From NCBI GenBank assembly GCA_963921795.1, contig OY997652.1, forward strand, positions 60,449,756 to 60,513,755: a stretch of DNA of 64,000 nucleotides, read 5' to 3'. A program made the translations under genes and the position numbers. This DNA comes from Nannobrachium achirus. Taxonomy: Eukaryota; Chordata; Actinopteri; Myctophiformes; Myctophidae. Shown here one piece after another: positions 1 through 64,000 of the stretch. Position 1 is the first letter of the stretch; each line of letters begins with the position of its first letter. The notes beneath the pieces are model-generated. The model was not told the DNA's origin. It worked only from the letters and a program-made list of their open reading frames with translations, and made no database searches.

Positions 1-528
1 ACCTTTCTGACTTTTGGTTGGGGTCTTTCCTCACCGGGGACCCCCCAGACAGACCCCTGAGCCTATCTCAGTAATCGCTCTGCTCCTGCTCCAGAACAAT
101 GTTAAATGATATCATAATTGAAGCATAAAAGTTGTAGCTGGGCTCTGGAAACAGAAATGAGTAGTAGCAAATAACAGGGGTCTTCCACAGGGGGTCCGGG
201 ACCCCTGGGGGGTCCTCATAGTTACTAATGGGGGTCCACCAAATCTTTATGGGATCTTCTTTTTTACATTTGAAACTTTGAATGTTTTTAGATATCCTGG
301 GTTATGTATTGTACTTTGCAGGGATTGCAATGATTAAGGTATTGCAACTTACTTTGGGTGTGCAGAACAACGTGTCTATTTATTGCACTGCACTACCCAC
401 TGACAACACAACACGCACACCTCTTTGTATTGTCACCCCAAAACCCTCACCCTATCCAAAAGCCCATGGTCAATTATGCCCAAAGAGATTCACTACAATA
501 CAGTAATTTCAGACATGCAGGATCTATT

Positions 529-552
529 CATCTTCATCATCATCATCATCAT
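529..552. repeat. (CAT)n microsatellite
   Basis: Short run of CAT triplets; the same run is at about 4626-4649 in copy 2. Confidence 0.8.
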
Positions 553-894
553 CTTCAATGTCCAACCTAATAGTGTTGACACAGTCTCCACCATAGCATA
601 GAGTGAAAAGCAGGTTATTTGACTAGCTGCAACGTCCCTTGCAAACTGCTTTTCAGTCACATTATGAGCTCAAGTACTGCCTTTGGAGCAGGGAGGGCAA
701 GACACCTGACTGGAACATACCCTCCACTCTCTGAATTCCATCTATTTTCTTCAATTGGTGGGCAATTTGACAGGTATGATTTATCCCTCATTGTAACGTA
801 GTTGGCACAGAGGATATGTGGTAACAGTGCAGCACAAGTTGGAGGTAGCATCTGAGTTCCCATTTGAGTAATTGCAGGGTAGTTGGACCTTTCC

Positions 895-2455
895 ACCTTA
901 TCTGTCATTGGATGATGCAAAAACATTGATCTATGCTTTTGTCTTCTCCAGACTAGACTATTGCAATGCACTTTTTTCTGGCCTACCAAAGAAAACTACA
1001 GATCGACTTCAACTAGTCCAAAATGCAGCAGGGTGCTAACTAAAACTAAGATGAGAGAACACATCACTCCAGTTTTAGCCTTGTTACACTGGCTCCCAGT
1101 TGGTTTTAGGATTGATTTTAAAATTCTCTTACTTGTTTATAAAAAGGAGTGTGAGTCTGGTCCGTGTAGCCGGCAGTAAGTCGGACCTGTTTCCGGTGGG
1201 AGTTGGACTCCGCCAAGGCTGCCCTTTGTCACCGGTTCTGTTCATAATTTTTATGGACAGAATTTCTAGGCGCAGCCGGGGGGCGGAGGGTGTCGAGTTC
1301 GGTGGCGGGAGGATCTCATCCCTGCTTTTTGCGGATGATGTGATCCTCTTTGCTGCTTCGAGCAACGACCTCCAGCTCTCCCTGGGGCGGTTCGCCGCCG
1401 AGTGTGAAGCGGCCGGGATGAGGATCAGCACCTCCAAGTCCGAGGCTATGGTTCTCAGCCGGAAAAGGGTGGAGTGCCCACTCCAGGTCGGGGAGGTGGC
1501 CCTGCTTCAAGTGGAGGAGTTCAAGTACCTCGGGATCTTGTTCACGAGTGATGGAAGGAGGGAGCGGGAGATTGACAGGCGGATCGGGGCAGCGTCCGCA
1601 GTAATGCGGACGCTGCACCGGTCCGTTGTGGTGAAAAGAGAGCTGAGCCGCAAGGCAAAGCTCTCGATTTACCGGTCAGTCTACGTCCCAATCCTCACCT
1701 ATGGTCATGAGCTTTGGGTAATGACCGAAAGAATGAGGTCGCGAGTACAAGCGGCCGAAATGAGTTTCCTCCGCAGGGTGTCTGGACTAAGCCTTAGAGA
1801 TAGGGTGAGGAACTCAGACATCCGGGAGGGACTCGGAGTAGAGCCGCTGCTCCTACACGTCGAGAGGAGCCAGTTGAGGTGGGTCGGGCATCTGGTTAGG
1901 ATGCCTCCCGGACGCTTCCCTGGGGAAGTGTTTCGGGCACGTCCAACCGGGAGGAGACCTCGGGGTCGACCCAGAACACGCTGGAGAGATTATATCTCTC
2001 AGCTGGCCTGGGAACGCCTCGGGATCCCCCCGGAGGAGCTGGTGGAAGTGGCTGGGGAGAGGACTGTCTGGGCTTCCCTGCTGAGGATACTGCCCCCGCG
2101 ACCCGGACCCTGACCGGAAAAGCGGAAGAAGACGAGTACGAGTACGAGTACGAGTTGTTTATAAATCTCTTAATGGTCTGGCACCGTCGTACCTCGTCGA
2201 CTGCCTGTCTAGATATGAACCAAACCGCCCCCTCAGGTCTTCTACTGCAGGTCTGCTCGATGTGCCCTCAATGACTTATAAGAAATATGGTGAAGCGGCT
2301 TTCTGTTTCTATGGGCCGACAGCCTGGAATAAACTTCCATCACACCTAAGACAGGCACCCTCTGTGGATAGCTGTAAAGCACAGCTTAAGACCTATTTTT
2401 ACACTCTTGCTTTTGGGTGCCTGATATATTTTATGTCCACCCTGTCTGTAAAATG
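895..2455 (+). mobile_element. L2-type LINE 3' coding fragment inside copy 1, split by a later LINE
   Basis: Translation gives the C-terminal tail of an L2-like reverse transcriptase: DYCNALFSGLPKKT, then HWLPVGFRIDFKILLLVYK, then AWNKLPSHLRQAPSVDS. The copy at 4990-5515 has the same fragment uninterrupted. Here it is cut at 1143/2155 by the Rex3-like insertion. Only the end of ORF2 is present; the catalytic RT and endonuclease are missing. It was part of the DNA element before the tandem copies separated, since both carry it with the same flanks. Confidence 0.75.
1144..2154 (+). mobile_element. Rex3-like (RTE clade) LINE, 5'-truncated
   Basis: An open frame to 2113 encodes the second half of an RTE-type reverse transcriptase: RQGCPLSPVLF, the catalytic FADDVILFA box (about residues 70-80 of the 337-codon frame), KYLGILFTSDG, and the C-terminal RPRGRPRTRWRDY. 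This wording matches the fish Rex3 group as I know it. The 3' end is a short (ACGAGT)n run at 2132-2154, typical of RTE elements that end in tandem repeats rather than poly-A. It is flanked by an 11 bp duplication TTGTTTATAAA (1133-1143 and 2155-2165), and the uninterrupted site is seen at about 5230-5240. It lacks the endonuclease and the N-terminal half of RT, so it is dead on arrival. The intact frame implies a recent insertion. Confidence 0.85.
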
Positions 2456-3661
2456 TTTTTATTATAGAGCTCTTATTGACAGACTTGTGTGCAGACACAC
2501 GAGGGAGGGAGAGAAGGAAAAATGCGACCGCCTTCGTTGAGAGCAGGTTCATGGTCATCACCATCAGGCTTCAAGTTGGCATTGACCCATGTACTTTGGA
2601 GATTCCAACAAATGTTCTTCCCCAGTCAGCAACAGGTAGATTGTGTAGGCCAAGGAACCCTTGACATTGTGACATCCTATAACTTATCGATATTCTTTTT
2701 TTTGTACCTGTTGCAAATTTCAGAGAAGTAACAGGAGGACATCAGTGTCTGGTGACCAAACACATATATCTCACAAAGCACCATAAGCAGTAGAGGCAAG
2801 GACTTGAGTAATCAGGGCCTATTCATGTGTGTGCACTTCCTCAAAATCATGTCCCTTGATGAATGTATTGTATTGTCTAACACAAAAAAATGTTATAAAT
2901 AATACTGAGAATACTAATAAACGTATACTTAAAAATGTTAAAAGTTTCAAAAAAAGTTTCAAAAAATATCCCATCAAGATTTGGCGGGCCCCCTGTAGTA
3001 ACTCTGAGGACCTCCCAGGGGTCCCGGACCCCCTGTGGAAGACCCCTGGTATTTGCTACTGCTCCTTTTTGTTTTCAAAGCCCAGCTACAACAACTTCTA
3101 TGCTTCAATTATGATCTGATTTAACATTGTTCTGGAGCAGGAGCAGAGCAATTACTGAGATAGGCTCAGGGGTCTGTCTGGGGGGTCCCAGGTGAGGAAA
3201 GACACCAACCAAAAGTCAGAAAGGTTATTCTGGCTGCTTTAAAAGTGTAATAAACAAACTCAGGATGTTTTAAAACCTACAAAACAACTCTAATATTATG
3301 AAAATTGGACATTAACTGGCTGGCGTACTGTTCTGGGTGGTCCCAAAAGAGATAACCCGCAGAAATGGGGTGGGGGTCCGGAATATTTTACACCCATCAT
3401 TTACTCATTTGATTCCTTGACCCAGAAAACATAGGATTGGCATGTTTAATTAAGTTTCTAGGTTGTCTAGAAGCCAAGATAGCACAAATTATGTATTTTA
3501 TGTCGGCCATTTTGAACGTCCAAAATGGCAGCTTTGCAGGTTTCTGTGCAAATGCAAACAAAGATTTCTGGATTCCCCATGCTCTGAAGATTCCAAAAAT
3601 GTATAGTTTTACTAATCCCCACAAATTTTGAACGAAAATACATAGTGAACCTGACTAGTCC

Positions 3662-6600
3662 GGTTCACTATGTTAAGGAATGTTTATTCGTTCAAAATTT
3701 GTGGGGATTTGTAAAACTATACATTTTTGGAATCTTCAGAGCATGGGGAATCCAAAAATCTTTGTTTGCATTTGCACAGACAACTGCAAAGCCGCCATAT
3801 TGGATGTTCAAAATGGCCGACATAAAATACATAATTTGTGCTATCTTGGATTCTAGACAACCTAGAAGCTTAATTAAACATGCCAATCCTATGTTTTCTG
3901 GGTCAAGGAATCAAATGAGTAAATGATGGGTGTAAAATATTCCGGACCCCCACCCCCTTTCTGGGGGTTATCTATTTTGGGACCTCCCAGAACAGTACGC
4001 CAGCCAGTTAATGTCAAATTTTCATAATATTAGTGTTGTTTTGTAGGTTTTAAAACATCCTGAGTTCATTTATTACACTTTTAAAGCAGCCAGAATAACC
4101 TTTCTGACTTTTGGTTGGGGTCTTTCCTCACCGGGGACCCCCCAGACAGACCCCTGAGCCTATCTCAGTAATCGCTCTGCTCCTGCTCCAGAACAATGTT
4201 AAATGATATCATAATTGAAGCATAAAAGTTGTAGCTGGGCTCTGGAAACAGAAATGAGTAGTAGCAAATAACAGGGGTCTTCCACAGGGGGTCCGGGACC
4301 CCTGGGGGGTCCTCATAGTTACTAATGGGGGTCCACCAAATCTTTATGGGATCTTCTTTTTTACATTTGAAACTTTTAATGTTTTTAGATATCCTGGGTT
4401 ATGTATTGTACTTTGCAGGGATTGCAATGATTAAGGTATTGCAACTTACTTTGGGTGTGCAGAACAACGTGTCTATTTATTGCACTGCACTACCCACTGA
4501 CAACACAACACGCACACCTCTTTGTATTGTCACCCCAAAACCCTCACCCTATCCAAAAGCCCATGGTCAATTATGCCCAAAGAGATTCACTACAATACAG
4601 TAATTTCAGACATGCAGGATCTATTCATCTTCATCATCATCATCATCATCTTCAATGTCCAACCTAATAGTGTTGACACAGTCTCCACCATAGCATAGAG
4701 TGAAAAGCAGGTTATTTGACTAGCTGCAACGTCCCTTGCAAACTGCTTTTCAGTCACATTATGAGCTCAAGTACTGCCTTTGGAGCAGGGAGGGCAAGAC
4801 ACCTGACTGGAACATACCCTCCACTCTCTGAATTCCATCTATTTTCTTCAATTGGTGGGCAATTTGACAGGTATGATTTATCCCTCATTGTAACGTAGTT
4901 GGCACAGAGGATATGTGGTAACAGTGCAGCACAAGTTGGAGGTAGCATCTGAGTTCCCATTTGAGTAATTGCAGGGTAGTTGGACCTTTCCACCTTATCT
5001 GTCATTGGATGATGCAAAAACATTGATCTATGCTTTTGTCTTCTCCAGACTAGACTATTGCAATGCACTTTTTTCTGGCCTACCAAAGAAAACTACAGAT
5101 CGACTTCAACTAGTCCAAAATGCAGCAGGGTGCTAACTAAAACTAAGATGAGAGAACACATCACTCCAGTTTTAGCCTTGTTACACTGGCTCCCAGTTGG
5201 TTTTAGGATTGATTTTAAAATTCTCTTACTTGTTTATAAATCTCTTAATGGTCTGGCACCGTCGTACCTCGTCGACTGCCTGTCTAGATATGAACCAAAC
5301 CGCCCCCTCAGGTCTTCTACTGCAGGTCTGCTCGATGTGCCCTCAATGACTTATAAGAAATATGGTGAAGCGGCTTTCTGTTTCTATGGGCCGACAGCCT
5401 GGAATAAACTTCCATCACACCTAAGACAGGCACCCTCTGTGGATAGCTGTAAAGCACAGCTTAAGACCTATTTTTACACTCTTGCTTTTGGGTGCCTGAT
5501 ATATTTTATGTCCACCCTGTCTGTAAAATGTTTTTATTATAGAGCTCTTATTGACAGACTTGTGTGCAGACACACGAGGGAGGGAGAGAAGGAAAAATGC
5601 GACCGCCTTCGTTGAGAGCAGGTTCATGGTCATCACCATCAGGCTTCAAGTTGGCATTGACCCATGTACTTTGGAGATTCCAACAAATGTTCTTCCCCAG
5701 TCAGCAACAGGTAGATTGTGTAGGCCAAGGAACCCTTGACATTGTGACATCCTATAACTTATCGATATTCTTTTTTTTGTACCTGTTGCAAATTTCAGAG
5801 AAGTAACAGGAGGACATCAGTGTCTGGTGACCAAACACATATATCTCACAAAGCACCATAAGCAGTAGAGGCAAGGACTTGAGTAATCAGGGCCTATTCA
5901 TGTGTGTGCACTTCCTCAAAATCATGTCCCTTGATGAATGTATTGTATTGTCTAACACAAAAAAATGTTATAAATAATACTGAGAATACTAATAAACGTA
6001 TACTTAAAAATGTTAAAAGTTTCAAAAAAAGTTTCAAAAAATATCCCATCAAGATTTGGCGGGCCCCCTGTAGTAACTCTGAGGACCTCCCAGGGGTCCC
6101 GGACCCCCTGTGGAAGACCCCTGGTATTTGCTACTGCTCCTTTTTGTTTTCAAAGCCCAGCTACAACAACTTCTATGCTTCAATTATGATCTGATTTAAC
6201 ATTGTTCTGGAGCAGGAGCAGAGCAATTACTGAGATAGGCTCAGGGGTCTGTCTGGGGGGTCCCAGGTGAGGAAAGACACCAACCAAAAGTCAGAAAGGT
6301 TATTCTGGCTGCTTTAAAAGTGTAATAAACAAACTCAGGATGTTTTAAAACCTACAAAACAACTCTAATATTATGAAAATTGGACATTAACTGGCTGGCG
6401 TACTGTTCTGGGTGGTCCCAAAAGAGATAACCCGCAGAAATGGGGTGGGGGTCCGGAATATTTTACACCCATCATTTACTCATTTGATTCCTTGACCCAG
6501 AAAACATAGGATTGGCATGTTTAATTAAGTTTCTAGGTTGTCTAGAAGCCAAGATAGCACAAATTATGTATTTTATGTCGGCCATTTTGAACGTCCAAAA

Positions 6601-6726
6601 TGGCAGCTTTGCAGGTTTCTGTGCAAATGCAAACAAAGATTTCTGGATTCCCCATGCTCTGAAGATTCCAAAAATGTATAGTTTTACTAATCCCCACAAA
6701 TTTTGAACGAAAATACATAGTGAACC
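3662..6726. mobile_element. Long-TIR DNA element, copy 2 (complete, 3.07 kb)
   Basis: Complete copy with inverted ends of about 730 bp: 3662-4390 against 5998-6726. The tips are GGTTCACTATGT and ACATAGTGAACC. TGACTA follows the right end of both copies and also lies just before copy 2 (3652-3657), so a 6 bp target duplication or a tandem duplication of the whole unit is possible. Between the arms are about 600 bases of unassigned sequence and the L2 LINE fragment. No transposase frame is visible. Arms match at roughly 90 per cent by eye. Confidence 0.8.
4990..5515 (+). mobile_element. L2-type LINE 3' fragment inside copy 2 (empty site for the Rex3-like insert)
   Basis: Same L2 C-terminal coding fragment as in copy 1, continuous here. 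The frame shifts once near 5128, so the part coding DYCNALFSGLPKKT and the part coding KTKMREHITPVLALLHWLPV lie in different frames. The sequence TTGTTTATAAATCTCTTAAT near 5230 is the unoccupied target of the LINE at 1144-2154. Confidence 0.75.
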
Positions 6727-6732
6727 TGACTA

Positions 6733-7240
6733 TAAGGATGTCCATAATTATAACACCAGAGGCAGCGCCACAGATCACTTCCAACCCAGAGTAAAAACCA
6801 ACAAAGGGTCAAACTCGTTTTTCTGCTATACCACCAAAATGTGGAAAGCCTTACCGAAGGCCATAAAGGAGTGTGGATCACTAGCATCCTTTAAAATTGC
6901 CCTGAAAAACCACTTACAGGCAGCAGCCGTTCGCAACTGGTAAAAAAAAATGAACCTAGCCCAACCCTACCCTCCCCTGCCCCTTCTTTGTATATACTGT
7001 TTGTTTAGACTTACTGTTTTCTTTTTTGTTTTTCTTTACATATGTACTGCATAGTACTGTGTTCTATTTGTCTGTCATTCAATGTTATATGAGATACTTC
7101 AATGGTTTCCAGTGGAAATAAGCTTAGTCTTTTCATGGATCTCCTTTTAGTAGACCTTGTACCAGTGAACTGTACCGTCATGAAACTGTACCTTTTCCTA
7201 TGCAAACTTCTAATAAAGTCTTCAATCAATCAATCAATAG
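6733..7240 (+). mobile_element. LINE 3' end with (TCAA)n tail
   Basis: Bases 6823-6942 translate to SNSFFCYTTKMWKALPKAI followed by SLASFKIALKNHLQAA and a stop, the usual tail of a CR1/L2/Rex1-type LINE ORF2. A ~280 base 3' UTR follows, ending TTCAATCAATCAATCAAT at about 7222-7240. The same family ends lie at 28553-29062, 46087-46450 (plus) and 27776-28088, 36262-37437 (minus). 5'-truncated. Confidence 0.75.
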
Positions 7241-7560
7241 TACACAAGGTAGGGTTTTATGAGTATACGAATAATCTATTTTTGAGGTCTTGTACATTGA
7301 AGCTTGCTGACTTAGTTGATTTCAAAACTGCTCAACTAATGTTTAAGGCAAGTAATAAACTACTTCCCGCGAGCATTCTGGAAATACATTTTAAACAAGC
7401 AAGTGCTCAGACCACTCGAAAGAGAGTGCATTTCAGTTTGTGGAGTAAAGATTTGGAACAGTTTGACAGATGATATTAAACACAGTAATATTCTCTTACA
7501 ATTTAAACAAGACTCAAATCCAATATCCTGGCTAAATACAGTAAAACATAGTCTTCTTTT
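7241..7560 (+). mobile_element. Second LINE C-terminal fragment
   Basis: Two overlapping frames give LVDFKTAQLMFKASNKLLP, then TTRKRVHFS and VKIWNSLTDDIKHS. This is the C-terminal pattern of a jockey/CR1-group LINE and resembles the end of the longer LINE at 38466-40130 (DLVDLKIAIIMYKAHHK, GVSTWNSLD). At least one frameshift (about 7420) separates the pieces. Confidence 0.6.
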
Positions 7561-7724
7561 TATTTTAGTCTTTTTGAGTTTTATTTTCATTTTTATTTTT
7601 ATATTTTATATTATAGTGACATAGATAATACTCTATAACAGTATAAAAGTCAAATCACATATGCTTATTAAATAGGTGTTAATGGCAATAGCTTCATAGG
7701 GATTTTAAATCCCTCAAATGGTCA

Positions 7725-8115
7725 CAAATGCTTTAATCTGCTACTGCTGATATATTGGGGTTTTCATTTACGTTTTATTTCATTTTCATTCTCTTTAGAA
7801 GGTAAACTTGTATACCGTACTCTTATAACATATTACTGTATCTTAAACCATGAATATGTAGGATAGGCATTCTTGATTTGCTATTGTTGATATATATGGG
7901 TTTGACGCACATGTTCCTTTATTTGCATATACTTCTTTATATGGTGAACCTGTACACCCCTTTAACATATTACTGTATCCTAAACATGCAGGACAGGCAC
8001 TCTTTGATTTGTTATTATGCTGATGTATTTGGGGCTTGTAATTACAGTTTATTTTTATTTGCATTCTCTTTATATGGTAAATTTGAACACTTTTATAACA
8101 TTAATGTATTTTAAA
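7725..8115. repeat. Degenerate ~125 bp tandem repeat, about three units
   Basis: Three diverged units each hold a GGCATTCTTGATTTG-like stretch, a TGATATAT/TGATGTAT stretch, TTCTTTATATGGTAAA-like and TATTACTGTATC..AAAC. AT-rich, no coding frame. It may be the 3' part of the preceding LINE. Confidence 0.5.
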
Positions 8116-8450
8116 CCTGCAGGCATGTATAAGCTTTTTTTTTAGCTTCAGCCTATTCCTTTTGATCACCTTAAACAGTGTATGTCTAAGTGTCCCAACA
8201 CATTATAAAGGTTCTTTCAGATTGAAATTTGTTGTATGCGAGCTATTAAAGGCTACTTAACATGTTAATTCCATTTTCTACTGTAATCCATAGAAGAGCT
8301 TGCATCTTGGGAATGGTCTTATTGTGTCTAAAATGACATCAACAAGAGCTAGGAATTGGTTGTTGATACAAGTAGGCTACACCTAATTACAGGTAAGTCT
8401 AGTTACTCTTACTAATGCCTTTAATTATCAATTTTACTTTATCTGTTTAT
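8116..8450. other. AT-rich sequence with nothing recognised
   Basis: I see no gene, clear repeat or element end in this stretch. Confidence 0.5.
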
Positions 8451-9462
8451 TTAGCTGGGACATGGGTCAGTGACGTGACGCCCCAAAAATTTGTTTTTAA
8501 AAAAACTTTAAATTGCAGGCATAAAAGTTATTTACTTTTGTTCTACTCACTCTCAACCTTATGGAAATACATTTTGTTTTTAGATATTTTATTGGAATCA
8601 GACTTTATTCAGCAGTTTGTTGTACTTGTGCCTAAAATCGTCATATGGTGTGACATGAAAATAATTGTTCATAAAATGAAAATGGAGTACATCTTTCTTA
8701 AGTTACTCACTTTATCAAAGTCCTTTATCATAACTAACCAGTGATCCACTATAGTTTTTTGAAAATTAATTATATCTGTATATTTCTTTCATAATCGACA
8801 CTCTGTGTGAGGCCCATGTTCATGATCTTACAACATATTTTAAATGTATTCTGTCAAAACTTTCTCTAAAATTACACAAATATTTGTGACTCTTCCTGAT
8901 AATATTCTCTATGTAATCCATAAACATTTTTTTGGTTTAATCATTAATAAAGGTATGATTTTTCACTATTTGGAATGTCACACCAAATGATTTAGTGTCA
9001 CACCGTATGATCATATCTTCATGTGTCAAAGCAAACTGTGTTTTAACCTACCTATTAGTGAGTACTGAACTTTACTGATTGATTAAACAATTACCCAGGA
9101 TAACATGGCCTTAATATTTCTGAACAGGATATTATTGTAGGGCTTTAACATGGGATAAGAAAGAATTGTAGTAGTAGATGGATGATGAGGATGTGCACAG
9201 GAATGCTACGCACACCTAAGTCTTCTGCCGGCCCACGGCAGAAGGATCCTAAAGAGACAATAAGGCGCATAGCCACACTTGGAGCCAAGGCAACATTTTA
9301 TTAACACCAATTAGTGGAAACAGAACTCAGCATTCAGGTAAATTGCTTTTTTCCGAAGTCTCCTGAACTTGAACACAGCATTTTGTGTTGAACAAATGTA
9401 ATTAGGAATCATGACATTACACCACATCTCCACTAGCTAAAGAGTGCTGGGTTGCGCAACTC

Positions 9463-9529
9463 CGAAAATAGCTGATCGACAAGCTCTCGCAGCACAACGT
9501 GTTGAGAGCTTGTAGATCAGCTATTTTCG
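9463..9529. repeat. Hairpin family copy H1
   Basis: Near-perfect hairpin: CGAAAATAGCTGATC at the left and GATCAGCTATTTTCG at the right, with inner arms CAAGCTCTC and GAGAGCTTG. Member of the GATCTACAAGCTCACAAC hairpin family found about ten times in the window. Confidence 0.8.
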
Positions 9530-9621
9530 CTAGTTTTGTCTCGGGTCCTACCTTAACACTGTCCACTGTCCAGTCCAGTGAGTGAAAGTACAAAAGTATT
9601 AGATCAGATTAGATTATACAT

Positions 9622-9816
9622 TTAGACTGTATTGTACATCAGCCAGTCGTATTTGGTGAGGGTAGCAAACCGGCTGCCTTGTTGCGGTTCTGCTATGCCA
9701 CAGACAACCTCCTGCTCTTCGTAGAAAATGCAGTCTCGCCCCTTTGGCTCCTCTCTCCTTGCTGGGTCATTGTTTAGTTTCTCCCTGTACTTTCTCGTTC
9801 TCTCAGCACTTGTCAT
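9622..9816 (-). pseudogene. Short ORF starting MTSAERTRKYREKLNNDP, possible transposon protein N-terminus
   Basis: A 64-codon minus-strand frame begins MTSAERTRKYREKLNNDPAR, a basic and acidic helix. I associate similar starts (SAER-RKYREKL--DP) with unnamed transposon-like ORFs in fish. After REE the frame becomes unremarkable and ends at 9622, so it is either a first exon or a remnant. No catalytic domain is visible. It sits inside the motif-rich locus at 8450-10366 and could be the start of that element's own gene. Function not assigned. Confidence 0.35.
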
Positions 9817-10477
9817 TTTCCAGCTGACAAAAGAAATGGAATGTATAGTTTAAGACAAAGAGAAAATATTGTTTAGATTGAAACAATATGTTAAGGTTTC
9901 TGTGAAGGGGTTTCTGCTCCGTCTGATGAATTTGAAGTATCACTGAATGAAGCTAAATTACATTTTATGTAAAAATGTTTAAAACAAATGTTTAAATGTA
10001 CAAAAGAAACATGGAACTTTGTTATTTATTGTTATATCTGTAGTTAAATACAGTATAAATCATATGGTGTGACAATCAAGTCATATGGCGTGACAAGCAG
10101 ACATGTCACACCATTATGATTAAGTGTCACACCATATTACGTTTTCTGCATTTAGGTTTACCTTGAGGCTACTATGTACACATTAGCATGCTAACAGCAT
10201 GCTAGCTATAACAAAGCAACCTAGATCTACATGGAAATATGACCAAAACTTCAAATAACTTAAGCTTTTTTTAATGAAAAGGTGTCACACCAACAGACAT
10301 CCAAAGTGGTGAGTTTGTCAAAGTTTCAACAAGATGGCATTTCATGAAAATGTTAAAATCATAACTGGTCAGGGTACTAAAGTATCGTTAGATTTTCAAT
10401 AGGAATTCAATTTTAAAAAATCATTTTTCTCTCAATTTTCTAATTTTCTAGCTCCCCATAAAATCAAATATTGGTTC

Positions 10478-10860
10478 ATTTTTCCAATTTCCTAGCTTGC
10501 AAAAAAATCAGGAAAATGCTTCAATTTTTTAAATGTGTGATTCATATTTGTCATTATTTGATTTGGAACCGACAAAGGAAAAACATCTTTAAAAAAGGTA
10601 TTTTTCATTTTTTACCACATTACGAATATCAAAAATGGACCAATTTTTCCAATTTTCTAGCTTGCAAAAAAATCAGGAAAATGCTTAAATTTTTTAAATG
10701 TGTGATTCGTCTTTGTCATTATTTGATTTGGAACCGACAAAGGAAAAACATCTTGAAAAAGGTATTTCTTAATTTCTTACCCCATTACAACAATCAAAAA
10801 ATGGGCCCATTTTTCCAATTTTCTAGCCCACAAAAAAATCAGGAAAATGCTTAAAATTTG
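10478..10860. repeat. Subterminal ~170 bp tandem repeat, 2-3 units
   Basis: Units share CAATTTTCTAGC, then GCAAAAAAATCAGGAAAATG, TGTGTGATTC, CATTATTTGATTTGGAACCG and ACAAAGGAAAAACATCTT. Starts are spaced about 170 bases apart (near 10494, 10660, 10826). Mirrored at 22690-22930 and partly at 13500-13740. Confidence 0.65.
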
Positions 10861-13746
10861 CTCAATTTTTTGAATGTGTGATTCATATTTTGGCATTATT
10901 TGATTTGGAACCGACAAACAAAAAATAGGCCCATTATTCAATTTTCAAGTCCAGGAAAGAAATCGTCATCATGAATGTCACGTGACCACGTGTCAAGTCA
11001 CATGGTACACAACTTCAAAATAAAAGCTGTAGGCTAGTCTAACATCCAACAAGTAATAGGATCAACATGCAGGCAGGCAGGGGGTCCATGAGGGGTTTAC
11101 AAGGGGGTCCATGGCTGGTTCCCAAAGTGTGGTTTGGGGACCCCCAGGGTTTCTATGGCTGGTTCACAACAGCCTGGTACACGTACAGCCATGGCTGGTT
11201 CCCAAAGTGTGGTTCGGGGACCTCTGGAGGTCCATGACGGATTTCCAAGGGGGTCCATGGCTGGTTCTCAAAGTGTGGTTCGGGGACCTCTGGGGGTCCC
11301 TGAGGGGTTTCCAAGGGGGTCCATGGCTGGTTAGCAATAAGTGTGTTTAATTGCGACCGTAGTAGGTCGCAGTTACTTTTACACTCTCTACTATCCAAAC
11401 CTCCACCAGCCGTCAGCCTGTCCTTCCCTCCGTCACGTCACTCGTCACACGTCACACTTTCCCCCTACTCATATCTCCGCCACCGTTGCCCCGATCCATG
11501 CCAAAATTTCCATACAAACTCCTTGCCTGCCAAACTACAACCTCGAAGGACCCCCGGAGCTCCAGGGACCCCCAGGTCCCTGGGGGACCCCCAGGTGTAA
11601 AAAATGACCAAATGTGCAAAAAAGACCACCCCAACGGGGCTGCTCACGGGGAATTCCCGGGGACCACCGACTCCTGGTGCTCCAGAACGGATGCAAAAGT
11701 GGTGGCGCCCCCAGTGGAGGACCCCCTCCACTCGCAGCTCACATAAAATGCCTTAACTCGGGCTAGGAGCGACCGGGAGAGCCGGGGCCGGTACCTATTC
11801 GTCCGCCTCGGCGGCGCGGAGACCCCACCTCTCATTTCTCATATGGCCCTCTTCTAGCGCCACCATGAGGCCGATTCTGCAAAACACATTTTTGGACACT
11901 GCTCCTAAAATTTTTGCCCTAAAATCACACAAATCGGTACACAGTATGTCTACACTCATGTCATCAACTTGGATCTGTCCCATATAGCGCCACCTTCAGG
12001 CCGATTTTTTAAAACACATTTTTGGACACTGCTCCTACAATCTTTGCCCTAAAATCACGCAAATCGCTACACAGTATGTCTACACTCATCTCATCAACAT
12101 GGATCTGTCCCATATAGCGCCACCTTCAGGCCGATTTTTTAAAACACATTTTTGGACACTGCTCCTACAGATTTTGCCCTAAAATCACGCAAATCGCTAC
12201 ACAGAGACACTGCTCCTACATATTTTGCCCTAAAATCACGCAAATCGGTACACAGTATGTCTACACTCATCTCATCAACATGGATCTGTCCCATTTAGCG
12301 CCACCTTCAGGCCGATTTTTTTAAACACATTTTTGGACACTGCTCCTACAGATTTTGCCCTAAAATCACACAAATCGCACAGTATCTCTACAGTCATGTA
12401 ACCAGTAAGACTCCCTAATCGGGAGATAAGCGACCGTAGGTCACATGTTTACACAAAGAGGGCTGTAACTGCCATTGGTTCCTAGTTGTGTGGGCAATGT
12501 GTAGACATACTGTGTACCGATGTGCGTGATTTTAGGGCAAAATCTGTAGGAGCAGTGTCCAAAAATGTGTTTTGCAAGAATCGGCCTCATGGTGGCGCTA
12601 GAAGAGGGCCATGTGAGAAATGAGGGGTGGGGTCTCCGCGTTGCCTTGGCGGACGAATAGGTACCGGCCCCGGCTCTCCCGGACGCTCCTAGCCCGAGTT
12701 ACGGCATTTTATGTGAGCTGCAGTGGAGGGGGTCCTCCACTGGGGGCGCCACCACTTTGGCATCCGTTCTGGAGCAGCAGGAGTCGGTGGTCCCCGGGAA
12801 TTCCCCGTGAGCAGCCCCGTTGGGGTGGTCATTTGGTCATTTTTGCATATTTGGTCATTTTTTACATCTGGGGGTCCCCCAGGGACCTGGGGGTCCCTGG
12901 AGGTCCGGGGGTCCTTGGAGGTTGTAGTTTGGCAGGCAAGGAGCGTGTGTGCAAAATTTGGCATGGATCGGGCCAACGGTTGCGGAGATATGAGCAGGGC
13001 AATAGTGTGACGTGTGAGGTGTGACAGACAGAGGGACAGACAGACAGACAGACGGACAGTTTGTGCAGGCTGTGATAGTAAGTAGCGACCTACGGTCGCA
13101 ATTACACTTATTGCTAACCAGCCATGGACCCCTTTGGAAACCCCTCAGGGACCCCCAGAGGTCCCCGAACCACATTTATTGCTAACCAGCCATGGACCCC
13201 CTTGGAAATCCGTCATGGACCTCAAGAGGTCCCCGAACCACACTTTGGGAACCAGCCATGGCTGTACGTGTACCAGGCTGTTGTGAACCAGCCATAGAAA
13301 CCCTGGGGGTCCGCAAACCACACTTTGGGAACCAGCCATGGACCCCCTTGTAAACCCCTCATGGACCCCCTGCCTGCCTGCATGTTGATCCTATTACTTG
13401 GATGTTAGACTAGCCTAGCCTACAGTTTTTATTTTGAAGTTGTGTACCATGTGACTTGACACGTGGTCACGTGACATTCATGATGACGATTTCTTTCCTG
13501 GACTTGAAAATTGAATAATGGGCCTATTTTTTGTTTGTCGGTTCCAAATCAAATAATGCCAAAATATGAATCACACATTCAAAAAATTGAGCAAATTTTA
13601 AGCATTTTCCTGATTTTTTTGTGGGCTAGAAAATTGGAAAAATTGGCCCATTTTTTGATTGTTGTAATGGGGTAAGAAATTAAGAAATACCTTTTTCAAG
13701 ATGTTTTTCCTTTGTCGGTTCCAAATCAAATAATGACAAAGACGAA
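10706..13746. repeat. 3.04 kb palindrome present in the left arm only
   Basis: TTCGTCTTTGTCATTATTTG at 10706 is matched by its complement ending at 13746. The arms run inward to about 11975 and 12480. The arms contain GGTCCATGGCTGGTT-type repeats (11090-11335; mirrored 13105-13375) and CCCGGGAATTCCCC-like and GGTACCGGCCCCGG-like stretches. In the right arm of the giant element the equivalent site reads GATTCGTCGGTCAGGGG with no palindrome (about 22680). The palindrome leaves no direct duplication, which fits deletion from the right arm as well as gain in the left. No coding frame beyond repeat-driven ones. Confidence 0.8.
11857..12410. repeat. 130 bp tandem repeat at the palindrome centre
   Basis: GCGCCACC-TCAGGCCGATT starts at 11857, 11987, 12117 and 12298. 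The spacing is 130, 130 and 181; the last unit holds a partial duplication of about 51 bases. Each unit also has ACACATTTTTGGACACTGCT, CCCTAAAATCAC and ACAGTATGTCTACACTCAT. One inverted unit lies at about 12490-12600. Confidence 0.85.
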
Positions 13747-13748
13747 GG

Positions 13749-13911
13749 TCAGGGGATCTTAGTATAATTGGATAATTCAATTTAAATCCAAAATAGAAAA
13801 ATCCATTTTTGTGATTTCTGTCCTCCCAACAAATTCAAAATAATCACATTTTGCCCCTTTTTAAAATTTTCAATTCAAATTGAATAACACAAATTATACT
13901 AAGATCCCATG
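13749..13911. repeat. 163 bp inverted-repeat module with GGTCAGGGGATCTTAG ends
   Basis: Begins GGTCAGGGGATCTTAGTATA and ends with the near complement (ACTAAGATCCCATGACC). The same CTTAGTATAATTGG motif recurs at about 13920 and 14045, and all four are mirrored in the right arm at about 22374, 22498, 22527 and 22663. The GGTCAGGG start echoes the tip of the whole element. Confidence 0.7.
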
Positions 13912-14339
13912 ACCGGGGGATCTTAGTATAATTGGGGTATTCAATTAGAATCAAATAAACAAAATTTGCTATTTTTTCAATTTTCGTTTAGAATTTAAAA
14001 ATTGTGAAAACGCAAATCAGAAAATCACAAAAACAGCCAGGTTGTCTTAGTATAATTGGGATATTCAATTTGAATAAAAAGAAACAGTAATTGGCTATTT
14101 TTCCAATTTTCGTTCAGAATTGAAAAATTGAGAAAACCCAAATAAGAAAATCACAAAAATGGCCAAAAATGTATTTGTGCACAAAAAAATCTGGAAAATA
14201 GGCCCATTATTCAATTTTCTAGTCAAGGAAACAAAATCAGCATCATCAATGTCACGTGACCACGTCACAAATCACATGGTCTACAACTTCAAAATAAAAG
14301 CTAGTCTAGCTCTAGTCTAACATCCAAGCAATAGGATCA

Positions 14340-14396
14340 ACAGGCATGCAGACAGGCAGGCAGGCAGACAGACAGACAGACAGACAGACACTTAGA
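14340..14396. repeat. (CAGG)n/(CAGA)n microsatellite
   Basis: Tetranucleotide run; its mirror is at about 22030-22085 as (GTCT)n/(GCCT)n. Confidence 0.85.
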
Positions 14397-14567
14397 ACAT
14401 TGACATACAGAGTTATAGAATGATGCCAATGACATACACTTTAATAAATATAAGTATTAATAACATTAATGATTATTAGTGCAGTCAGTCTGTACGGAGT
14501 AAAATCATCTGTGTTATTTTATCCATTAATAACTCTTGAGAGAGTATGAATTGAATTGGTTCCATTC

Positions 14568-14572
<5 letters not shown>

Positions 14573-14632
<60 letters not shown>
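14573..14632. repeat. (TC)n microsatellite in left arm
   Basis: About 30 TC units. The mirrored (GA)n in the right arm (21769-21854) is longer, so the two arms have drifted in length. Confidence 0.9.
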
Positions 14633-14634
<2 letters not shown>

Positions 14635-14925
14635 GTTAAATCAACACTCATGTTTTTTACTGTGTAGTTTCATGGGTGATATAATTCAGTTTATTATTAT
14701 GTATTACTTTACCCTATGCTCATACATATATTTAGAATCTATTTCTGATGTTATATTTGACTCTGTATTTAACTTAAAATGGGGGAACTACAATAAGCAC
14801 TAGTTATAAAGACTTCCTGGGGTCTATATCCAGGGACACTGTTGATGTCAGAAAATATTGTTTACAGCCTCTCAGTCTAGATTAATAAAAGCATAGCTTT
14901 GTTTTTGAGCAAAGCTCCAACATTT

Positions 14926-15343
14926 TAACCTGACTTTCGCCAGATGGTGGCAGCATTGCTTATGCCTGCATAACGCTCTGCTTTACCATCTGGTCTCGCT
15001 CCGGCAGAACCGATGTAAGGGGCGGGCCATTTTTTCAAATTCTATAGCAGGTGATTGGATATGGCCGTCTCTCTATCACAGTCTGGGAGTGCCAACTCCA
15101 ACCACTCATATTGGCCTGTCTGCATGACGTTGCACCCAGAATCCGCCTCCTGGGTTTCCACGTGGTCTGCAATCAGACTCTATTGGCTCAGAGCCGCTCA
15201 GAGCCCGCCCATAGCTGCCGCAGATTGGTCCGGCCCGTGGCTTTACGAGTGTTATCAACTCTGCCGGGAGCGAGCCCAGATGGTAAAGCAGAGCGTTATG
15301 CAGGCATAAGCAATGCTGCCACCATCTGGCGAAAGTCAGGTTA
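14926..15343. mobile_element. ~418 bp DNA transposon with 9 bp target duplication
   Basis: Starts TAACCTGACTTTCGCCAGAT and ends with its exact complement. Inverted similarity extends about 80 bases inward on each side (through GCATAACGCTCTGCTTTACC). It is flanked by CCAACATTT at 14917-14925 and 15344-15352. The right arm of the giant element keeps the unoccupied site (about 21478-21490). A 9 bp duplication with long inverted ends suggests a Mutator-like non-autonomous element; an 8 bp reading would also allow other superfamilies. No coding capacity. Confidence 0.8.
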
Positions 15344-15465
15344 CCAACATTTGGCATTGGGACGAAACATGGACAAACGCGTCCCGAAGCATGCCCTACA
15401 TCTGGCCTTCATCTTGTCACATAAGCCCCTTTTCCACTGCAGCTTTAGCACCACACCACAGTACA

Positions 15466-15530
15466 CCACACTACACCACACCACACCACACCGCACCACA
15501 TACAAATATCTACATTTTCCATTACACAAA
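15466..15530. repeat. (ACACC)n low-complexity run
   Basis: Repeated CACCACAC-type units, mirrored at 20190-20232. Confidence 0.7.
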
Positions 15531-15559
15531 AGTACCCCTTTCGGTAAGAAACAAATTGA

Positions 15560-15760
15560 CCCTTTTAACTGTGATTATAATACAATATAAATTTGTATTA
15601 CAACTATCATAAATTATAATACACTATAATGGATTATAACTGTGATTATAATACACTATAAAGTATTAATGTATCACTATGATAATTATAATACACTATA
15701 ATAGATTATAATAGTGGTTATAACACAATAGAATCTATTGTCGTGTATTACAACTATATC
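15560..15760. repeat. TATAATACACTATAAT-type repeats
   Basis: Irregular repetition of ATTATAATACACTATAATGG-like words; mirrored at about 19930-20150 and found again, detached, at 30470-30620. Confidence 0.7.
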
Positions 15761-15949
15761 CTGGTGGTCTAAATGAAAAGTCAGTGAGTGATCAGTCATT
15801 ATGAAGTGTTTGGCCCTGTTTGGCCTTGCTCAGACCTACTCTAGATTGGATACCTTTTAGTACCACGTTTAGTATCACTTTCACACCACTCTACCCAGTT
15901 TTTTTTTTTTTTTTTTTTTGCTGATGTGTTTTTGTACTTCCAAAAAATG

Positions 15950-16111
15950 TACAACATTTATGGGTGTTTTTATCCACCTCCCCCGGGGTCCCAGGAGTTC
16001 CCAGGCCAGTGTTCTCTCCATGTAATCCCTCCATCTAGTCTTTGGCCCCCAGACCACCCTATAGGGAGATGCTCAGGAGGCATCTATCTGTACTACAACT
16101 TAGGCATTTTA
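15950..16111 (-). mobile_element. RTE/Rex3-type LINE 3' fragment (left arm)
   Basis: Reverse complement of 19576-19745. Read on the minus strand it gives a GGPKTRWRDYMERTLAWELL-like peptide, close to the RPRTRWRDYISQLAWERL of the Rex3-like insert at 1144-2154. The poly-T at 15900-15919 would be beyond its 3' end. Confidence 0.6.
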
Positions 16112-16367
16112 TCTCACTTAAAAGAGCCGTTAAAAGATTGCCTCATTTAGCTAATTTGGTTCAGTGTATATTTATATATTTTTAAAATAATTAATTGAAA
16201 AATGAATTCACAAGGTGGCACCACATTCCTCTGTTGACAGTTGAGAGCACAATCTGGTATTTACCCTTTTCATAAAATGTGTGTGTAAATTAAGCTACCT
16301 TGACTTATGTTATTCATGCAACACCTCAAAAAACCAAGCAGGCAACAATGAAATCACTCCTCCCCTT

Positions 16368-16370
<3 letters not shown>

Positions 16371-16447
<77 letters not shown>

Positions 16448-16457
16448 GGCAGGCGGG

Positions 16458-16493
<36 letters not shown>

Positions 16494-16497
16494 CATG
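16371..16497. repeat. (TC)n followed by (GGCA)n microsatellite
   Basis: About 37 TC units, then about 12 GGCA units. Open frames across this run are low-complexity artefacts. Confidence 0.95.
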
Positions 16498-16564
16498 CTA
16501 ACATTGACATACATATATTATACTGCAATTTGGCAAGTTGCGGTTGGTTGTTTAAGTTGGACTG

Positions 16565-17620
16565 GTTAAACTGACACAATATGTCCATATGGGCATTCCC
16601 ACATATGGGCTTAATATTGATGGGTATAAAAGGGATTCTATTGTATGGGCATTCACAGATATGGGCTTAATATAAAAGGGATCAGATGTAGAGGTCATCT
16701 CCATATACTGTATGGAGATCTAGGTGATGATCCAGTTGTCTCCATGAATGGATATCCAGGATTTGATCTTTCATGAGGTGATGTCACGACAATGTGATGT
16801 CACAATGTCAACAGACAGGTCAACAGCTATTGTATGGGCAAACTCAATATGGGCTAATATTAATGGGCATAAAGGGATACTATTAGTGTGGTTGCCTTAA
16901 AAATGCATCATCTGGGAATCAGATGTAGAGGTCAGCTCTATGTATGGAGATCTAGGTGATGATCCAGTCGTCTCCATGTATGGATATCCAGGGTTTGATC
17001 TTTGATGAGGTGATGTCACAACAAATGTGATGTCACAATGTCAACAAACAGCAGATATAGACATTGAGGCGTTACTCACGGACAAGATACATACGGTTAA
17101 GATCTGTGGATTTTCATTGTAATATATACTAGTAAGACGCCTCAATTCGCCCCAATTCTTGGCCATCTGACCAGTGATGTATATCGGACCAGTTACCCAT
17201 AGGCCTTACATGGAGACCCCTACTGTATATGGAGATATGCTGTAAGAGCCCCAAAAAAGCTTACTCAGTTATCCGTCATGTGAAAGTCCTATGATGTCTA
17301 TGACATCTGACATCATACCCTTTTATGCCCACATGGAGATCCCTGTCTGTAGAACCAGCCACACATGGGCTGTCTTGGCCATATATGGATTCTGTTAGTG
17401 TGGCATGTGGCCGATGTGGCCTCCATATATGGGCATTCCCATTTGAATTTCTGTTAGATATGGGCATAAAAGGGATTCTGTTAGTGTGACATTGGTGAAG
17501 CCAGCATGTGATGTCAGAGTGGAAAACCCATTCTGTTACCCTGACGTTACAGTGACGTCAGAGTATGATGTCAGAGTGACAAACCCATAGAACCACAGTG
17601 TCAGGCGTTATAGACAGAGA
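16565..17620. repeat. Spacer repeats with TATGGGCA and a ~245 bp duplication
   Basis: ATATGGGCATTCCCA-like words recur. A block of about 150-245 bases (16684-16830) containing GATCTAGGTGATGATCCAGT and GATGTCACAATGTCAACA is repeated at 16922-17055. No coding frame. A related set of words (ATATATGGAGATATCTGTCT, GCCCATATATGG) appears at the very end of the window (63900-64000). Confidence 0.6.
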
Positions 17621-18120
17621 GAGAGAGATACATACTGTATATACATACGGACAAGCTGTGACCGTTCACATACTAATCTGCGACCTCGCAATTATTATTA
17701 TTATTAATAATAATAATAATGATTCTTAGTTATTAAGGGTAATAATGATTCTTAGTGTGGTCAATAGGCACTCTGTGCTGTTTTATACATTTTTAACTCT
17801 GAGAGAGTATAAATGGAACCAAATAAACCCTGTATGGGTCGATTTGGTTCTGTTTATACGCTCTCTCTCGAGTTAAATCAACACTCAGGTTTTTACTATG
17901 TAGTTTCATGGGTACTATTATTCAGTTTATTATTCTTAGGGCTGATTCATACTCCACTTTTAGAGACACATTTAGTTCTGGGAGTCACAAAATCTTGGTG
18001 GCACCGAACAGCTAAATTGATGACGGTACACGCCCCCCGATCCTCTGAATGACGCCATATCGTAGTTTAGACAGAGTCGAACCGAAATAAATTTGGCTCT
18101 AAAGTGGGGTATGCATCGGC
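17621..18120. repeat. (ATT)n run and third copy of an arm segment
   Basis: 17690-17725 is ATT-rich. 17790-17950 resembles 14520-14700 of the left arm: a GAGAGAGTATAAATGGAACC-like start, then GAGTTAAATCAACACTCAGG and GTAGTTTCATGGGT. The large TC run is absent here. Confidence 0.55.
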
Positions 18121-19190
18121 CCTTAGGCTTTTATGCTATAGGCTAGGTCAGGTCAAGGTCCCTTTCTGCCAACAATGGCACAGGGGAACCCACTGTCACA
18201 CTGGCAGAGGAGTGAGAGAGATCATTGCAGATTAGGTTGTCTTATAACCCTTAAATTCAACAAATTCTTTCAATGGACTAAAATCTTGTTTTATTGATGG
18301 CCTTCCTGCCCTGGCATTTGGCCTTTGTGCCCTCAAAAAATGGACAACACCAATGGCCAATTAAGTGGGCTTGGCCCTAAAATTACGAAATTCCAGGCCT
18401 GTCCTGCACATAATTCTACATCTATTAAAACTCTGAACTTTGACCGGGTAGGGAGTCGTGGAGATTGTTGGATTATTATTGTCTAATCGTTATAACAATG
18501 TCCTGCCAATCAAAATGTGTCAATATATTTGATGGCATCATTAAAATGAATTTTAACATGGCACACTGACAATCTTCTAGACAATAAAAACATAATTTGA
18601 TAAAGGTTGCTGACCCAAGGCTGCAAGGTTCAGCACTGGAAATGCATGCATGAAATAAAGACATTTGGACAGATCAGTAGGCTACAGTACAGAGCAGTAT
18701 CTGGACACTACTCATCTCCATAGTATGTCCCTACTGGCTGATAGTGGGTCGACTACTTCATACTGCAGGGAGACATGGTGACATTAACTTGTCACCTTCT
18801 CTCTCATGAAGCACATGATGAGGTATAGTGAGGTACTTGATATCTAACCCAGTACCTTCTGAATATGCCTGTGCATTGTATCGTGCTCCTTGTCACTGAG
18901 GCTAAGCCAGACCTTGTCTGTTTAATGGCAACATGCTGGATTCTGGAACACTGTCACTGTTCCCCAGCAGACTACCATAAAGATGCTGTAATGCGCATGA
19001 TGACACTGTGTACTGAACTTGTGTGTGAGTGGACTGACACTTTGTCCTTGACGGGGGGTGGCTGGTGAGCATAATGTACACAAGTGGAGACTACATTTAG
19101 TCATAGCGAGGCAGACATCACGATAAAATAAAGTTGTTTCAACTTTTTGTTCTCCCAGAGGTCAAATTTAACCTTGACCTGAACTTTAAT
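18121..19190. other. Spacer sequence with nothing recognised
   Basis: About 1 kb without a credible long frame, RNA gene or element end. The short frames at 18865-19068 and 18922-19104 show no known domain. Confidence 0.5.
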
Positions 19191-19199
19191 GTGTGATTG

Positions 19200-19770
19200 A
19201 CCTGATATGAAAAGTTAAAAAAAAGAAAAAAGTGTCCAAATCTGAGTCCATTGCTCTCAGCAGGGAACTGATAGATTGCACACTCCAGGTAGGGAGACCC
19301 CAGGTGAAGGAGTTCAGATATCTTGGGGTCCTGTTCATGAATGAGAGCGGAAAAAGGAGCTTCGGAGCAGCAGGAGCTGGCGGTCTCGGAATCGCACTGT
19401 TGTGAAGAAGAGAGAGTTGAGCTAGATTGCAAAGCTCTCAGTCTACCGAGCAATCTTTTGTTCCTACTCTCACCTATGGTCATGGAGTGTGGGTCATGAC
19501 TGAAAGTAACTCTTTTTATGCATTTGATGTACTGATGTTTATGTATTGACCTTGCTTATTATAAGTCGCGTCTGCTAAATGCCTAAGTTGTAGTACAGAT
19601 AGATGCCTCCTGAGCATCTCCCTATAGGGTGGTCTGGGGGCCAAAGACTAGATGGAGGGATTACATGGAGAGAACACTGGCCTGGGAACTCCTGGGGACC
19701 CCGGGGGAGGTGGATAAAAACACCCATAAATGTTGTACATTTTTTGGAAGTACAAAAACACATCAGCAAA
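19200..19770 (+). mobile_element. Decayed RTE/Rex3-type LINE fragment spanning spacer and right arm
   Basis: 19230-19500 aligns by translation with the Rex3-like protein: ESIALSRELIDCTLQVG, VKEFRYLGVLFMNESG, LTYGHGVWVMTES. 19585-19745 gives the C-terminal PKTRWRDYMERTLAWELLG. Between them (19510-19575) are unrelated bases ending GTCGCGTCTGCTAAATGCC, a word common at fish SINE/LINE 3' ends. Several frame changes are present. The inner limit of the right arm (19576) falls inside this region. Confidence 0.6.
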
Positions 19771-20310
19771 AAAAGAAAAAAGAAAAAGAAAAAAAGAAAC
19801 TGGGTAGAGTGGTGTGAAAGTGGTACTAAACGTGGTACTAAAAGGTATCCAATCTAGAGTAGGTCTGAGCAAGGCCAAACAGGGCCAAACACTTCATAAT
19901 GACTGATCACTCACTGACTTTTCATTTAGACCACCAGGATATAGTTGTAATACACGACAATAGATTCTATTGTGTTATAACCACTATTATAATCTATTAT
20001 AGTGTATTATAATTATCATAGTGATACATTAATACTTTATAGTGTATTATAATCACAGTTATAATCCATTATAGTGCATTATAATTTATGATAGTTGTAA
20101 TACACATTTATATTGTATTATAATCACAGTTAAAAGGGTCAATTTGTTTCTTACCGAAAGGGGTACTTTTGTGTAATGGAAAATTATGTTTATGTGGTGC
20201 GGTGTGGTGTGGTGTAGTGTGGTGTACTGTGGGCCGGTTCCTGGCATAGGCAACATAGGCGGTCGCTTAGGGCCACAACCATAAGGGGGCCACATCACAG
20301 GGAGAAGACT

Positions 20311-20348
20311 GCAACGCGTTTTGAGCTTGTAGATCAGCTATTTTTCAC
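20311..20348. repeat. Hairpin family half copy H2
   Basis: Only the right arm, GAGCTTGTAGATCAGCTATT, is kept, preceded by GCAACGCGTTTT. A second scrap (GCTTGTAGATCTATTTT) lies at 20585-20604. Confidence 0.65.
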
Positions 20349-21059
20349 TATATGCATTGTGGAGTGAGTGTGAAGTGGCCCTCTCGACATGTGGCCAAGA
20401 CCCGCAGGTTAATATCGGAATACTGATATATTATTGATTTCAGCTGTTACCCTTAATTACTTCAGTCTATAGTAGTAGCATAATGACCAGTGCTATAGTC
20501 TTTTTTGTCAATGTATTTGCATTTCATAAGGTTAACATACAAACATATAAATGTATTTGAAATTAAATAATGGATAATCGCAATGCTTGTAGATCTATTT
20601 TTTTGCAATATGCATTGTGGCCCTCTGGAGTGATTGTGAAATATAGTGGCCTTCTCCATCATCTAAGTTGCCCACTCCTACCCTACCCAATAAAATTAAG
20701 ATCTCACACAAGACACAACAGAATTGAAAATATGCCACATACTGTAGAGTTGAATAGGCCTACAAGTTGTGGTGTGTGATGTTTTGTATGAATCTGATTC
20801 AAATCAATTGTTGTTTTTTCTTGTTATAGCATTACACTCATGTTTTTGGACAAATTAAACAGTGTCTAGAAATAGATATGTATTATAATAGTTATATCTT
20901 GGTTTTGAAATGTTTTTCATTAGAGCATAGGCCTACATGTTTCTGTTTTAATAGCTTTTAACTAACCAGAGAGAATGATCTGATAATGTTTTACCTCCAT
21001 TGTAAACTTTATTGTGTGTTATAGGTAGAACTGTCTGATCTGTGCCAAAATGCAGATTT

Positions 21060-21175
21060 CTATGCATTTCTGGGGTTTTGACCGCCCTTCAAAACCCCAA
21101 TTTTTTTCGGCCGCCTGCCTTGCGGGCGTCCAGGATGTATCCCGTATTTGAATCTCTGGGAGTTGGCAACCCTAT
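21060..21175. mobile_element. Terminal fragment of the TAGGGTTGCCAAC hAT-like family
   Basis: Ends ATCTCTGGGAGTTGGCAACC followed by CTA, matching the right end of the element at 59879-60685. Also shares the CGCCTTGCGGGCG/CGCCTTTGGCGACG hairpin stretch. Confidence 0.55.
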
Positions 21176-21766
21176 GTGTAGTTAGTAGATACATGCTTGA
21201 GTGCTAACAACAGACACCACATGTTCTACTAGATAGAAGAAGACGTTATTATTTATCACTTTGGTTTTGGCGATTCAAAGACAGTTAATAAGTGCGCGCG
21301 TCCGTCAGTGGGGGGCCACCTAAAATAATCTCGCTTAGGGCCACCTGAACCCTAGAACCGTCCCTGACTGTGGTGTGGTGCTAAAGCTGCAGTGGAAAAG
21401 GGGCTTATGTGACAAGATGAAGGCCAGATGTAAGGCATGCTTCGGGACGCGTTTGTCCATGTTTCGTCCCAATGCCAAATGTTGGAGCTTCGCTCAAAAA
21501 CAAAGCTATGCTTTTATTAATCTAGACTGAGAGGCTGTAAACAATATTTTCTGACATCAACAGTGTCCCTGGATATAGACCCCAGGAAGTCTTTATAACT
21601 AGTGCTTATTGTAGTTCCCCCATTTTAAGTTAAATACAGAGTCAAATATAACATCAGAAATAGATTCTAAATATATGTATGAGCATAGGGTAAAGTAATA
21701 CATAATAATAAACTGAATTATATCATCCATGAAACTACACAGTAAAAACCTGAGTGTTGATTTAAC

Positions 21767-21768
<2 letters not shown>

Positions 21769-21854
<86 letters not shown>
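21769..21854. repeat. (GA)n microsatellite in right arm
   Basis: About 43 GA units, mirror of the shorter TC run at 14573-14632. Confidence 0.95.
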
Positions 21855-21857
<3 letters not shown>

Positions 21858-23039
21858 GAATGGAACCAATTCAATTCATACTCTCTCAAGAGTTATTAAT
21901 GGATAAAATAACACAGATGATTTTACTCCGTACAGATTGACTGCACTAATAATCATTAATGTTATTAATACTTATATTTATTAAAGTGTATGTCATTGGC
22001 ATCATTCTATAACTCTGTATGTCAATGTTCTAAGTGTCTGTCTGTCTGTCTGTCTGTCTGTCTGCCTGCCTGCCTGCCTGCCTGCATGCCTGTTGATCCT
22101 ATTGCTTGGATGTTAGACTAGAGCTAGACTAGCTTTTATTTTGAAGTTGTAGACCATGTGATTTGTGACGTGGTCACGTGACATTGATGATGCTGATTTT
22201 GTTTCCTTGACTAGAAAATTGAATAATGGGCCTATTTTCCAGATTTTTTTGTGCACAAATACATTTTTGGCCATTTTTGTGATTTTCTTATTTGGGTTTT
22301 CTCAATTTTTCAATTCTGAACGAAAATTGGAAAAATAGCCAATTACTGTTTCTTTTTATTCAAATTGAATATCCCAATTATACTAAGACAACCTGGCTGT
22401 TTTTGTGATTTTCTGATTTGCGTTTTCACAATTTTTAAATTCTAAACGAAAATTGAAAAAATTGCAAATTTTGTTTATTTGATTCTAATTGAATACCCCA
22501 ATTATACTAAGATCCCCCGGTCATGGGATCTTAGTATAATTTGTGTTATTCAATTTGAATTTAAAAATTGAAAAAGGGGCAAAATGTGATTATTTTGAAT
22601 TTTTTGGGAGGACAGAAATCACAAAAATGGATTTTTCTATTTTGGATTTAAATTGAATTATCCAATTATACTAAGATCCCCTGACCGACGAATCACACAT
22701 TTAAAAAATTTAAGCATTTTCCTGATTTTTTTGCAAGCTAGAAAATTGGAAAAATTGGTCCATTTTTTGATATTCGTAATGTGGTAAAAAAATGAAAAAT
22801 ACCTTTTTTAAAGATGTTTTTCCTTTGTCGGTTCCAAATCAAATAATGACAAATATGAATCACACATTTAAAAAATTGAAGCATTTTCCTGATTTTTTTG
22901 CAAGCTAGAAAATTGGAAAAATGAACCAATATTTGATTTTATGTGGAGCTAGAAAATTAGAAAATTGAGAGAAAAATGATTTTTTAAAATTGAATTCCTA
23001 TTGAAAATCTAACGATACTTTAGTACCCTGACCATAACT

Positions 23040-23600
23040 CACCTCAGACACCTGTCTTGCAGTTGTGCTGGGAGTGCTGAATAGCCTTACAGAAGAAGGA
23101 CCTCTCTAGCCAATAGGTGTCCAAATAATTGCCTGTTTAATTTGTCCAAACTAGTGTCACACCAAATGATTTTGGTTTGGGGACAAAATGTTTTTGATCA
23201 GAAATGACTGAAAACATTATGCTTTGACTTTGAAAAGATATAGGCTCACAAATAGACATTTTTTTTAGCCTAAATTCATTTTCAAATGATTTTTAGCAAT
23301 TATTTTTCTTAGTTTTATTCAAGTTCCCACTTTGAGAAACAAGGTCAGGACAGTCACACCATATGAGTTTTGCCATGTTTGGTTGAAAATTCTGAAGAAA
23401 TGAGGAATGAAATGTTTTAATCTTGAGTAAGTTCACATAAAGCTTAATGTCCTGCACAATATTCAGAAGGTTTTTGACAAATATATTTTTTATTTATACA
23501 TGTTTGACACCGAGGACAGCGAAAACGTTACGTCACGTCACCCACCCCATATGGTAGGCTACTATAGGCTATAGGCTATTAATGTATTAATGAAAATACA
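23040..23600. mobile_element. Right half of the motif-rich locus interrupted by the giant element
   Basis: Continues the locus of 8450-10366 after the second ATAACT. TGTCACACCAAATGATTTTG is at 23155 and GTCACACCATATGAG at 23354. GTTACGTCACGTCACCCACC near 23527 may be the outer end. Confidence 0.4.
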
Positions 23601-23935
23601 CTTTGTGTGTATCTACACCAGGGGTCTTCAACAGGGGGTCCGGGACCCCATAGGGGGAGGCACCAGATCTATGTGTGATGGGACCATTCTTTTAGAATAA
23701 ATTAACAACCCTCTCATCCCTTTTCTGAGGAGAACTTTAGCCAAAAATAGCAGATCTACAAGCTTGTAGATCTGCTATTTTTGGCAAATAGGTTTGGTGT
23801 AGAGGTAAAAATAAGAGTGGACAAAGTATAGAGTAAAGGTCAAATTTACTAAGTAAATGATCAAGGACATAAGGAGTAAAATGACTGAAAAATATAAAAT
23901 AAAAAATAAACGTCCCAAAAAGCGCAGTTTTCAAA
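23600..23935. other. Element-end fragment, then AT-rich sequence
   Basis: 23620-23670 has CAGGGGTCTTCAACAGGGGG followed by TCCGGGACCCC, like the words inside the long-TIR element at 170-220. The rest, apart from H3, holds nothing recognised. Confidence 0.5.
23740..23785. repeat. Hairpin family copy H3: perfect 46 bp palindrome
   Basis: GCCAAAAATAGCAGATCTAC continues to the centre CAAG|CTTG and its exact complement follows, with no loop. It is the core of the family with the inner CTCACAAC part missing. Confidence 0.9.
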
Positions 23936-23939
23936 CTCT

Positions 23940-24541
23940 AATGGGCGCTGGACAGCAGGCGGCTCTCCATGTCGGCATTTTTGACCCACGCACGTGTTCG
24001 GGGACACCTCTTCCACACCACACTCTACGCTAAGCATTGCTGCAACCGCTGCAGGCCGTCCAGTGCAGCCAGGCGCTCAAAAAGGCCTCAAAATGCGCAA
24101 TTTTTCGACTAGTGGGCGCTAGAGAGCAGGCGGCTCTTCGTGTCGGCACTTTGGACCCACGCATGCGTTCGGGGAGATCTCCTCTTCCACACTACACTCT
24201 CCGCGTTAGCGGGAGAGGCGTTATTGCAACTGCTGCTGGCCGTCCAGTGCGGCCAGGTGCTCAAAACGACCTCAAAAGGCGCCATTTTCAGACTCTTAAT
24301 AGGCACTGGACAGCAGGCGGCTCTCCGTGTCGGCATTTTTGACCCATGCACGTGTTCGGGGACACCTCCTCTTACACACCACACTCTCCGCTAAGCGGGA
24401 GAGGCGGCATTGCAAGTGCTGCTGGCCGTCCAGGTCCAGGCGCTCAAAACCGCTTCAAAAGGCGCCATTTTCAGACTAGTAGGCCCTGGAGAGCAGGTGG
24501 TCTTCGTGTCGGCACTTTGGACCCACACGCGTTCGGGGAGA

Positions 24542-24542
<1 letters not shown>
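23940..24542 (+). repeat. GC-rich ~185 bp satellite, about 3.3 units
   Basis: Each unit has GGACAGCAGGCGGCTCT, CGTGTCGGCA, TTCGGGGA, CTTCCACACCACACTCTCCG, GGGAGAGGCG and GGCCGTCCAGTGC. Unit spacing here is about 180-190. Several CpG sites are kept. Confidence 0.85.

Positions 24543-24594
<52 letters not shown>
24543..24594. repeat. (GT)n microsatellite
   Basis: About 26 GT units ending the plus-oriented satellite block. Confidence 0.95.
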
Positions 24595-24596
<2 letters not shown>

Positions 24597-24892
24597 GCAT
24601 TCAAAAGAAAAATCATAACACATTATAAACCATTCTATGACTTACTGTATATGGTAAAGGATAAATGCAGTAACACTGTGTAATTACTGTTATAAGCATT
24701 CATGAGTGCTCATAATGCATTCATAATACATTATGAACCATGTTACATTATCTGGTTAACATATACTCTTATCAGCTTGTCAACACTATACTATATACTG
24801 CTTGTTATAACAAAGTACAATTAATATCATGCAGAATTCAGTTCAACCTTTTGGTCCACAACAATATTTTCTGCTGTTCATGTGGCCCCATA
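24595..24892. other. AT-rich spacer between opposite satellite blocks
   Basis: About 300 bases without satellite units; ATAACACATTATAAACCATT and ATAATACATTATGAACCATG are related words. No gene seen. Confidence 0.5.
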
Positions 24893-26475
24893 GAACCTTT
24901 TGAAGCGGTTTTGAGCGCCTGGCCGCACTGGACGGCCAGCAGCAGTTGCGATGCCGCCTCTCCCACTTAGCGGAGAGTGTGGTTTGGAAGAGGAGATCTC
25001 CCCGAACGCGTGTGTGGGTCCAAAGTGCCGACACGAAGACCCGTCTGCTCTCCAGTGCCCACTAGAGTCTGAAAATGGCGCCTTTTGAGGCCGCTTTGAG
25101 CGCCTGGCCGCACTGGACGGCCAGCAGCACTTGCAATGCCACCTCTCCCGCTTAGTGGAGAGTGTGGTGTGGAAGAGGAGATCTCCCCGAACGCGTGCGT
25201 GGGTCCAAAGTGCCGACACGAGGACCCGCCTGCTCTGAAAATGGCACCTTCTGAAGCATTTTTGAGGACCTGGCTGCACTGGACGGCCTGCAGCAGTAGC
25301 AATGCTGCCTCTCCTGCTAAGCGGAGAGTGTGGTGTGACAGAGGAGGTCTCCCTGAACGTGTGCATGGGTCAGAAGTGCCGACACGAAGAGCCGCCTGCT
25401 CTCCAGTGTCCACTAAATTCTGAAAATGGCGCCTTTCTAGGCCTTTTTGAGCGCCTGGCTGCACTGGGCGGCCTGCAGTAGTTGCAATGCCACCTCTCCC
25501 ACTTAGCGGAGAGTGGTGTGACAGAGGAGGTCTCCCTGAACGTGTGCATAGGTCAAAAGTGCCGACACGAAGAGCCGCCTGCTCTCCAGTGCCCACTAAA
25601 GTCTGAAAATGGGGCCTTGTGAGGCATTTTTGAGCGCCTGGCTGCACTGGACGGCCTGCAGTAATTGCAATGCCACCCCTCCCGCTTAGCGGAGAGTGTG
25701 GTGTGGCAGAGGAGGTCTCCCTGAAGGCGTGCGTGTGTCCAAAGTGCCGACACGTAGAGCCGCCTGCTCTCCAGTGCCCACTAGAGTCCGAAAATGGCGC
25801 CTTTGAGGCATTTTTGAGCGCCTGGCTGCACTGGACGGCCTGCAGTAGTTGCAATGCCGCCTCTCCCGCTTAGCGGAGAGTGTGGTGTGGCAGAGGAGGT
25901 CTCCCTGAACGTGTGCATGGGTCAAAAGTGCCGACGTGAAGAGCCGCCTGCCGTCCAGCACCCACTAGATTCAGAAAATGGCGCCTTTCTAGGCCTTTTT
26001 GAGCACCTGGCTGCACTGGGCGGCCTGCAGTAGTTGCAATGCCACCTCTCCCACTTAGCGGAGAGTGTGGTGTGACAGAGGAGGTCTCCCTGAACGTGTG
26101 CATGGGTCAAAAGTGCCGACACGAAGAGCCGCCTGCTCTACAGTGCCCACTAAAGTCTGAAAATGGTGCCTTTTGCGGCATTTTTGAGCGCCTGGCTGCA
26201 CTGGATGGCCTGCAGTAATTGAAATGCCGCCTCTCCCGCTTAGCGGAGAGTGTGGTGTGGTAGAGGAGGTCTCCCTGAATGCGTGCATGGGTCAAAAGTG
26301 CCGACACGAAGAGCCGCCTGCCGTCCAGCACCCACTAGATTCAGAAAATGGCTTTTTGAGCACCTGGCTGCACTGGACGGCCTGCAGTAGTAGTCTGGTG
26401 TGACAGAGGAGGTCTCCCTGAACGCGTGCATGGGTCCGAAGTGCCGACATGAAGAGTTGTCTCCTGTCCAGTGTC
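24893..26475 (-). repeat. GC-rich 185 bp satellite, about 8.6 units, opposite orientation
   Basis: The landmark CTTAG-GGAGAGTGTGG falls at 24966, 25151, 25317, 25502, 25685, 25869, 26054 and 26239, giving spacings of 185, 166, 185, 183, 184, 185 and 185. The last unit is cut short. Runs on the minus strand relative to 23940-24542. The 295-codon minus frame at 24967-25854 is a by-product: 185 is not a multiple of three, so successive units are read in different frames. Confidence 0.9.
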
Positions 26476-26825
26476 CAATTTGTAAAGGCTATGCACTCTA
26501 TTGAACATCATTAATCCATTTATATAATTTTGTTGTTATTAAAACTTTTTTATTTTACCCAAAAACATAATTATCATTGTGTATGTTCGTTTAAATGCTT
26601 AATCTATGTTTTGAATGTGCATATCATGTGAAAATGTATCGTTTTTCAAAAATGTTCAATTGGCTGAGGGGTACTCTTATTCTGAAGAGATATCCTTATA
26701 TTCGCCAGTTTCACAGAAGCAGAGAGACCTACAGCCATACCTGCCTCTCACATACACAGAAAGGTAGACGCCTCTTCCGGCTGGGGGGTGCTGGTCTGTG
26801 CCTGCCTCTCTTCAAGAGCTGCGTG
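26476..26825. other. Flank of the satellite block, no gene
   Basis: Starts GTCCAATTTGTAAAGGCTAT. The same word follows the small satellite unit at 27290 and is inverted at 27065. 26510-26700 resembles 27310-27490 (ATAATTATC/GTTGT, TTAAATGCTTAATCTAT, TATTCTGAAGAGAT). Confidence 0.5.
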
Positions 26826-27530
26826 AGCTGAGCAAATATAGAACTTCCGGTGTTAGAGCCGGCACATATAGGACTTCCGGTTTGATTTATTTGCCTTCAA
26901 AATAAAAAGCTCGTAATTAATGCCATTGAAAAACGTTTAATTTGCAGATCATACAGTATGCTCATTAAAAATATAAATTAGGCATTTGAACAAAGTCATA
27001 TAACAAAAAATATGTTTGTGTAAAAACAAAAAATATATCTAAATAGATAAATGCTGTTCACTGGAGTGCATAGCCTTTACAAATTGGACACTGGAGAACA
27101 GACAGCTTTTCGTGTCAGAACTTTTGACACACGCACACGTTCGGGGAGACCTCCTCTGCCACACCACACTGAGGCGGCATTGCAAAATTAGCCGCCTCTC
27201 CCGCTTAGCAGAGGGTGTGGTGTGGTAGAGGAGGTCTCTGTGAATGCTTTGTGTCAAAAGTGCCGACACGAAGAGCTCTCTGTTTTCCAGTGTCCAATTT
27301 GTAAAGGCTATGCACTCCATTGAAGAGCATTTATATATTTGTATATTTCTTTATTTTTACACATAGACATAATTGTCGTTGTATAGCTTCAATTAAATGC
27401 TTAATCTATAGGCTATGTTTAATTTGTATATGATAAATCATATAATCGTTTTTCAATGGCGTTAGGGGTACCGTTATTCTGAAGAGATCGATACCGGAAG
27501 TCTTATATTTGCTGGCACTACATTTGCTCG
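26826..27530. mobile_element. Foldback copy carrying a satellite pair
   Basis: AGCAAATATAGAACTTCCGG at 26830 is answered by CCGGAAGTCTTATATTTGCT ending near 27515. Inside, 27060-27325 is itself an inverted pair of partial satellite units, bounded by GCATAGCCTTTACAAATTGG and its complement. The satellite therefore travels as the core of a foldback element. Confidence 0.55.
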
Positions 27531-27775
27531 CCGAACATAGCCCGAATAGAGCAGGGTGAACGAACAGCGTGTATCAAAACATGATGATACAGACAGTAAA
27601 GGTCAGTGTTATAGGCTACGTTTGCGGTGCACAAGCCTTTGTGTAACTGGCGTTGGACAGTAAAGAGTGACATGCTGTCTGGTTGTGAAAACGGGAGAAA
27701 TCCATGACATTTTAAAGTTTGTTTGTGCGGGCTAATGCTAAGCTATGGAACCTAGAATTATATATATTTGAACCT
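27531..27775. other. Unassigned single-copy stretch
   Basis: No element end or coding frame is clear. It lies between the satellite flank and a LINE tail and upstream of the first zinc-finger-type exon, so it could hold a promoter or 5' exon, but nothing in the sequence proves this. Confidence 0.3.
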
Positions 27776-28088
27776 TAATTGATTGATTTAAGACTTTATT
27801 AGAAGTTTGCATAGGAAAGGGTACAGCTTCATGACGGTACAGTTCACTGGTACAAGGTCAACCAAAATGAGATCCTAGAAAACACTTGGCATATTTGCAC
27901 AGGAAACCATCTAAGTAGGCTATCTCAAATAACATTGAATGACGTATACAGTACTATGCATATAGTCAGAAAAAAAGAAAATAAAACAGTGCAAAAAATA
28001 TAGATATAGGCCTACAGTAAAGAAGGGTCAGTGGGAAGGTAAAACTGGGCTAGGTTTTCTTTTTTTCTTTTTTTACCAGTTACAAGTG
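27776..28088 (-). mobile_element. LINE 3' end, minus strand
   Basis: Starts with ATTGATTGATTTAAGACTTT, the complement of the (TCAA)n tail, and runs through TGACGGTACAGTTCACTGGT, as in the LINE at 6733-7240 inverted. Ends near CTGGGCTAGG; poly-T (28089-28113) follows. Confidence 0.75.
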
Positions 28089-28278
28089 TTTTTTTTTTTT
28101 TTTTTTTTTTTTTCAATTTTAGGGCGATTTTAAATTAATTCATATTAAAGACATTGAAATTAAAAAGAAGAAGAAAGAAATACTATTATTGTTGAAGTTC
28201 TGTTGAGTTTAAGTGTTATTCTTCTTAACAAATCCTGATGATAAACTCTGGTATTCTATTCTATTAGTTTCATTCCAG

Positions 28279-28338
28279 AGTCTGTGGAGTCCAGACTGCA
28301 GGTGAGACAAGAGGAACCTGAACACCAGCCAGAGCTCA
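28279..28338 (+). CDS. Short alpha-type exon of a zinc-finger gene, variant form
   Basis: After the acceptor TTTCATTCCAG, 60 bases code for SVESRLQVRQEEPEHQPEL and end CTCA|GTAAGT. They match the 102 base alpha exons at 34423, 43082, 50068 and 54983 but lack the central 42 bases (the MNSPDSARDISI part), and have no ATG. The phase is the same (two bases, whole codons, one base), so it could splice to a beta exon. It may belong to a gene starting upstream or be an alternative first exon of gene A; the sequence does not decide. Acidic QEEPE motifs of this kind are common in fish KRAB-less zinc-finger proteins; their role is not established. Confidence 0.55.
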
Positions 28339-28552
28339 GTAAGTTGTTTCACTGTCTCTCTCCTCCTTTGCTTTTTTCCAAAGGTGTTTATACCAGGGAT
28401 TTTCAAACTTTTATCTTTTTTTTTTTTTTTTTACTCAGGGCACCCCTGTAAATAACCAGAGTTAGGGCTGAAGTATTCTGTAATTTGTTTTATATCTTAT
28501 GTTTTAGCTCACGTCGTTACATGACGCAAATATGCACATCTTTCTTTTCACA

Positions 28553-29062
28553 ACACCAGACTAGAGGCAGCTCCACAAATCATGTTCAGCCCAGATTTAA
28601 CTCTAAAAAGCTCTAATTCGTTCTCCTGCAGTCTGCTATACCACCAACATGTGGAACGCCCTACCGCATGCCTTAAATGAGAGCAAATCCCTAGACTCTT
28701 TCAAAATAGTTCTGAAAGGTCACCTACAGAAGGCTGCTTTTCTCGAACCTCGTAATAGACTAAGCCCATACCTATACCTCCCCTTTTCCATTGTAGATAG
28801 CTCTTATTTCTCTATTGATAATTCTTCCCTTGTTATTTTTTATGCCTGCTTTTTTCCCCCTTTTGTTACTGATAATTTACCTACTGTGTTCTATCCGTCT
28901 GTCTTTCAATGTTATATGAAAGTAAATGTTCCTGTGTAAATAAGCTGAAAATCTACTAGGATCTTCTTTTAGTTGACCTTGTACCAGTGATTTGTCATGA
29001 AACTGTACTGTTTCTATAAAAAGAAAAAAAAAGAAAATACATTCTTCAATCAATCAATCCAC
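28553..29062 (+). mobile_element. LINE 3' end; lies at the left limit of the duplicated unit
   Basis: Codes YTTNMWNALPHALNESKSLD followed by FKIVLKGHLQKAAFLEP, then a 3' UTR with GTTGACCTTGTACCAGTGAT and a TTCAATCAATCAATCC tail. The paralogue at 46087-46450 aligns from about 28603 onward but not before, so the duplication breakpoint lies inside this LINE. Confidence 0.8.
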
Positions 29063-29204
29063 CTGAGATACGGTAGGGCCTACCGAAACGGAAACTTCTC
29101 TAGTAGGTCACAGAGAAATTTCCGTTTCCATCAGAACTGATTGAAAATATATTTATATTTGACGTTTAACCTTGAACCCCTGCATCCCTATTCTGCGGGG
29201 AAGG

Positions 29205-29292
29205 TTCACCAAAAGTAGCTGATCTACAAGCTCACAACACGTCTCAACGAGACACGTTGTGAGCTTTGTAGATCTGCTATTGTTTTGGTGAA
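29205..29292. repeat. Hairpin family copy H4
   Basis: TTCACCAAAAGTAGCTGATC at the left pairs with GATCTGCTATTGTTTTGGTGAA at the right (one mismatch opposite CTGATC and small bulges). Inner arms CAAGCTCACAACACGTCTC and GAGACACGTTGTGAGCTTTG. Its left flank, CTTGAACCCCTGCATCCCTA, recurs before H9, H10 and at 46540, so the hairpin is part of a slightly larger repeat. Confidence 0.85.
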
Positions 29293-30440
29293 GAGAGTTT
29301 GCTGTAGATGGAAAAAAGAACTCATCAAGTGCAGTGCAGATCAGGTCTGTTTTACAGCATCCAAATGACTGGCATCTAGGCACCCACTTTGGGTAATCCT
29401 GGTTCATAAATTACAGCTGCTAAACTGTGCTATAAACACTCTTTGTCCCTGTAATGTAGCAATGTGTTTATGGAGGAATACCTGAGACACGAGGGCATGA
29501 AGGCAATTCATAGACTGTAAACAAATATGGACGGTGTTATGCCATTGGTTTCTATGCTGCGAAAATTCCACTTTTTTGTCCCTTGTACGGGTCATTGTAG
29601 AAATCAACGTTCACTGGTAGAAATGGTACCATCTCAAATGCTATCGGCTGCCAACGGTCACGTGCAACCGCAGGGATACTTGGGAGAATGTGGTGTTGAG
29701 CTTCCCAAATAAAGCACACGAAGAAGAACCATCACAAGCATATGAGCACAAGCCCCTCCTACAGCATACCCTGCTTTAACATGAAATATAACATAAATTG
29801 GACCATATTTTCACAAAACGCATATCATGGTGATTGAAATGAGGCTTTAAACTAGCGACAGGAACCATGAAGTACCTATGAAAATGTTTATTAAGGTAAG
29901 AACATCGAATGTAAAAGTTTTGGGGGAATAGATTGGAACCAATGGAGAACAGGTTGCTTCTGGTACCAGAAGAGCACAACTAGTGGCCAATCTTTATGTT
30001 CCTTGTTGCTTAATTTTAAATCCTGATGCCTGTCCCCCTGAGGCAATTACTATAGATTTAACACTTACTACTGATCTGATGCCCAAATGGCCTTTCCTCC
30101 GGCGTCATCTTTTGGCCAAACTCTCCACTTGCACACAGGGTGTCTCAAAAATGTAATGGGCAGATTCAGATCATCATGACACTTGATCAGGCGCTTTAAT
30201 GCTTCCTGGACGATTAACCCTAACCTGTTCCAATGACCTACCATCTAGCGCCACCATCAGATAAAAAGTAATGACGTTTCACACAAGGTTGGAGCTGCTC
30301 GATTATGGCATAAATTATCTAAACTACTTTTGTTTTATATGATTATTTACTCCTTGAAACCAAAGTGTTGACAAACAGATGCTTTGGTTTTACCTTTTTT
30401 TCTTCAGAACTAAATATCTCACAGCTGAGATGGATACAGT
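29293..30440. other. Duplicated non-coding segment of the zinc-finger unit
   Basis: Matches 48314-49125 plus 49455-49680 at high identity. It contains AATGGTACCATCTCAAATGC and GGTCACGTG, and the frames here are not kept between copies. It may include the promoter and 5' leader of gene A, but I see no firm signal. The insertion at 49131-49454 is absent here. Confidence 0.5.
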
Positions 30441-30755
30441 ATGAGATCTATTACGATACAACATGATATTACACTAATCTATTATTGTGTATTCTAGTTA
30501 TCCTAGTAATACATTAATACTTATATAGTGTATTATAATCACAGTTATAATCCATTTTAGTGTATTATAATTAGGATAGTTGTAATATAAATTTATATTG
30601 TATTATAATCACAGTTAAAATGGTCAATTTGTTTCTTACCAATAGGGGTACTTTTGTGTAATGTAAAATGTAGATAATGTTAAGTGGTATGTGTGTAAGT
30701 GTCGTGTAGTGTGGTGCTAAAGCTGCAGTCGAAAAGGGGCTTTACTTGCAATGTA
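30440..30755. mobile_element. Detached fragment of the giant element's arm
   Basis: Matches 19950-20230 joined directly to 21367-21400: TATAATCACAGTTATAATCC, GGTCAATTTGTTTCTTACC, GGGTACTTTTGTGTAATG, then GTGGTGCTAAAGCTGCAGT. It lacks the hAT-like insertion, so it preserves the unoccupied order and shows that the arm sequence is dispersed. Confidence 0.7.
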
Positions 30756-30879
30756 ATGCTTACTTGCAATGCTTCCTCTGTTTCACATAATTTCTAAAAC
30801 AAATGATACGTCAAACGACCAACTTCCGTAATCCAGAAGTTGGTCTTTTACTAAGTCTATACAACCTTATAGTAAGTAG

Positions 30880-31378
30880 TAGTAAGTAAACTTTATTTAT
30901 ATAGCACCTTTCGAAACAAGGTTACAGAGTGCTTTACAGTATACACAATATAAACATTAACAAGTAACAGGGTAAAAATGTGAACAAGAATAAAAATACA
31001 GAAACCCAGGAAAAAGTGCAATGACCTGAACAATAAGGCCAGTAAAAATATCATGAAGTAAAATTAATTTGAAACAGATGTGTTTTCAGCATATGTTTAA
31101 AACTGTCGACTGACAGTAGTTTTTAATGGCAAAGGTAAGGTGTTCCACAAAGTAGGAGTCACCACTGCGAAGGCCTGATCTCCCTTCGTCTTAAGATTGG
31201 ACACAGGGACTTCCAGGAGGCACTTGTTAGAGGATCTAAGTAAGCGATCCTCTAAGAGAGGGTTTAGGAGGCAATAGGTCAATAATGTAAAGCAGGTCCA
31301 GCCCATGCAACGCTTTATGTGTTATCAAAAGTATTTTAAAATCTATTCTAGCTTTTAATAGGTAGCCAGTGAAGTGAG
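30880..31378 (-). mobile_element. L2-type LINE 3' fragment, minus strand
   Basis: Minus-strand translation gives CLLEVPVSNLKTKGDQAFAV and VVTPTLWNTLPLPLKTTVS, the end of an L2-like ORF2. The 3' side ends in ACTTTATTTATATAGCACCT and a TAGTAAG tandem tail. The paralogous site at about 49863 is unoccupied (CCTTATAGTAATATATACTT). Confidence 0.7.
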
Positions 31379-31526
31379 GCTACTTGGTAGAAGGGTAGGG
31401 GGTATATCTTTTGGTGGGGTGGGATGGACATATAAGAAAGTATGGCTGCAGAAACATTACAAGCAAAGCAGATGGTCTACTTTCATCTCATTCACTTTAG
31501 TTTAGATCATTATTTGCTTATTCTTA

Positions 31527-31947
31527 TGTGATGGTCTGGCTCCAGGACCACCACAAAAAAGGGGAGACGACACAGAGGTCAAATGCAAAAGATTGTGTTT
31601 TTATTTACAAAATGAATTAATTAAAGCAATTAAGGCAAAAACGGTTTCCAAAAATGAACAGGCAGGGAAACTAACTGCCCATCATTTAACTCAAACTAAA
31701 GGTTAACGTAACATAACAATAACTGAGCAGCTGCTCTGAGGTGGCCTGCCGCTCCAGCGGCCTGGAGAGGACTGAGGAGAGAAAGAAGGTTAGTCAGGCA
31801 GGTCTTTTATAGTGTTTGGGGGCGGCACTGGCCAGGTGTCTCCCCTCAGCTGATTGCCTCACGACTCCACCCTCCAATCCAGCACTGCAACAGAATAGTT
31901 AAAGGCACACACTCACATAACCTTATCAGGCCATAGGGGCCGTCACA
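31527..31947. repeat. LTR of the Gypsy-type fossil (left copy)
   Basis: 421 bp, TGTGA...TCACA ends, ~99 per cent identical to 33941-34361. Confidence 0.9.
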
Positions 31948-32208
31948 CTCCCCCCCTTCAAAACAGGGTCCCACAGGGAACCCTGGCCTAACTCGTGCCA
32001 CCAATAACCACATATTAACTACCATAACTGTGTACATAATTAAGTATACATGGGCCCCACTAAAACTAACCCCCCCAGCTCAATTCTCCATTCAGCTTCT
32101 GCCCCACCCTCTCTCAGCAACTGGTACCTTGGAGCCTTTAAGAGAAAGGTTAAGGCATACACAAAACAGATTTTGAATACAGAGTTAATCTAAGGGGCAC
32201 TAAGTAAA

Positions 32209-33072
32209 TCATGAGCATCCACATGGCACATTATGCTCTTTCCAATGGTTTTTTCCATGTTTTTCCTTCCTGTGTGCATTACAAATGCAGACAGGATGAG
32301 AAGAACTCAGTGCTATGTGCGACTGTGACACACAAGCACAAGATCTCTCAAAATTGATATTGCGTTTGCGTCTATCACGCTCTGAAAACGCAATACCATA
32401 ACTTGGGCTGAGAACATTACACACAGGAACATGGCCACACAAATCAGACCTTTTAACCTTTGCCACTGCAGGCTGAGACCTTTCCAAACTAGGAAACAGA
32501 GCAGGCACTTTTACGGTCTGACTCTGTTTTCCAGCTCTTTGGCAAGTAGGACAATTTTGTATGTACTCCGCCACGCTTCTTTTAACACGGGGCCAAAAGA
32601 ACTTTTCCAAAACCCGATTGTATGTTCTACGCACACCCATATGCCCCGACTCATAGTGAGCAATGCGCAAAATGACCTCTTGGAATTTGGAAGGAATGAC
32701 AATTTGGAAAACAGGGTCTCCAATGAACCCTTGGCCACGTGGCCCACACTTGCGCAGCAGCACTCCATTCTCAATGAAGTAGCCCTGTGCAAGATTTTTC
32801 ACCTCAGTTTTGGGGAGAACAAGATTGAACAGCTCTTTCAGTGTGGGATCGGCTTTCTGCTCCCTCACCAACTCATCATCCTTCGGAGGAGGAGTCAACA
32901 CCTGCTGCTCATACAAATTAGCTCTGATGATAGATCTCATGTTTTCTTTCTTCCTTTTATCACCAACCTCAATTTGGTAGTGAGCTCCAATTTTAATGAG
33001 CTGGTCACTGGAGCAGGCATCCAACCTCTCCTCCGACGGAGCTGCCACAAACTCCTCCATCATGAACTCCAA
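32209..33072 (-). pseudogene. Gag/integrase remnant of the LTR fossil
   Basis: Internal coding remnant of the Gypsy-type element. It shows a gag-like beginning and, further on, the HHCC zinc-binding part of an integrase (HYESGHMGVRRTYNRV and CPTCQRAGKQ). It has no visible reverse transcriptase, protease or integrase core. Fossil; not expected to act. Confidence 0.75.
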
Positions 33073-33940
33073 ACAAGAAAGAACAACGATGGATAATTAA
33101 TCCAAAGCCACCAGCACCAGACTGTAGGGCCTTTAAATGCACGCCAAAAAAAAGAGCCAATTGCAAAAGAGCCAAAAAACCGAATGCAAATCAATTCTAT
33201 TGAGCCTCCCCTTTAACTGCAAAAACTCTAGGAGTTATAAATAGTCTTCAGGTTATAACTATCCCAGCTGGAAAACCAAAAATATAAGTGCCCCTCTCTT
33301 TTAAACCCCCCACGCTAACTCCCCCCAGCTGCCTGTGCTTGGGTAGCGGTGGGTATTGATGCACTGAAGGCCACCGCAAAGGCCTAGCTTATACTAGGAG
33401 TAGGAAGAGCAACCAGTGGCTGGTGACCCACATCTACTCTCTAGCCGTGCCCCCGAGACGGAGTATGCACACGCCGGTGCACACTCGCAATCTGCCAGCC
33501 GCACCTTGCACCTAAAACCACCCCTGGCCTAAACGCTTATTTAACCCCAGTAGCCCCACGCACCTCACAGGGACACTTATATAATAATTACAATTACATT
33601 TAACCAGCCAGGAAACGTTATTTCCTTTACTTTACCAGTACAAAAAACCTAAAAGACTATATAGAGTTGGCCCAACAAACTGATATGCAAAAAAAAAAGT
33701 GACTTATGTTTTTAAGTCTGGTGACCCTTTAACACACTTCTTAGACCTCTGAACGCTCCCCAACAAGCCTGAACATGGAATTCCCAACAGTGACAACACT
33801 TGGGAGATTCCCCAGTTCAACGGCTCCACCACCTTGCTACCACCAAGGGAAGGTGAGCCTCAGCTTGACCACGCCCCAAACGAGAGCTAACAGTTAAGCT
33901 CTATATCTTACCGAATGTTGACTTTAGACAAGCCCCCATT

Positions 33941-34361
33941 TGTGATGGTCTGGCTCCAGGACCACCACAAAAAAGGGGAGACGACACAGAGGTCAAATGC
34001 AAAAGATAGTGTTTTTATTTACAAAATGAATTAATTAAAGCAATTAAGGCAAAAACGGTTTCCAAAAATAAACAGGCAGGGAAACTAACTGCCCATCATT
34101 TAACTCAAACTAAAGGTTAACGTAACATAACAATAACTGAGCAGCTGCTCTGAGGTGGCCTGCCGCTCCAGCGGCCTGGAGAGGACTGAGGAGTGAAAGA
34201 AGGTTAGTCAGGCAGGTCTTTTATAGTGTTTGGGGGCGGCACTGGCCAGGTGTCTCCCCTCAGCTGATTGCCTCACGACTCCACCCTCCAATCCAGCACT
34301 GCAACAGAATAGTTAAAGGCACACACTCAAATAACCTTATCAGGCCATAGGGGCCGTCACA
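33941..34361. repeat. LTR of the Gypsy-type fossil (right copy)
   Basis: 421 bp partner of 31527-31947. Confidence 0.9.
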
Positions 34362-34422
34362 CTTAACACCACTTGTGTGAAGTTATTAAAAGTCCAATTT
34401 CAATTCCTTCTCTTCATTTCAG

Positions 34423-34524
34423 ACCAGTGTGTGGAGTCCAGAATGCAGGTGAAGATGAACTCTCCAGACTCAGCCAGGGACGTTTCTATTAAACAGGAAG
34501 AACCTGAAGACCACCAACACTTCA
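34423..34524 (+). CDS. Zinc-finger gene A, alpha exon (start codon exon)
   Basis: The acceptor TCTTCATTTCAG precedes 102 bases coding DQCVESRMQVKMNSPDSARD (first base from the upstream exon), then VSIKQEEPEDHQHF, ending TTCA|GTAAGT. I place the start at the first ATG (34443, MQVKMNSP); from there the spliced frame through 41013-41225 and 41504-42918 is 1710 bases, 569 residues plus stop, with no break. The exon is acidic and carries a lone KQEEPE motif (IKQEEP fits a SUMO-acceptor-like pattern, inference). The following intron is 6488 bases and is filled with mobile elements. An upstream non-coding exon must exist because an acceptor is present. Confidence 0.7.
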
Positions 34525-34576
34525 GTAAGTTTAACCACTTGAACCCTAGCATCCCTATGCAGGGGAGAACATTGTG

Positions 34577-34597
34577 TCACAAGCTCACAACGTGTCA
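34577..34597. repeat. Hairpin family half copy H9
   Basis: TCACAAGCTCACAACGTGTC only, preceded by CTTGAACCCTAGCATCCCTA as at H4. Lies just inside the alpha intron; its paralogue is H10 at 50236. Confidence 0.6.
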
Positions 34598-34994
34598 AAA
34601 ATTATGTTTTAATATTGTTTTATAGTTTCATGATTGAAATTGAATTCTTGCTGTGTTGACAGTATATGTATTTCGTTAAAAATCATCCTAAAACGTTAAA
34701 GCCAGATTTGTCATAACTTCAGTTTCAAACAACCGTAATAACCTGTAACTAGTAACTTTACTTGTTTAGTCATTCTAAAGTTGCGTTCCCACAGAAAATA
34801 AAATAGTAGTTCCGTCATTGCAAAGACGCGACTCGGCGTGGCGTTGTATCAATTTGTACAAATGAGGCGAAGGAAGCGTTTCGTCGCTTCGGTACTCTTC
34901 ACTCTAACTGAAAAATGGCAACTGAGGCAATGTTCGCTTCTCCATCACTTCAGCCTTTGCACATTAAAGTTGTTATGTAAGGAATTATCTATAT

Positions 34995-35562
34995 AAACTC
35001 AGCAAAAAAAGAAAGGAAACTTGACTTGGGTCCATTATATCTCTCCTTTAATAATACCAATTTGTATTGTGTTTCATATCATTTTTATCGTTGATTCATC
35101 ACCTTTACAACATGGTACAGATTGTAAGCATCGGCCATTCGTGGAATGAGCACCACAGCCAAACGTATGGGTACGTGTCGGTCCATTATAACCCCCATTT
35201 AATTATTCCAAATGGTGGATTTGTCACCTTTACAACGTGGTACAGCTTGTAAGGATCCGGCATTTGTGGAATGAGCAACACAGCCAAACATGTGGGTAGC
35301 GCCCCTCCAAAAATGGTCAAAATGGCCTGGCAGGCCTGCAATACTGTTCTTTTGGTGTTCACCTTTGTTGCTTGGTTCATTGATTGATTGCACTCTCTCA
35401 CAGTATTGAAGGGGGAAAAAACACATATTGGCCATTTTTATACGGTCAATGTCAGGGAAGCCCAAAACAAGAGTAAATGCCAGCAGAACAGTATTTCTAG
35501 CTTTCTGTTATTATAGGGAGATATAATTGACCAAACTCAAGTTTCTTTTCTTTTTTAGTTTA
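34995..35562. mobile_element. Tc1/mariner-type MITE
   Basis: Starts TATAAACTCAGCAAAAAAAG and ends with the approximate complement (AAACTCAAGTTTCTTTTCTT). The AACTCAGCAAAAAAAGAAA tip is a familiar fish Tc1-like end. Absent from the paralogous intron at about 50590. A partial internal duplication (TTACAACATGGTACAG and TTACAACGTGGTACAG) is present. No transposase. Confidence 0.65.
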
Positions 35563-36200
35563 GCTTTTTAGTTAAGCGTTCTTATTTTCAGGCATAGGCC
35601 TACAACTGCTGTATTAAAACTTTATTAGAATACTTTACTGTTTTCATGCATAATATGTGTAGTAAATGACAGCATGGAGAGGTAATTAGAATCTAATTAC
35701 CTCATGCATGATCATCTGATGATCATGCAAATTAAGAAGTTTTTTTGCCATCACACACCCAGCGACAAATATGACACGATTCAAGCACTAGAAAGACATT
35801 TTATACTGTATTTCGGTGGCAGTGCACCTTAAAGGGGGTGTTCAGTCAAATAAAGATGATAACAAGGGTATTTCCAGTTTGTCATACAACAGAGTAATGT
35901 ATTATTAACCAACAGACAAAATTTGAATGATGAAAAAATCTTAATGTTTGAAAAATTATGTTTCAAAAATGTGTGAAATCCAATACATATTTTTCTGGCC
36001 TTTCTGCCAAGGGCTGTAGGAAGTATCTGTACTCATGGAAGTATCTGCTTCCGTTTTCAGGGGTGTTAAAAAGTACTTTTACTCAAAAAAGTAACTAAGT
36101 ACATTTACTCAAGTACTCTAATTAAGTATAATTTTGAGGTACTTTGACTTGAGTAGGCTATATATATTTTTTTTTCAAATTAAAAAAAAAGAAAAGAAAA

Positions 36201-36240
36201 AAGCTCACAATGTGTCAAGCTTGTAGATCTGCTATTTTCA
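36201..36240. repeat. Hairpin family collapsed copy H5
   Basis: AGCTCACAATGTGTC followed directly by AGCTTGTAGATCTGCTATTT; the left outer arm is missing. Confidence 0.65.
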
Positions 36241-36261
36241 AAATATTTGATGCATTTGAAA

Positions 36262-37437
36262 ACTTTTGCAGTAGTAGTGATTGATTGAGATCCATGAAAA
36301 GACTAAGCTTATTTCAACAGGAAACCATTTAAGTATCTCATATAACATTGAATGACAGACAAATAGAACACAGTACTATGCAGTAGATATAAAGAAAAGG
36401 AAAAAAAAAAAAAGAAAACAGTAAGTCTAAACAAACGGTAAGTACACTCTAAAAACTGCTGGGTCAAAAACAACTCAACTTGGGTTATTTTTGATCCAAC
36501 TCACGGGTCAAATAGGGACCGATGCCCAGTTTGGTTATTTTAACGCAAGAAATTTGGTTATGAATGTTGACCCATATTTTGGGTCAAATAAATAACCAAA
36601 TTATTTGTTTAAAATGACCCAAGATTGTAGTCAATATAACCCAAGTTTTGGGTTGAGTGGGCTAAATGAACCTACATATGCATGGTCTGGAGAATGACAA
36701 TGCCAACATTATCTGACATTAACATATAATCAGAAATGTTTCAGGATTTCGTCTCAGATGATTTGTTCAAAGTTTAGTAATATCAACATAAAAGTGCATA
36801 ATTAAATATATATGCAACAATGTTGATAATACTATAATCAGCATAGTTTAGAGAAGATAGACAAAATAATCACAATATTAACATGAGTTCTTCTCTATCA
36901 GACCAGTTGAGGGAGGGAGCTCAACCCTAAGCTAGCAGCCAAGCACTTACGGTTAGGGTTTAGGTTCAAATACTGACAAATCAAATTCAGACATATGACA
37001 GTCAGCTTGCCGAGACAGACACATGGATATGACATATTTAGCATTTTTAGCTCCCAACAGCTTAGAAAATGTCTCTGGAAACCTAGACAAATGCTTTTCC
37101 CAGCATGCTTTGCAAACAGGTTTATGGTTCCTGTCCCCTGATTGGCCCAAAGCTAGACCACTGACCCAAGTATATGGGTTACCACTAACCCAAAAAACGG
37201 GTCACCCCCAGATAAATATTACCTAACTCGAACAACCCTGGAATTGGGTCAAAATAATATCCCAATAACTCAAGGAGGGGTTGTGGCTCTGAGAAATGAC
37301 CCCGAAATTTGACCTAACACACATGACCCATGATTTGGGTCAAGAAATGACCCATGAGTTTTTAGTGTGTATATACAAGGAAGGGGCAGGGGAGGGGAGG
37401 GTTGGGCTAGGTTGGGCTAGGTTTTTACCAGTTGCGA
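36262..37437 (-). mobile_element. LINE 3' end, minus strand, split by a MITE
   Basis: 36262-36444 and 37370-37437 together match the complement of 6960-7240 (AAGTCTAAACAAACGGTA, then TATACAAGGAAGGGGCAGG). The break is the MITE at 36445-37369. Confidence 0.75.
36445..37369. mobile_element. Tc1/mariner-type MITE of 925 bp with TA target
   Basis: Ends CACTCTAAAAACTGCTGGGT and CCATGAGTTTTTAGTGTG, flanked by TA on both sides. TTGGGTCAAAAA/AACCCAA words repeat within. A widespread fish MITE design. The rest of the interior has no transposase. Confidence 0.8.
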
Positions 37438-37499
37438 ATTACATTCGGCAGTTGATACTTTTACTCAAGTAAAATATCACTCTCCAGTGTTTCGTGTCG

Positions 37500-37800
37500 T
37501 CGTCACAGGACGTGCAGACAGCAGACACACACGCACGCACAAGCACGCGCATGCACACACAGACAGACACACACACACACAGACCTAGCTACTGTAGAGA
37601 GAGGGACGTGGCTAATGCTAGCAGGCTAGCAGCAGCTAAACTCCGTGGAGGCGCATGGATTAATGCACTTACACACACGCGCGCGCGTGCGTGTGTTTGT
37701 GTGTGGGGGGTGTGGGGTGTGTGTGTGTGGGTGTGGGGGGGGGGGGGGGGAGCACTGCAGCAGCAGCAACAACAGTGGACGTTACAACAACAGTGTGTGG
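37500..37800. repeat. CA, GT and poly-G low-complexity stretch
   Basis: (CA)n at about 37510-37585, (GT)n and (G)n at 37670-37750, CAG/CAA triplets after. The open frames here are artefacts of composition. Confidence 0.85.
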
Positions 37801-38352
37801 ACGTTAGCGTTAGCGACCAGGCTAGCTGGAAGAAGGGAGGAATTTGCCTAGTAACTGATCTCATAGGCTATTCAGTAGCCTATCAAATGTAATTAATTAA
37901 TAGCTATCACCGTGATGCGCAGATTGCGCACCACGGTGACAAGCATTAACATATGACACCCCAGTTATGATTAAAAAACGTAAAGCAGTCTTATATCACA
38001 ATGCTGCAATATAAAGTTCCAATTTTTTTAACAGTGTTTCAGAAATTAATATTCTACATATAAAATGTGTCTATAAAGAAATAGCTTAATTCCCTGAACT
38101 GGGCCTTTAAGTAGATGATACCTCATTTATACCTCATTTTGTGCACGGATTACGGAGCATGGAGGATGGAAAATGGTATTTACTAGGGATGTGAACAATC
38201 GACTCGAAAATCGTGCATGCTGACTTGATGTGTTTTGTTTACCTCGATCCTGCCTTTGCATGCAAAGCTTGCTTGTTAATGGCAGTGTCGCCTCGTGTGC
38301 AGTGATTTTGTCAAGATTGACAATAAAACACAACACAAATACACTACTCGTC

Positions 38353-38465
38353 GTTAAAGGTGATACACCATGCATTCAAAAAGTATTTGTCATATTGTTT
38401 TTGTCCCAAAAAACTTTTTTCAAAAGGTTTGAGGCTAAATTACCACTCCTGAATAGAGAGCCTCT
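38353..38465. mobile_element. Left-end fragment of a TTAA-target element
   Basis: TTAAAGGTGATACACCATGC and the next ~100 bases match the left end of the full element at 51561-53480; the rest is replaced by the LINE. Confidence 0.75.
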
Positions 38466-40130
38466 CATTTTTGAATGCCCAGATACACTAACTATCAACA
38501 AAAGTAAAGATATTGCAAATGGATTTAATTATTTTTTTGTTAATGTAGGACCAAGCCTTGCAAATTATATAAAAGAGCCGGGGGATGGGGATGGCCTGAA
38601 GGATAGGCTTGTCAATCAAAATCAACATTCAATTTTCATCAAAAGTATAGATCAAAATGAAATAATAAATATTGTTAAGAATCTTAAAAGTAAAAAATCC
38701 ACTGATAGCACAGATATTGACATGATACTAATTAAGAATACAATACAAAACATAGTAGCACCATTAACACATATATGTAATCAGTCATTTCTTACAGGTA
38801 TATTTCCCAATAAAATGAAAACGGCTAAAGTCATTCCTATCTATAAAACTGGTGACAGGCATCAATTTACGAACTACAGACCCATCTCCCTGCCTTCTCA
38901 ATGTTCAAAGATATTAGAACAATTATGTGTTACAAGACTAGATCACTTCATTGACAAGCACCAACTATTAAGCAATCACCAGTATGGTTTTAGGTCAAAT
39001 AGGTCCACCTTGATGGCAGTAACGGAACTTGTAGAGGCTATTTCAACTGGCATTGAAAACAGGGAGTACACTGTGTGGGGGCTTTCGACACGATTGATCA
39101 CAAAATACTTATTAAAAAATGGAGAGGTATGGCTTTAGAGGAGTCTCCAGCAAGTGGCTAGAAAGCTACCTGAATGACAGAAGACAGTATGTGCATGCAA
39201 ATAATGTTGACTCAGACCCACTATATATCACACATGGAGTCCCTCAGGGTTCCGTACTTGGTCCTAAATTGTTTATTATGTATATAAATGACATCGGTGA
39301 AGTATTGACTCAGCTTAAACATGTATTATTTGCACGACACTAGCCTATATAAATCGGGTGGAGATCTTGAACAGCTTCTGTGTGTAGTGGAAAAAGAATT
39401 ACAGATTCTCAAAAAGTGGTTTGACGTCAATAAGTTATCATTAAATCTTAGTAAAACAGAATATATTCTTTTTTGTAATCGGAAAGTTGATATACCAGTG
39501 AAACTAAAAATACATAACGTGAAAATTGAACAAGTAAATTAACATAAATTTCTGGCATCATCATAGACAAAACTCTGTTGGAAACCACATATAACAAATA
39601 TAAAGTCTAAATTATCAAAAACCATTGCAATATTATATAAATTGAAACCTATTATAAATAATAATTAAGTATACTTACTGCTCCCTCATGCTTCCATACT
39701 TTACTTACTGTGTGGAAGTATGGGGGAATGCATACAAAACCATAACCAACCCAATATTCATACTGCAAAAAAGCCATAAGAATAATAAATAACCTAGCAC
39801 CAACCAACCCACTATTTATCAATACACAAATCCTCAAATTTGAAGATCTAGTTGATCTAAAGATTGCCATTATTATGTATAAAGCCCACCATAAAGAATT
39901 CCCACCCTGCATGCAGAGGCTGTTCAAAGTGCGAGATACCAAGTACCAACTTAGGGGGACTTGTATATTTGAGGGATCAACACCAAGAACCAACACAAAA
40001 GCAAGATGTATATCTGTAGTAGGGGTAAGTACATGGAATAGTTTAGACATCAGTGTTCAAATTCAAAAAAATGTTTAAAACCAAGATAATAAATAAATAC
40101 AAAACATTTTAAATCTAAAAATATTGCAAT
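38466..40130 (+). mobile_element. LINE with most of its reverse transcriptase, jockey/CR1 group
   Basis: Frames give [80 protein letters not shown] and a C-terminal GVSTWNSLD. The endonuclease is missing (5'-truncated). The catalytic box is disrupted: after HVLFA the frame shifts at about 39340, and a second shift lies near 39095 (the fingers/palm boundary). Further breaks follow after 39540. It sits inside the hAT at 38184-40958. Closest in style to CR1/L2-like fish LINEs; clade not certain. Confidence 0.75.
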
Positions 40131-41012
40131 ATAAGTAACACATTATAAAGAAAAAATAGATATAAAAAAATAATGATAAGTTAATATGAAAATATCTTAA
40201 AAATATACTATAAAACAGTAATACATGCTAAATAACATTGGTACAATAGTGGGTCAGGGTCTTATTGATCAGGGTCTTATATGTGCATTGTATGTATGTT
40301 TTTTTGTAAGTGTATTTATCATATGGCATTGTGTCTATTTATCATTTATAACTATTTAAGTGGCAGAGTTTGGTGTTAAATCGTGGCTATATTTCCATAT
40401 CGCCACATGATATAGCGCCAAACTGAACTGTTTTGTTCTTTTTCATTTTTTGGACTAAAAAATCAAATGGAATTACTAAAAGTTTTTGTTTCTGTTTTTC
40501 AGTTTTGTAAATTCAAATAACATTAACATTTGATATTTTAATTTAAATGGGGTAGGCAATATAGGCTACGGCTTCCGCCTATACCTTTTTGGACCTTTTG
40601 GACTGTTTTGAATGTGCTTAATAACCTCTGTATGCATTGTGTCAATTGTCTGAAATGGTACCAAAATAAACTAACCTAAACAAAAATAAACTAAACAGCT
40701 TCTAGTCTCTAGAGAACAGACTCCATGCTAACGCAAGGAAGAGCAATTGTTTATTATAATTATTATTAGGGCTTTGATGCAAGTTCTGATGGGTGCAGCT
40801 GCATGAGTTGTGTTTCTTAAAGTAATGTGCCGTTGTGCTCAACTCTCAGCTGCTGCTTAACGAGAAAAAAGTGAAAAAGTCGACGAGGCGTCGATCAAGG
40901 CGTCAATTTTCGGCCTTGGCACGTCGATTCGCAAATAATGCGTCGATTAACATCCCTAGTATTTACACTCAGGAATCCGGAGTTGTCTGTCATGTTGTTT
41001 TTATGCTCCTAG

Positions 41013-41225
41013 ATATCCTGATTGTGCCTCCACACATTAAAGAAGAACAGGAGGAGCTACTTCAAGAACCAGAGGAGCCTGATGGGTCAATGTTGACAAT
41101 ACTAGCAGTGAAAAGTGAAGTTGATGTCAAAGACATTGCTTCACACTGTGCCGAAGTTGAAGTTAAACTTGAATCTGACACTGAATTCACTGATGACAGT
41201 GATCATTGCGAGGAGACCTGTGGAG
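41013..41225 (+). CDS. Zinc-finger gene A, acidic beta exon
   Basis: The acceptor TATGCTCCTAG precedes 213 bases coding ILIVPPHIKEEQEELLQEPE, then EPDGSMLTILAVKSEVDVKD and a Glu/Asp-rich end (VEVKLESDTEFTDDSDHCEE), closing GGAG|GTTAGT. Phase 1 at both ends, so it joins the alpha exon and the finger exon in frame. VKSEVD and IKEEQ resemble SUMO-acceptor motifs (inference). An acidic tether of this kind before fingers is usual in fish KRAB-less C2H2 proteins. Gene B's copy (51249-51449) is 12 bases shorter near the donor. Confidence 0.75.
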
Positions 41226-41273
41226 GTTAGTCAGTGTTAAACACATGACCTACTTGTGTGGGGAAAATTGGCC

Positions 41274-41337
41274 TTAAAGGGGAGAACCACCCATTTTCTT
41301 AATAACATGGGTCAAAATGGGTGTTTCTCCCCCTTAA
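41274..41337. mobile_element. Tiny TTAA-flanked palindromic MITE in the beta-finger intron
   Basis: TTAAAGGGGAGAACCACCCA and its imperfect complement ending CCCCTTAA enclose a 64 base unit. Gene B keeps only the left half (about 53477-53505). Confidence 0.6.
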
Positions 41338-41503
41338 ACAAGAGAGAGAGAGGGGGGGAGAGAAGAGAAATGTCAACAGGGAAGCTGTATGGCTCCTAAA
41401 TAAGTGAAGTTTTTGATGATGGAATCTTTTCAATCTCCATCTGTACACACAATTTTAACCTCCCCCTCCCCTCCCTCCCTCTCTGTCTCTCTCTCTCTCT
41501 CAG

Positions 41504-42918
41504 GAGTGACATCCCAGCCTTCTCAGATCAAGGTCTTCTCCTGTTCTGAGAGTCCATACACCCTCACATCTCAGGTCTTCCTCCATAAACACAACACTGG
41601 AGGAGAAAAACCTTTTCAGTGTAAACATTGTAATGAGAGTTTCACTCAGTCAGGTTCCCTGAAGGCACACCAGTATGTCCACACTGGAGAAAAACCTTTC
41701 CAGTGTAAACATTGTGACAAGAGTTTCACTCAGTCAGGTTCCCTGAAGGCACACCAGTATGTCCACACTGGACACACTGGAGAAAGACCATTCCAGTGTA
41801 AACATTGTAACAAGAGTTTCAGTAAACCATCTGACCTGAAGAGACACCAGCGTGTCCACACTGGAGAAAAACCTTTTCAATGTAAACATTGTGACAAGAG
41901 TTTCATTTCATTATATGAACTGAAGCGACACCAGAATGTCCACATTGGAGAAAAACATTTCCACTGTGAACATTGCGACAGGAATTTCAGTCAGTCAGGT
42001 CACCTGAAGACACACCAGCGCGTCCACACTGGAGAAAAACCTTTCAAATGTAAACATTGTAACAAGAGTTTCAGTCAGTCAGGTACCCTGAAGACACACC
42101 AGTATGTCCACACTGGAGAAAAACCTTTTAAGTGTAAACATTGTAACAAGAGTTTCAATCAGTCCAGTTCCCTGAAGACACACCAGTTTGTCCACACTGG
42201 AGAAAAACCTTTCCAGTGTAAAGATTGTGACAAGAGTTTCAGTAAACCATCTGATCTGAAGACACACCAGTTTGTCCACACTGGAGAAAAACCTTTCCAC
42301 TGTGAACATTGCGACAAGAGTTTCAGCAGGTCTAGTTCGCTGAAGAAACACCAGCTTGTCCACACTGGAGAAAAACCTTTCCACTGTGAACATTGCGACA
42401 AGAGTTTCAGCGAGTCTGGTTCCCTGAAGACACACCAGCTTGTCCACACTGGGAAAAAACCTTTCAATTGTAAACATTGTAATAAGAGTTTCAGACAGTC
42501 ACGTTCCCTGAAGACACACCAGTATGTCCACACTGGAGAAAAACCTTTCCACGCTGGGAAAAAACCTTTCAATTGTAAACATTGTAATAAGAGTTTCAGA
42601 CAGTCACGTTCCCTGAAGAAACACCAGTATGTCCACACTGGAGAAAAACCATTCCACTGTGAACATTGCGACAAGAGTTTCAGCGAGTCTGGTTCCCTGA
42701 AGACACACCAGCTTGTCCACACTGGGAAAAAACCTTTCAATTGTAAACATTGTAATAAGAGTTTCAGACAGTCACGTTCCCTGAAGACACACCAGCGTGT
42801 CCACACTGGAGAAAAACCTTTCAAGTGTGAACATTGCGACAAGAGTTTCAGAGATGCAGGTTACATGAAGAGACACCAGCGTGTCCACACTGGTGCTTCA
42901 TCAGTGTGGAGTAAGTAG
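41504..42918 (+). CDS. Zinc-finger gene A, finger exon: 15 C2H2 fingers
   Basis: Acceptor CTCTCTCTCAG. The exon codes VTSQPSQIKVFSCSESPYTL, then 15 fingers of the pattern F-C-HC-KSF-----LK-HQ-VH joined by TGEKPF linkers, and ends GASSVWSK. All 15 have both cysteines and both histidines. Predicted contact residues (-1,2,3,6): QGSA, QGSA, KSDR, SYER, QGHT, QGTT, QSST, KSDT, RSSK, EGST, QRST, QRSK, EGST, QRST, DGYR. Fingers 10-11 reappear as 13-14, and 12 is a near copy of 11; the join has an odd linker, TGEKPFHAGKKP. The linker before finger 3 is also extended (TGHTGERP). It likely encodes a nuclear DNA-binding protein; the target is not known. Confidence 0.85.
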
Positions 42919-43081
42919 TAGGATATAAAGGAAATAGTATGTATCTAAATAAAATAGTCCAAATGACATGATTCTTCATCAGGCCAGAATGGTGGTAACA
43001 AAATGGGCTATTTTGCCTTTACATGTTTGACACCATCGTGTCTTCAGTTATTAAAGCCCTTATTCAATTGCTTCATTTCAG

Positions 43082-43183
43082 ACCAGTCTGTGGAGTCCAG
43101 AATGCAGGTGAAGATGAACTCTCCAGACTCAGCCAGGGACATTTCTATTAAACAGGAGGAACCTGAAGACCACCAGCACCTCA
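43082..43183 (+). CDS. Orphan alpha exon after gene A
   Basis: 102 bases after CTTCATTTCAG, coding DQSVESRMQVKMNSPDSARD then ISIKQEEPEDHQHL, with donor CTCA|GTAAGT. It is almost identical to the alpha exon at 54983 after gene B, and the similarity runs to about 43212. No beta or finger exon follows before the next alpha exon (50068), so it is a leftover of a third gene or an alternative first exon that splices to 51249. Both splice signals and the frame are intact. Confidence 0.65.
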
Positions 43184-43289
43184 GTAAGTTTCATGTGCTC
43201 ACTCTTTCTCTATTTTACACAACATGTATGCAAAAGACTGTAGGCCTATATGCAACAGACATAAAAAAACTGTGATACTATGCACCTGG

Positions 43290-43605
43290 ACAGTTTGATG
43301 ATGTACATTGTAAGCCTTGCTGAGCTATGAAGACCATATGAATCGGACGAGCCATGAATCTCATAGGGCAGGAGCCAATCTCCTGTTTCTGTAGCGTAAG
43401 GCAGCTTGATGGACAAGTACACCCCCTGGACATGACGCTAGTATGTCGCAGGGAGTTACCCCCAATCCAACCCTTGATGCTGAGTGCCAAGCAGAGGCAC
43501 TGGGTCCCATTTTTTAGAATCTTTGGTATGACGCGACCCAGGTTTGAACCCGGATCTCCCAGTCTCAGGGCAGACACTCAAACCACTAGGCCACTGAGCT
43601 GGCAC
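43290..43605 (-). mobile_element. tRNA-derived SINE, minus strand
   Basis: Read on the minus strand from 43605: GCCAGCTCAGTGGCCTAGTGG (A box) and GGTTCAAACC (B box), then a body with TGATGCTGAGTGCCAAGCAG-like words (plus-strand wording) and GGGTCCCATTTTTTAGAATC. The body resembles V-SINE/Deu-type SINEs as I remember them; assignment is tentative. There is no cloverleaf, so it is not a tRNA gene. Confidence 0.65.
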
Positions 43606-43689
43606 ATGATATCATTGCAATCCTTGGAAATCTCAACATAGGTGTAGACATGACAGTTTGTATTATAATGCTTGTTTCAGGAGTTATGA

Positions 43690-45960
43690 TGCAAAATACA
43701 TTATTTAGTAATGGCGGATATTAAAATACGCATCAAGGGGGGTTGGGGGACATTTTAAGGAAGGCTACAGTAGTTCATCATGAAAATTTTACTTTGCATG
43801 TATGTTTTAGAGGCAGAAGAATAATTTGCATAAAACTTGCAATATTGATTGAATTATTAAAAAAGCATGTTTCAATTTTTTAAAAATCCGATCTGACAGA
43901 TCTTTAGATATTGGTCCAAAGTTAATGAAAAAAAAGTTCCATGCACGTGATGCGAAAACTCTGGAATAAAAGCGGGTTTAAGCGTTTTACAAACTGCTCA
44001 AAATGGCGGAAAATCGAAGGGCGGAGCTTACTTAACAAAGACACAGATGTCTTCCGCTTGAGTCAAGGCACGCGTGTAAGCAAGTTGCATGTCTTCAAAC
44101 GAAACGAGGCATGACTTATGCCCGTTTAAAGTTTGAGTTTTCAACCGCTTCGTATAGCGCCCCCCTTTGGCCAATTGGACTTTCAGTGATATTTGGACTA
44201 ACCCTCTACATATTTGCCAAATGCCATGAACGTGTCACTTTGCATGTATGATTTAGAGGCAGAAGAATAATTTGCATAAAACTGCAACATTGAGTGAATT
44301 ATTAACTTTGGACGATTGTTGCGAGCTTCGCGTTTTAGCCGTTTGGCATAGTCTTCTGCCATACTGCTGAGTTTCGTAAAAAGCGACTGCACGGTCTAGC
44401 CGCTAGAGAAAAAGTGGCGGAAGAATAATAATAATAATGATGAAGTCCAATATCAACTAGAAAAATATTGTTCCTTCGAAACAATTGTGGGCTCGCTTCA
44501 AGCCAGAAAACAATGGCTATAAAAGCAAAAAATGTCAAGATCGCAGGCAGTGCTCTCTTTGACGTTACTGACGTCAAAGATTGGTCCATTTTGTTCCAAA
44601 AATGTGTTGTGCAAAAGTTGACCCGCTGGTGGCGCTATAACAGGCCAATGTGAGAAGGTTGGTATCTGTTCCTTGAACTATTGGGAATGTGCTTGCAAGA
44701 TTTCACGCACATCCCAGGCTGTGTTCATGATTTGAGGTGTTTTTGGCTTTGGCCACTTTATCGCTGCTTGCAGCTATATTTATTATTATTATTTTATAAA
44801 TTTTTTATGTGCACTTCATAGGCATGTTAGATAAAGGTCCTTAGATTGCGTGTAGAATGTTTCATGCAAATTGCAAAAAAAATCCTAGAATAAAAACGGG
44901 TTTAAGCGTTTTACAAACTGCTCAAAATTATATAGCGCCCCCCTTTGGCCATTTGGGGTAAGATTGGTTTCAGTGATATTTGAACTAACCCTCTACACTA
45001 TTTTGTCATGAAAATGTGACTTTGCATGTATGTTTTAGAGGCAGAAGAATAATTTGCATAAAAATGCAATATTGTTTGAATTATTTAAAAAAGCATGTTT
45101 CAATGTTAAAGAAATCCGATCTGACAGATCTTTAGATATCGGTCCAAAGTTCACGTAAAAAAAGTTTTGTGCACGTGACGCGAAAATTCCAGAATAAAAG
45201 CGGGTTTACGCGTATTACAAACTGCTCAAAATGGCGGAAAATTGAAGGGCGGAGCTTACTTAACAACGACACAGATGTCTTCCGCTTGAGTCAAAGCACG
45301 CGTGTAACAAGTTGCATGTCTTCAAACGAAACGAGTCATGACTTATGCCCGTTTGAAGTTTGAATTTTCAGACGCTTCGTATAGCGCCCCCCTTTGGCCG
45401 ATTGGAATAAAATTGGTTTCAGTGATACTTTGACTAACCCTCCACATCTTTGCCAAATGCCATGAACGTGTAACTTTGCATGTATGATTTAGAGGCCGAA
45501 GAATAATTTGCATAAAACCGCAATATTGATTGAATCATTAAAAAATTATATTTCACTTTAAAAGAAATCCGCCGAGATTAGTTTGACCGTATTGGTCCAA
45601 AGTTCATGTGAAAAAAGTTTTGTGCGCGTATCGAAAAAAACCCAGGAGGAGATAGATTTTTACTGTTTTTCATATAATTCCGAATTGTGGGAGACCTAAA
45701 GGTCAGAGGTCAAAAGTTAGAGGGTAAAAGTTGTTCGGCATGAGGAGACGCATAAGTGTATACAGGTTTCATGGCTGTATGTATAACACAGCATGAGCTA
45801 TACCTGTTCAAAGATCGCACTTTCGAAGGCTTCCTACAGCGCCACCATTTGGCCGATTGCTGTAAAAAATAATAGCACACTTCGCCACTGTAAGCTGAAC
45901 ACATTGATGTTTTTATTTTCATTTTCTCACTAAGTATGTAGGAGTAGAAAGGAACCGAAG
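43690..45960. repeat. Long, diverged tandem repeat (units of several hundred bases) with TATAGCGCCCCCCTTTGGCC
   Basis: Three to four diverged units (about 43780-44250, 44820-45010, 45010-45480, 45480-45870) share TTTGCATGTATG-TTTAGAGG, GAAGAATAATTTGCATAAAA, AAATCCGATCTGACAGATCT, ACAAACTGCTCAAAATGGCG and TATAGCGCCCCCCTTTGGCC. CTGGTGGCGCTATAACAGGC and CGCTGCTTGCAGCTATATTT at 44625-44785 are words of a very common fish repeat. No gene seen. Confidence 0.7.
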
Positions 45961-46086
45961 ATCCCGTCTACTGATTGCCTGCTTGCCTGATAGATAAATA
46001 AATAATGACAATATCTAAAGTGTGCTCGCCTTATAGGCGAGCCCACAATGAGTGGCCATTTGCCAATTTGTGGCCTTGGCCACTAA

Positions 46087-46450
46087 AAAGGCTCTAATTC
46101 GTTCTCCTGCAGTCTATACCACCAACATGTGGAACGCCCTACCGCATGCCTTAAATGAGAGTAAATCCCTAGACTCATTCAAAATAGGTCTGAAAGGTCA
46201 CCTACAGAAGGCTGCTTCTCGAACCTTGTAATAGACTAAGCCCATACCTATACCTCCCCTTTTCCATTGTAGATAGCTCTTATTTCTCTATTGATAATTC
46301 TTCCCTTGTTATTTTTAGTGGTTCCTGTATAAATAAGCTGAAAATCTTACTAGGATCTCCTTTAAGTTGACCTTGTACCAGTGATTTGTCACGAAACTGT
46401 ACTTTTTCTATAAAACACTTCTAATGCATTATTCAATCAATCAATCAATC
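46087..46450 (+). mobile_element. LINE 3' end at the left limit of the second unit
   Basis: Paralogue of 28603-29062; starts abruptly (GCTCTAATTCGTTCTCCTGC) without the upstream part seen in the first copy and has an internal deletion of about 90 bases. Tail TTCAATCAATCAATC. Confidence 0.75.
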
Positions 46451-46583
46451 CACCTGAGATACGGTAGGCTATGTCACGGAGAAATTTCCGTTTCCATCAG
46501 AACTGACTGAAAATATCTTTATATTTGATGTTTAACCGCTTGAACCTCTCCATCCCTATTCTGCAGGGAAGGTTCACCAAAAG

Positions 46584-48229
46584 CAGTGGCGAAAATTCAG
46601 GTCCCCAGGTACGGGGGTCCGATTTGGACCGGCCCAGCCCACAACGCCCACTTCGGTGCTGCGCGCGCGAAAATTGGCGGTTTTTCGCGGTTTTGATCGC
46701 GTTTTATTCGGATTTCCACGGTTTATTTTGTTGCTAAACAATCGGGAACGACACACTACACTTTCCCTTTGCCTCTCTCCACATGCACCAGCCAGCAAGA
46801 TAGTCTATAGTTATATAGTAGATGGAATTCTTGATACCAACACTCCAACACCAGTATAATATCATCATTCAGTTCCAAAAGCTTTTCAGTTAATCTACTT
46901 AATTTTACACCACTGTCACTACAGCAAGCATGATGGTACCCAAACGTTTTAGCCCGTGAACCAAGAGAAACTAAACCCAAACAAGTAGAAGTGAAAATAG
47001 CCGATCTACAAGCTCACAACGAGTCGCTTCGCGCTGCGTTGTGAACATCTAGATCGGCTATTTTCAAGACCCATGCAATGTGTCCACAACGCTAGCCAAA
47101 ACAGTGTTAGCTAGCAGCATAGCATCCATCATTACTCCGACCAACTCCAATATAGCCACGACTCACTCACCAATTGTTGATGAGACGAGCAGGACGATGT
47201 TTAATGCCTTTATAGCCTACATGGTCTTGTATTGGTGTTCTGTTTATAATCCTTTATGCCTGTGTTGTTAATTTCACCACGAGTCCATCAGGGCGCAAGA
47301 TACGCACTGACGACAGAGTGGACGACCGTTAAAGGCTCGTCCTATGAAAGCCATTTCCTCTCTGCACAGAAGCGCATTTCAAAACAAGTCTTTATTTTAT
47401 TTTTTTCATCTATACAATCGATCATTCAACATGTTTATTTTGAAATTGTCCTGGAAAATAGTAGCCAAATAGCCCCTACATGCCACTGAGAGGTTACGTT
47501 TGTGTTGATGAGAGCCAGCTTGCAGCGCAGTGGAGGAAAAAAAAAAAAAAAAAACACCCCGGCCGGCAAAAAAGGTGGGGGGGGGATGAGATTACGTTTT
47601 TATGAAAGTGGGGGTGTCCCGTCACACTTTTAAAGCATTTGCAGTCACCACTGACTGCATGATTGATGCTTTATGCTTACCGGTCCAATTTGGGGGACAG
47701 GGCAAGCAGCCATGGCCATGCTGCTTCCCTGGAGAGGAGCTGTGTGTTTGGGCTGGGCCTGGGGGGGAGCAGGCGCAGCCCTGCTTCCAACTGCAGCGGC
47801 AAACATGTCTGTAATAGTATGGCATTTGTTGGCATCTTCTAATCTTTTTTTTATCTTTTTTTACCTCTGCTTTTCAGCACCCCCCTTTCGTTTTCTTGGC
47901 AATGGCATGTTTCTTTTTCTCTCTCTTTTTCTCTCCCAACGTCGACGACAACACACTAGCCAGCTTTAAAATCTGCACACCTGCATCTGCCTGCTAATCA
48001 GACACAGCAGCCAGCATGATCCACCGGAGGAGGCCGGGGGGGGGGTCACTGTATCCATAGAGACACGCTCCTCTCTTCCAGCGGCCGCGTGGTCCTAGTG
48101 CCGGCGGCCGGCCCCATTTGAGGCTTCTTTCCTCTCCTTTTTAGAATCTAGCGTTGCGGCGGCCCAACTGGTGGTCCGCGGCCCACGGGGGACAAAACGT
48201 ACGTGTCCCCGGCCGTTTTTACGCCGCTG
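46584..48229. mobile_element. hAT element, 1646 bp, inserted in a hairpin stem
   Basis: Starts CAGTGGCGAAAATTCAGG and ends TTTTTACGCCGCTG; ACCAAAAG is duplicated at 46576-46583 and 48230-48237. The first unit (29207-29214) is the unoccupied site. CAGNGGCG tips and an 8 bp duplication are hAT marks. No transposase frame; GC-rich ends (GGTCCGCGGCCCACGGGG). It contains hairpin H6. Confidence 0.9.
46991..47066. repeat. Hairpin family copy H6, inside the hAT
   Basis: GTGAAAATAGCCGATCTACA at the left, GATCGGCTATTTTC at the right; inner AGCTCACAACG and CGTTGTGA. The variable base pair in AGC-GATC is C with G here, against T with A in H1 and A with T in H3. Confidence 0.85.
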
Positions 48230-48313
48230 ACCAAAAGTAGCTGATCTACAAGCTCACAACACGTCTCAACGAGACACGTTATGAGCTTTGTAGATCTGCT
48301 ATTGTTTTGGTGA
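48230..48313. repeat. Hairpin family copy H7 (paralogue of H4)
   Basis: Same as H4 with one base change in the stem; its outer left arm (GGTTCACCAAAAG) is separated by the hAT insertion. Confidence 0.85.
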
Positions 48314-49130
48314 AGAGAGTTACCTCGTTATCTGTAGATGGAAAAATAAATCAAGTGCAGTGCAGATCAGGTCTGTTTTACAGCATAGTGAAGTGATAGT
48401 GATGAATTCCAAATGTTATCAAATTATTCTGCTGCACCCCTGGACTGGCATCTCGGCACCCACTTTGGGAAATCCTGGTTTATACACAACTGCTAAACTG
48501 TGCTATAAACATTATTTGTCCCTGTAGCAATGTGTTCATGGAGGAATACCTGAGACACGAGGGCATGAAGGCAATTCATAGACTGTAAAAAATATGAATG
48601 GTGTTAAGCAATTGGTTTCTATGCTGCGAAAATTACGCTTTTTTTGTCCCTTGTACGGGTCATTGTAGAAATCAACGTTCACTGGTAGAAATGGGACCAT
48701 CTCGAATGCTATTGGCTGCCAACGGTCACGTGTAACCGCAGGGATACTTGGGAGAATGTGGTGTTGAGCTTCCCAAATAAAGCACACGAAGAGGAACCAT
48801 CACAAGTCTATGATCACAAGCCCCTCCTACATCATACCCTGCTTTAACATCAAATATAACCTAAATTGGACCATATTTTCACAAAACACATATCATGGTG
48901 ATTGAAACGAGGCTTTAAACTAGTGACAGGAACCATGAAGTACATATGAAAATGTTTATTAAGGTAATTTCGGGGGGAATAGAATGGAACCAATGGAGAA
49001 CATGTTGCTTCTGGTACCAGAACAGTGCAACTAACGGCCAATCATAGGAACTTTTAGTTCCGTGTTGCTTCATTTTAAATCCTGACACCTGCCCCCCTGA
49101 GGCAATTACTATAGAGAGCTATTTAACACT

Positions 49131-49454
49131 CACATATATAAAAAGCTAGATACCTCCTCCGCCACTGCAGTTCATTGGGGTGACTGGTCAAACAGGACTG
49201 GCGGAAGTGCGTGACTGTGGAACTGCGGAAGGCACTCTGCCCCCTCCAATGGGAAAGAGGGAGTCCTGCCGGTTCTGCATCTGATTGGCCTACCGAGCTT
49301 CCCATTCTGTGACGCACAAGGAAGCGTCCTTCAGAACTCCCAAGAGCCCCGCCTCAGAATTCCGGAGGCTTGCATAGAGTTATTGGGAGGCTTGCCAGTC
49401 CGCTTTGACCAACACCCCACACCGGAGTAGGTATCTAGCGTTTTATATCTGTGT
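49131..49454. mobile_element. 324 bp MITE with GCTAGATACC ends
   Basis: CACATATATAAAAAGCTAGA and, inverted, ACACAGATATAAAACGCTAG then ATACCTCCTCCG/ATACCTACTCCG. ACACT is duplicated at 49126-49130 and 49455-49459. The first unit (about 30058) is unoccupied. Family not recognised; 5 bp duplication. Confidence 0.75.
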
Positions 49455-50067
49455 ACACTTACTACTGATCTGATGCCCAAATGGCCTTTCCTCTTACTCC
49501 TTGAAACCAAAATGTTTGACAAACAGATGCATTGGTTTTAACTTTTTTCTTCAGAACTAAATATCTCACAGCTGAGATTGAGTTCAGTTTTTAGGATTTT
49601 AGTAAGTGAAAGTGCAAAAAATATATATTTTCAGCCAGGTCAAAAAAAGCTGGCTGTATGAGATCGATTACGATATTTTATCCACACGTGTTAGTTTGAG
49701 GATATGTTTTGGATCACAGCCTGGTGTTTGAACTACACTTACTTGCAACGTAATGTTTACTTGCAAAATGTTTTACATAATTTCTAAAACTAATGACACG
49801 TCAAACGACCAACTTCCGTAATCCAGAAGTTGGTCTTTTACTAAGTCTATACAGCCTTATAGTAATATATACTTGGTAGAAGGGTAGGGGGTATATATTT
49901 TGGTGGGGTGGGATGGACGTATAAGAAAGTATGGCTGAAGAAACATTAAAAGCAGATGGGCTACTTTCACCTCATTCACTTTAGTTTAGATCATTATTTG
50001 CTTATTCTTAACACCACTTGTGTGAACTTATTAAAAGTCCAATTTCAATTCCTTCTGTTCATTTCAG

Positions 50068-50169
50068 ACCAGTGTGTGGAGTCCAGACTGCAGTTGAAGA
50101 TGAACTCTCCAGACTCAGCCAGGGACATTTCTATTAAACAGGAAGAACCTGAAGACCACCAACACTTCA
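50068..50169 (+). CDS. Zinc-finger gene B, alpha exon
   Basis: Acceptor TTCATTTCAG; codes DQCVESRLQLKMNSPDSARD then ISIKQEEPEDHQHF; donor TTCA|GTAAGT. The first ATG of gene A is CTG here, so translation would begin four codons later (50100, MNSPDSARD). From there the spliced frame with 51249-51449 and 53712-54739 is 1299 bases, 432 residues plus stop, unbroken. The intron to beta is 1079 bases. Confidence 0.7.
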
Positions 50170-50235
50170 GTAAGTTTAACCACAGTAAGTTTAACCACTT
50201 CCCCCCTGCATCCCTATGCAGGGGGTAACATCGTG

Positions 50236-50258
50236 TCACAAGCTCACAACGTGTCAAA
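50236..50258. repeat. Hairpin family half copy H10
   Basis: TCACAAGCTCACAACGTGTC, paralogue of H9. Confidence 0.6.
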
Positions 50259-50816
50259 CATTATGTTTTAATATTGTTTAATAATTTCATGATTGAACTT
50301 GAATTCTTGCTGTGTTGACAGTATATGTATTTCGTTAAAAATCATCCTAAAACGTTAAAGCCAGATTTGTCATAACTTCAGTTTCATAGAAAATAAAATA
50401 GTTGTTCTGTCAATGCAAAGACGCGACTTGGTGTGGTGTTGAATCAAGTGGTACAAATGAGGCGAAGGAAGTGTTTTGTTGCTTCGGTACTCTTCACTCT
50501 AACTGAAAAATGGCAACTGAGGCAATGTTCGCTTCTCCATCACTTCAGCTTTTGCACATTAAATTTGTAAGAAATTATCTATATATTTTAGTCTTGCTGA
50601 AGCTTTCTTATTTTCAGGCATATACGGCTGTATTAAAACTTTATTGGAATACTTAACTGTTTTCATGCATTGTATGTGTAGTAAAGAGAGGTGGAGAGGT
50701 GATTAGGTGATCATGCAAATGAAGACGTTTTTTTTTTTGCCATCACAACACCCAGCGACCGATATGACACGATTCAAGCGCTAGAAAGTTATTTTATATT
50801 TCGCTGGCAGTGCACC

Positions 50817-51140
50817 TTAAAGCAGTAGTTCACCCCCAAAATGACTTTTCTATTGACTACTCACACCATGGGGACATGGGGGCGTTCAATAATATTTCTT
50901 TGTATTTGTCGCATTCCTAAGACAACGTTTTGATTATAGTAAATTTACCCCCACTGATTCCGGATGGGGACACAAATGCATTCGGATCCCCACCCGGAAT
51001 CAATGGGTGTACATTTATTGTAATCAAATCATTGTCGTTAGGAATGAGACGAAACACTAAAAATGTTATTGAACTCAAGTCTCCATGGGGTTAGTAATCA
51101 ATAGAAAAAAAGTCATTTTGGGGGTGAACTTCTCCTTTAA
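50817..51140. mobile_element. TTAA-flanked MITE of ~320 bp (unit Y)
   Basis: TTAAAGCAGTAGTTCACCCC and the inverted end GGGGTGAACTTCTCCTTTAA, followed inward by CAAAATGAC/GTCATTTTG. A familiar fish type. It occupies the same TTAA as the unrelated-looking insertion at 35829-38110. The interior has an inverted GATTCCGG/CCGGAATC pair. Confidence 0.8.
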
Positions 51141-51248
51141 GTAGATGATGCCTCATTTTGTGCACGGATTACGGAACATGGAGGATGGAAAATGTTATTT
51201 ACACTCAGGAATCCAGAGTTGACTGTCATGTTGTTTTTATGCTCCTAG

Positions 51249-51449
51249 ATATCCTGATTGTGCCTCCACACATTAAAGAAGAACAGGAGGAGCTACTTCA
51301 AGAACCAGAGGAGCCTGATGAGTCAATGTTGACATTACTAGCAGTGAAAAGTGAAGTCGATGTCGAAGACATCTCTTCACACTGTGCTGAAGTTGAAGTT
51401 AAACTTGAATCTGACACTGAATTCACTGATGACAGTGATCATTGTGGAG
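51249..51449 (+). CDS. Zinc-finger gene B, acidic beta exon
   Basis: Acceptor TATGCTCCTAG; 201 bases coding ILIVPPHIKEEQEELLQEPE, EPDESMLTLLAVKSEVDVED and ISSHCAEVEVKLESDTEFTD; donor GGAG|GTTAGT. Phase 1 at both ends. About 95 per cent like gene A's beta exon. Confidence 0.75.
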
Positions 51450-51560
51450 GTTAGTCAGTGTTAAACACATGCCCTACTTGTGTGGGGAAAATTGTCCTTA
51501 AAACAAATATGTACTGTAAGCCCCTCCCAAACAGCAAAATGTGTTCCCGGCCTGAATGGG

Positions 51561-53480
51561 TTAAAGGTGATACACCATGCATTTAAAAAGTATTCATGTC
51601 ATATTGTTTATGTCCCAAAAACGTTTTTCAAAAGGTTTGAGGCTAAATTACCACTCCTGAATAGAGAGCCTCTCTCATTTTTGAATTTTCAGCTGCAGTA
51701 TAAAATTGGCCTGAGGGGGGGTGGCGCAGTTCTGCCTGTTGTGTGTGCAGATATGCACCCCAAACAAACACTACACGAAAAGTCTTAAAAATAAAAACAA
51801 CAATAATAATAATAATAAAAAAAAAAAAAAACGATTATAGTTATAGTTTTCTTTTTAACATATTGCAACCATTATAAACAGAATATTATTATCCAGCCAT
51901 CTAGGCTGCATCTAGAGAGCATCTCCATGGGTTTAAGGGTTAATCTCAAATCTCAGGGTTCACGCAAAGTTCACCCAAACTGAAAGTGAAAGTGCCAGTG
52001 CACATTGCAGCATGTCAGGCGCATCGTTGTCCACAACAAGACTGGACTATAGCCTACTACAGATTAGAATAGTTGTTTAACAGTTTAACAAGGTAGCGCG
52101 ATCAAAGCAAGCAGAGGACATCCCGGTTCTGGACAGATGATTAGAAGTAATTAAAAGACCTTGGATTGTTTTGAGCTAGCCTGATAGCCTAGGCTAGGCT
52201 GCCTAGCCGACCCTGCAAATGGATTATTTTGTACTTTGTTTAACGAGAGATACAGCAGATACCAGCTTGGTTAGTAAATATTTCCAATTCCTTTAATATC
52301 ATTACCATAGCAGCTACAATGGATGTGGCAATTGTGAAATGCTGTGTTGCTGCAACGTGCACACACACACGTGGGTTTGTGTGAGTATACGTTGTCATGG
52401 TAATTTGGCTGCTCAGCTGCAGTGAAAAGCCGTCTTTATTATTAAATTATAGCTTAACTCATTCCGAGTCGGAGACATTAACGGATTATAATGTCCTGAG
52501 TGCCTGTCACTGGCTCCATTAACGGCCACTATCTTATTTTGAAGGCCAGAAGTCCATAGCGTTAACACTTCCGGTCTGACGTCATCGCGTCCTGCGCCGG
52601 AATCGATCATTGTTTACGTGGTGTCATGGCGGATCGGATCGGAGCTTTTCTACATGTGTTTTATTAGCGAGCATCTATTGCCATCTTCCCCTTTGAAAGT
52701 GTAGTTTTGAGATAATGGACATTAAAGATGAGATCCCCCGTCTGCCTCAATGTTATGGGATTACTATTTTGTGCTCGTGGAACCGTGATGATGAGAAATC
52801 AGCGACGGAGATGGACTCGGGACGTTCCGCCATTGTACCAGGTACTGTAACCGCCGTTACAGTAATATATTACTTTTCGCGAGTATACTCGGGATTGGCA
52901 CTCCGGGTACTCGAGTACTTTTCGCGAGTATACTCGGGATTGGCACTAAATCGGTTAAGGACTAGTGGACTAGTCAACTACCAGTGGCATCAACTAGTCA
53001 ATCTGTAAAAAATACTAGATGTGAAAGCCCTAGTGTATGTTAATCTGACATTAGTTTACTTCTTGGACATTGGGCATTTGTGACAGGTACGTTATTTAAC
53101 CCTTTCAAAGCCACGGGGAGCTCCTTAATATTAAAACCGTAATATACCGGACTTCTGAGCAAGGGTGTCTCAGCTGCTCAACTTTTCCCGTACTGGGTCA
53201 TTAAAAACAAAATAAATGATTTTTATCCGAAAATCGGCGATCGTCTAACCTTCCCTAGTCACCACTCATGCATCGATAGCTCATGGCTGCTCTGACATGA
53301 AGCAAAAGTGACGTCAGCTCCTCTCCTTCTCCGTGGGATGCTTTTAACCTCCGCCTTCTCAAAACCAGAGAAAGACACAATGGTCAGAAATGGGACTTTG
53401 TGAGGATAGAAGGTGCCAGTGGGACCCCAAAAATGGTTTTAAAATAGGAAAAGTAAAATGTCATGGTGTATCACCTTTAA
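51561..53480. mobile_element. TTAA-target element of 1.9 kb in gene B's second intron
   Basis: TTAAAGGTGATACACCATGC and its complement (CATGGTGTATCACCTTTAA) end the block. The left ~100 bases also occur truncated at 38353-38465. Gene A's intron lacks it (CCTTAAAGGGGAG at 41272). The interior has an (AAT)n/A-rich run at 51800-51832, and a repeated TTTTCGCGAGTATACTCGGG at about 52876 and 52919. No transposase frame. PiggyBac or Kolobok type by target. Confidence 0.75.
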
Positions 53481-53523
53481 AGGGGAGAACCACCCATTTT
53501 CTAAAGATAGGTCAATATTGAAA

Positions 53524-53638
<115 letters not shown>

Positions 53639-53711
53639 CTGTATGGCTCCTAAATCAGGGACTTCTTTGATGATGGAATCTTTTCAATCTCTACCTGTCT
53701 CTCTCTCTCAG

Positions 53712-54739
53712 GAGTGACGTCCCAGCCTTCTCAGACCAAGGTCGTCTCCTGTTCTGAGAGTCCATACACCCTCACATCTCAGGTCTTCCTCCATAAACAC
53801 AACGACCTCTACTGCCAAATGCAGAGGAATGGACACATCAGCCCAGCAGCCTGTGAGAAAACCACCAGCTCAACAACCAGCCAGAAACGAGGAGATCAAC
53901 AACAACCAAATGGAGAGAATTACTGTGAACACTGTGACAAGAAATTCCGTTGGCCATCAACCCTGAAGACACACCAACGTGTCCACACTGGACAAAAACC
54001 TTTCCAGTGTAAATATTGTAACAAGAGTTTCTCTTCCTCAACAAACCAGAAGAAACACCAACGTGTCCACACTGGAGAAAAACCTTTCTTGTGTAAACAT
54101 TGTAACAAGAGTTTCACTCAGTCAGGTTCCCTGAAGAAACACCAGTTTTTCCACACTGGAGAAAAACCTTTCCAGTGTAAAGATTGTGACAAGATTTTCA
54201 GTAACCCATCTGACCTGAAGAGACACCAGTGTGTCCACACTGGAGAAAAACTTTTCCACTCTGAACATTGCAACAAGAGTTTCAGCGAGTCTGGTTCCTT
54301 GAAGACTGGTGTGAAACTCTTGTCGCAGGGTTTCATTTCATCATATGAACTGAAGAAACATCAGCGTTTCCACATTGGAGAAAAACCTTTCCACCGTGAA
54401 CATTATGACAAGAGTTTCAGAGAGTCAGGTACCCTGAAGACACACCAGCGTGTCCACACTGGAGAAAAACCTTTCAAATGTAAACATTGTAACAAGAGTT
54501 TCACTGGGTCAACAGACCTGAAGAGACACCACCGTGTCCACACTGGAGAACAACCTTTCAAGTGTAAACATTGCGACAAGAGTTTAATTTCATCTTATGA
54601 ATTGAAGAAACATCAGCGTGTCCACATTGCAGAAAAACCTTTCTACTGTGAACATTGCGACAAGAGTTTCAGTCAGTCACGTTTCCTGAAGACACACCAA
54701 CGTGTCCACACTAGTGCTTCATCAGTGTGGAGTAAGTAG
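53712..54739 (+). CDS. Zinc-finger gene B, finger exon: seven sound fingers, others decayed
   Basis: Acceptor CTCTCTCTCAG. VTSQPSQTKVVSCSESPYTL is followed by a 60-residue linker absent from gene A (DLYCQMQRNGHISPAACEKT, QQQPNGENY), then fingers. Sound C2H2 set: YCEHC..., FQCKYC..., FLCKHC..., FQCKDC..., FKCKHCNKSFTGSTDLKRHH, FKCKHCDKSLISSYELKKHQ and FYCEHCDKSFSQSRFLKTHQ (the sixth has L for the core F, and the second has Q for the core L). A decayed stretch in the middle: FHSEHC has lost a cysteine and runs into GVKLLSQGFISSYELKKHQ with no cysteines, and FHREHYDKSF has lost both. Ends SASSVWSK. The frame is open, so a protein is possible, but the array looks relaxed. Fingers are close to gene A's by sequence and linker. 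Confidence 0.8.
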
Positions 54740-54982
54740 TAGGATATAAAGGAAATAGTATTTATCTAAATAAAATGGTGTATATACATGTTAAGAAAAA
54801 GATCCAGGACAGTTTTTTGAAATTGATCCTAACAGAGTCTAAATGACCTGATTCTTCATCAGGCCAAAATGGTGGCAACAAAATGGGCTATTTTGCCTTT
54901 GCATGTTTGCAAATACTATTGTTATTCTTGACACCATCGGGTCTTCAGTTATTAAAGCCCTTATTCAATTGCTTCATTTCAG

Positions 54983-55084
54983 ACCAGTCTGTGGAGTCCA
55001 GAATGCAGGTGAAGATGAACTCTCCAGACTCAGCCAGGGACATTTCTATTAAACAGGAGGAACCTGAAGACCACCAGCACCTCA
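54983..55084 (+). CDS. Alpha exon following gene B, probable first coding exon of gene C
   Basis: 102 bases coding DQSVESRMQVKMNSPDSARD and ISIKQEEPEDHQHL, ATG at 55003, donor CTCA|GTAAGT, acceptor TTCATTTCAG. Phase fits the exon at 61565, 6480 bases downstream. Confidence 0.65.
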
Positions 55085-55224
55085 GTAAGTTCCATGTGCT
55101 CACTCTTTCTCATTTTTAGTTCTGTTGTAGGGCTCAAGGGCTGTCACAATATCGTATCTATACGATAATCATGACAATATCTAGATCCATCCATCATTTC
55201 AATATCTCTGAAAATGTATCTTTT

Positions 55225-55400
55225 AGGGCACTCGGGTGGCACAGTGGTATAGTACCTGCAGCCCCGGAGGTAGTGGTTTGGATTCCACCTTGGTGCATCC
55301 GGCTTTCCCCAAACATGGGCCAATTGTGTTTGTATGGATGCTCGGTTCATATGAACACAACTGGCCCATGTTCGGAAGCCGGGTGAGGAGAGTGATATCA
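55225..55400 (+). mobile_element. tRNA-derived SINE head with a hairpin
   Basis: GGGCACTCGGGTGGCACAGT with GGTGGCACAGTGG as A box and GGTTTGGATTCC as B box. 55314-55378 is a hairpin (AACATGGGCCAATTGTGTT with AACACAACTGGCCCATGTT). No acceptable cloverleaf, so not a tRNA gene. Confidence 0.55.
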
Positions 55401-55576
55401 CTGCACATATTCCTACGGGCTGGGGTGGCTCCTGTCAGCAGGGAGTTTTGGGTGGGAGGAGTAAAATACAACAGCAGTGGAAACACAAACGTTTGTGCGG
55501 AGGAATTTATTGGTATAAAAAAGGGCTATAGAATTAATGCTAATTACAATTGTTATATTTTTAACATTCATTGCCT

Positions 55577-55925
55577 TATTACTTTTTCTAAAACGGCTAG
55601 TTCCATTCCTTGATTCTGATTGGCTGCTTTCCCTTTAATTGCTGTGGTATATGAGACTATAACCCAAACCTCTAATCAGTTTATATCAAACCCAGGTGTG
55701 TTATTTCTTTCTACTGTGTTGTGAAGCTAGACTAGAGAACTTAATTGCAAGTAACAGGTGTGTTGTTTCTGCAGCCTGGCCGGAAACTACTTTCTTGTGC
55801 TGGGGACAACTTTCTTGCAGAGCAGACCTTATAGTGAATTATTAGTGATAGAACCGTTTTAATTGGTACATGGCTATGATTTTTCATGTTGCCATATTGC
55901 AACCGTTTTAGAAAAGCAATGAGCC
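55577..55925. mobile_element. MITE with TTTTCTAAAACGG ends
   Basis: TTACTTTTTCTAAAACGGCT near 55577 and CCGTTTTAGAAAAGCAATGA near 55903 are inverted. ATTCTGATTGGCTGCTTT inside is a common fish MITE word. Confidence 0.6.
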
Positions 55926-55947
55926 ACGCGAGGCCTGTGGTTATCTG

Positions 55948-56052
55948 TATTTACACCGGCTGAGAGGGTTGGAGACACTCGGCTGCGCCTCGTGTCTCCC
56001 TACGCCTCTCAGCCGTGCCTCGTGTCTCCCTACGCCTCTCAGCCGGTGTAAA
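55948..56052. repeat. CTCTCAGCCG palindrome with a 38 bp tandem pair
   Basis: CACCGGCTGAGAGG at the left and CCTCTCAGCCGGTG at the right. GCCTCGTGTCTCCCTACGCC is repeated inside at about 55987 and 56014. Confidence 0.65.
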
Positions 56053-56519
56053 ATACCAGGTAACCACTCGCCTCTTGTTGCTTATTGCTTCAATGTATAT
56101 CCAAAAGCACATCCTCTTATGTGCAAATGCAATGTAAAAGAAAAACGGCATCATATCACTTTACATTGTAAATGTTTTGCAGCTTTACATTGTAAAATTT
56201 AATGCACTCTTATTATTGATTGCAACCCATCACCTATATGAATGTTATTAGTCTAAGAGGATTTTGCACCAGAAGAGTCGGAGTGCTGTGGCAACAGAAA
56301 GTTGACCTACCGGTACTCAAAAGTAGACCACAGTTGTTGTCATCAAACAGAAGCACATCTGTGCATGAAAGCCTGCAATACCTGGTTAAAACTTGGGTCA
56401 TAGTTTAGAATCTATTCATGTAAATGAATGTTGTTTTTCATGGTGTGGCTCGGTAGGAAGCAGGCCATCTAGAAATAGGACATGTGAGAACAATGTTTGT
56501 CAACCCTTTTCTCAGCGCG

Positions 56520-56738
56520 GTCCACCCTATGTTCCCCAGGTTCTATGTTCCCCACAGGTTAAAATGCACCAGGTTAGCATTCACCAGAGTTAGTTTTATT
56601 GAGGTTAGGGTTAAGTTTAGGGTTAGGCATAGTTTTACTGAGGTTAGGGTTAGGGTTAAGGTTAGGTTTAGGTGGTAAACGAGGAACATAGAACATGGGG
56701 AACATAGAGCCTGGGAAACATAGGTACGGTCCCTCACA
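56520..56738. repeat. MITE with telomere-like TTAGGG words
   Basis: TATGTTCCCCAGGTTCTATG and ACATAGAACATGGGGAACAT are inverted ends. The core (56600-56675) is degenerate TTAGGG: GAGGTTAGGGTTAAGTTTAG and GTTAGGGTTAGGGTTAAGG. Confidence 0.7.
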
Positions 56739-57957
56739 ATAGCTCACTAATAGAGGGTTGGATCACTAAGTATAGAAGGTTTTAGTCTTTCTATCCGATG
56801 TGAAAAATACTTCCAAGGCATGCTGGCATTGTGCCCTTAATTTGGCACTAATCAGTACAGTGGTTTGTCTAATTTGCCCAGTGAGTCAATGTATGGAAAG
56901 ATATCACTTAGGTATATTACACTTTCAAAATTTTTTTTGGTAATTCTATCGTCTAATCAGTAGGGTTGGGGACGATAACCGCCGTACCGCCGTACCGCCG
57001 TACCGCCGTATACCGCGGCCTACTGTGGTGTCATGGTCCTTACCGCTGTCAAAAAAGACAATAAAGAGGCATTTTTTTAAAACGGGGGAGAAGCAAGGAC
57101 CGCATGCGCTCCATGCCGCTCTGCTCTGGGACGCGTACCACGTGTTTGGAAGCTTAATGGGCCATCAGTTTCCTTTTCATCGAAAATGAAATTAACGCTA
57201 GACCCTAGGTTTTGCCGTAACACGGAGACAGAGAAATCCCCACTGGACACTGACTGGAGCAGCAGTCTCGTAGCAGGCAGCAGCGTTAAACTTTCTCCAT
57301 TATCCACACGACACAAGTATGTTTATACATTTTTGGAGCTGTGTGCAGCTCCCTATACGTGGCTGTGTGGGTCTGTGTGTGTGTATGTCTGTGTGTCTGT
57401 CTGTGTGTGTGTATGTAGCCTGACTTCGGCGCGTAACTAGTGCCGCACCATTTACGCCACTCGCGCAATATATACATCAAAATGTGCGGCTCGGCCGGGA
57501 ATGGTGTTCTATTACCTTTCGTTCCGATCCGCCTTACCATGCCGACGTAATCGGCAAAAAACGACGCTTAATTGTCCCCATTGACTTATAATGGGACAAT
57601 GCAAGAAATCACTTTCAAGTATTTTTCTCTCGTAAACCATAGGAGCTACAGTTTCAAACCTCGGAGAGGAGATTCATAATGATTTTAAGAATGAATCGAA
57701 AAATAATTACATCACTCGGCCTCATGGTGGCGCTATAACGGCCCACTTTACGTTTTGCCCCGTAACTCTTGAACCGTAGATCGGAAAATTAAAATTCTTT
57801 TTTCCCTGGATTCCTTGGGTCAAGACGCATCTCCCCATATAGGCCACGCCATTTGCGCCAGGATAGATTTTCCGCCATCTTGAATTTTCTCCAAAACACA
57901 CTTTTTGCTCCTTTTCCTACATATTTTCTTCAAATGTCACAAAAATCGGTACACATG

Positions 57958-57960
<3 letters not shown>

Positions 57961-57999
<39 letters not shown>
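57961..57999. repeat. (CA)n microsatellite
   Basis: About 18 CA units. Confidence 0.9.
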
Positions 58000-58323
58000 C
58001 TCCACTTCACACGGGTGTGATTTTTTATTCATACGGACAGAGCGCGAGCCGCGAGGACTAAAACCGAAAATGAAACCGACTTCTACTTTTTCCAACACGA
58101 CGCTGACTCCAATTGCATGAGCGCGTTATGCCCTGTCGCCGATTTTACAACCTTTTGTGTCAAGTCTTGTAACTAAAACCTGTCACTCAATCAATGCGTT
58201 TTGAGACGTGAGTTTACAGAAGAAACAATGTACATGATCGTCTCTCATCTGGTTGTTCACACACAGCGTACTGTGTCTGAAAAGCCCCAGTAGCAGGCTA
58301 CGTTACTATAGTAACCCGACAGC

Positions 58324-58386
58324 GCACAGATCTACAAGCTCAGAACGCGTTGCGGATGTGACGTGTTGTGAGCTTGTAGATCTGCT
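58324..58386. repeat. Hairpin family copy H8
   Basis: GCACAGATCTACAAGCTCAG at the left, GTTGTGAGCTTGTAGATCTG at the right; loop AACGCGTTGCGGATGTGACG. The AAAATAGC outer part is lost. Confidence 0.8.
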
Positions 58387-58419
58387 CCTTTCAAAGCCAG
58401 ACCCGCTGTGATGTACGGG

Positions 58420-58680
58420 GATGTATAACTCGACGTAATTCGCAAAAAACGACGCCCAAAACCCTATTGACTTAGAATGGGGGAAATTTCGGCCCGTAAT
58501 AACTGCCGCACGATTTACACCACCGCCGCAATATGGATATCAAAATGTGCGGCTCGGCCGGGAATGGTGTGCTATTACTTTTTTTTTCGATCCGCGTTAC
58601 CATGGCAACGTAATTCGTAAAAAACTACGCGCAAAAACCCCCATTGACTTTGAATGGGGGACTCGGTAAAAAACCCAGAA
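58420..58680. repeat. Diverged direct repeat with CCCATTGACTT-AATGGG
   Basis: GACGTAATTCGCAAAAAACG...CTATTGACTTAGAATGGGGG and GCAACGTAATTCGTAAAAAA...CCATTGACTTTGAATGGGGG form two units, with a third, earlier one at about 57545-57600. Confidence 0.7.
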
Positions 58681-58769
58681 ACTTTGGCGCCACATAACTC
58701 TGCCATACTTTTGCCTAGCAACGTGATTTAAACTTTAAAATGCACACACAACTTTGGTCTTTTTCCGGC

Positions 58770-59060
58770 CAATAGAGATGAGCCATAATTGATTAAGCCC
58801 CGCCCCCTCTGTATTCCTATTGGCTGGGTTTTAAACAGCCACTACTCCAGTTCACAGCATAGTACCGTCTTGAAACTTGGTGTCTGGACTTAAACGGCCA
58901 ATAGGGACTTATTACTTAAGCCCCGCCCCTATCTTCCTATTGGCTTAGCTTTAAACAGCGATAGCTCCAGTTTGCAGCATGGTACTGTCTCGAAACTCGC
59001 TGTGTGTACTTACATGGCAAATAGGAATTATCTGTAATTGCTCCATGTCTCCACTTCCCA
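58770..59060. repeat. ~125 bp tandem units with CCCCGCCCC-CCTATTGGCT
   Basis: Three diverged units containing TTAAGCCCCGCCCC, CCTATTGGCT, TTTAAACAGC and GTACTGTCTCGAAACT-like words. Confidence 0.65.
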
Positions 59061-59109
59061 ACATGTTACTGGTCTAAAACTCGGTGGGTGGTCCAACAGT
59101 CCCAACGGC

Positions 59110-59595
59110 TAACCGCTAATGCTAATGCTAATGCTAACAAATGCTAATGCTAAAAAATTCTAATACTATCAAATGATAATGCTAAAATTGCTAACGCTAA
59201 TGCTATCAATTACTAATGCTAACAAATGCTAATGCTATCACATGCTAATGCTAACAAATGCTAATGCTAAAAATACTAATGCTAATTAATGCTAACACAT
59301 GCTAATGCTAACAATTGCTAATGCTTACAAATGCTAATGCTAACATATTCTAATGCTAACACATGCTAATGCTAACAAATGCTAATGCTAAAACATGCTA
59401 ATGCTAACACATGCTAATGCTAATGCTAACAAATGCTAATGCTAACAAATGCCTAATGTTTAAAGGGAAAAAATCAATTATAATGCTAAAAATCTTAACG
59501 CTAATGGGAATAAAAATGTTAATGTTAAAGCTATTGATAAAATGCTGATGTAAAAAAATCTAATAATGATGTTAATGCAAAATGCTTATGCTAAC
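59110..59595. repeat. GCTAATGCTAACAAAT array
   Basis: About 480 bases of (ATGCTA)n/(AACAAATGCTA) in varying phase, decaying to the right. Confidence 0.9.
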
Positions 59596-59878
59596 ACCAA
59601 CTGCTATACAAGGTTGCACACACTTAGCGAGCTGCAGGCACACTTAAGATTTCTTAGAAAATTTCTTTTCTAGTTTGGCTTATCGCCGAACCTTAATTGA
59701 TAGATACGGGGGTGCGGTAATTACCGCAACACCGGCGGTAAATGGGAAGACGGTAACCGCGATAACAAAATGTCGATACTGACCCACCCCTACTAATCAG
59801 GCTTTTATGAACACCCTGAACAGTTTTAAATTTGCTTGATTCAATATTTAGATATTTAATGTAAATGTTACCAGTCCC

Positions 59879-60685
59879 TAGGGTTACCAACCGTCCCGTA
59901 AAATACGGGATCGTCCCGCTTTTGGAAACTCAAAGACGTGTCCTGTATTGAACTGAAACGGGACGCCCTTTGTCCCGTATTTGAAGGTTGGGGGATAAAT
60001 ATGAATGACGAGATGATTTCATTGAGAAATGACAGGGATTCTGCCTGTCAATGAGCTCCGCTCTGCTCTCCTCTGAGTTAAGTGCTGCATCCCATTGCTT
60101 TGAGAGGCGCTGCGCTGTTTGTAAGCAGCCCATTGGCTTAACACAGTGTTGCTAAGACACAGTCTCCGCCCCCTACACCAATCCCTTCCCATCGGCTGTA
60201 GGTCAGTCCACAACACAAGTCAAGTTGCCTGCACGAGAGTGCGTGCGAGCGAGCGAGCATACGACAGTACTCGGCTCAGAACATTGTTTAATGTCTTTAA
60301 AAAAGAAAACGCGTGACAGAAGATTGTGTACCAACAGATTAGACATGAATCCATGATAGGTGATAGCCTAAACAACAAAGTGAAAAAGCAAGCAGAAAAT
60401 AAGCCATGGATATATTGGTATTCCTGGGAGCACTACAGTAGCCTATTTCTTGTCTGCCAACTAACCCAGAGTGGCTGGTATGTGAAATAACATAAGCATG
60501 CGTTGATTTTGTTTTTAAAACCTAATGTGAAAGGAAAAATATGATTTAATATAGGAAAATACCCGTTTTAGCCAACTTTATAACCGAAAATACCCGATTT
60601 TTCGGCGTCGCCTTTGGCGACGCTACTTTCCACAGAAATGTAATGAGGTGTCCTGTATTTCAAACTCTGGGAGTTGGCAACCCTA
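59879..60685. mobile_element. hAT-like element, 807 bp
   Basis: Starts TAGGGTTACCAACCGTCCCG and ends CTGGGAGTTGGCAACCCTA. The flanks CCAGTCCC (59871-59878) and CCAGGCCC (60686-60693) match at 7 of 8. The end also occurs at 21100-21175. No coding frame. Confidence 0.75.
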
Positions 60686-60786
60686 CCAGGCCCTACTCCT
60701 CCAGGGCTTTTCCCCATACACACCCATTGTAACTTCAAACTCCATTTTAACCATGATAGATTCATTAAAAACACACATTATATAAA

Positions 60787-60820
60787 AAAACATTCCACTG
60801 TAAACATTGTGACAAGAGTT
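60787..60820 (+). pseudogene. Isolated zinc-finger scrap
   Basis: AACATTCCACTGTAAACATT followed by GTGACAAGAGTTAG codes TFHCKHCDKS and a stop. About 28 bases equal the finger DNA of gene C (62043, 62135, 62212). There is nothing finger-like on either side. Confidence 0.65.
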
Positions 60821-61146
60821 AGCGTGACAATAGTCACGCCATCTTGAAAATGAAGCCTTTCCGGAAGTTTGATTTTCCATAACCTTAACAACTCGCAAAA
60901 GTGCAGGCAAAATTTGTAAGAGCCCAAAAACAAAAATGGCTGCCATCAGCTATGACGAAAAATGTTCAATGGTTTAACCTATGGTGATGAGTAGAACTAG
61001 TTTTCTGTGACGTTTTGGGTTGAGGAATCAATAATCGATGTTAATTTAATGATTTAACCTGTTTTTTTTTTGTTTTTTTTTTATTCTGATCTGAAAATAA
61101 TTACACAGAGGTCATCTCAAAGGTCATTTCAAATGTCAAAAAAGTC

Positions 61147-61178
61147 ACCTTTTGTCTTATACAAATAAGACAAAAGGT
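61147..61178. repeat. Perfect short hairpin
   Basis: 14 bp stem, 4 base loop: ACCTTTTGTCTTAT / ATAAGACAAAAGGT. Confidence 0.8.
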
Positions 61179-61564
61179 CTTAATAAACCGCTACACTTCA
61201 TCAGAATCTGTTGATTCTCCACACTGGCTCCACTCATCATCAGTACTACTGTCATCTGAAGAGTCACATAAGTTGGGAGCTGCTGTGGCAAGGGGGGAAG
61301 GGTGTGACACACTCGACGGCACTTCCCATTCACACGTTCCCAACAATAACCAAGGGTAAGGGATGCTCTAGCAGGCCGTAATGGAGCTGGCAAAATGTAA
61401 GGTAGTTTGTTCTTTCAAGATGAAGTTTCAGTGAGTCATCTTCAGGTGGAAGATGGAGTATAAATTGTTTCTTATACGTTCCACTTTGAAGCTCTGGCCT
61501 GCCCACAGGTAAAAACTGATCTGGAAAAGCCCTGTAGACTATCATGTTCTTTTTCTGCTCCTAG

Positions 61565-62449
61565 ACAGCCTGCACATGGTTGTGTGTAAAGAGGAGGTTT
61601 CTCCTGAACAGGAGAGGAGCCCCAGTCTGCTCCAGGAGGAACCAGAGCCCCAACACATAAAAGAGGAACAGGAGGAACCAGAGCATCCACACATTAAAGA
61701 GGAACAGGAGGAACCAGAGCCCCAACAGATTAAAGAGGGACAGGAGGAGCTACTTGATGAAGACATCTCTTCACATTGTTCTGAAATTGAAGTTGAGCTT
61801 GAATCTGACACTGAAGTCACTGAAGACAGTGATGATTGGGGGAAGAAAAGTGGAGATGTCCACACTGGTGAAAAACCTTTCCAGTGTAAACTCTAACAAG
61901 AGTTATAGCGGTTCATATGAACTGAAGAGACATCTCCGTATCCACACTGGTGAAAAACCTTTCCAGTGTAAACTCTGTAACAAGAGTTATAGCGGTTCAT
62001 ATCAATTGAAGAGACACCAGAAGGTCCACACTGGAGAAAAAACATTCCACTGTGATCATTGCGACAAAAGTTTCATTTCATCATATGAACTGAAGAGACA
62101 TAAGCGTGTCCACACTGGAGAAAAACCTTTCCACTGTAAACATTGTGACAAGAGTTTCAGTGTGTCTAGTTCCCTGAAGGATCATCAGCGTGTCCACACT
62201 AGAGAAAAACTGTTCCACTGTAAACATTGTGACAAGAGTTTCAGTGTGTCTGGTGACCTGAAGAGACACCAGCGTGTCCACACTGGAGAAAAACCTTTTA
62301 AGTGTAAACATTGTAAAAAGAGTTTCAGTCAGTCACGTTACCTGAAGAAACACCAGCGTGTCCACACTAGTATTGAAGTACTCGAGTCAATGACTTGTCT
62401 TGAGTCAGGTCTCGAGTCCAAATTGTCATTCACTCAACCTCGCCCATGA
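61565..62449 (+). pseudogene. Zinc-finger gene C, fused acidic and finger exon, frameshifted
   Basis: The acceptor TCTGCTCCTAG is followed by SLHMVVCKEEVSPEQERSPS, repeated HIKEEQEEPE units (three, with small changes) and the acidic DISSHCSEIEVELESDTEVT. It then runs straight into VHTGEKPFQCKL without the intron present in genes A and B. In that first finger a GT is missing (between 61894 and 61895; the next finger reads CTCTGTAACAAG), so the frame stops at 61896. In the other frame the array continues: the rest of finger 1, then five sound fingers, FQCKLC, FHCDHC, FHCKHC (twice) and FKCKHC. The C-terminus, SIEVLESMTCLESGLESKLS, is repeat-derived, replacing the ASSVWSK end of A and B. As it stands it codes an acidic peptide without fingers; a second start could still give a finger-only protein (inference). 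Confidence 0.7.
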
Positions 62450-62515
62450 CTATTCAGTCTTGACTTGGACAAAGGGACTCGGGACTCTTCCTAAACGAGT
62501 CCACTTGGGACAAGA
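62375..62515. repeat. GACTCGAGTC-type repeat fused to gene C's end
   Basis: AGTACTCGAGTCAATGACTT, TCAGGTCTCGAGTCCAAATT and TTGGACAAAGGGACTCGGGA are words of a dispersed fish repeat. It begins right after CACACTAGT, where gene B has GCTTCATCAG. Confidence 0.6.
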
Positions 62516-64000
62516 GTTTACAGTGTAATGAACTAATTGTATTATACCCATATTATGAGGAGCCCTGTGATTTTACTTTATGAGCCATTATTACATTATG
62601 AGTTGCTACAAGGCTAAGGTTCACACCCGCATCCTCAGGGCCCCAGAGCTTAAGAGGAGTCAAGTCCTGGGTGCTGCGGTGTTCGGCACACTGCATAAGG
62701 TGGGGAATGCTTTTATTTATGAGAACTATCAAGTGATATTCTTTTTATTTACATTTTATTCAGATCAAACGGTATCAGTAATAATGACTGTATAAGTAAG
62801 ATGTTTATCTAACGTTATTATCTACACATACGGTCTGAAACTTTTTCACTGGACGAGTTTCATCTTACCGATAATAGCACAGCATGGCCAACCAACGTAC
62901 AGTCAGCCTGCTATTCTTTTATACTGGCTAGCTGGTCAGACCACAATAACCAACTTCTCCCAGTGAGCAGCACACATAGACATGCATGTATGTGTTGCTT
63001 GTCCCCATGGATTTACATTTACAATCGGATGGAAGCGTGGACGAAAGCCCATAACATGAGATTGAACAAGATGGAGTCTAATATATTATTAATCTCTCAA
63101 GACAGACTCTGAGGAAGAGGAACAAAAAGAGTGGGCGTTCCCTTTTATTTAACGATGGTTAGCCAGATTGATATGATATAATGATTGAATACTTTTATTA
63201 GTTCTCTAAGTGCAGTTTGTCGGCTCCAAACAAACGTCCTCCAAGCCCACTGATACACCCAGACTTGGGTTGAACACATTGTCCACAGGTTGAGCTTTAG
63301 TTTGCATATATTTTACTTATCTACAAAGTGCATTGGTACAAACAGTTTCAGCTTCTGTCTTGCTGGCATTGTTCTGTGACTCTGGTAAAAAGAAAAAAAG
63401 GTCATCATCAGGCCTATGCCCTTGCTGTCAATCAGCCAGACCTGGGAGAGGCGTGCCCTTGGTGCCCAAAATCATAATTAACCAATTTCAAACTAATACA
63501 ACCAAAATATACTAAATAATCACACATTAAGGCAGTGCAATGGCTTCTACAAGTATTTTGCAAAAAAGGTACAGGAAATTACAGTTCAATACAAGGTCTG
63601 CTAAGAGGATTTTAAATCCATGAAAGACTATGGCTTGTTTCCATTGGGGTCCTTTGTACTCAATTCATTGTAACGGCGTGGCTCAACATAGAGCTTTAAC
63701 ATTTTTCTCAACATCATTGTAATTTTAACCAAACATTACAGTACCTTACACCACCTTTGATTAACATTATCTTTAACGTTATTATACATACTAGAAGCTT
63801 GAAAGGCGGCCGAGTGTCTAGTCGGCAACCTGGCCAACTCGGGAACAATGTAAATAGGGAATGAATGCCCCGCCCTTTAATGCAAACCCCATTATACCTG
63901 TTGTCATAGGATCTGTTTTGACCTTCTGTTTGCGTGTGTCCATTTATGCCAATATATGGAGATATCTGTCTGTCTACATCCATTTCATGCCCATATATGG
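62516..64000. other. Right flank, nothing firmly recognised
   Basis: No credible gene. The final ~100 bases (CCAATATATGGAGATATCTG, TGCCCATATATGG) resemble the spacer repeats of the giant element at 16.6-17.5 kb. CGGCCGAGTGTCTAGTCGGC near 63805 is a short inverted pair. Confidence 0.5.

Follow-up and report, generated by a model that had tools for sequence, protein, structure and literature searches.

Is a 12.67 kb inverted repeat that is bounded by a perfect 6-bp duplication one very large foldback transposon? The question is raised by a 64,000-nt stretch of the Nannobrachium achirus genome, hereafter the window (assembly GCA_963921795.1, contig OY997652.1, positions 60,449,756-60,513,755 of the forward strand), and was followed with copy searches within the same 1.66 Gb genome. 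The repeat consists of a pair of foldback DNA transposons of the same kind, designated A and B, with B nested inside A. It is probable (about 0.7) that A and B represent related non-autonomous families moved in trans, and that B landed in A by being steered to subterminal repeats.

Architecture of the nested repeat

The outer boundaries of the repeat are as in the original prediction: GGTCAGGGTACTAAAG starts at 10367 (+) and its reverse complement ends at 23033, each occurring once in the window, and ATAACT, the target site duplication of element A, lies beside both tips (10361-10366 and 23034-23039). Element A is 3.7 kb long and comprises 10367-13746 and 22693-23033. Its left arm (10367-11955, +) carries the tip GGTCAGGGTACTAAAGTATCG, can be aligned to the right arm along 1,589 bp, and contains 165-bp tandem units within 10460-10925 and 66-bp units within 11189-11332, while the centre (11956-12498) consists mostly of 130/181-bp tandem repeats. 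The right arm is present as an inner part (12499-13746, -) and an outer part with the right tip (22693-23033, -), separated by B. When B was removed, the two arms gave one continuous alignment (1,608 columns, 93.8%). In a separate comparison of arm divergence, the A arms differ at 54 of 1,563 aligned sites. The segment 10706-13746, formerly taken for a single-arm insertion, is itself an inverted repeat and belongs to A.

A second foldback element, B (13747-22686, 8,940 bp), occupies the right arm of A and replaces the notion of one very large element of 12.67 kb. Its GGTCAGGGG tips, with GGTCAGGGGATCTTAGTAT at either end, are distinct from those of A, and so is its 6-bp duplication, GACGAA, of which the left copy (13741-13746) is A sequence and the right copy lies at 22687-22692. 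The left arm is composed of an outer part (13747-14925, +), with 126-bp units at 13921-14159, and an inner part (15344-16109, +); the spacer (16110-19576) is followed by the inner (19577-20232, -) and outer (21367-22686, -) parts of the right arm. These arms differ at 18 of 1,925 aligned sites, and each was entered by a later insertion, namely 418 bp in the left arm (14926-15343) with inverted ends TAACCTGACTTTCGCCAGATGG and the 9-bp duplication CCAACATTT, and about 1.13 kb in the right arm (20233-21366) with a duplication of about 5-7 bp (CACAG). Long stretches of the spacer are also present in three other B copies (L037, L083 and L084), the first of which measures 7,486 bp. The near-identical arms of 2.35 kb that had been described hold for the outermost 248 bp, which are 99% complementary, but the full length mixes A and B, the apparent arm being the outer 345 bp of A joined to the arm of B.

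Both elements belong to the foldback-type DNA transposons as a structural class, having inverted arms of great length that contain tandem repeats, and both are mobile elements with many copies, constant tips and target duplications. They have in common the tip start GGTCAGGG, target duplications of 6 bp and long arms in which tandem repeats lie subterminally.

Copies across the genome

The exact A tip was found 311 times and the exact B tip 121 times in the 1.66 Gb genome, with no occurrence of either control, so that the genome check proposed earlier yielded copies in abundance and the situation named as fatal to the prediction, that no other copy carries the same tips, does not apply. For A, 40 candidates out of 499 were scored, and among 21 end pairs 15 had an exact 6-bp duplication, one had 7 bp and five had none. 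For B, the best 40 places of batch 1 yielded 22 insertions, 18 of them paired and four represented by single ends, and the duplication was exactly 6 bp in 16/18, 6/11 and 3/3 cases in batches 1, 2 and 3, respectively, the last being scored by eye. Of the features sought in that check, copies with both ends and 6-bp duplications were found, but not an internal transposase, which was seen in none of the copies read; the suggestion of a foldback element that is non-autonomous and duplicates 6 bp was right in kind. A copies without B measure 3.7-5 kb. The arrangement of B inside A is also present elsewhere in the assembly, where A pairs enclosing B tips, besides that of the window, number six at 10-17 kb and one at 48.8 kb.

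Some A arms differ by merely 0.1%, which indicates a young system. For 34 of the 38 A arms, an arm from some other copy is more similar than the partner arm in the same copy (the exceptions are L012_R and L021_L, and the ties L021_R and L027_R), which argues against homogenisation of arms within a copy. Over the outer 600 bp of the A arms, the mean within-copy distance is not above the between-copy distance. A third family, defined by A or C at position 9 of the tip, was rejected with 3 matches vs 3 control matches. No match to the A tip was found in viral contigs and none to the B tip in prokaryote genomes; a literature search combining the tip string GGTCAGGG with 'transpos' gave no transposon with such a tip among the matches listed.

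Insertion preference of B

Thirty-nine of the 49 sampled B insertions lie within DNA of the A, A' (a diverged relative of A) or B families (21/22, 8/10 and 10/17 in batches 1, 2 and 3). By comparison, an adjoining A-family flank was found for 3 of 21 A copies (Fisher p = 4e-7), in a control not fully parallel to B that used 350-bp flanks, whose reference set lacked the A' pieces and in which matches at L011, L013 and L018, being short and not adjoining, were left uncounted. If A/B DNA is assumed, generously, to make up 1% of the genome, 39/49 has p = 7e-69. The nested share drops from 21/22 in the copies most like that of the window to 18/27 in the rest (p = 0.015); over the first two batches it stood at 29/32 and was lowered to 39/49 by batch 3, for which the reference set also included two A' pieces and 20 ends, three pairs among them, gave a count of 17 insertions (a single insertion could account for both L121 and L125). 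Two of the 39 come from weak matches (L123, 73%; L125, 72%). For L111 BLAST found nothing, but the end that was read is an A tip and the opposite end, L110, has a match to A; C20h3 pairs outer tips that stem from two B copies, with nesting on just one of its sides; L122, with a match of only 36 bp, was counted as non-nested; and L016, found via its A tip, was excluded from the 49. B also sits in the arms of B itself (C2b, C508a and C508b). Ten of the 49 insertions have no A/B flank, and four non-nested ones show exact 6-bp duplications (C6h, C15h, the C21 pair and the pair at C4:55.6 Mb). The preference of B for A/B DNA is strong, not exclusive.

For 17 two-sided B insertions a position on an A-type arm could be assigned, and 15 of these fall in one 11-bp register of the 165-bp repeat of A, the placeable cuts being 12/12, 3/4 and 0/1 by batch. 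The placed sites off the register are C6h2 and the C19 pair, which lies inside an A tip. The register lies close to a 19-bp motif, TTTGTSATTWTYTGATTTG, of which the B arms likewise contain repeated copies, and a second cluster of sites is found on the opposite side of the motif. The window contains 10 motif matches, all within A or B arms (expected 0.44). In the left arm of A they occupy unit 1 (10547-10565, +), unit 2 (10712-10730, +; the left-arm counterpart of the B site) and unit 3 (10889-10907, +; one mismatch), and in the right arm 13545-13563 (-, one mismatch), 13722-13740 (-), which lies beside the B insertion and abuts GACGAA, and 22835-22853 (-) in the outer part. Those in B are located at 14013-14031 (-) and 14139-14157 (-, one mismatch) in the left arm and at 22276-22294 (+, one mismatch) and 22402-22420 (+) in the right arm. 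In batches 1 and 2, which the motif counts cover, the motif with 0-2 mismatches was found at most 25 bp from the cut at 18/22 batch-1 sites and was present in 4/12 batch-2 rows; because it was derived from a single target in A and a single target in B, the batch-1 counts are partly circular. The similarity of the A and B targets was reached by 13/100 shuffles and is not significant alone.

Alternative explanations

One B-in-A composite might have formed once and then spread via A transposition or recombination between A copies, as identical duplications (ATGTGT in C7a, C8c, C3 and C17h; TGTGTG in C5 and C8b) and A copies of composite size would suggest. This is improbable in view of at least eight distinct 6-bp duplications at A-hosted sites (GACGAA, AAAATT, GTGTGA, CACACA, ACATTT, ATGTGT, TGTGTG and TCAAAC, several of which overlap by all but one or two bases) and of eight host A tips with eight different outer flanks. 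B copies at the same site (C5/C8b and C7a/C8c) are not mutual nearest relatives: C5 is outside the four nearest of C8b, and C8c, the nearest to C8b, has a different duplication, with the reservation that the B-copy distances of C5, C7a and C9b are inflated by unrelated inserts. The insertions of B into B arms also stand against a composite.

Nesting of transposons in repeats is common in general, and random insertion of B with survival only in harmless places, such as dead transposons, would profit from this; the explanation is nevertheless very improbable, since the 11-bp register inside a 165-bp unit (15/17) goes beyond what survival can give and A copies in the same genome do not show such a pattern. 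A single 12.67 kb foldback element, in spite of the intact outer tips and ATAACT, has hardly any probability left and is refuted by the separate copies of A (3.7-5 kb, without B) and of B (7.5 kb), together with the inner tip pair with GACGAA and the continuity of the A arms once B is set aside. Large inverted repeats are difficult assembly targets, but misassembly of the repeat is very unlikely, because the arms are diverged (A, 54/1,563; B, 18/1,925) and A, B and B-in-A copies exist elsewhere, many of them unlinked, on contigs of chromosome size and flanked by exact duplications.

Autonomy and proposed mechanism

Pfam analysis of 20 of the 40 frames of at least 70 aa inside the repeat, including those tested in the A centre and the B spacer, gave nothing above the cut-off and no transposase, in accordance with the earlier statement that the spacer lacks one; weak matches below the cut-off were to DUF725, Atrophin-1 and DUF3915. 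In the larger A and B copies, whose long frames were judged by eye, nothing transposase-like was seen inside the elements; L015 contains a LINE-like insert and L085 has no frame of at least 140 aa. An autonomous partner for A or B was not found among the copies read, and A and B thus look non-autonomous.

For the preferred reading, in which related non-autonomous families are moved in trans, we propose that a DDE-type transposase encoded elsewhere would cut and join both A and B. A inserted into ordinary DNA, duplicating ATAACT, and B then entered the right arm of A, duplicating GACGAA and giving the 12.67 kb nest. This site was not a random one: B favours subterminal repeats in A, in A' and in its own family, and within A mostly uses one 11-bp register per 165-bp unit near TTTGTSATTWTYTGATTTG. 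The protein moving B would most likely bind this motif in the arms and so tether B to sister elements. A and B share the tip start and the duplication length, yet the register is not used by A, and it is therefore not evident that a single transposase serves both. We are slightly inclined to regard B as a transposon hunter, whose integration complex may recognise a motif in the subterminal repeats of its own kind and direct B preferentially into sister elements, within a register of about 10 bases, with growing nested arrays as the outcome. If the targeting is real, B exploits other selfish elements as landing sites, provides a young natural system for how transposase binding sites steer integration, and explains the stepwise growth of large inverted repeats. 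For annotation, the case is a warning that two elements may lie behind one long inverted repeat, even where its target duplication is good.

Comparison with known systems

Galileo and Foldback of Drosophila resemble A and B in their long arms with internal tandem repeats, and Galileo duplications are 7 bp; A and B differ by their 6-bp duplications, GGTCAGGG tips and fish-type genome. Galileo is assigned to the P-element superfamily, and binding sites of its transposase domain within the arm repeats are reported (PMC3688188). The marker of that superfamily, a P-type transposase with a THAP domain, has no counterpart among the 20/40 window frames searched with Pfam or the other copies judged by eye. 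MULEs also have long inverted arms, with multiple or tandem arms described (PMC3310237), and the MuDR/IS256 duplications are given as 4-10 bp (PMC10045372), so that a length of 6 bp is by itself no argument against MULEs; in maize and rice, coding MULEs are reported to insert seldom into other transposons (PMC3903597), opposite to B, which lands in them.

Dada elements, DNA transposons that also occur in fish, are described with 6-bp duplications and strict target choice (PMC3706591, PMC8869645). Their targets are RNA genes, and Dada-U6 and Dada-U1 have no terminal inverted repeats; the long inverted arms of A and B speak against Dada. In the window itself, an Rfam scan found no family of small RNA genes or of any other kind. 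IS3EU and GingerRoot usually have 6-bp duplications, and the termini are stated to be always TA..TA in complete IS3EU families and TA..TA or TG..CA in GingerRoot (PMC10045372), in contrast to GG..CC in 21/21 A end pairs and at the B ends, by which IS3EU was rejected. The 6-bp duplication length also fits Polinton (PMC10045372) and hAT6 (PMC12730594). Polymerase and integrase genes of Polinton type were absent from the window frames tested, and a gene-less derivative could lack both. The bacterial IS4321/IS5075, which have an IS110-type recombinase, use terminal inverted repeats of other transposons as insertion sites; their likeness to B lies in landing in another transposon and does not imply kinship.

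Structure of the nested elements

The outer inverted tips and their ATAACT target duplication were found at the positions named in the original prediction, which had described one 12.67 kb element with 2.35 kb arms. The observation was confirmed in part and the interpretation supported in part: the tips and the duplication stand, and the single element and its arms do not. Comparison of the window with itself revealed that 10706-13746, treated before as an insertion in the left arm only, is an inverted repeat in its own right. GACGAA followed by the tip GGTCAGGGGATCTTAGTAT lies at its far end, and the inverted copy of this tip ends at 22686 and is followed by GACGAA; 13747-22686 therefore constitutes an entire element (B), flanked by a separate 6-bp duplication and nested in the right arm of an outer element (A, 10367-13746 and 22693-23033). 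Removal of B and one GACGAA leaves element A, the two arms of which give an uninterrupted alignment of 1,608 columns (93.8%). The predicted 2.35 kb arm proved to be the outer 345 bp of A fused to the arm of B (about 1.95 kb). Two later insertions in the arms of B were found at 14926-15343 (418 bp, 9-bp duplication CCAACATTT) and at about 20233-21366. The former may be older than the spread of this B lineage, because its frames were found again in L083, the C7 copy of B.

Copies of A and B in the genome

The ends of both elements were searched for in the 1.66 Gb assembly holding the window (564 contigs). The A search gave 499 candidates, 40 of which were scored, and the 41 best match rows were at 98-100% identity. 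Among 21 A end pairs (loci L009-L028), 15 had an exact 6-bp duplication, one (L014i) had a 7-bp duplication and five had none (L013, L027, L019a and both alternative pairings of L028). At L014 an A copy sits inside an A copy, with the duplication CATGGAC. Exact A tips numbered 311 genome-wide (158 plus, 153 minus) and exact B tips 121 (67 plus, 54 minus), with zero control matches for each. The first 100 A tips listed comprised 44 pairs and 12 single tips, with a pair length of 3.6-5.3 kb in 29 of the 44 and a median of 5.08 kb. Comparison of the first 950 bp of 38 A arms gave a relative within 0.55% for 30 of them and placed 34 of the 38 nearer to an arm from a different copy than to the other arm of the same copy, so that A appears, from these arm comparisons, to have multiplied recently in intact form.

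The B search gave 122 candidates, and the 40 scored yielded 18 paired insertions (window included) and four single ends, for two of which (C7s and C4s) partner tips were later found in the B tip list. The copy at L037 measures 7,486 bp, each arm being about 1.97 kb long, and its spacer shares two long stretches with the window's B (97-99%). An A tip pair 48.8 kb apart (C2:38392881-38441691) has ten exact B tips in between and is a nest built in several rounds.

Insertion sites of B

BLAST comparison with reference copies of A and B was used to classify the DNA that flanks B insertions. In batch 1, the B copies most like the window's, all 18 paired insertions lay in A-, A'- or B-family DNA on both sides, three of the four single ends lay in such DNA, and exact 6-bp duplications were present in 16 of the 18 pairs. 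A' is a third, diverged subfamily, about 85% identical to A, seen in the flanks of C8s, C4b, C9b and C4s (loci L066, L056, L032 and L052, respectively), with tips GGCCAGGGTACTAAAG in C8s and C4b and GATCAGGGTACTAAAG in C9b; it likewise serves as a landing site for B. Batch 2 consisted of 10 further insertions picked from the exact B tip list, of which eight were nested on one or both sides; the remaining two, C6h and C15h, had exact duplications (AAAACA and TCCTCC). C7s, counted already in batch 1, was confirmed to lie outside A/B DNA on both sides. Exact duplications were found in 6 of the 11 two-sided rows of batch 2, which include the uncertain pair C20h3 as well as C7s and C4s. In batch 3 (20 more B ends, treated as 17 insertions) ten were nested, two of them weakly, and seven were not; visual reading gave 6-bp duplications for all three pairs (CAAAGG, CATAAG and TACCCT), the last of which sits inside an A tip.

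Altogether, 39 of 49 B insertions were nested, versus an adjoining A-family flank in 3 of 21 A copies (window's A included) in the same kind of test (Fisher p = 4e-7); these were L014i on both sides and L028 and L019 on one side, short non-adjoining matches (32-82 bp) at L011, L013 and L018 being left out of the count. B insertions that belong to one cluster are only partly independent, and the nested share drops in the later batches (18/27 versus 21/22 in batch 1, p = 0.015); the preference of B for A/B DNA is therefore strong without being absolute, and the youngest subfamily may show it most.

Candidate target motif and register

The 19-bp motif TTTGTSATTWTYTGATTTG, obtained by aligning the targets in A and in B, has 10 matches in the window (up to 3 mismatches) against 0.44 expected, all in A/B arms. 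Motif counts at insertion sites cover batch 1 and the 12 rows of the batch-2 analysis. At 18 of 22 batch-1 sites a motif copy with 0-2 mismatches is no more than 25 bp from the cut, the exceptions being C4b, C4s, C7s and C8s; among the 12 rows the motif has 0 mismatches in C17h, C20h1, C6h2 and C6h3 and at least 5 in the other eight. On its own the resemblance between the targets falls short of significance, being equalled in 13 of 100 shuffles, and the motif comes from sites of the type on which it was tested, so that it is considered a lead and not proof.

Most placed cuts of B fall in an 11-bp register within the 165-bp repeat of A. In batch 1, 12 of the 18 pairs were assignable to a position on an A-type arm, ten with cuts at 331-341 and two at equivalent positions one unit away, 172 (C3) and 499 (C20, in the longer third unit and 25 bp from the motif). 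C17h, C20h1 and C6h3 of batch 2 were in register and C6h2 was off, as was C19, the sole two-sided A case of batch 3, in an A tip, giving 15 of 17 placed two-sided insertions. A further cluster at about 212-218, which is 13-19 bp beyond the other end of the motif, is formed by C6h2, L121 and one side of C20h3, and L016, at about 546, adjoins the third motif copy. Where arms of B were the host, three insertions fell at 292-300. The outer flanks of eight host A tips were eight different ones. C4s and C20h2 have an outer A' arm on both sides in mirror image and lack duplications, a state that may have arisen from recombination between two B copies, one in each arm of a single A'. The inner A of L014 sits in the 66-bp repeats of A, outside the register.

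Relationship and classification of A and B

A and B have in common the tip start GGTCAGGG, the 6-bp duplication length, long arms bearing subterminal tandem repeats, with units of 165 bp in A and 126 bp in B, and a stretch of about 160 bp behind these units (85-87% identity); yet A does not use the register. The pattern GGTCAGGGNNNTNNAGTAT (up to 2 mismatches) has 6 matches in the window versus 0.37 expected, all at A/B ends or just inside the ends of B, and a small inverted repeat makes up the first 168 bp of B and includes a degenerate second tip (13896-13914).

Pfam analysis of 20 of the 40 window frames of at least 70 aa gave no match above the cut-off and no transposase, and none was seen by inspection in the long frames of the other A and B copies read; L015 contains a LINE-like insert. 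On the copies read, both families appear to be non-autonomous. Beyond the nesting, tips, duplications, copy number, enrichment of B, register and lack of a transposase in these copies, which are established, a DDE transposase may act in trans on A and B, and binding to the motif-bearing repeats would tether the integration complex of B to other arms. No family match was obtained here for the foldback elements A and B, and the target preference is unusual and testable; the bacterial IS4321/IS5075 serve as a comparison system. IS3EU has TA..TA ends and usually 6-bp duplications (PMC10045372), Dada combines 6-bp duplications and a strict choice of targets with a lack of inverted ends (PMC3706591, PMC8869645), hAT6 has 6-bp duplications (PMC12730594), with one hAT6 protein named in passing (PMC3942097), and insertion of maize and rice coding MULEs in other transposons is rare (PMC3903597).

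Other features of the window

Within 1-6732, 1-1143 recurs at 4098-5240 (99.9%) and 2155-3657 at 5230-6732 (100%), and a 1.46 kb palindrome (91%) lies at 2930-4387; either the region was duplicated in tandem very recently and lost an internal segment, or the duplication arose in the assembly. Tandem repeats occupy 23908-26477, directly right of A, where the block 23908-24544 is an inverted match, at about 80%, to the array that follows (24896-26477). Direct repeats of 423 bp (31527-31949 and 33941-34363, 99%) enclose a 295-aa frame, and 31527-34363 resembles a small LTR element. Long C2H2 zinc-finger frames at 41404-42918, 53654-54739 and 61661-62449 are alike among themselves, as in the zinc-finger clusters of fish.
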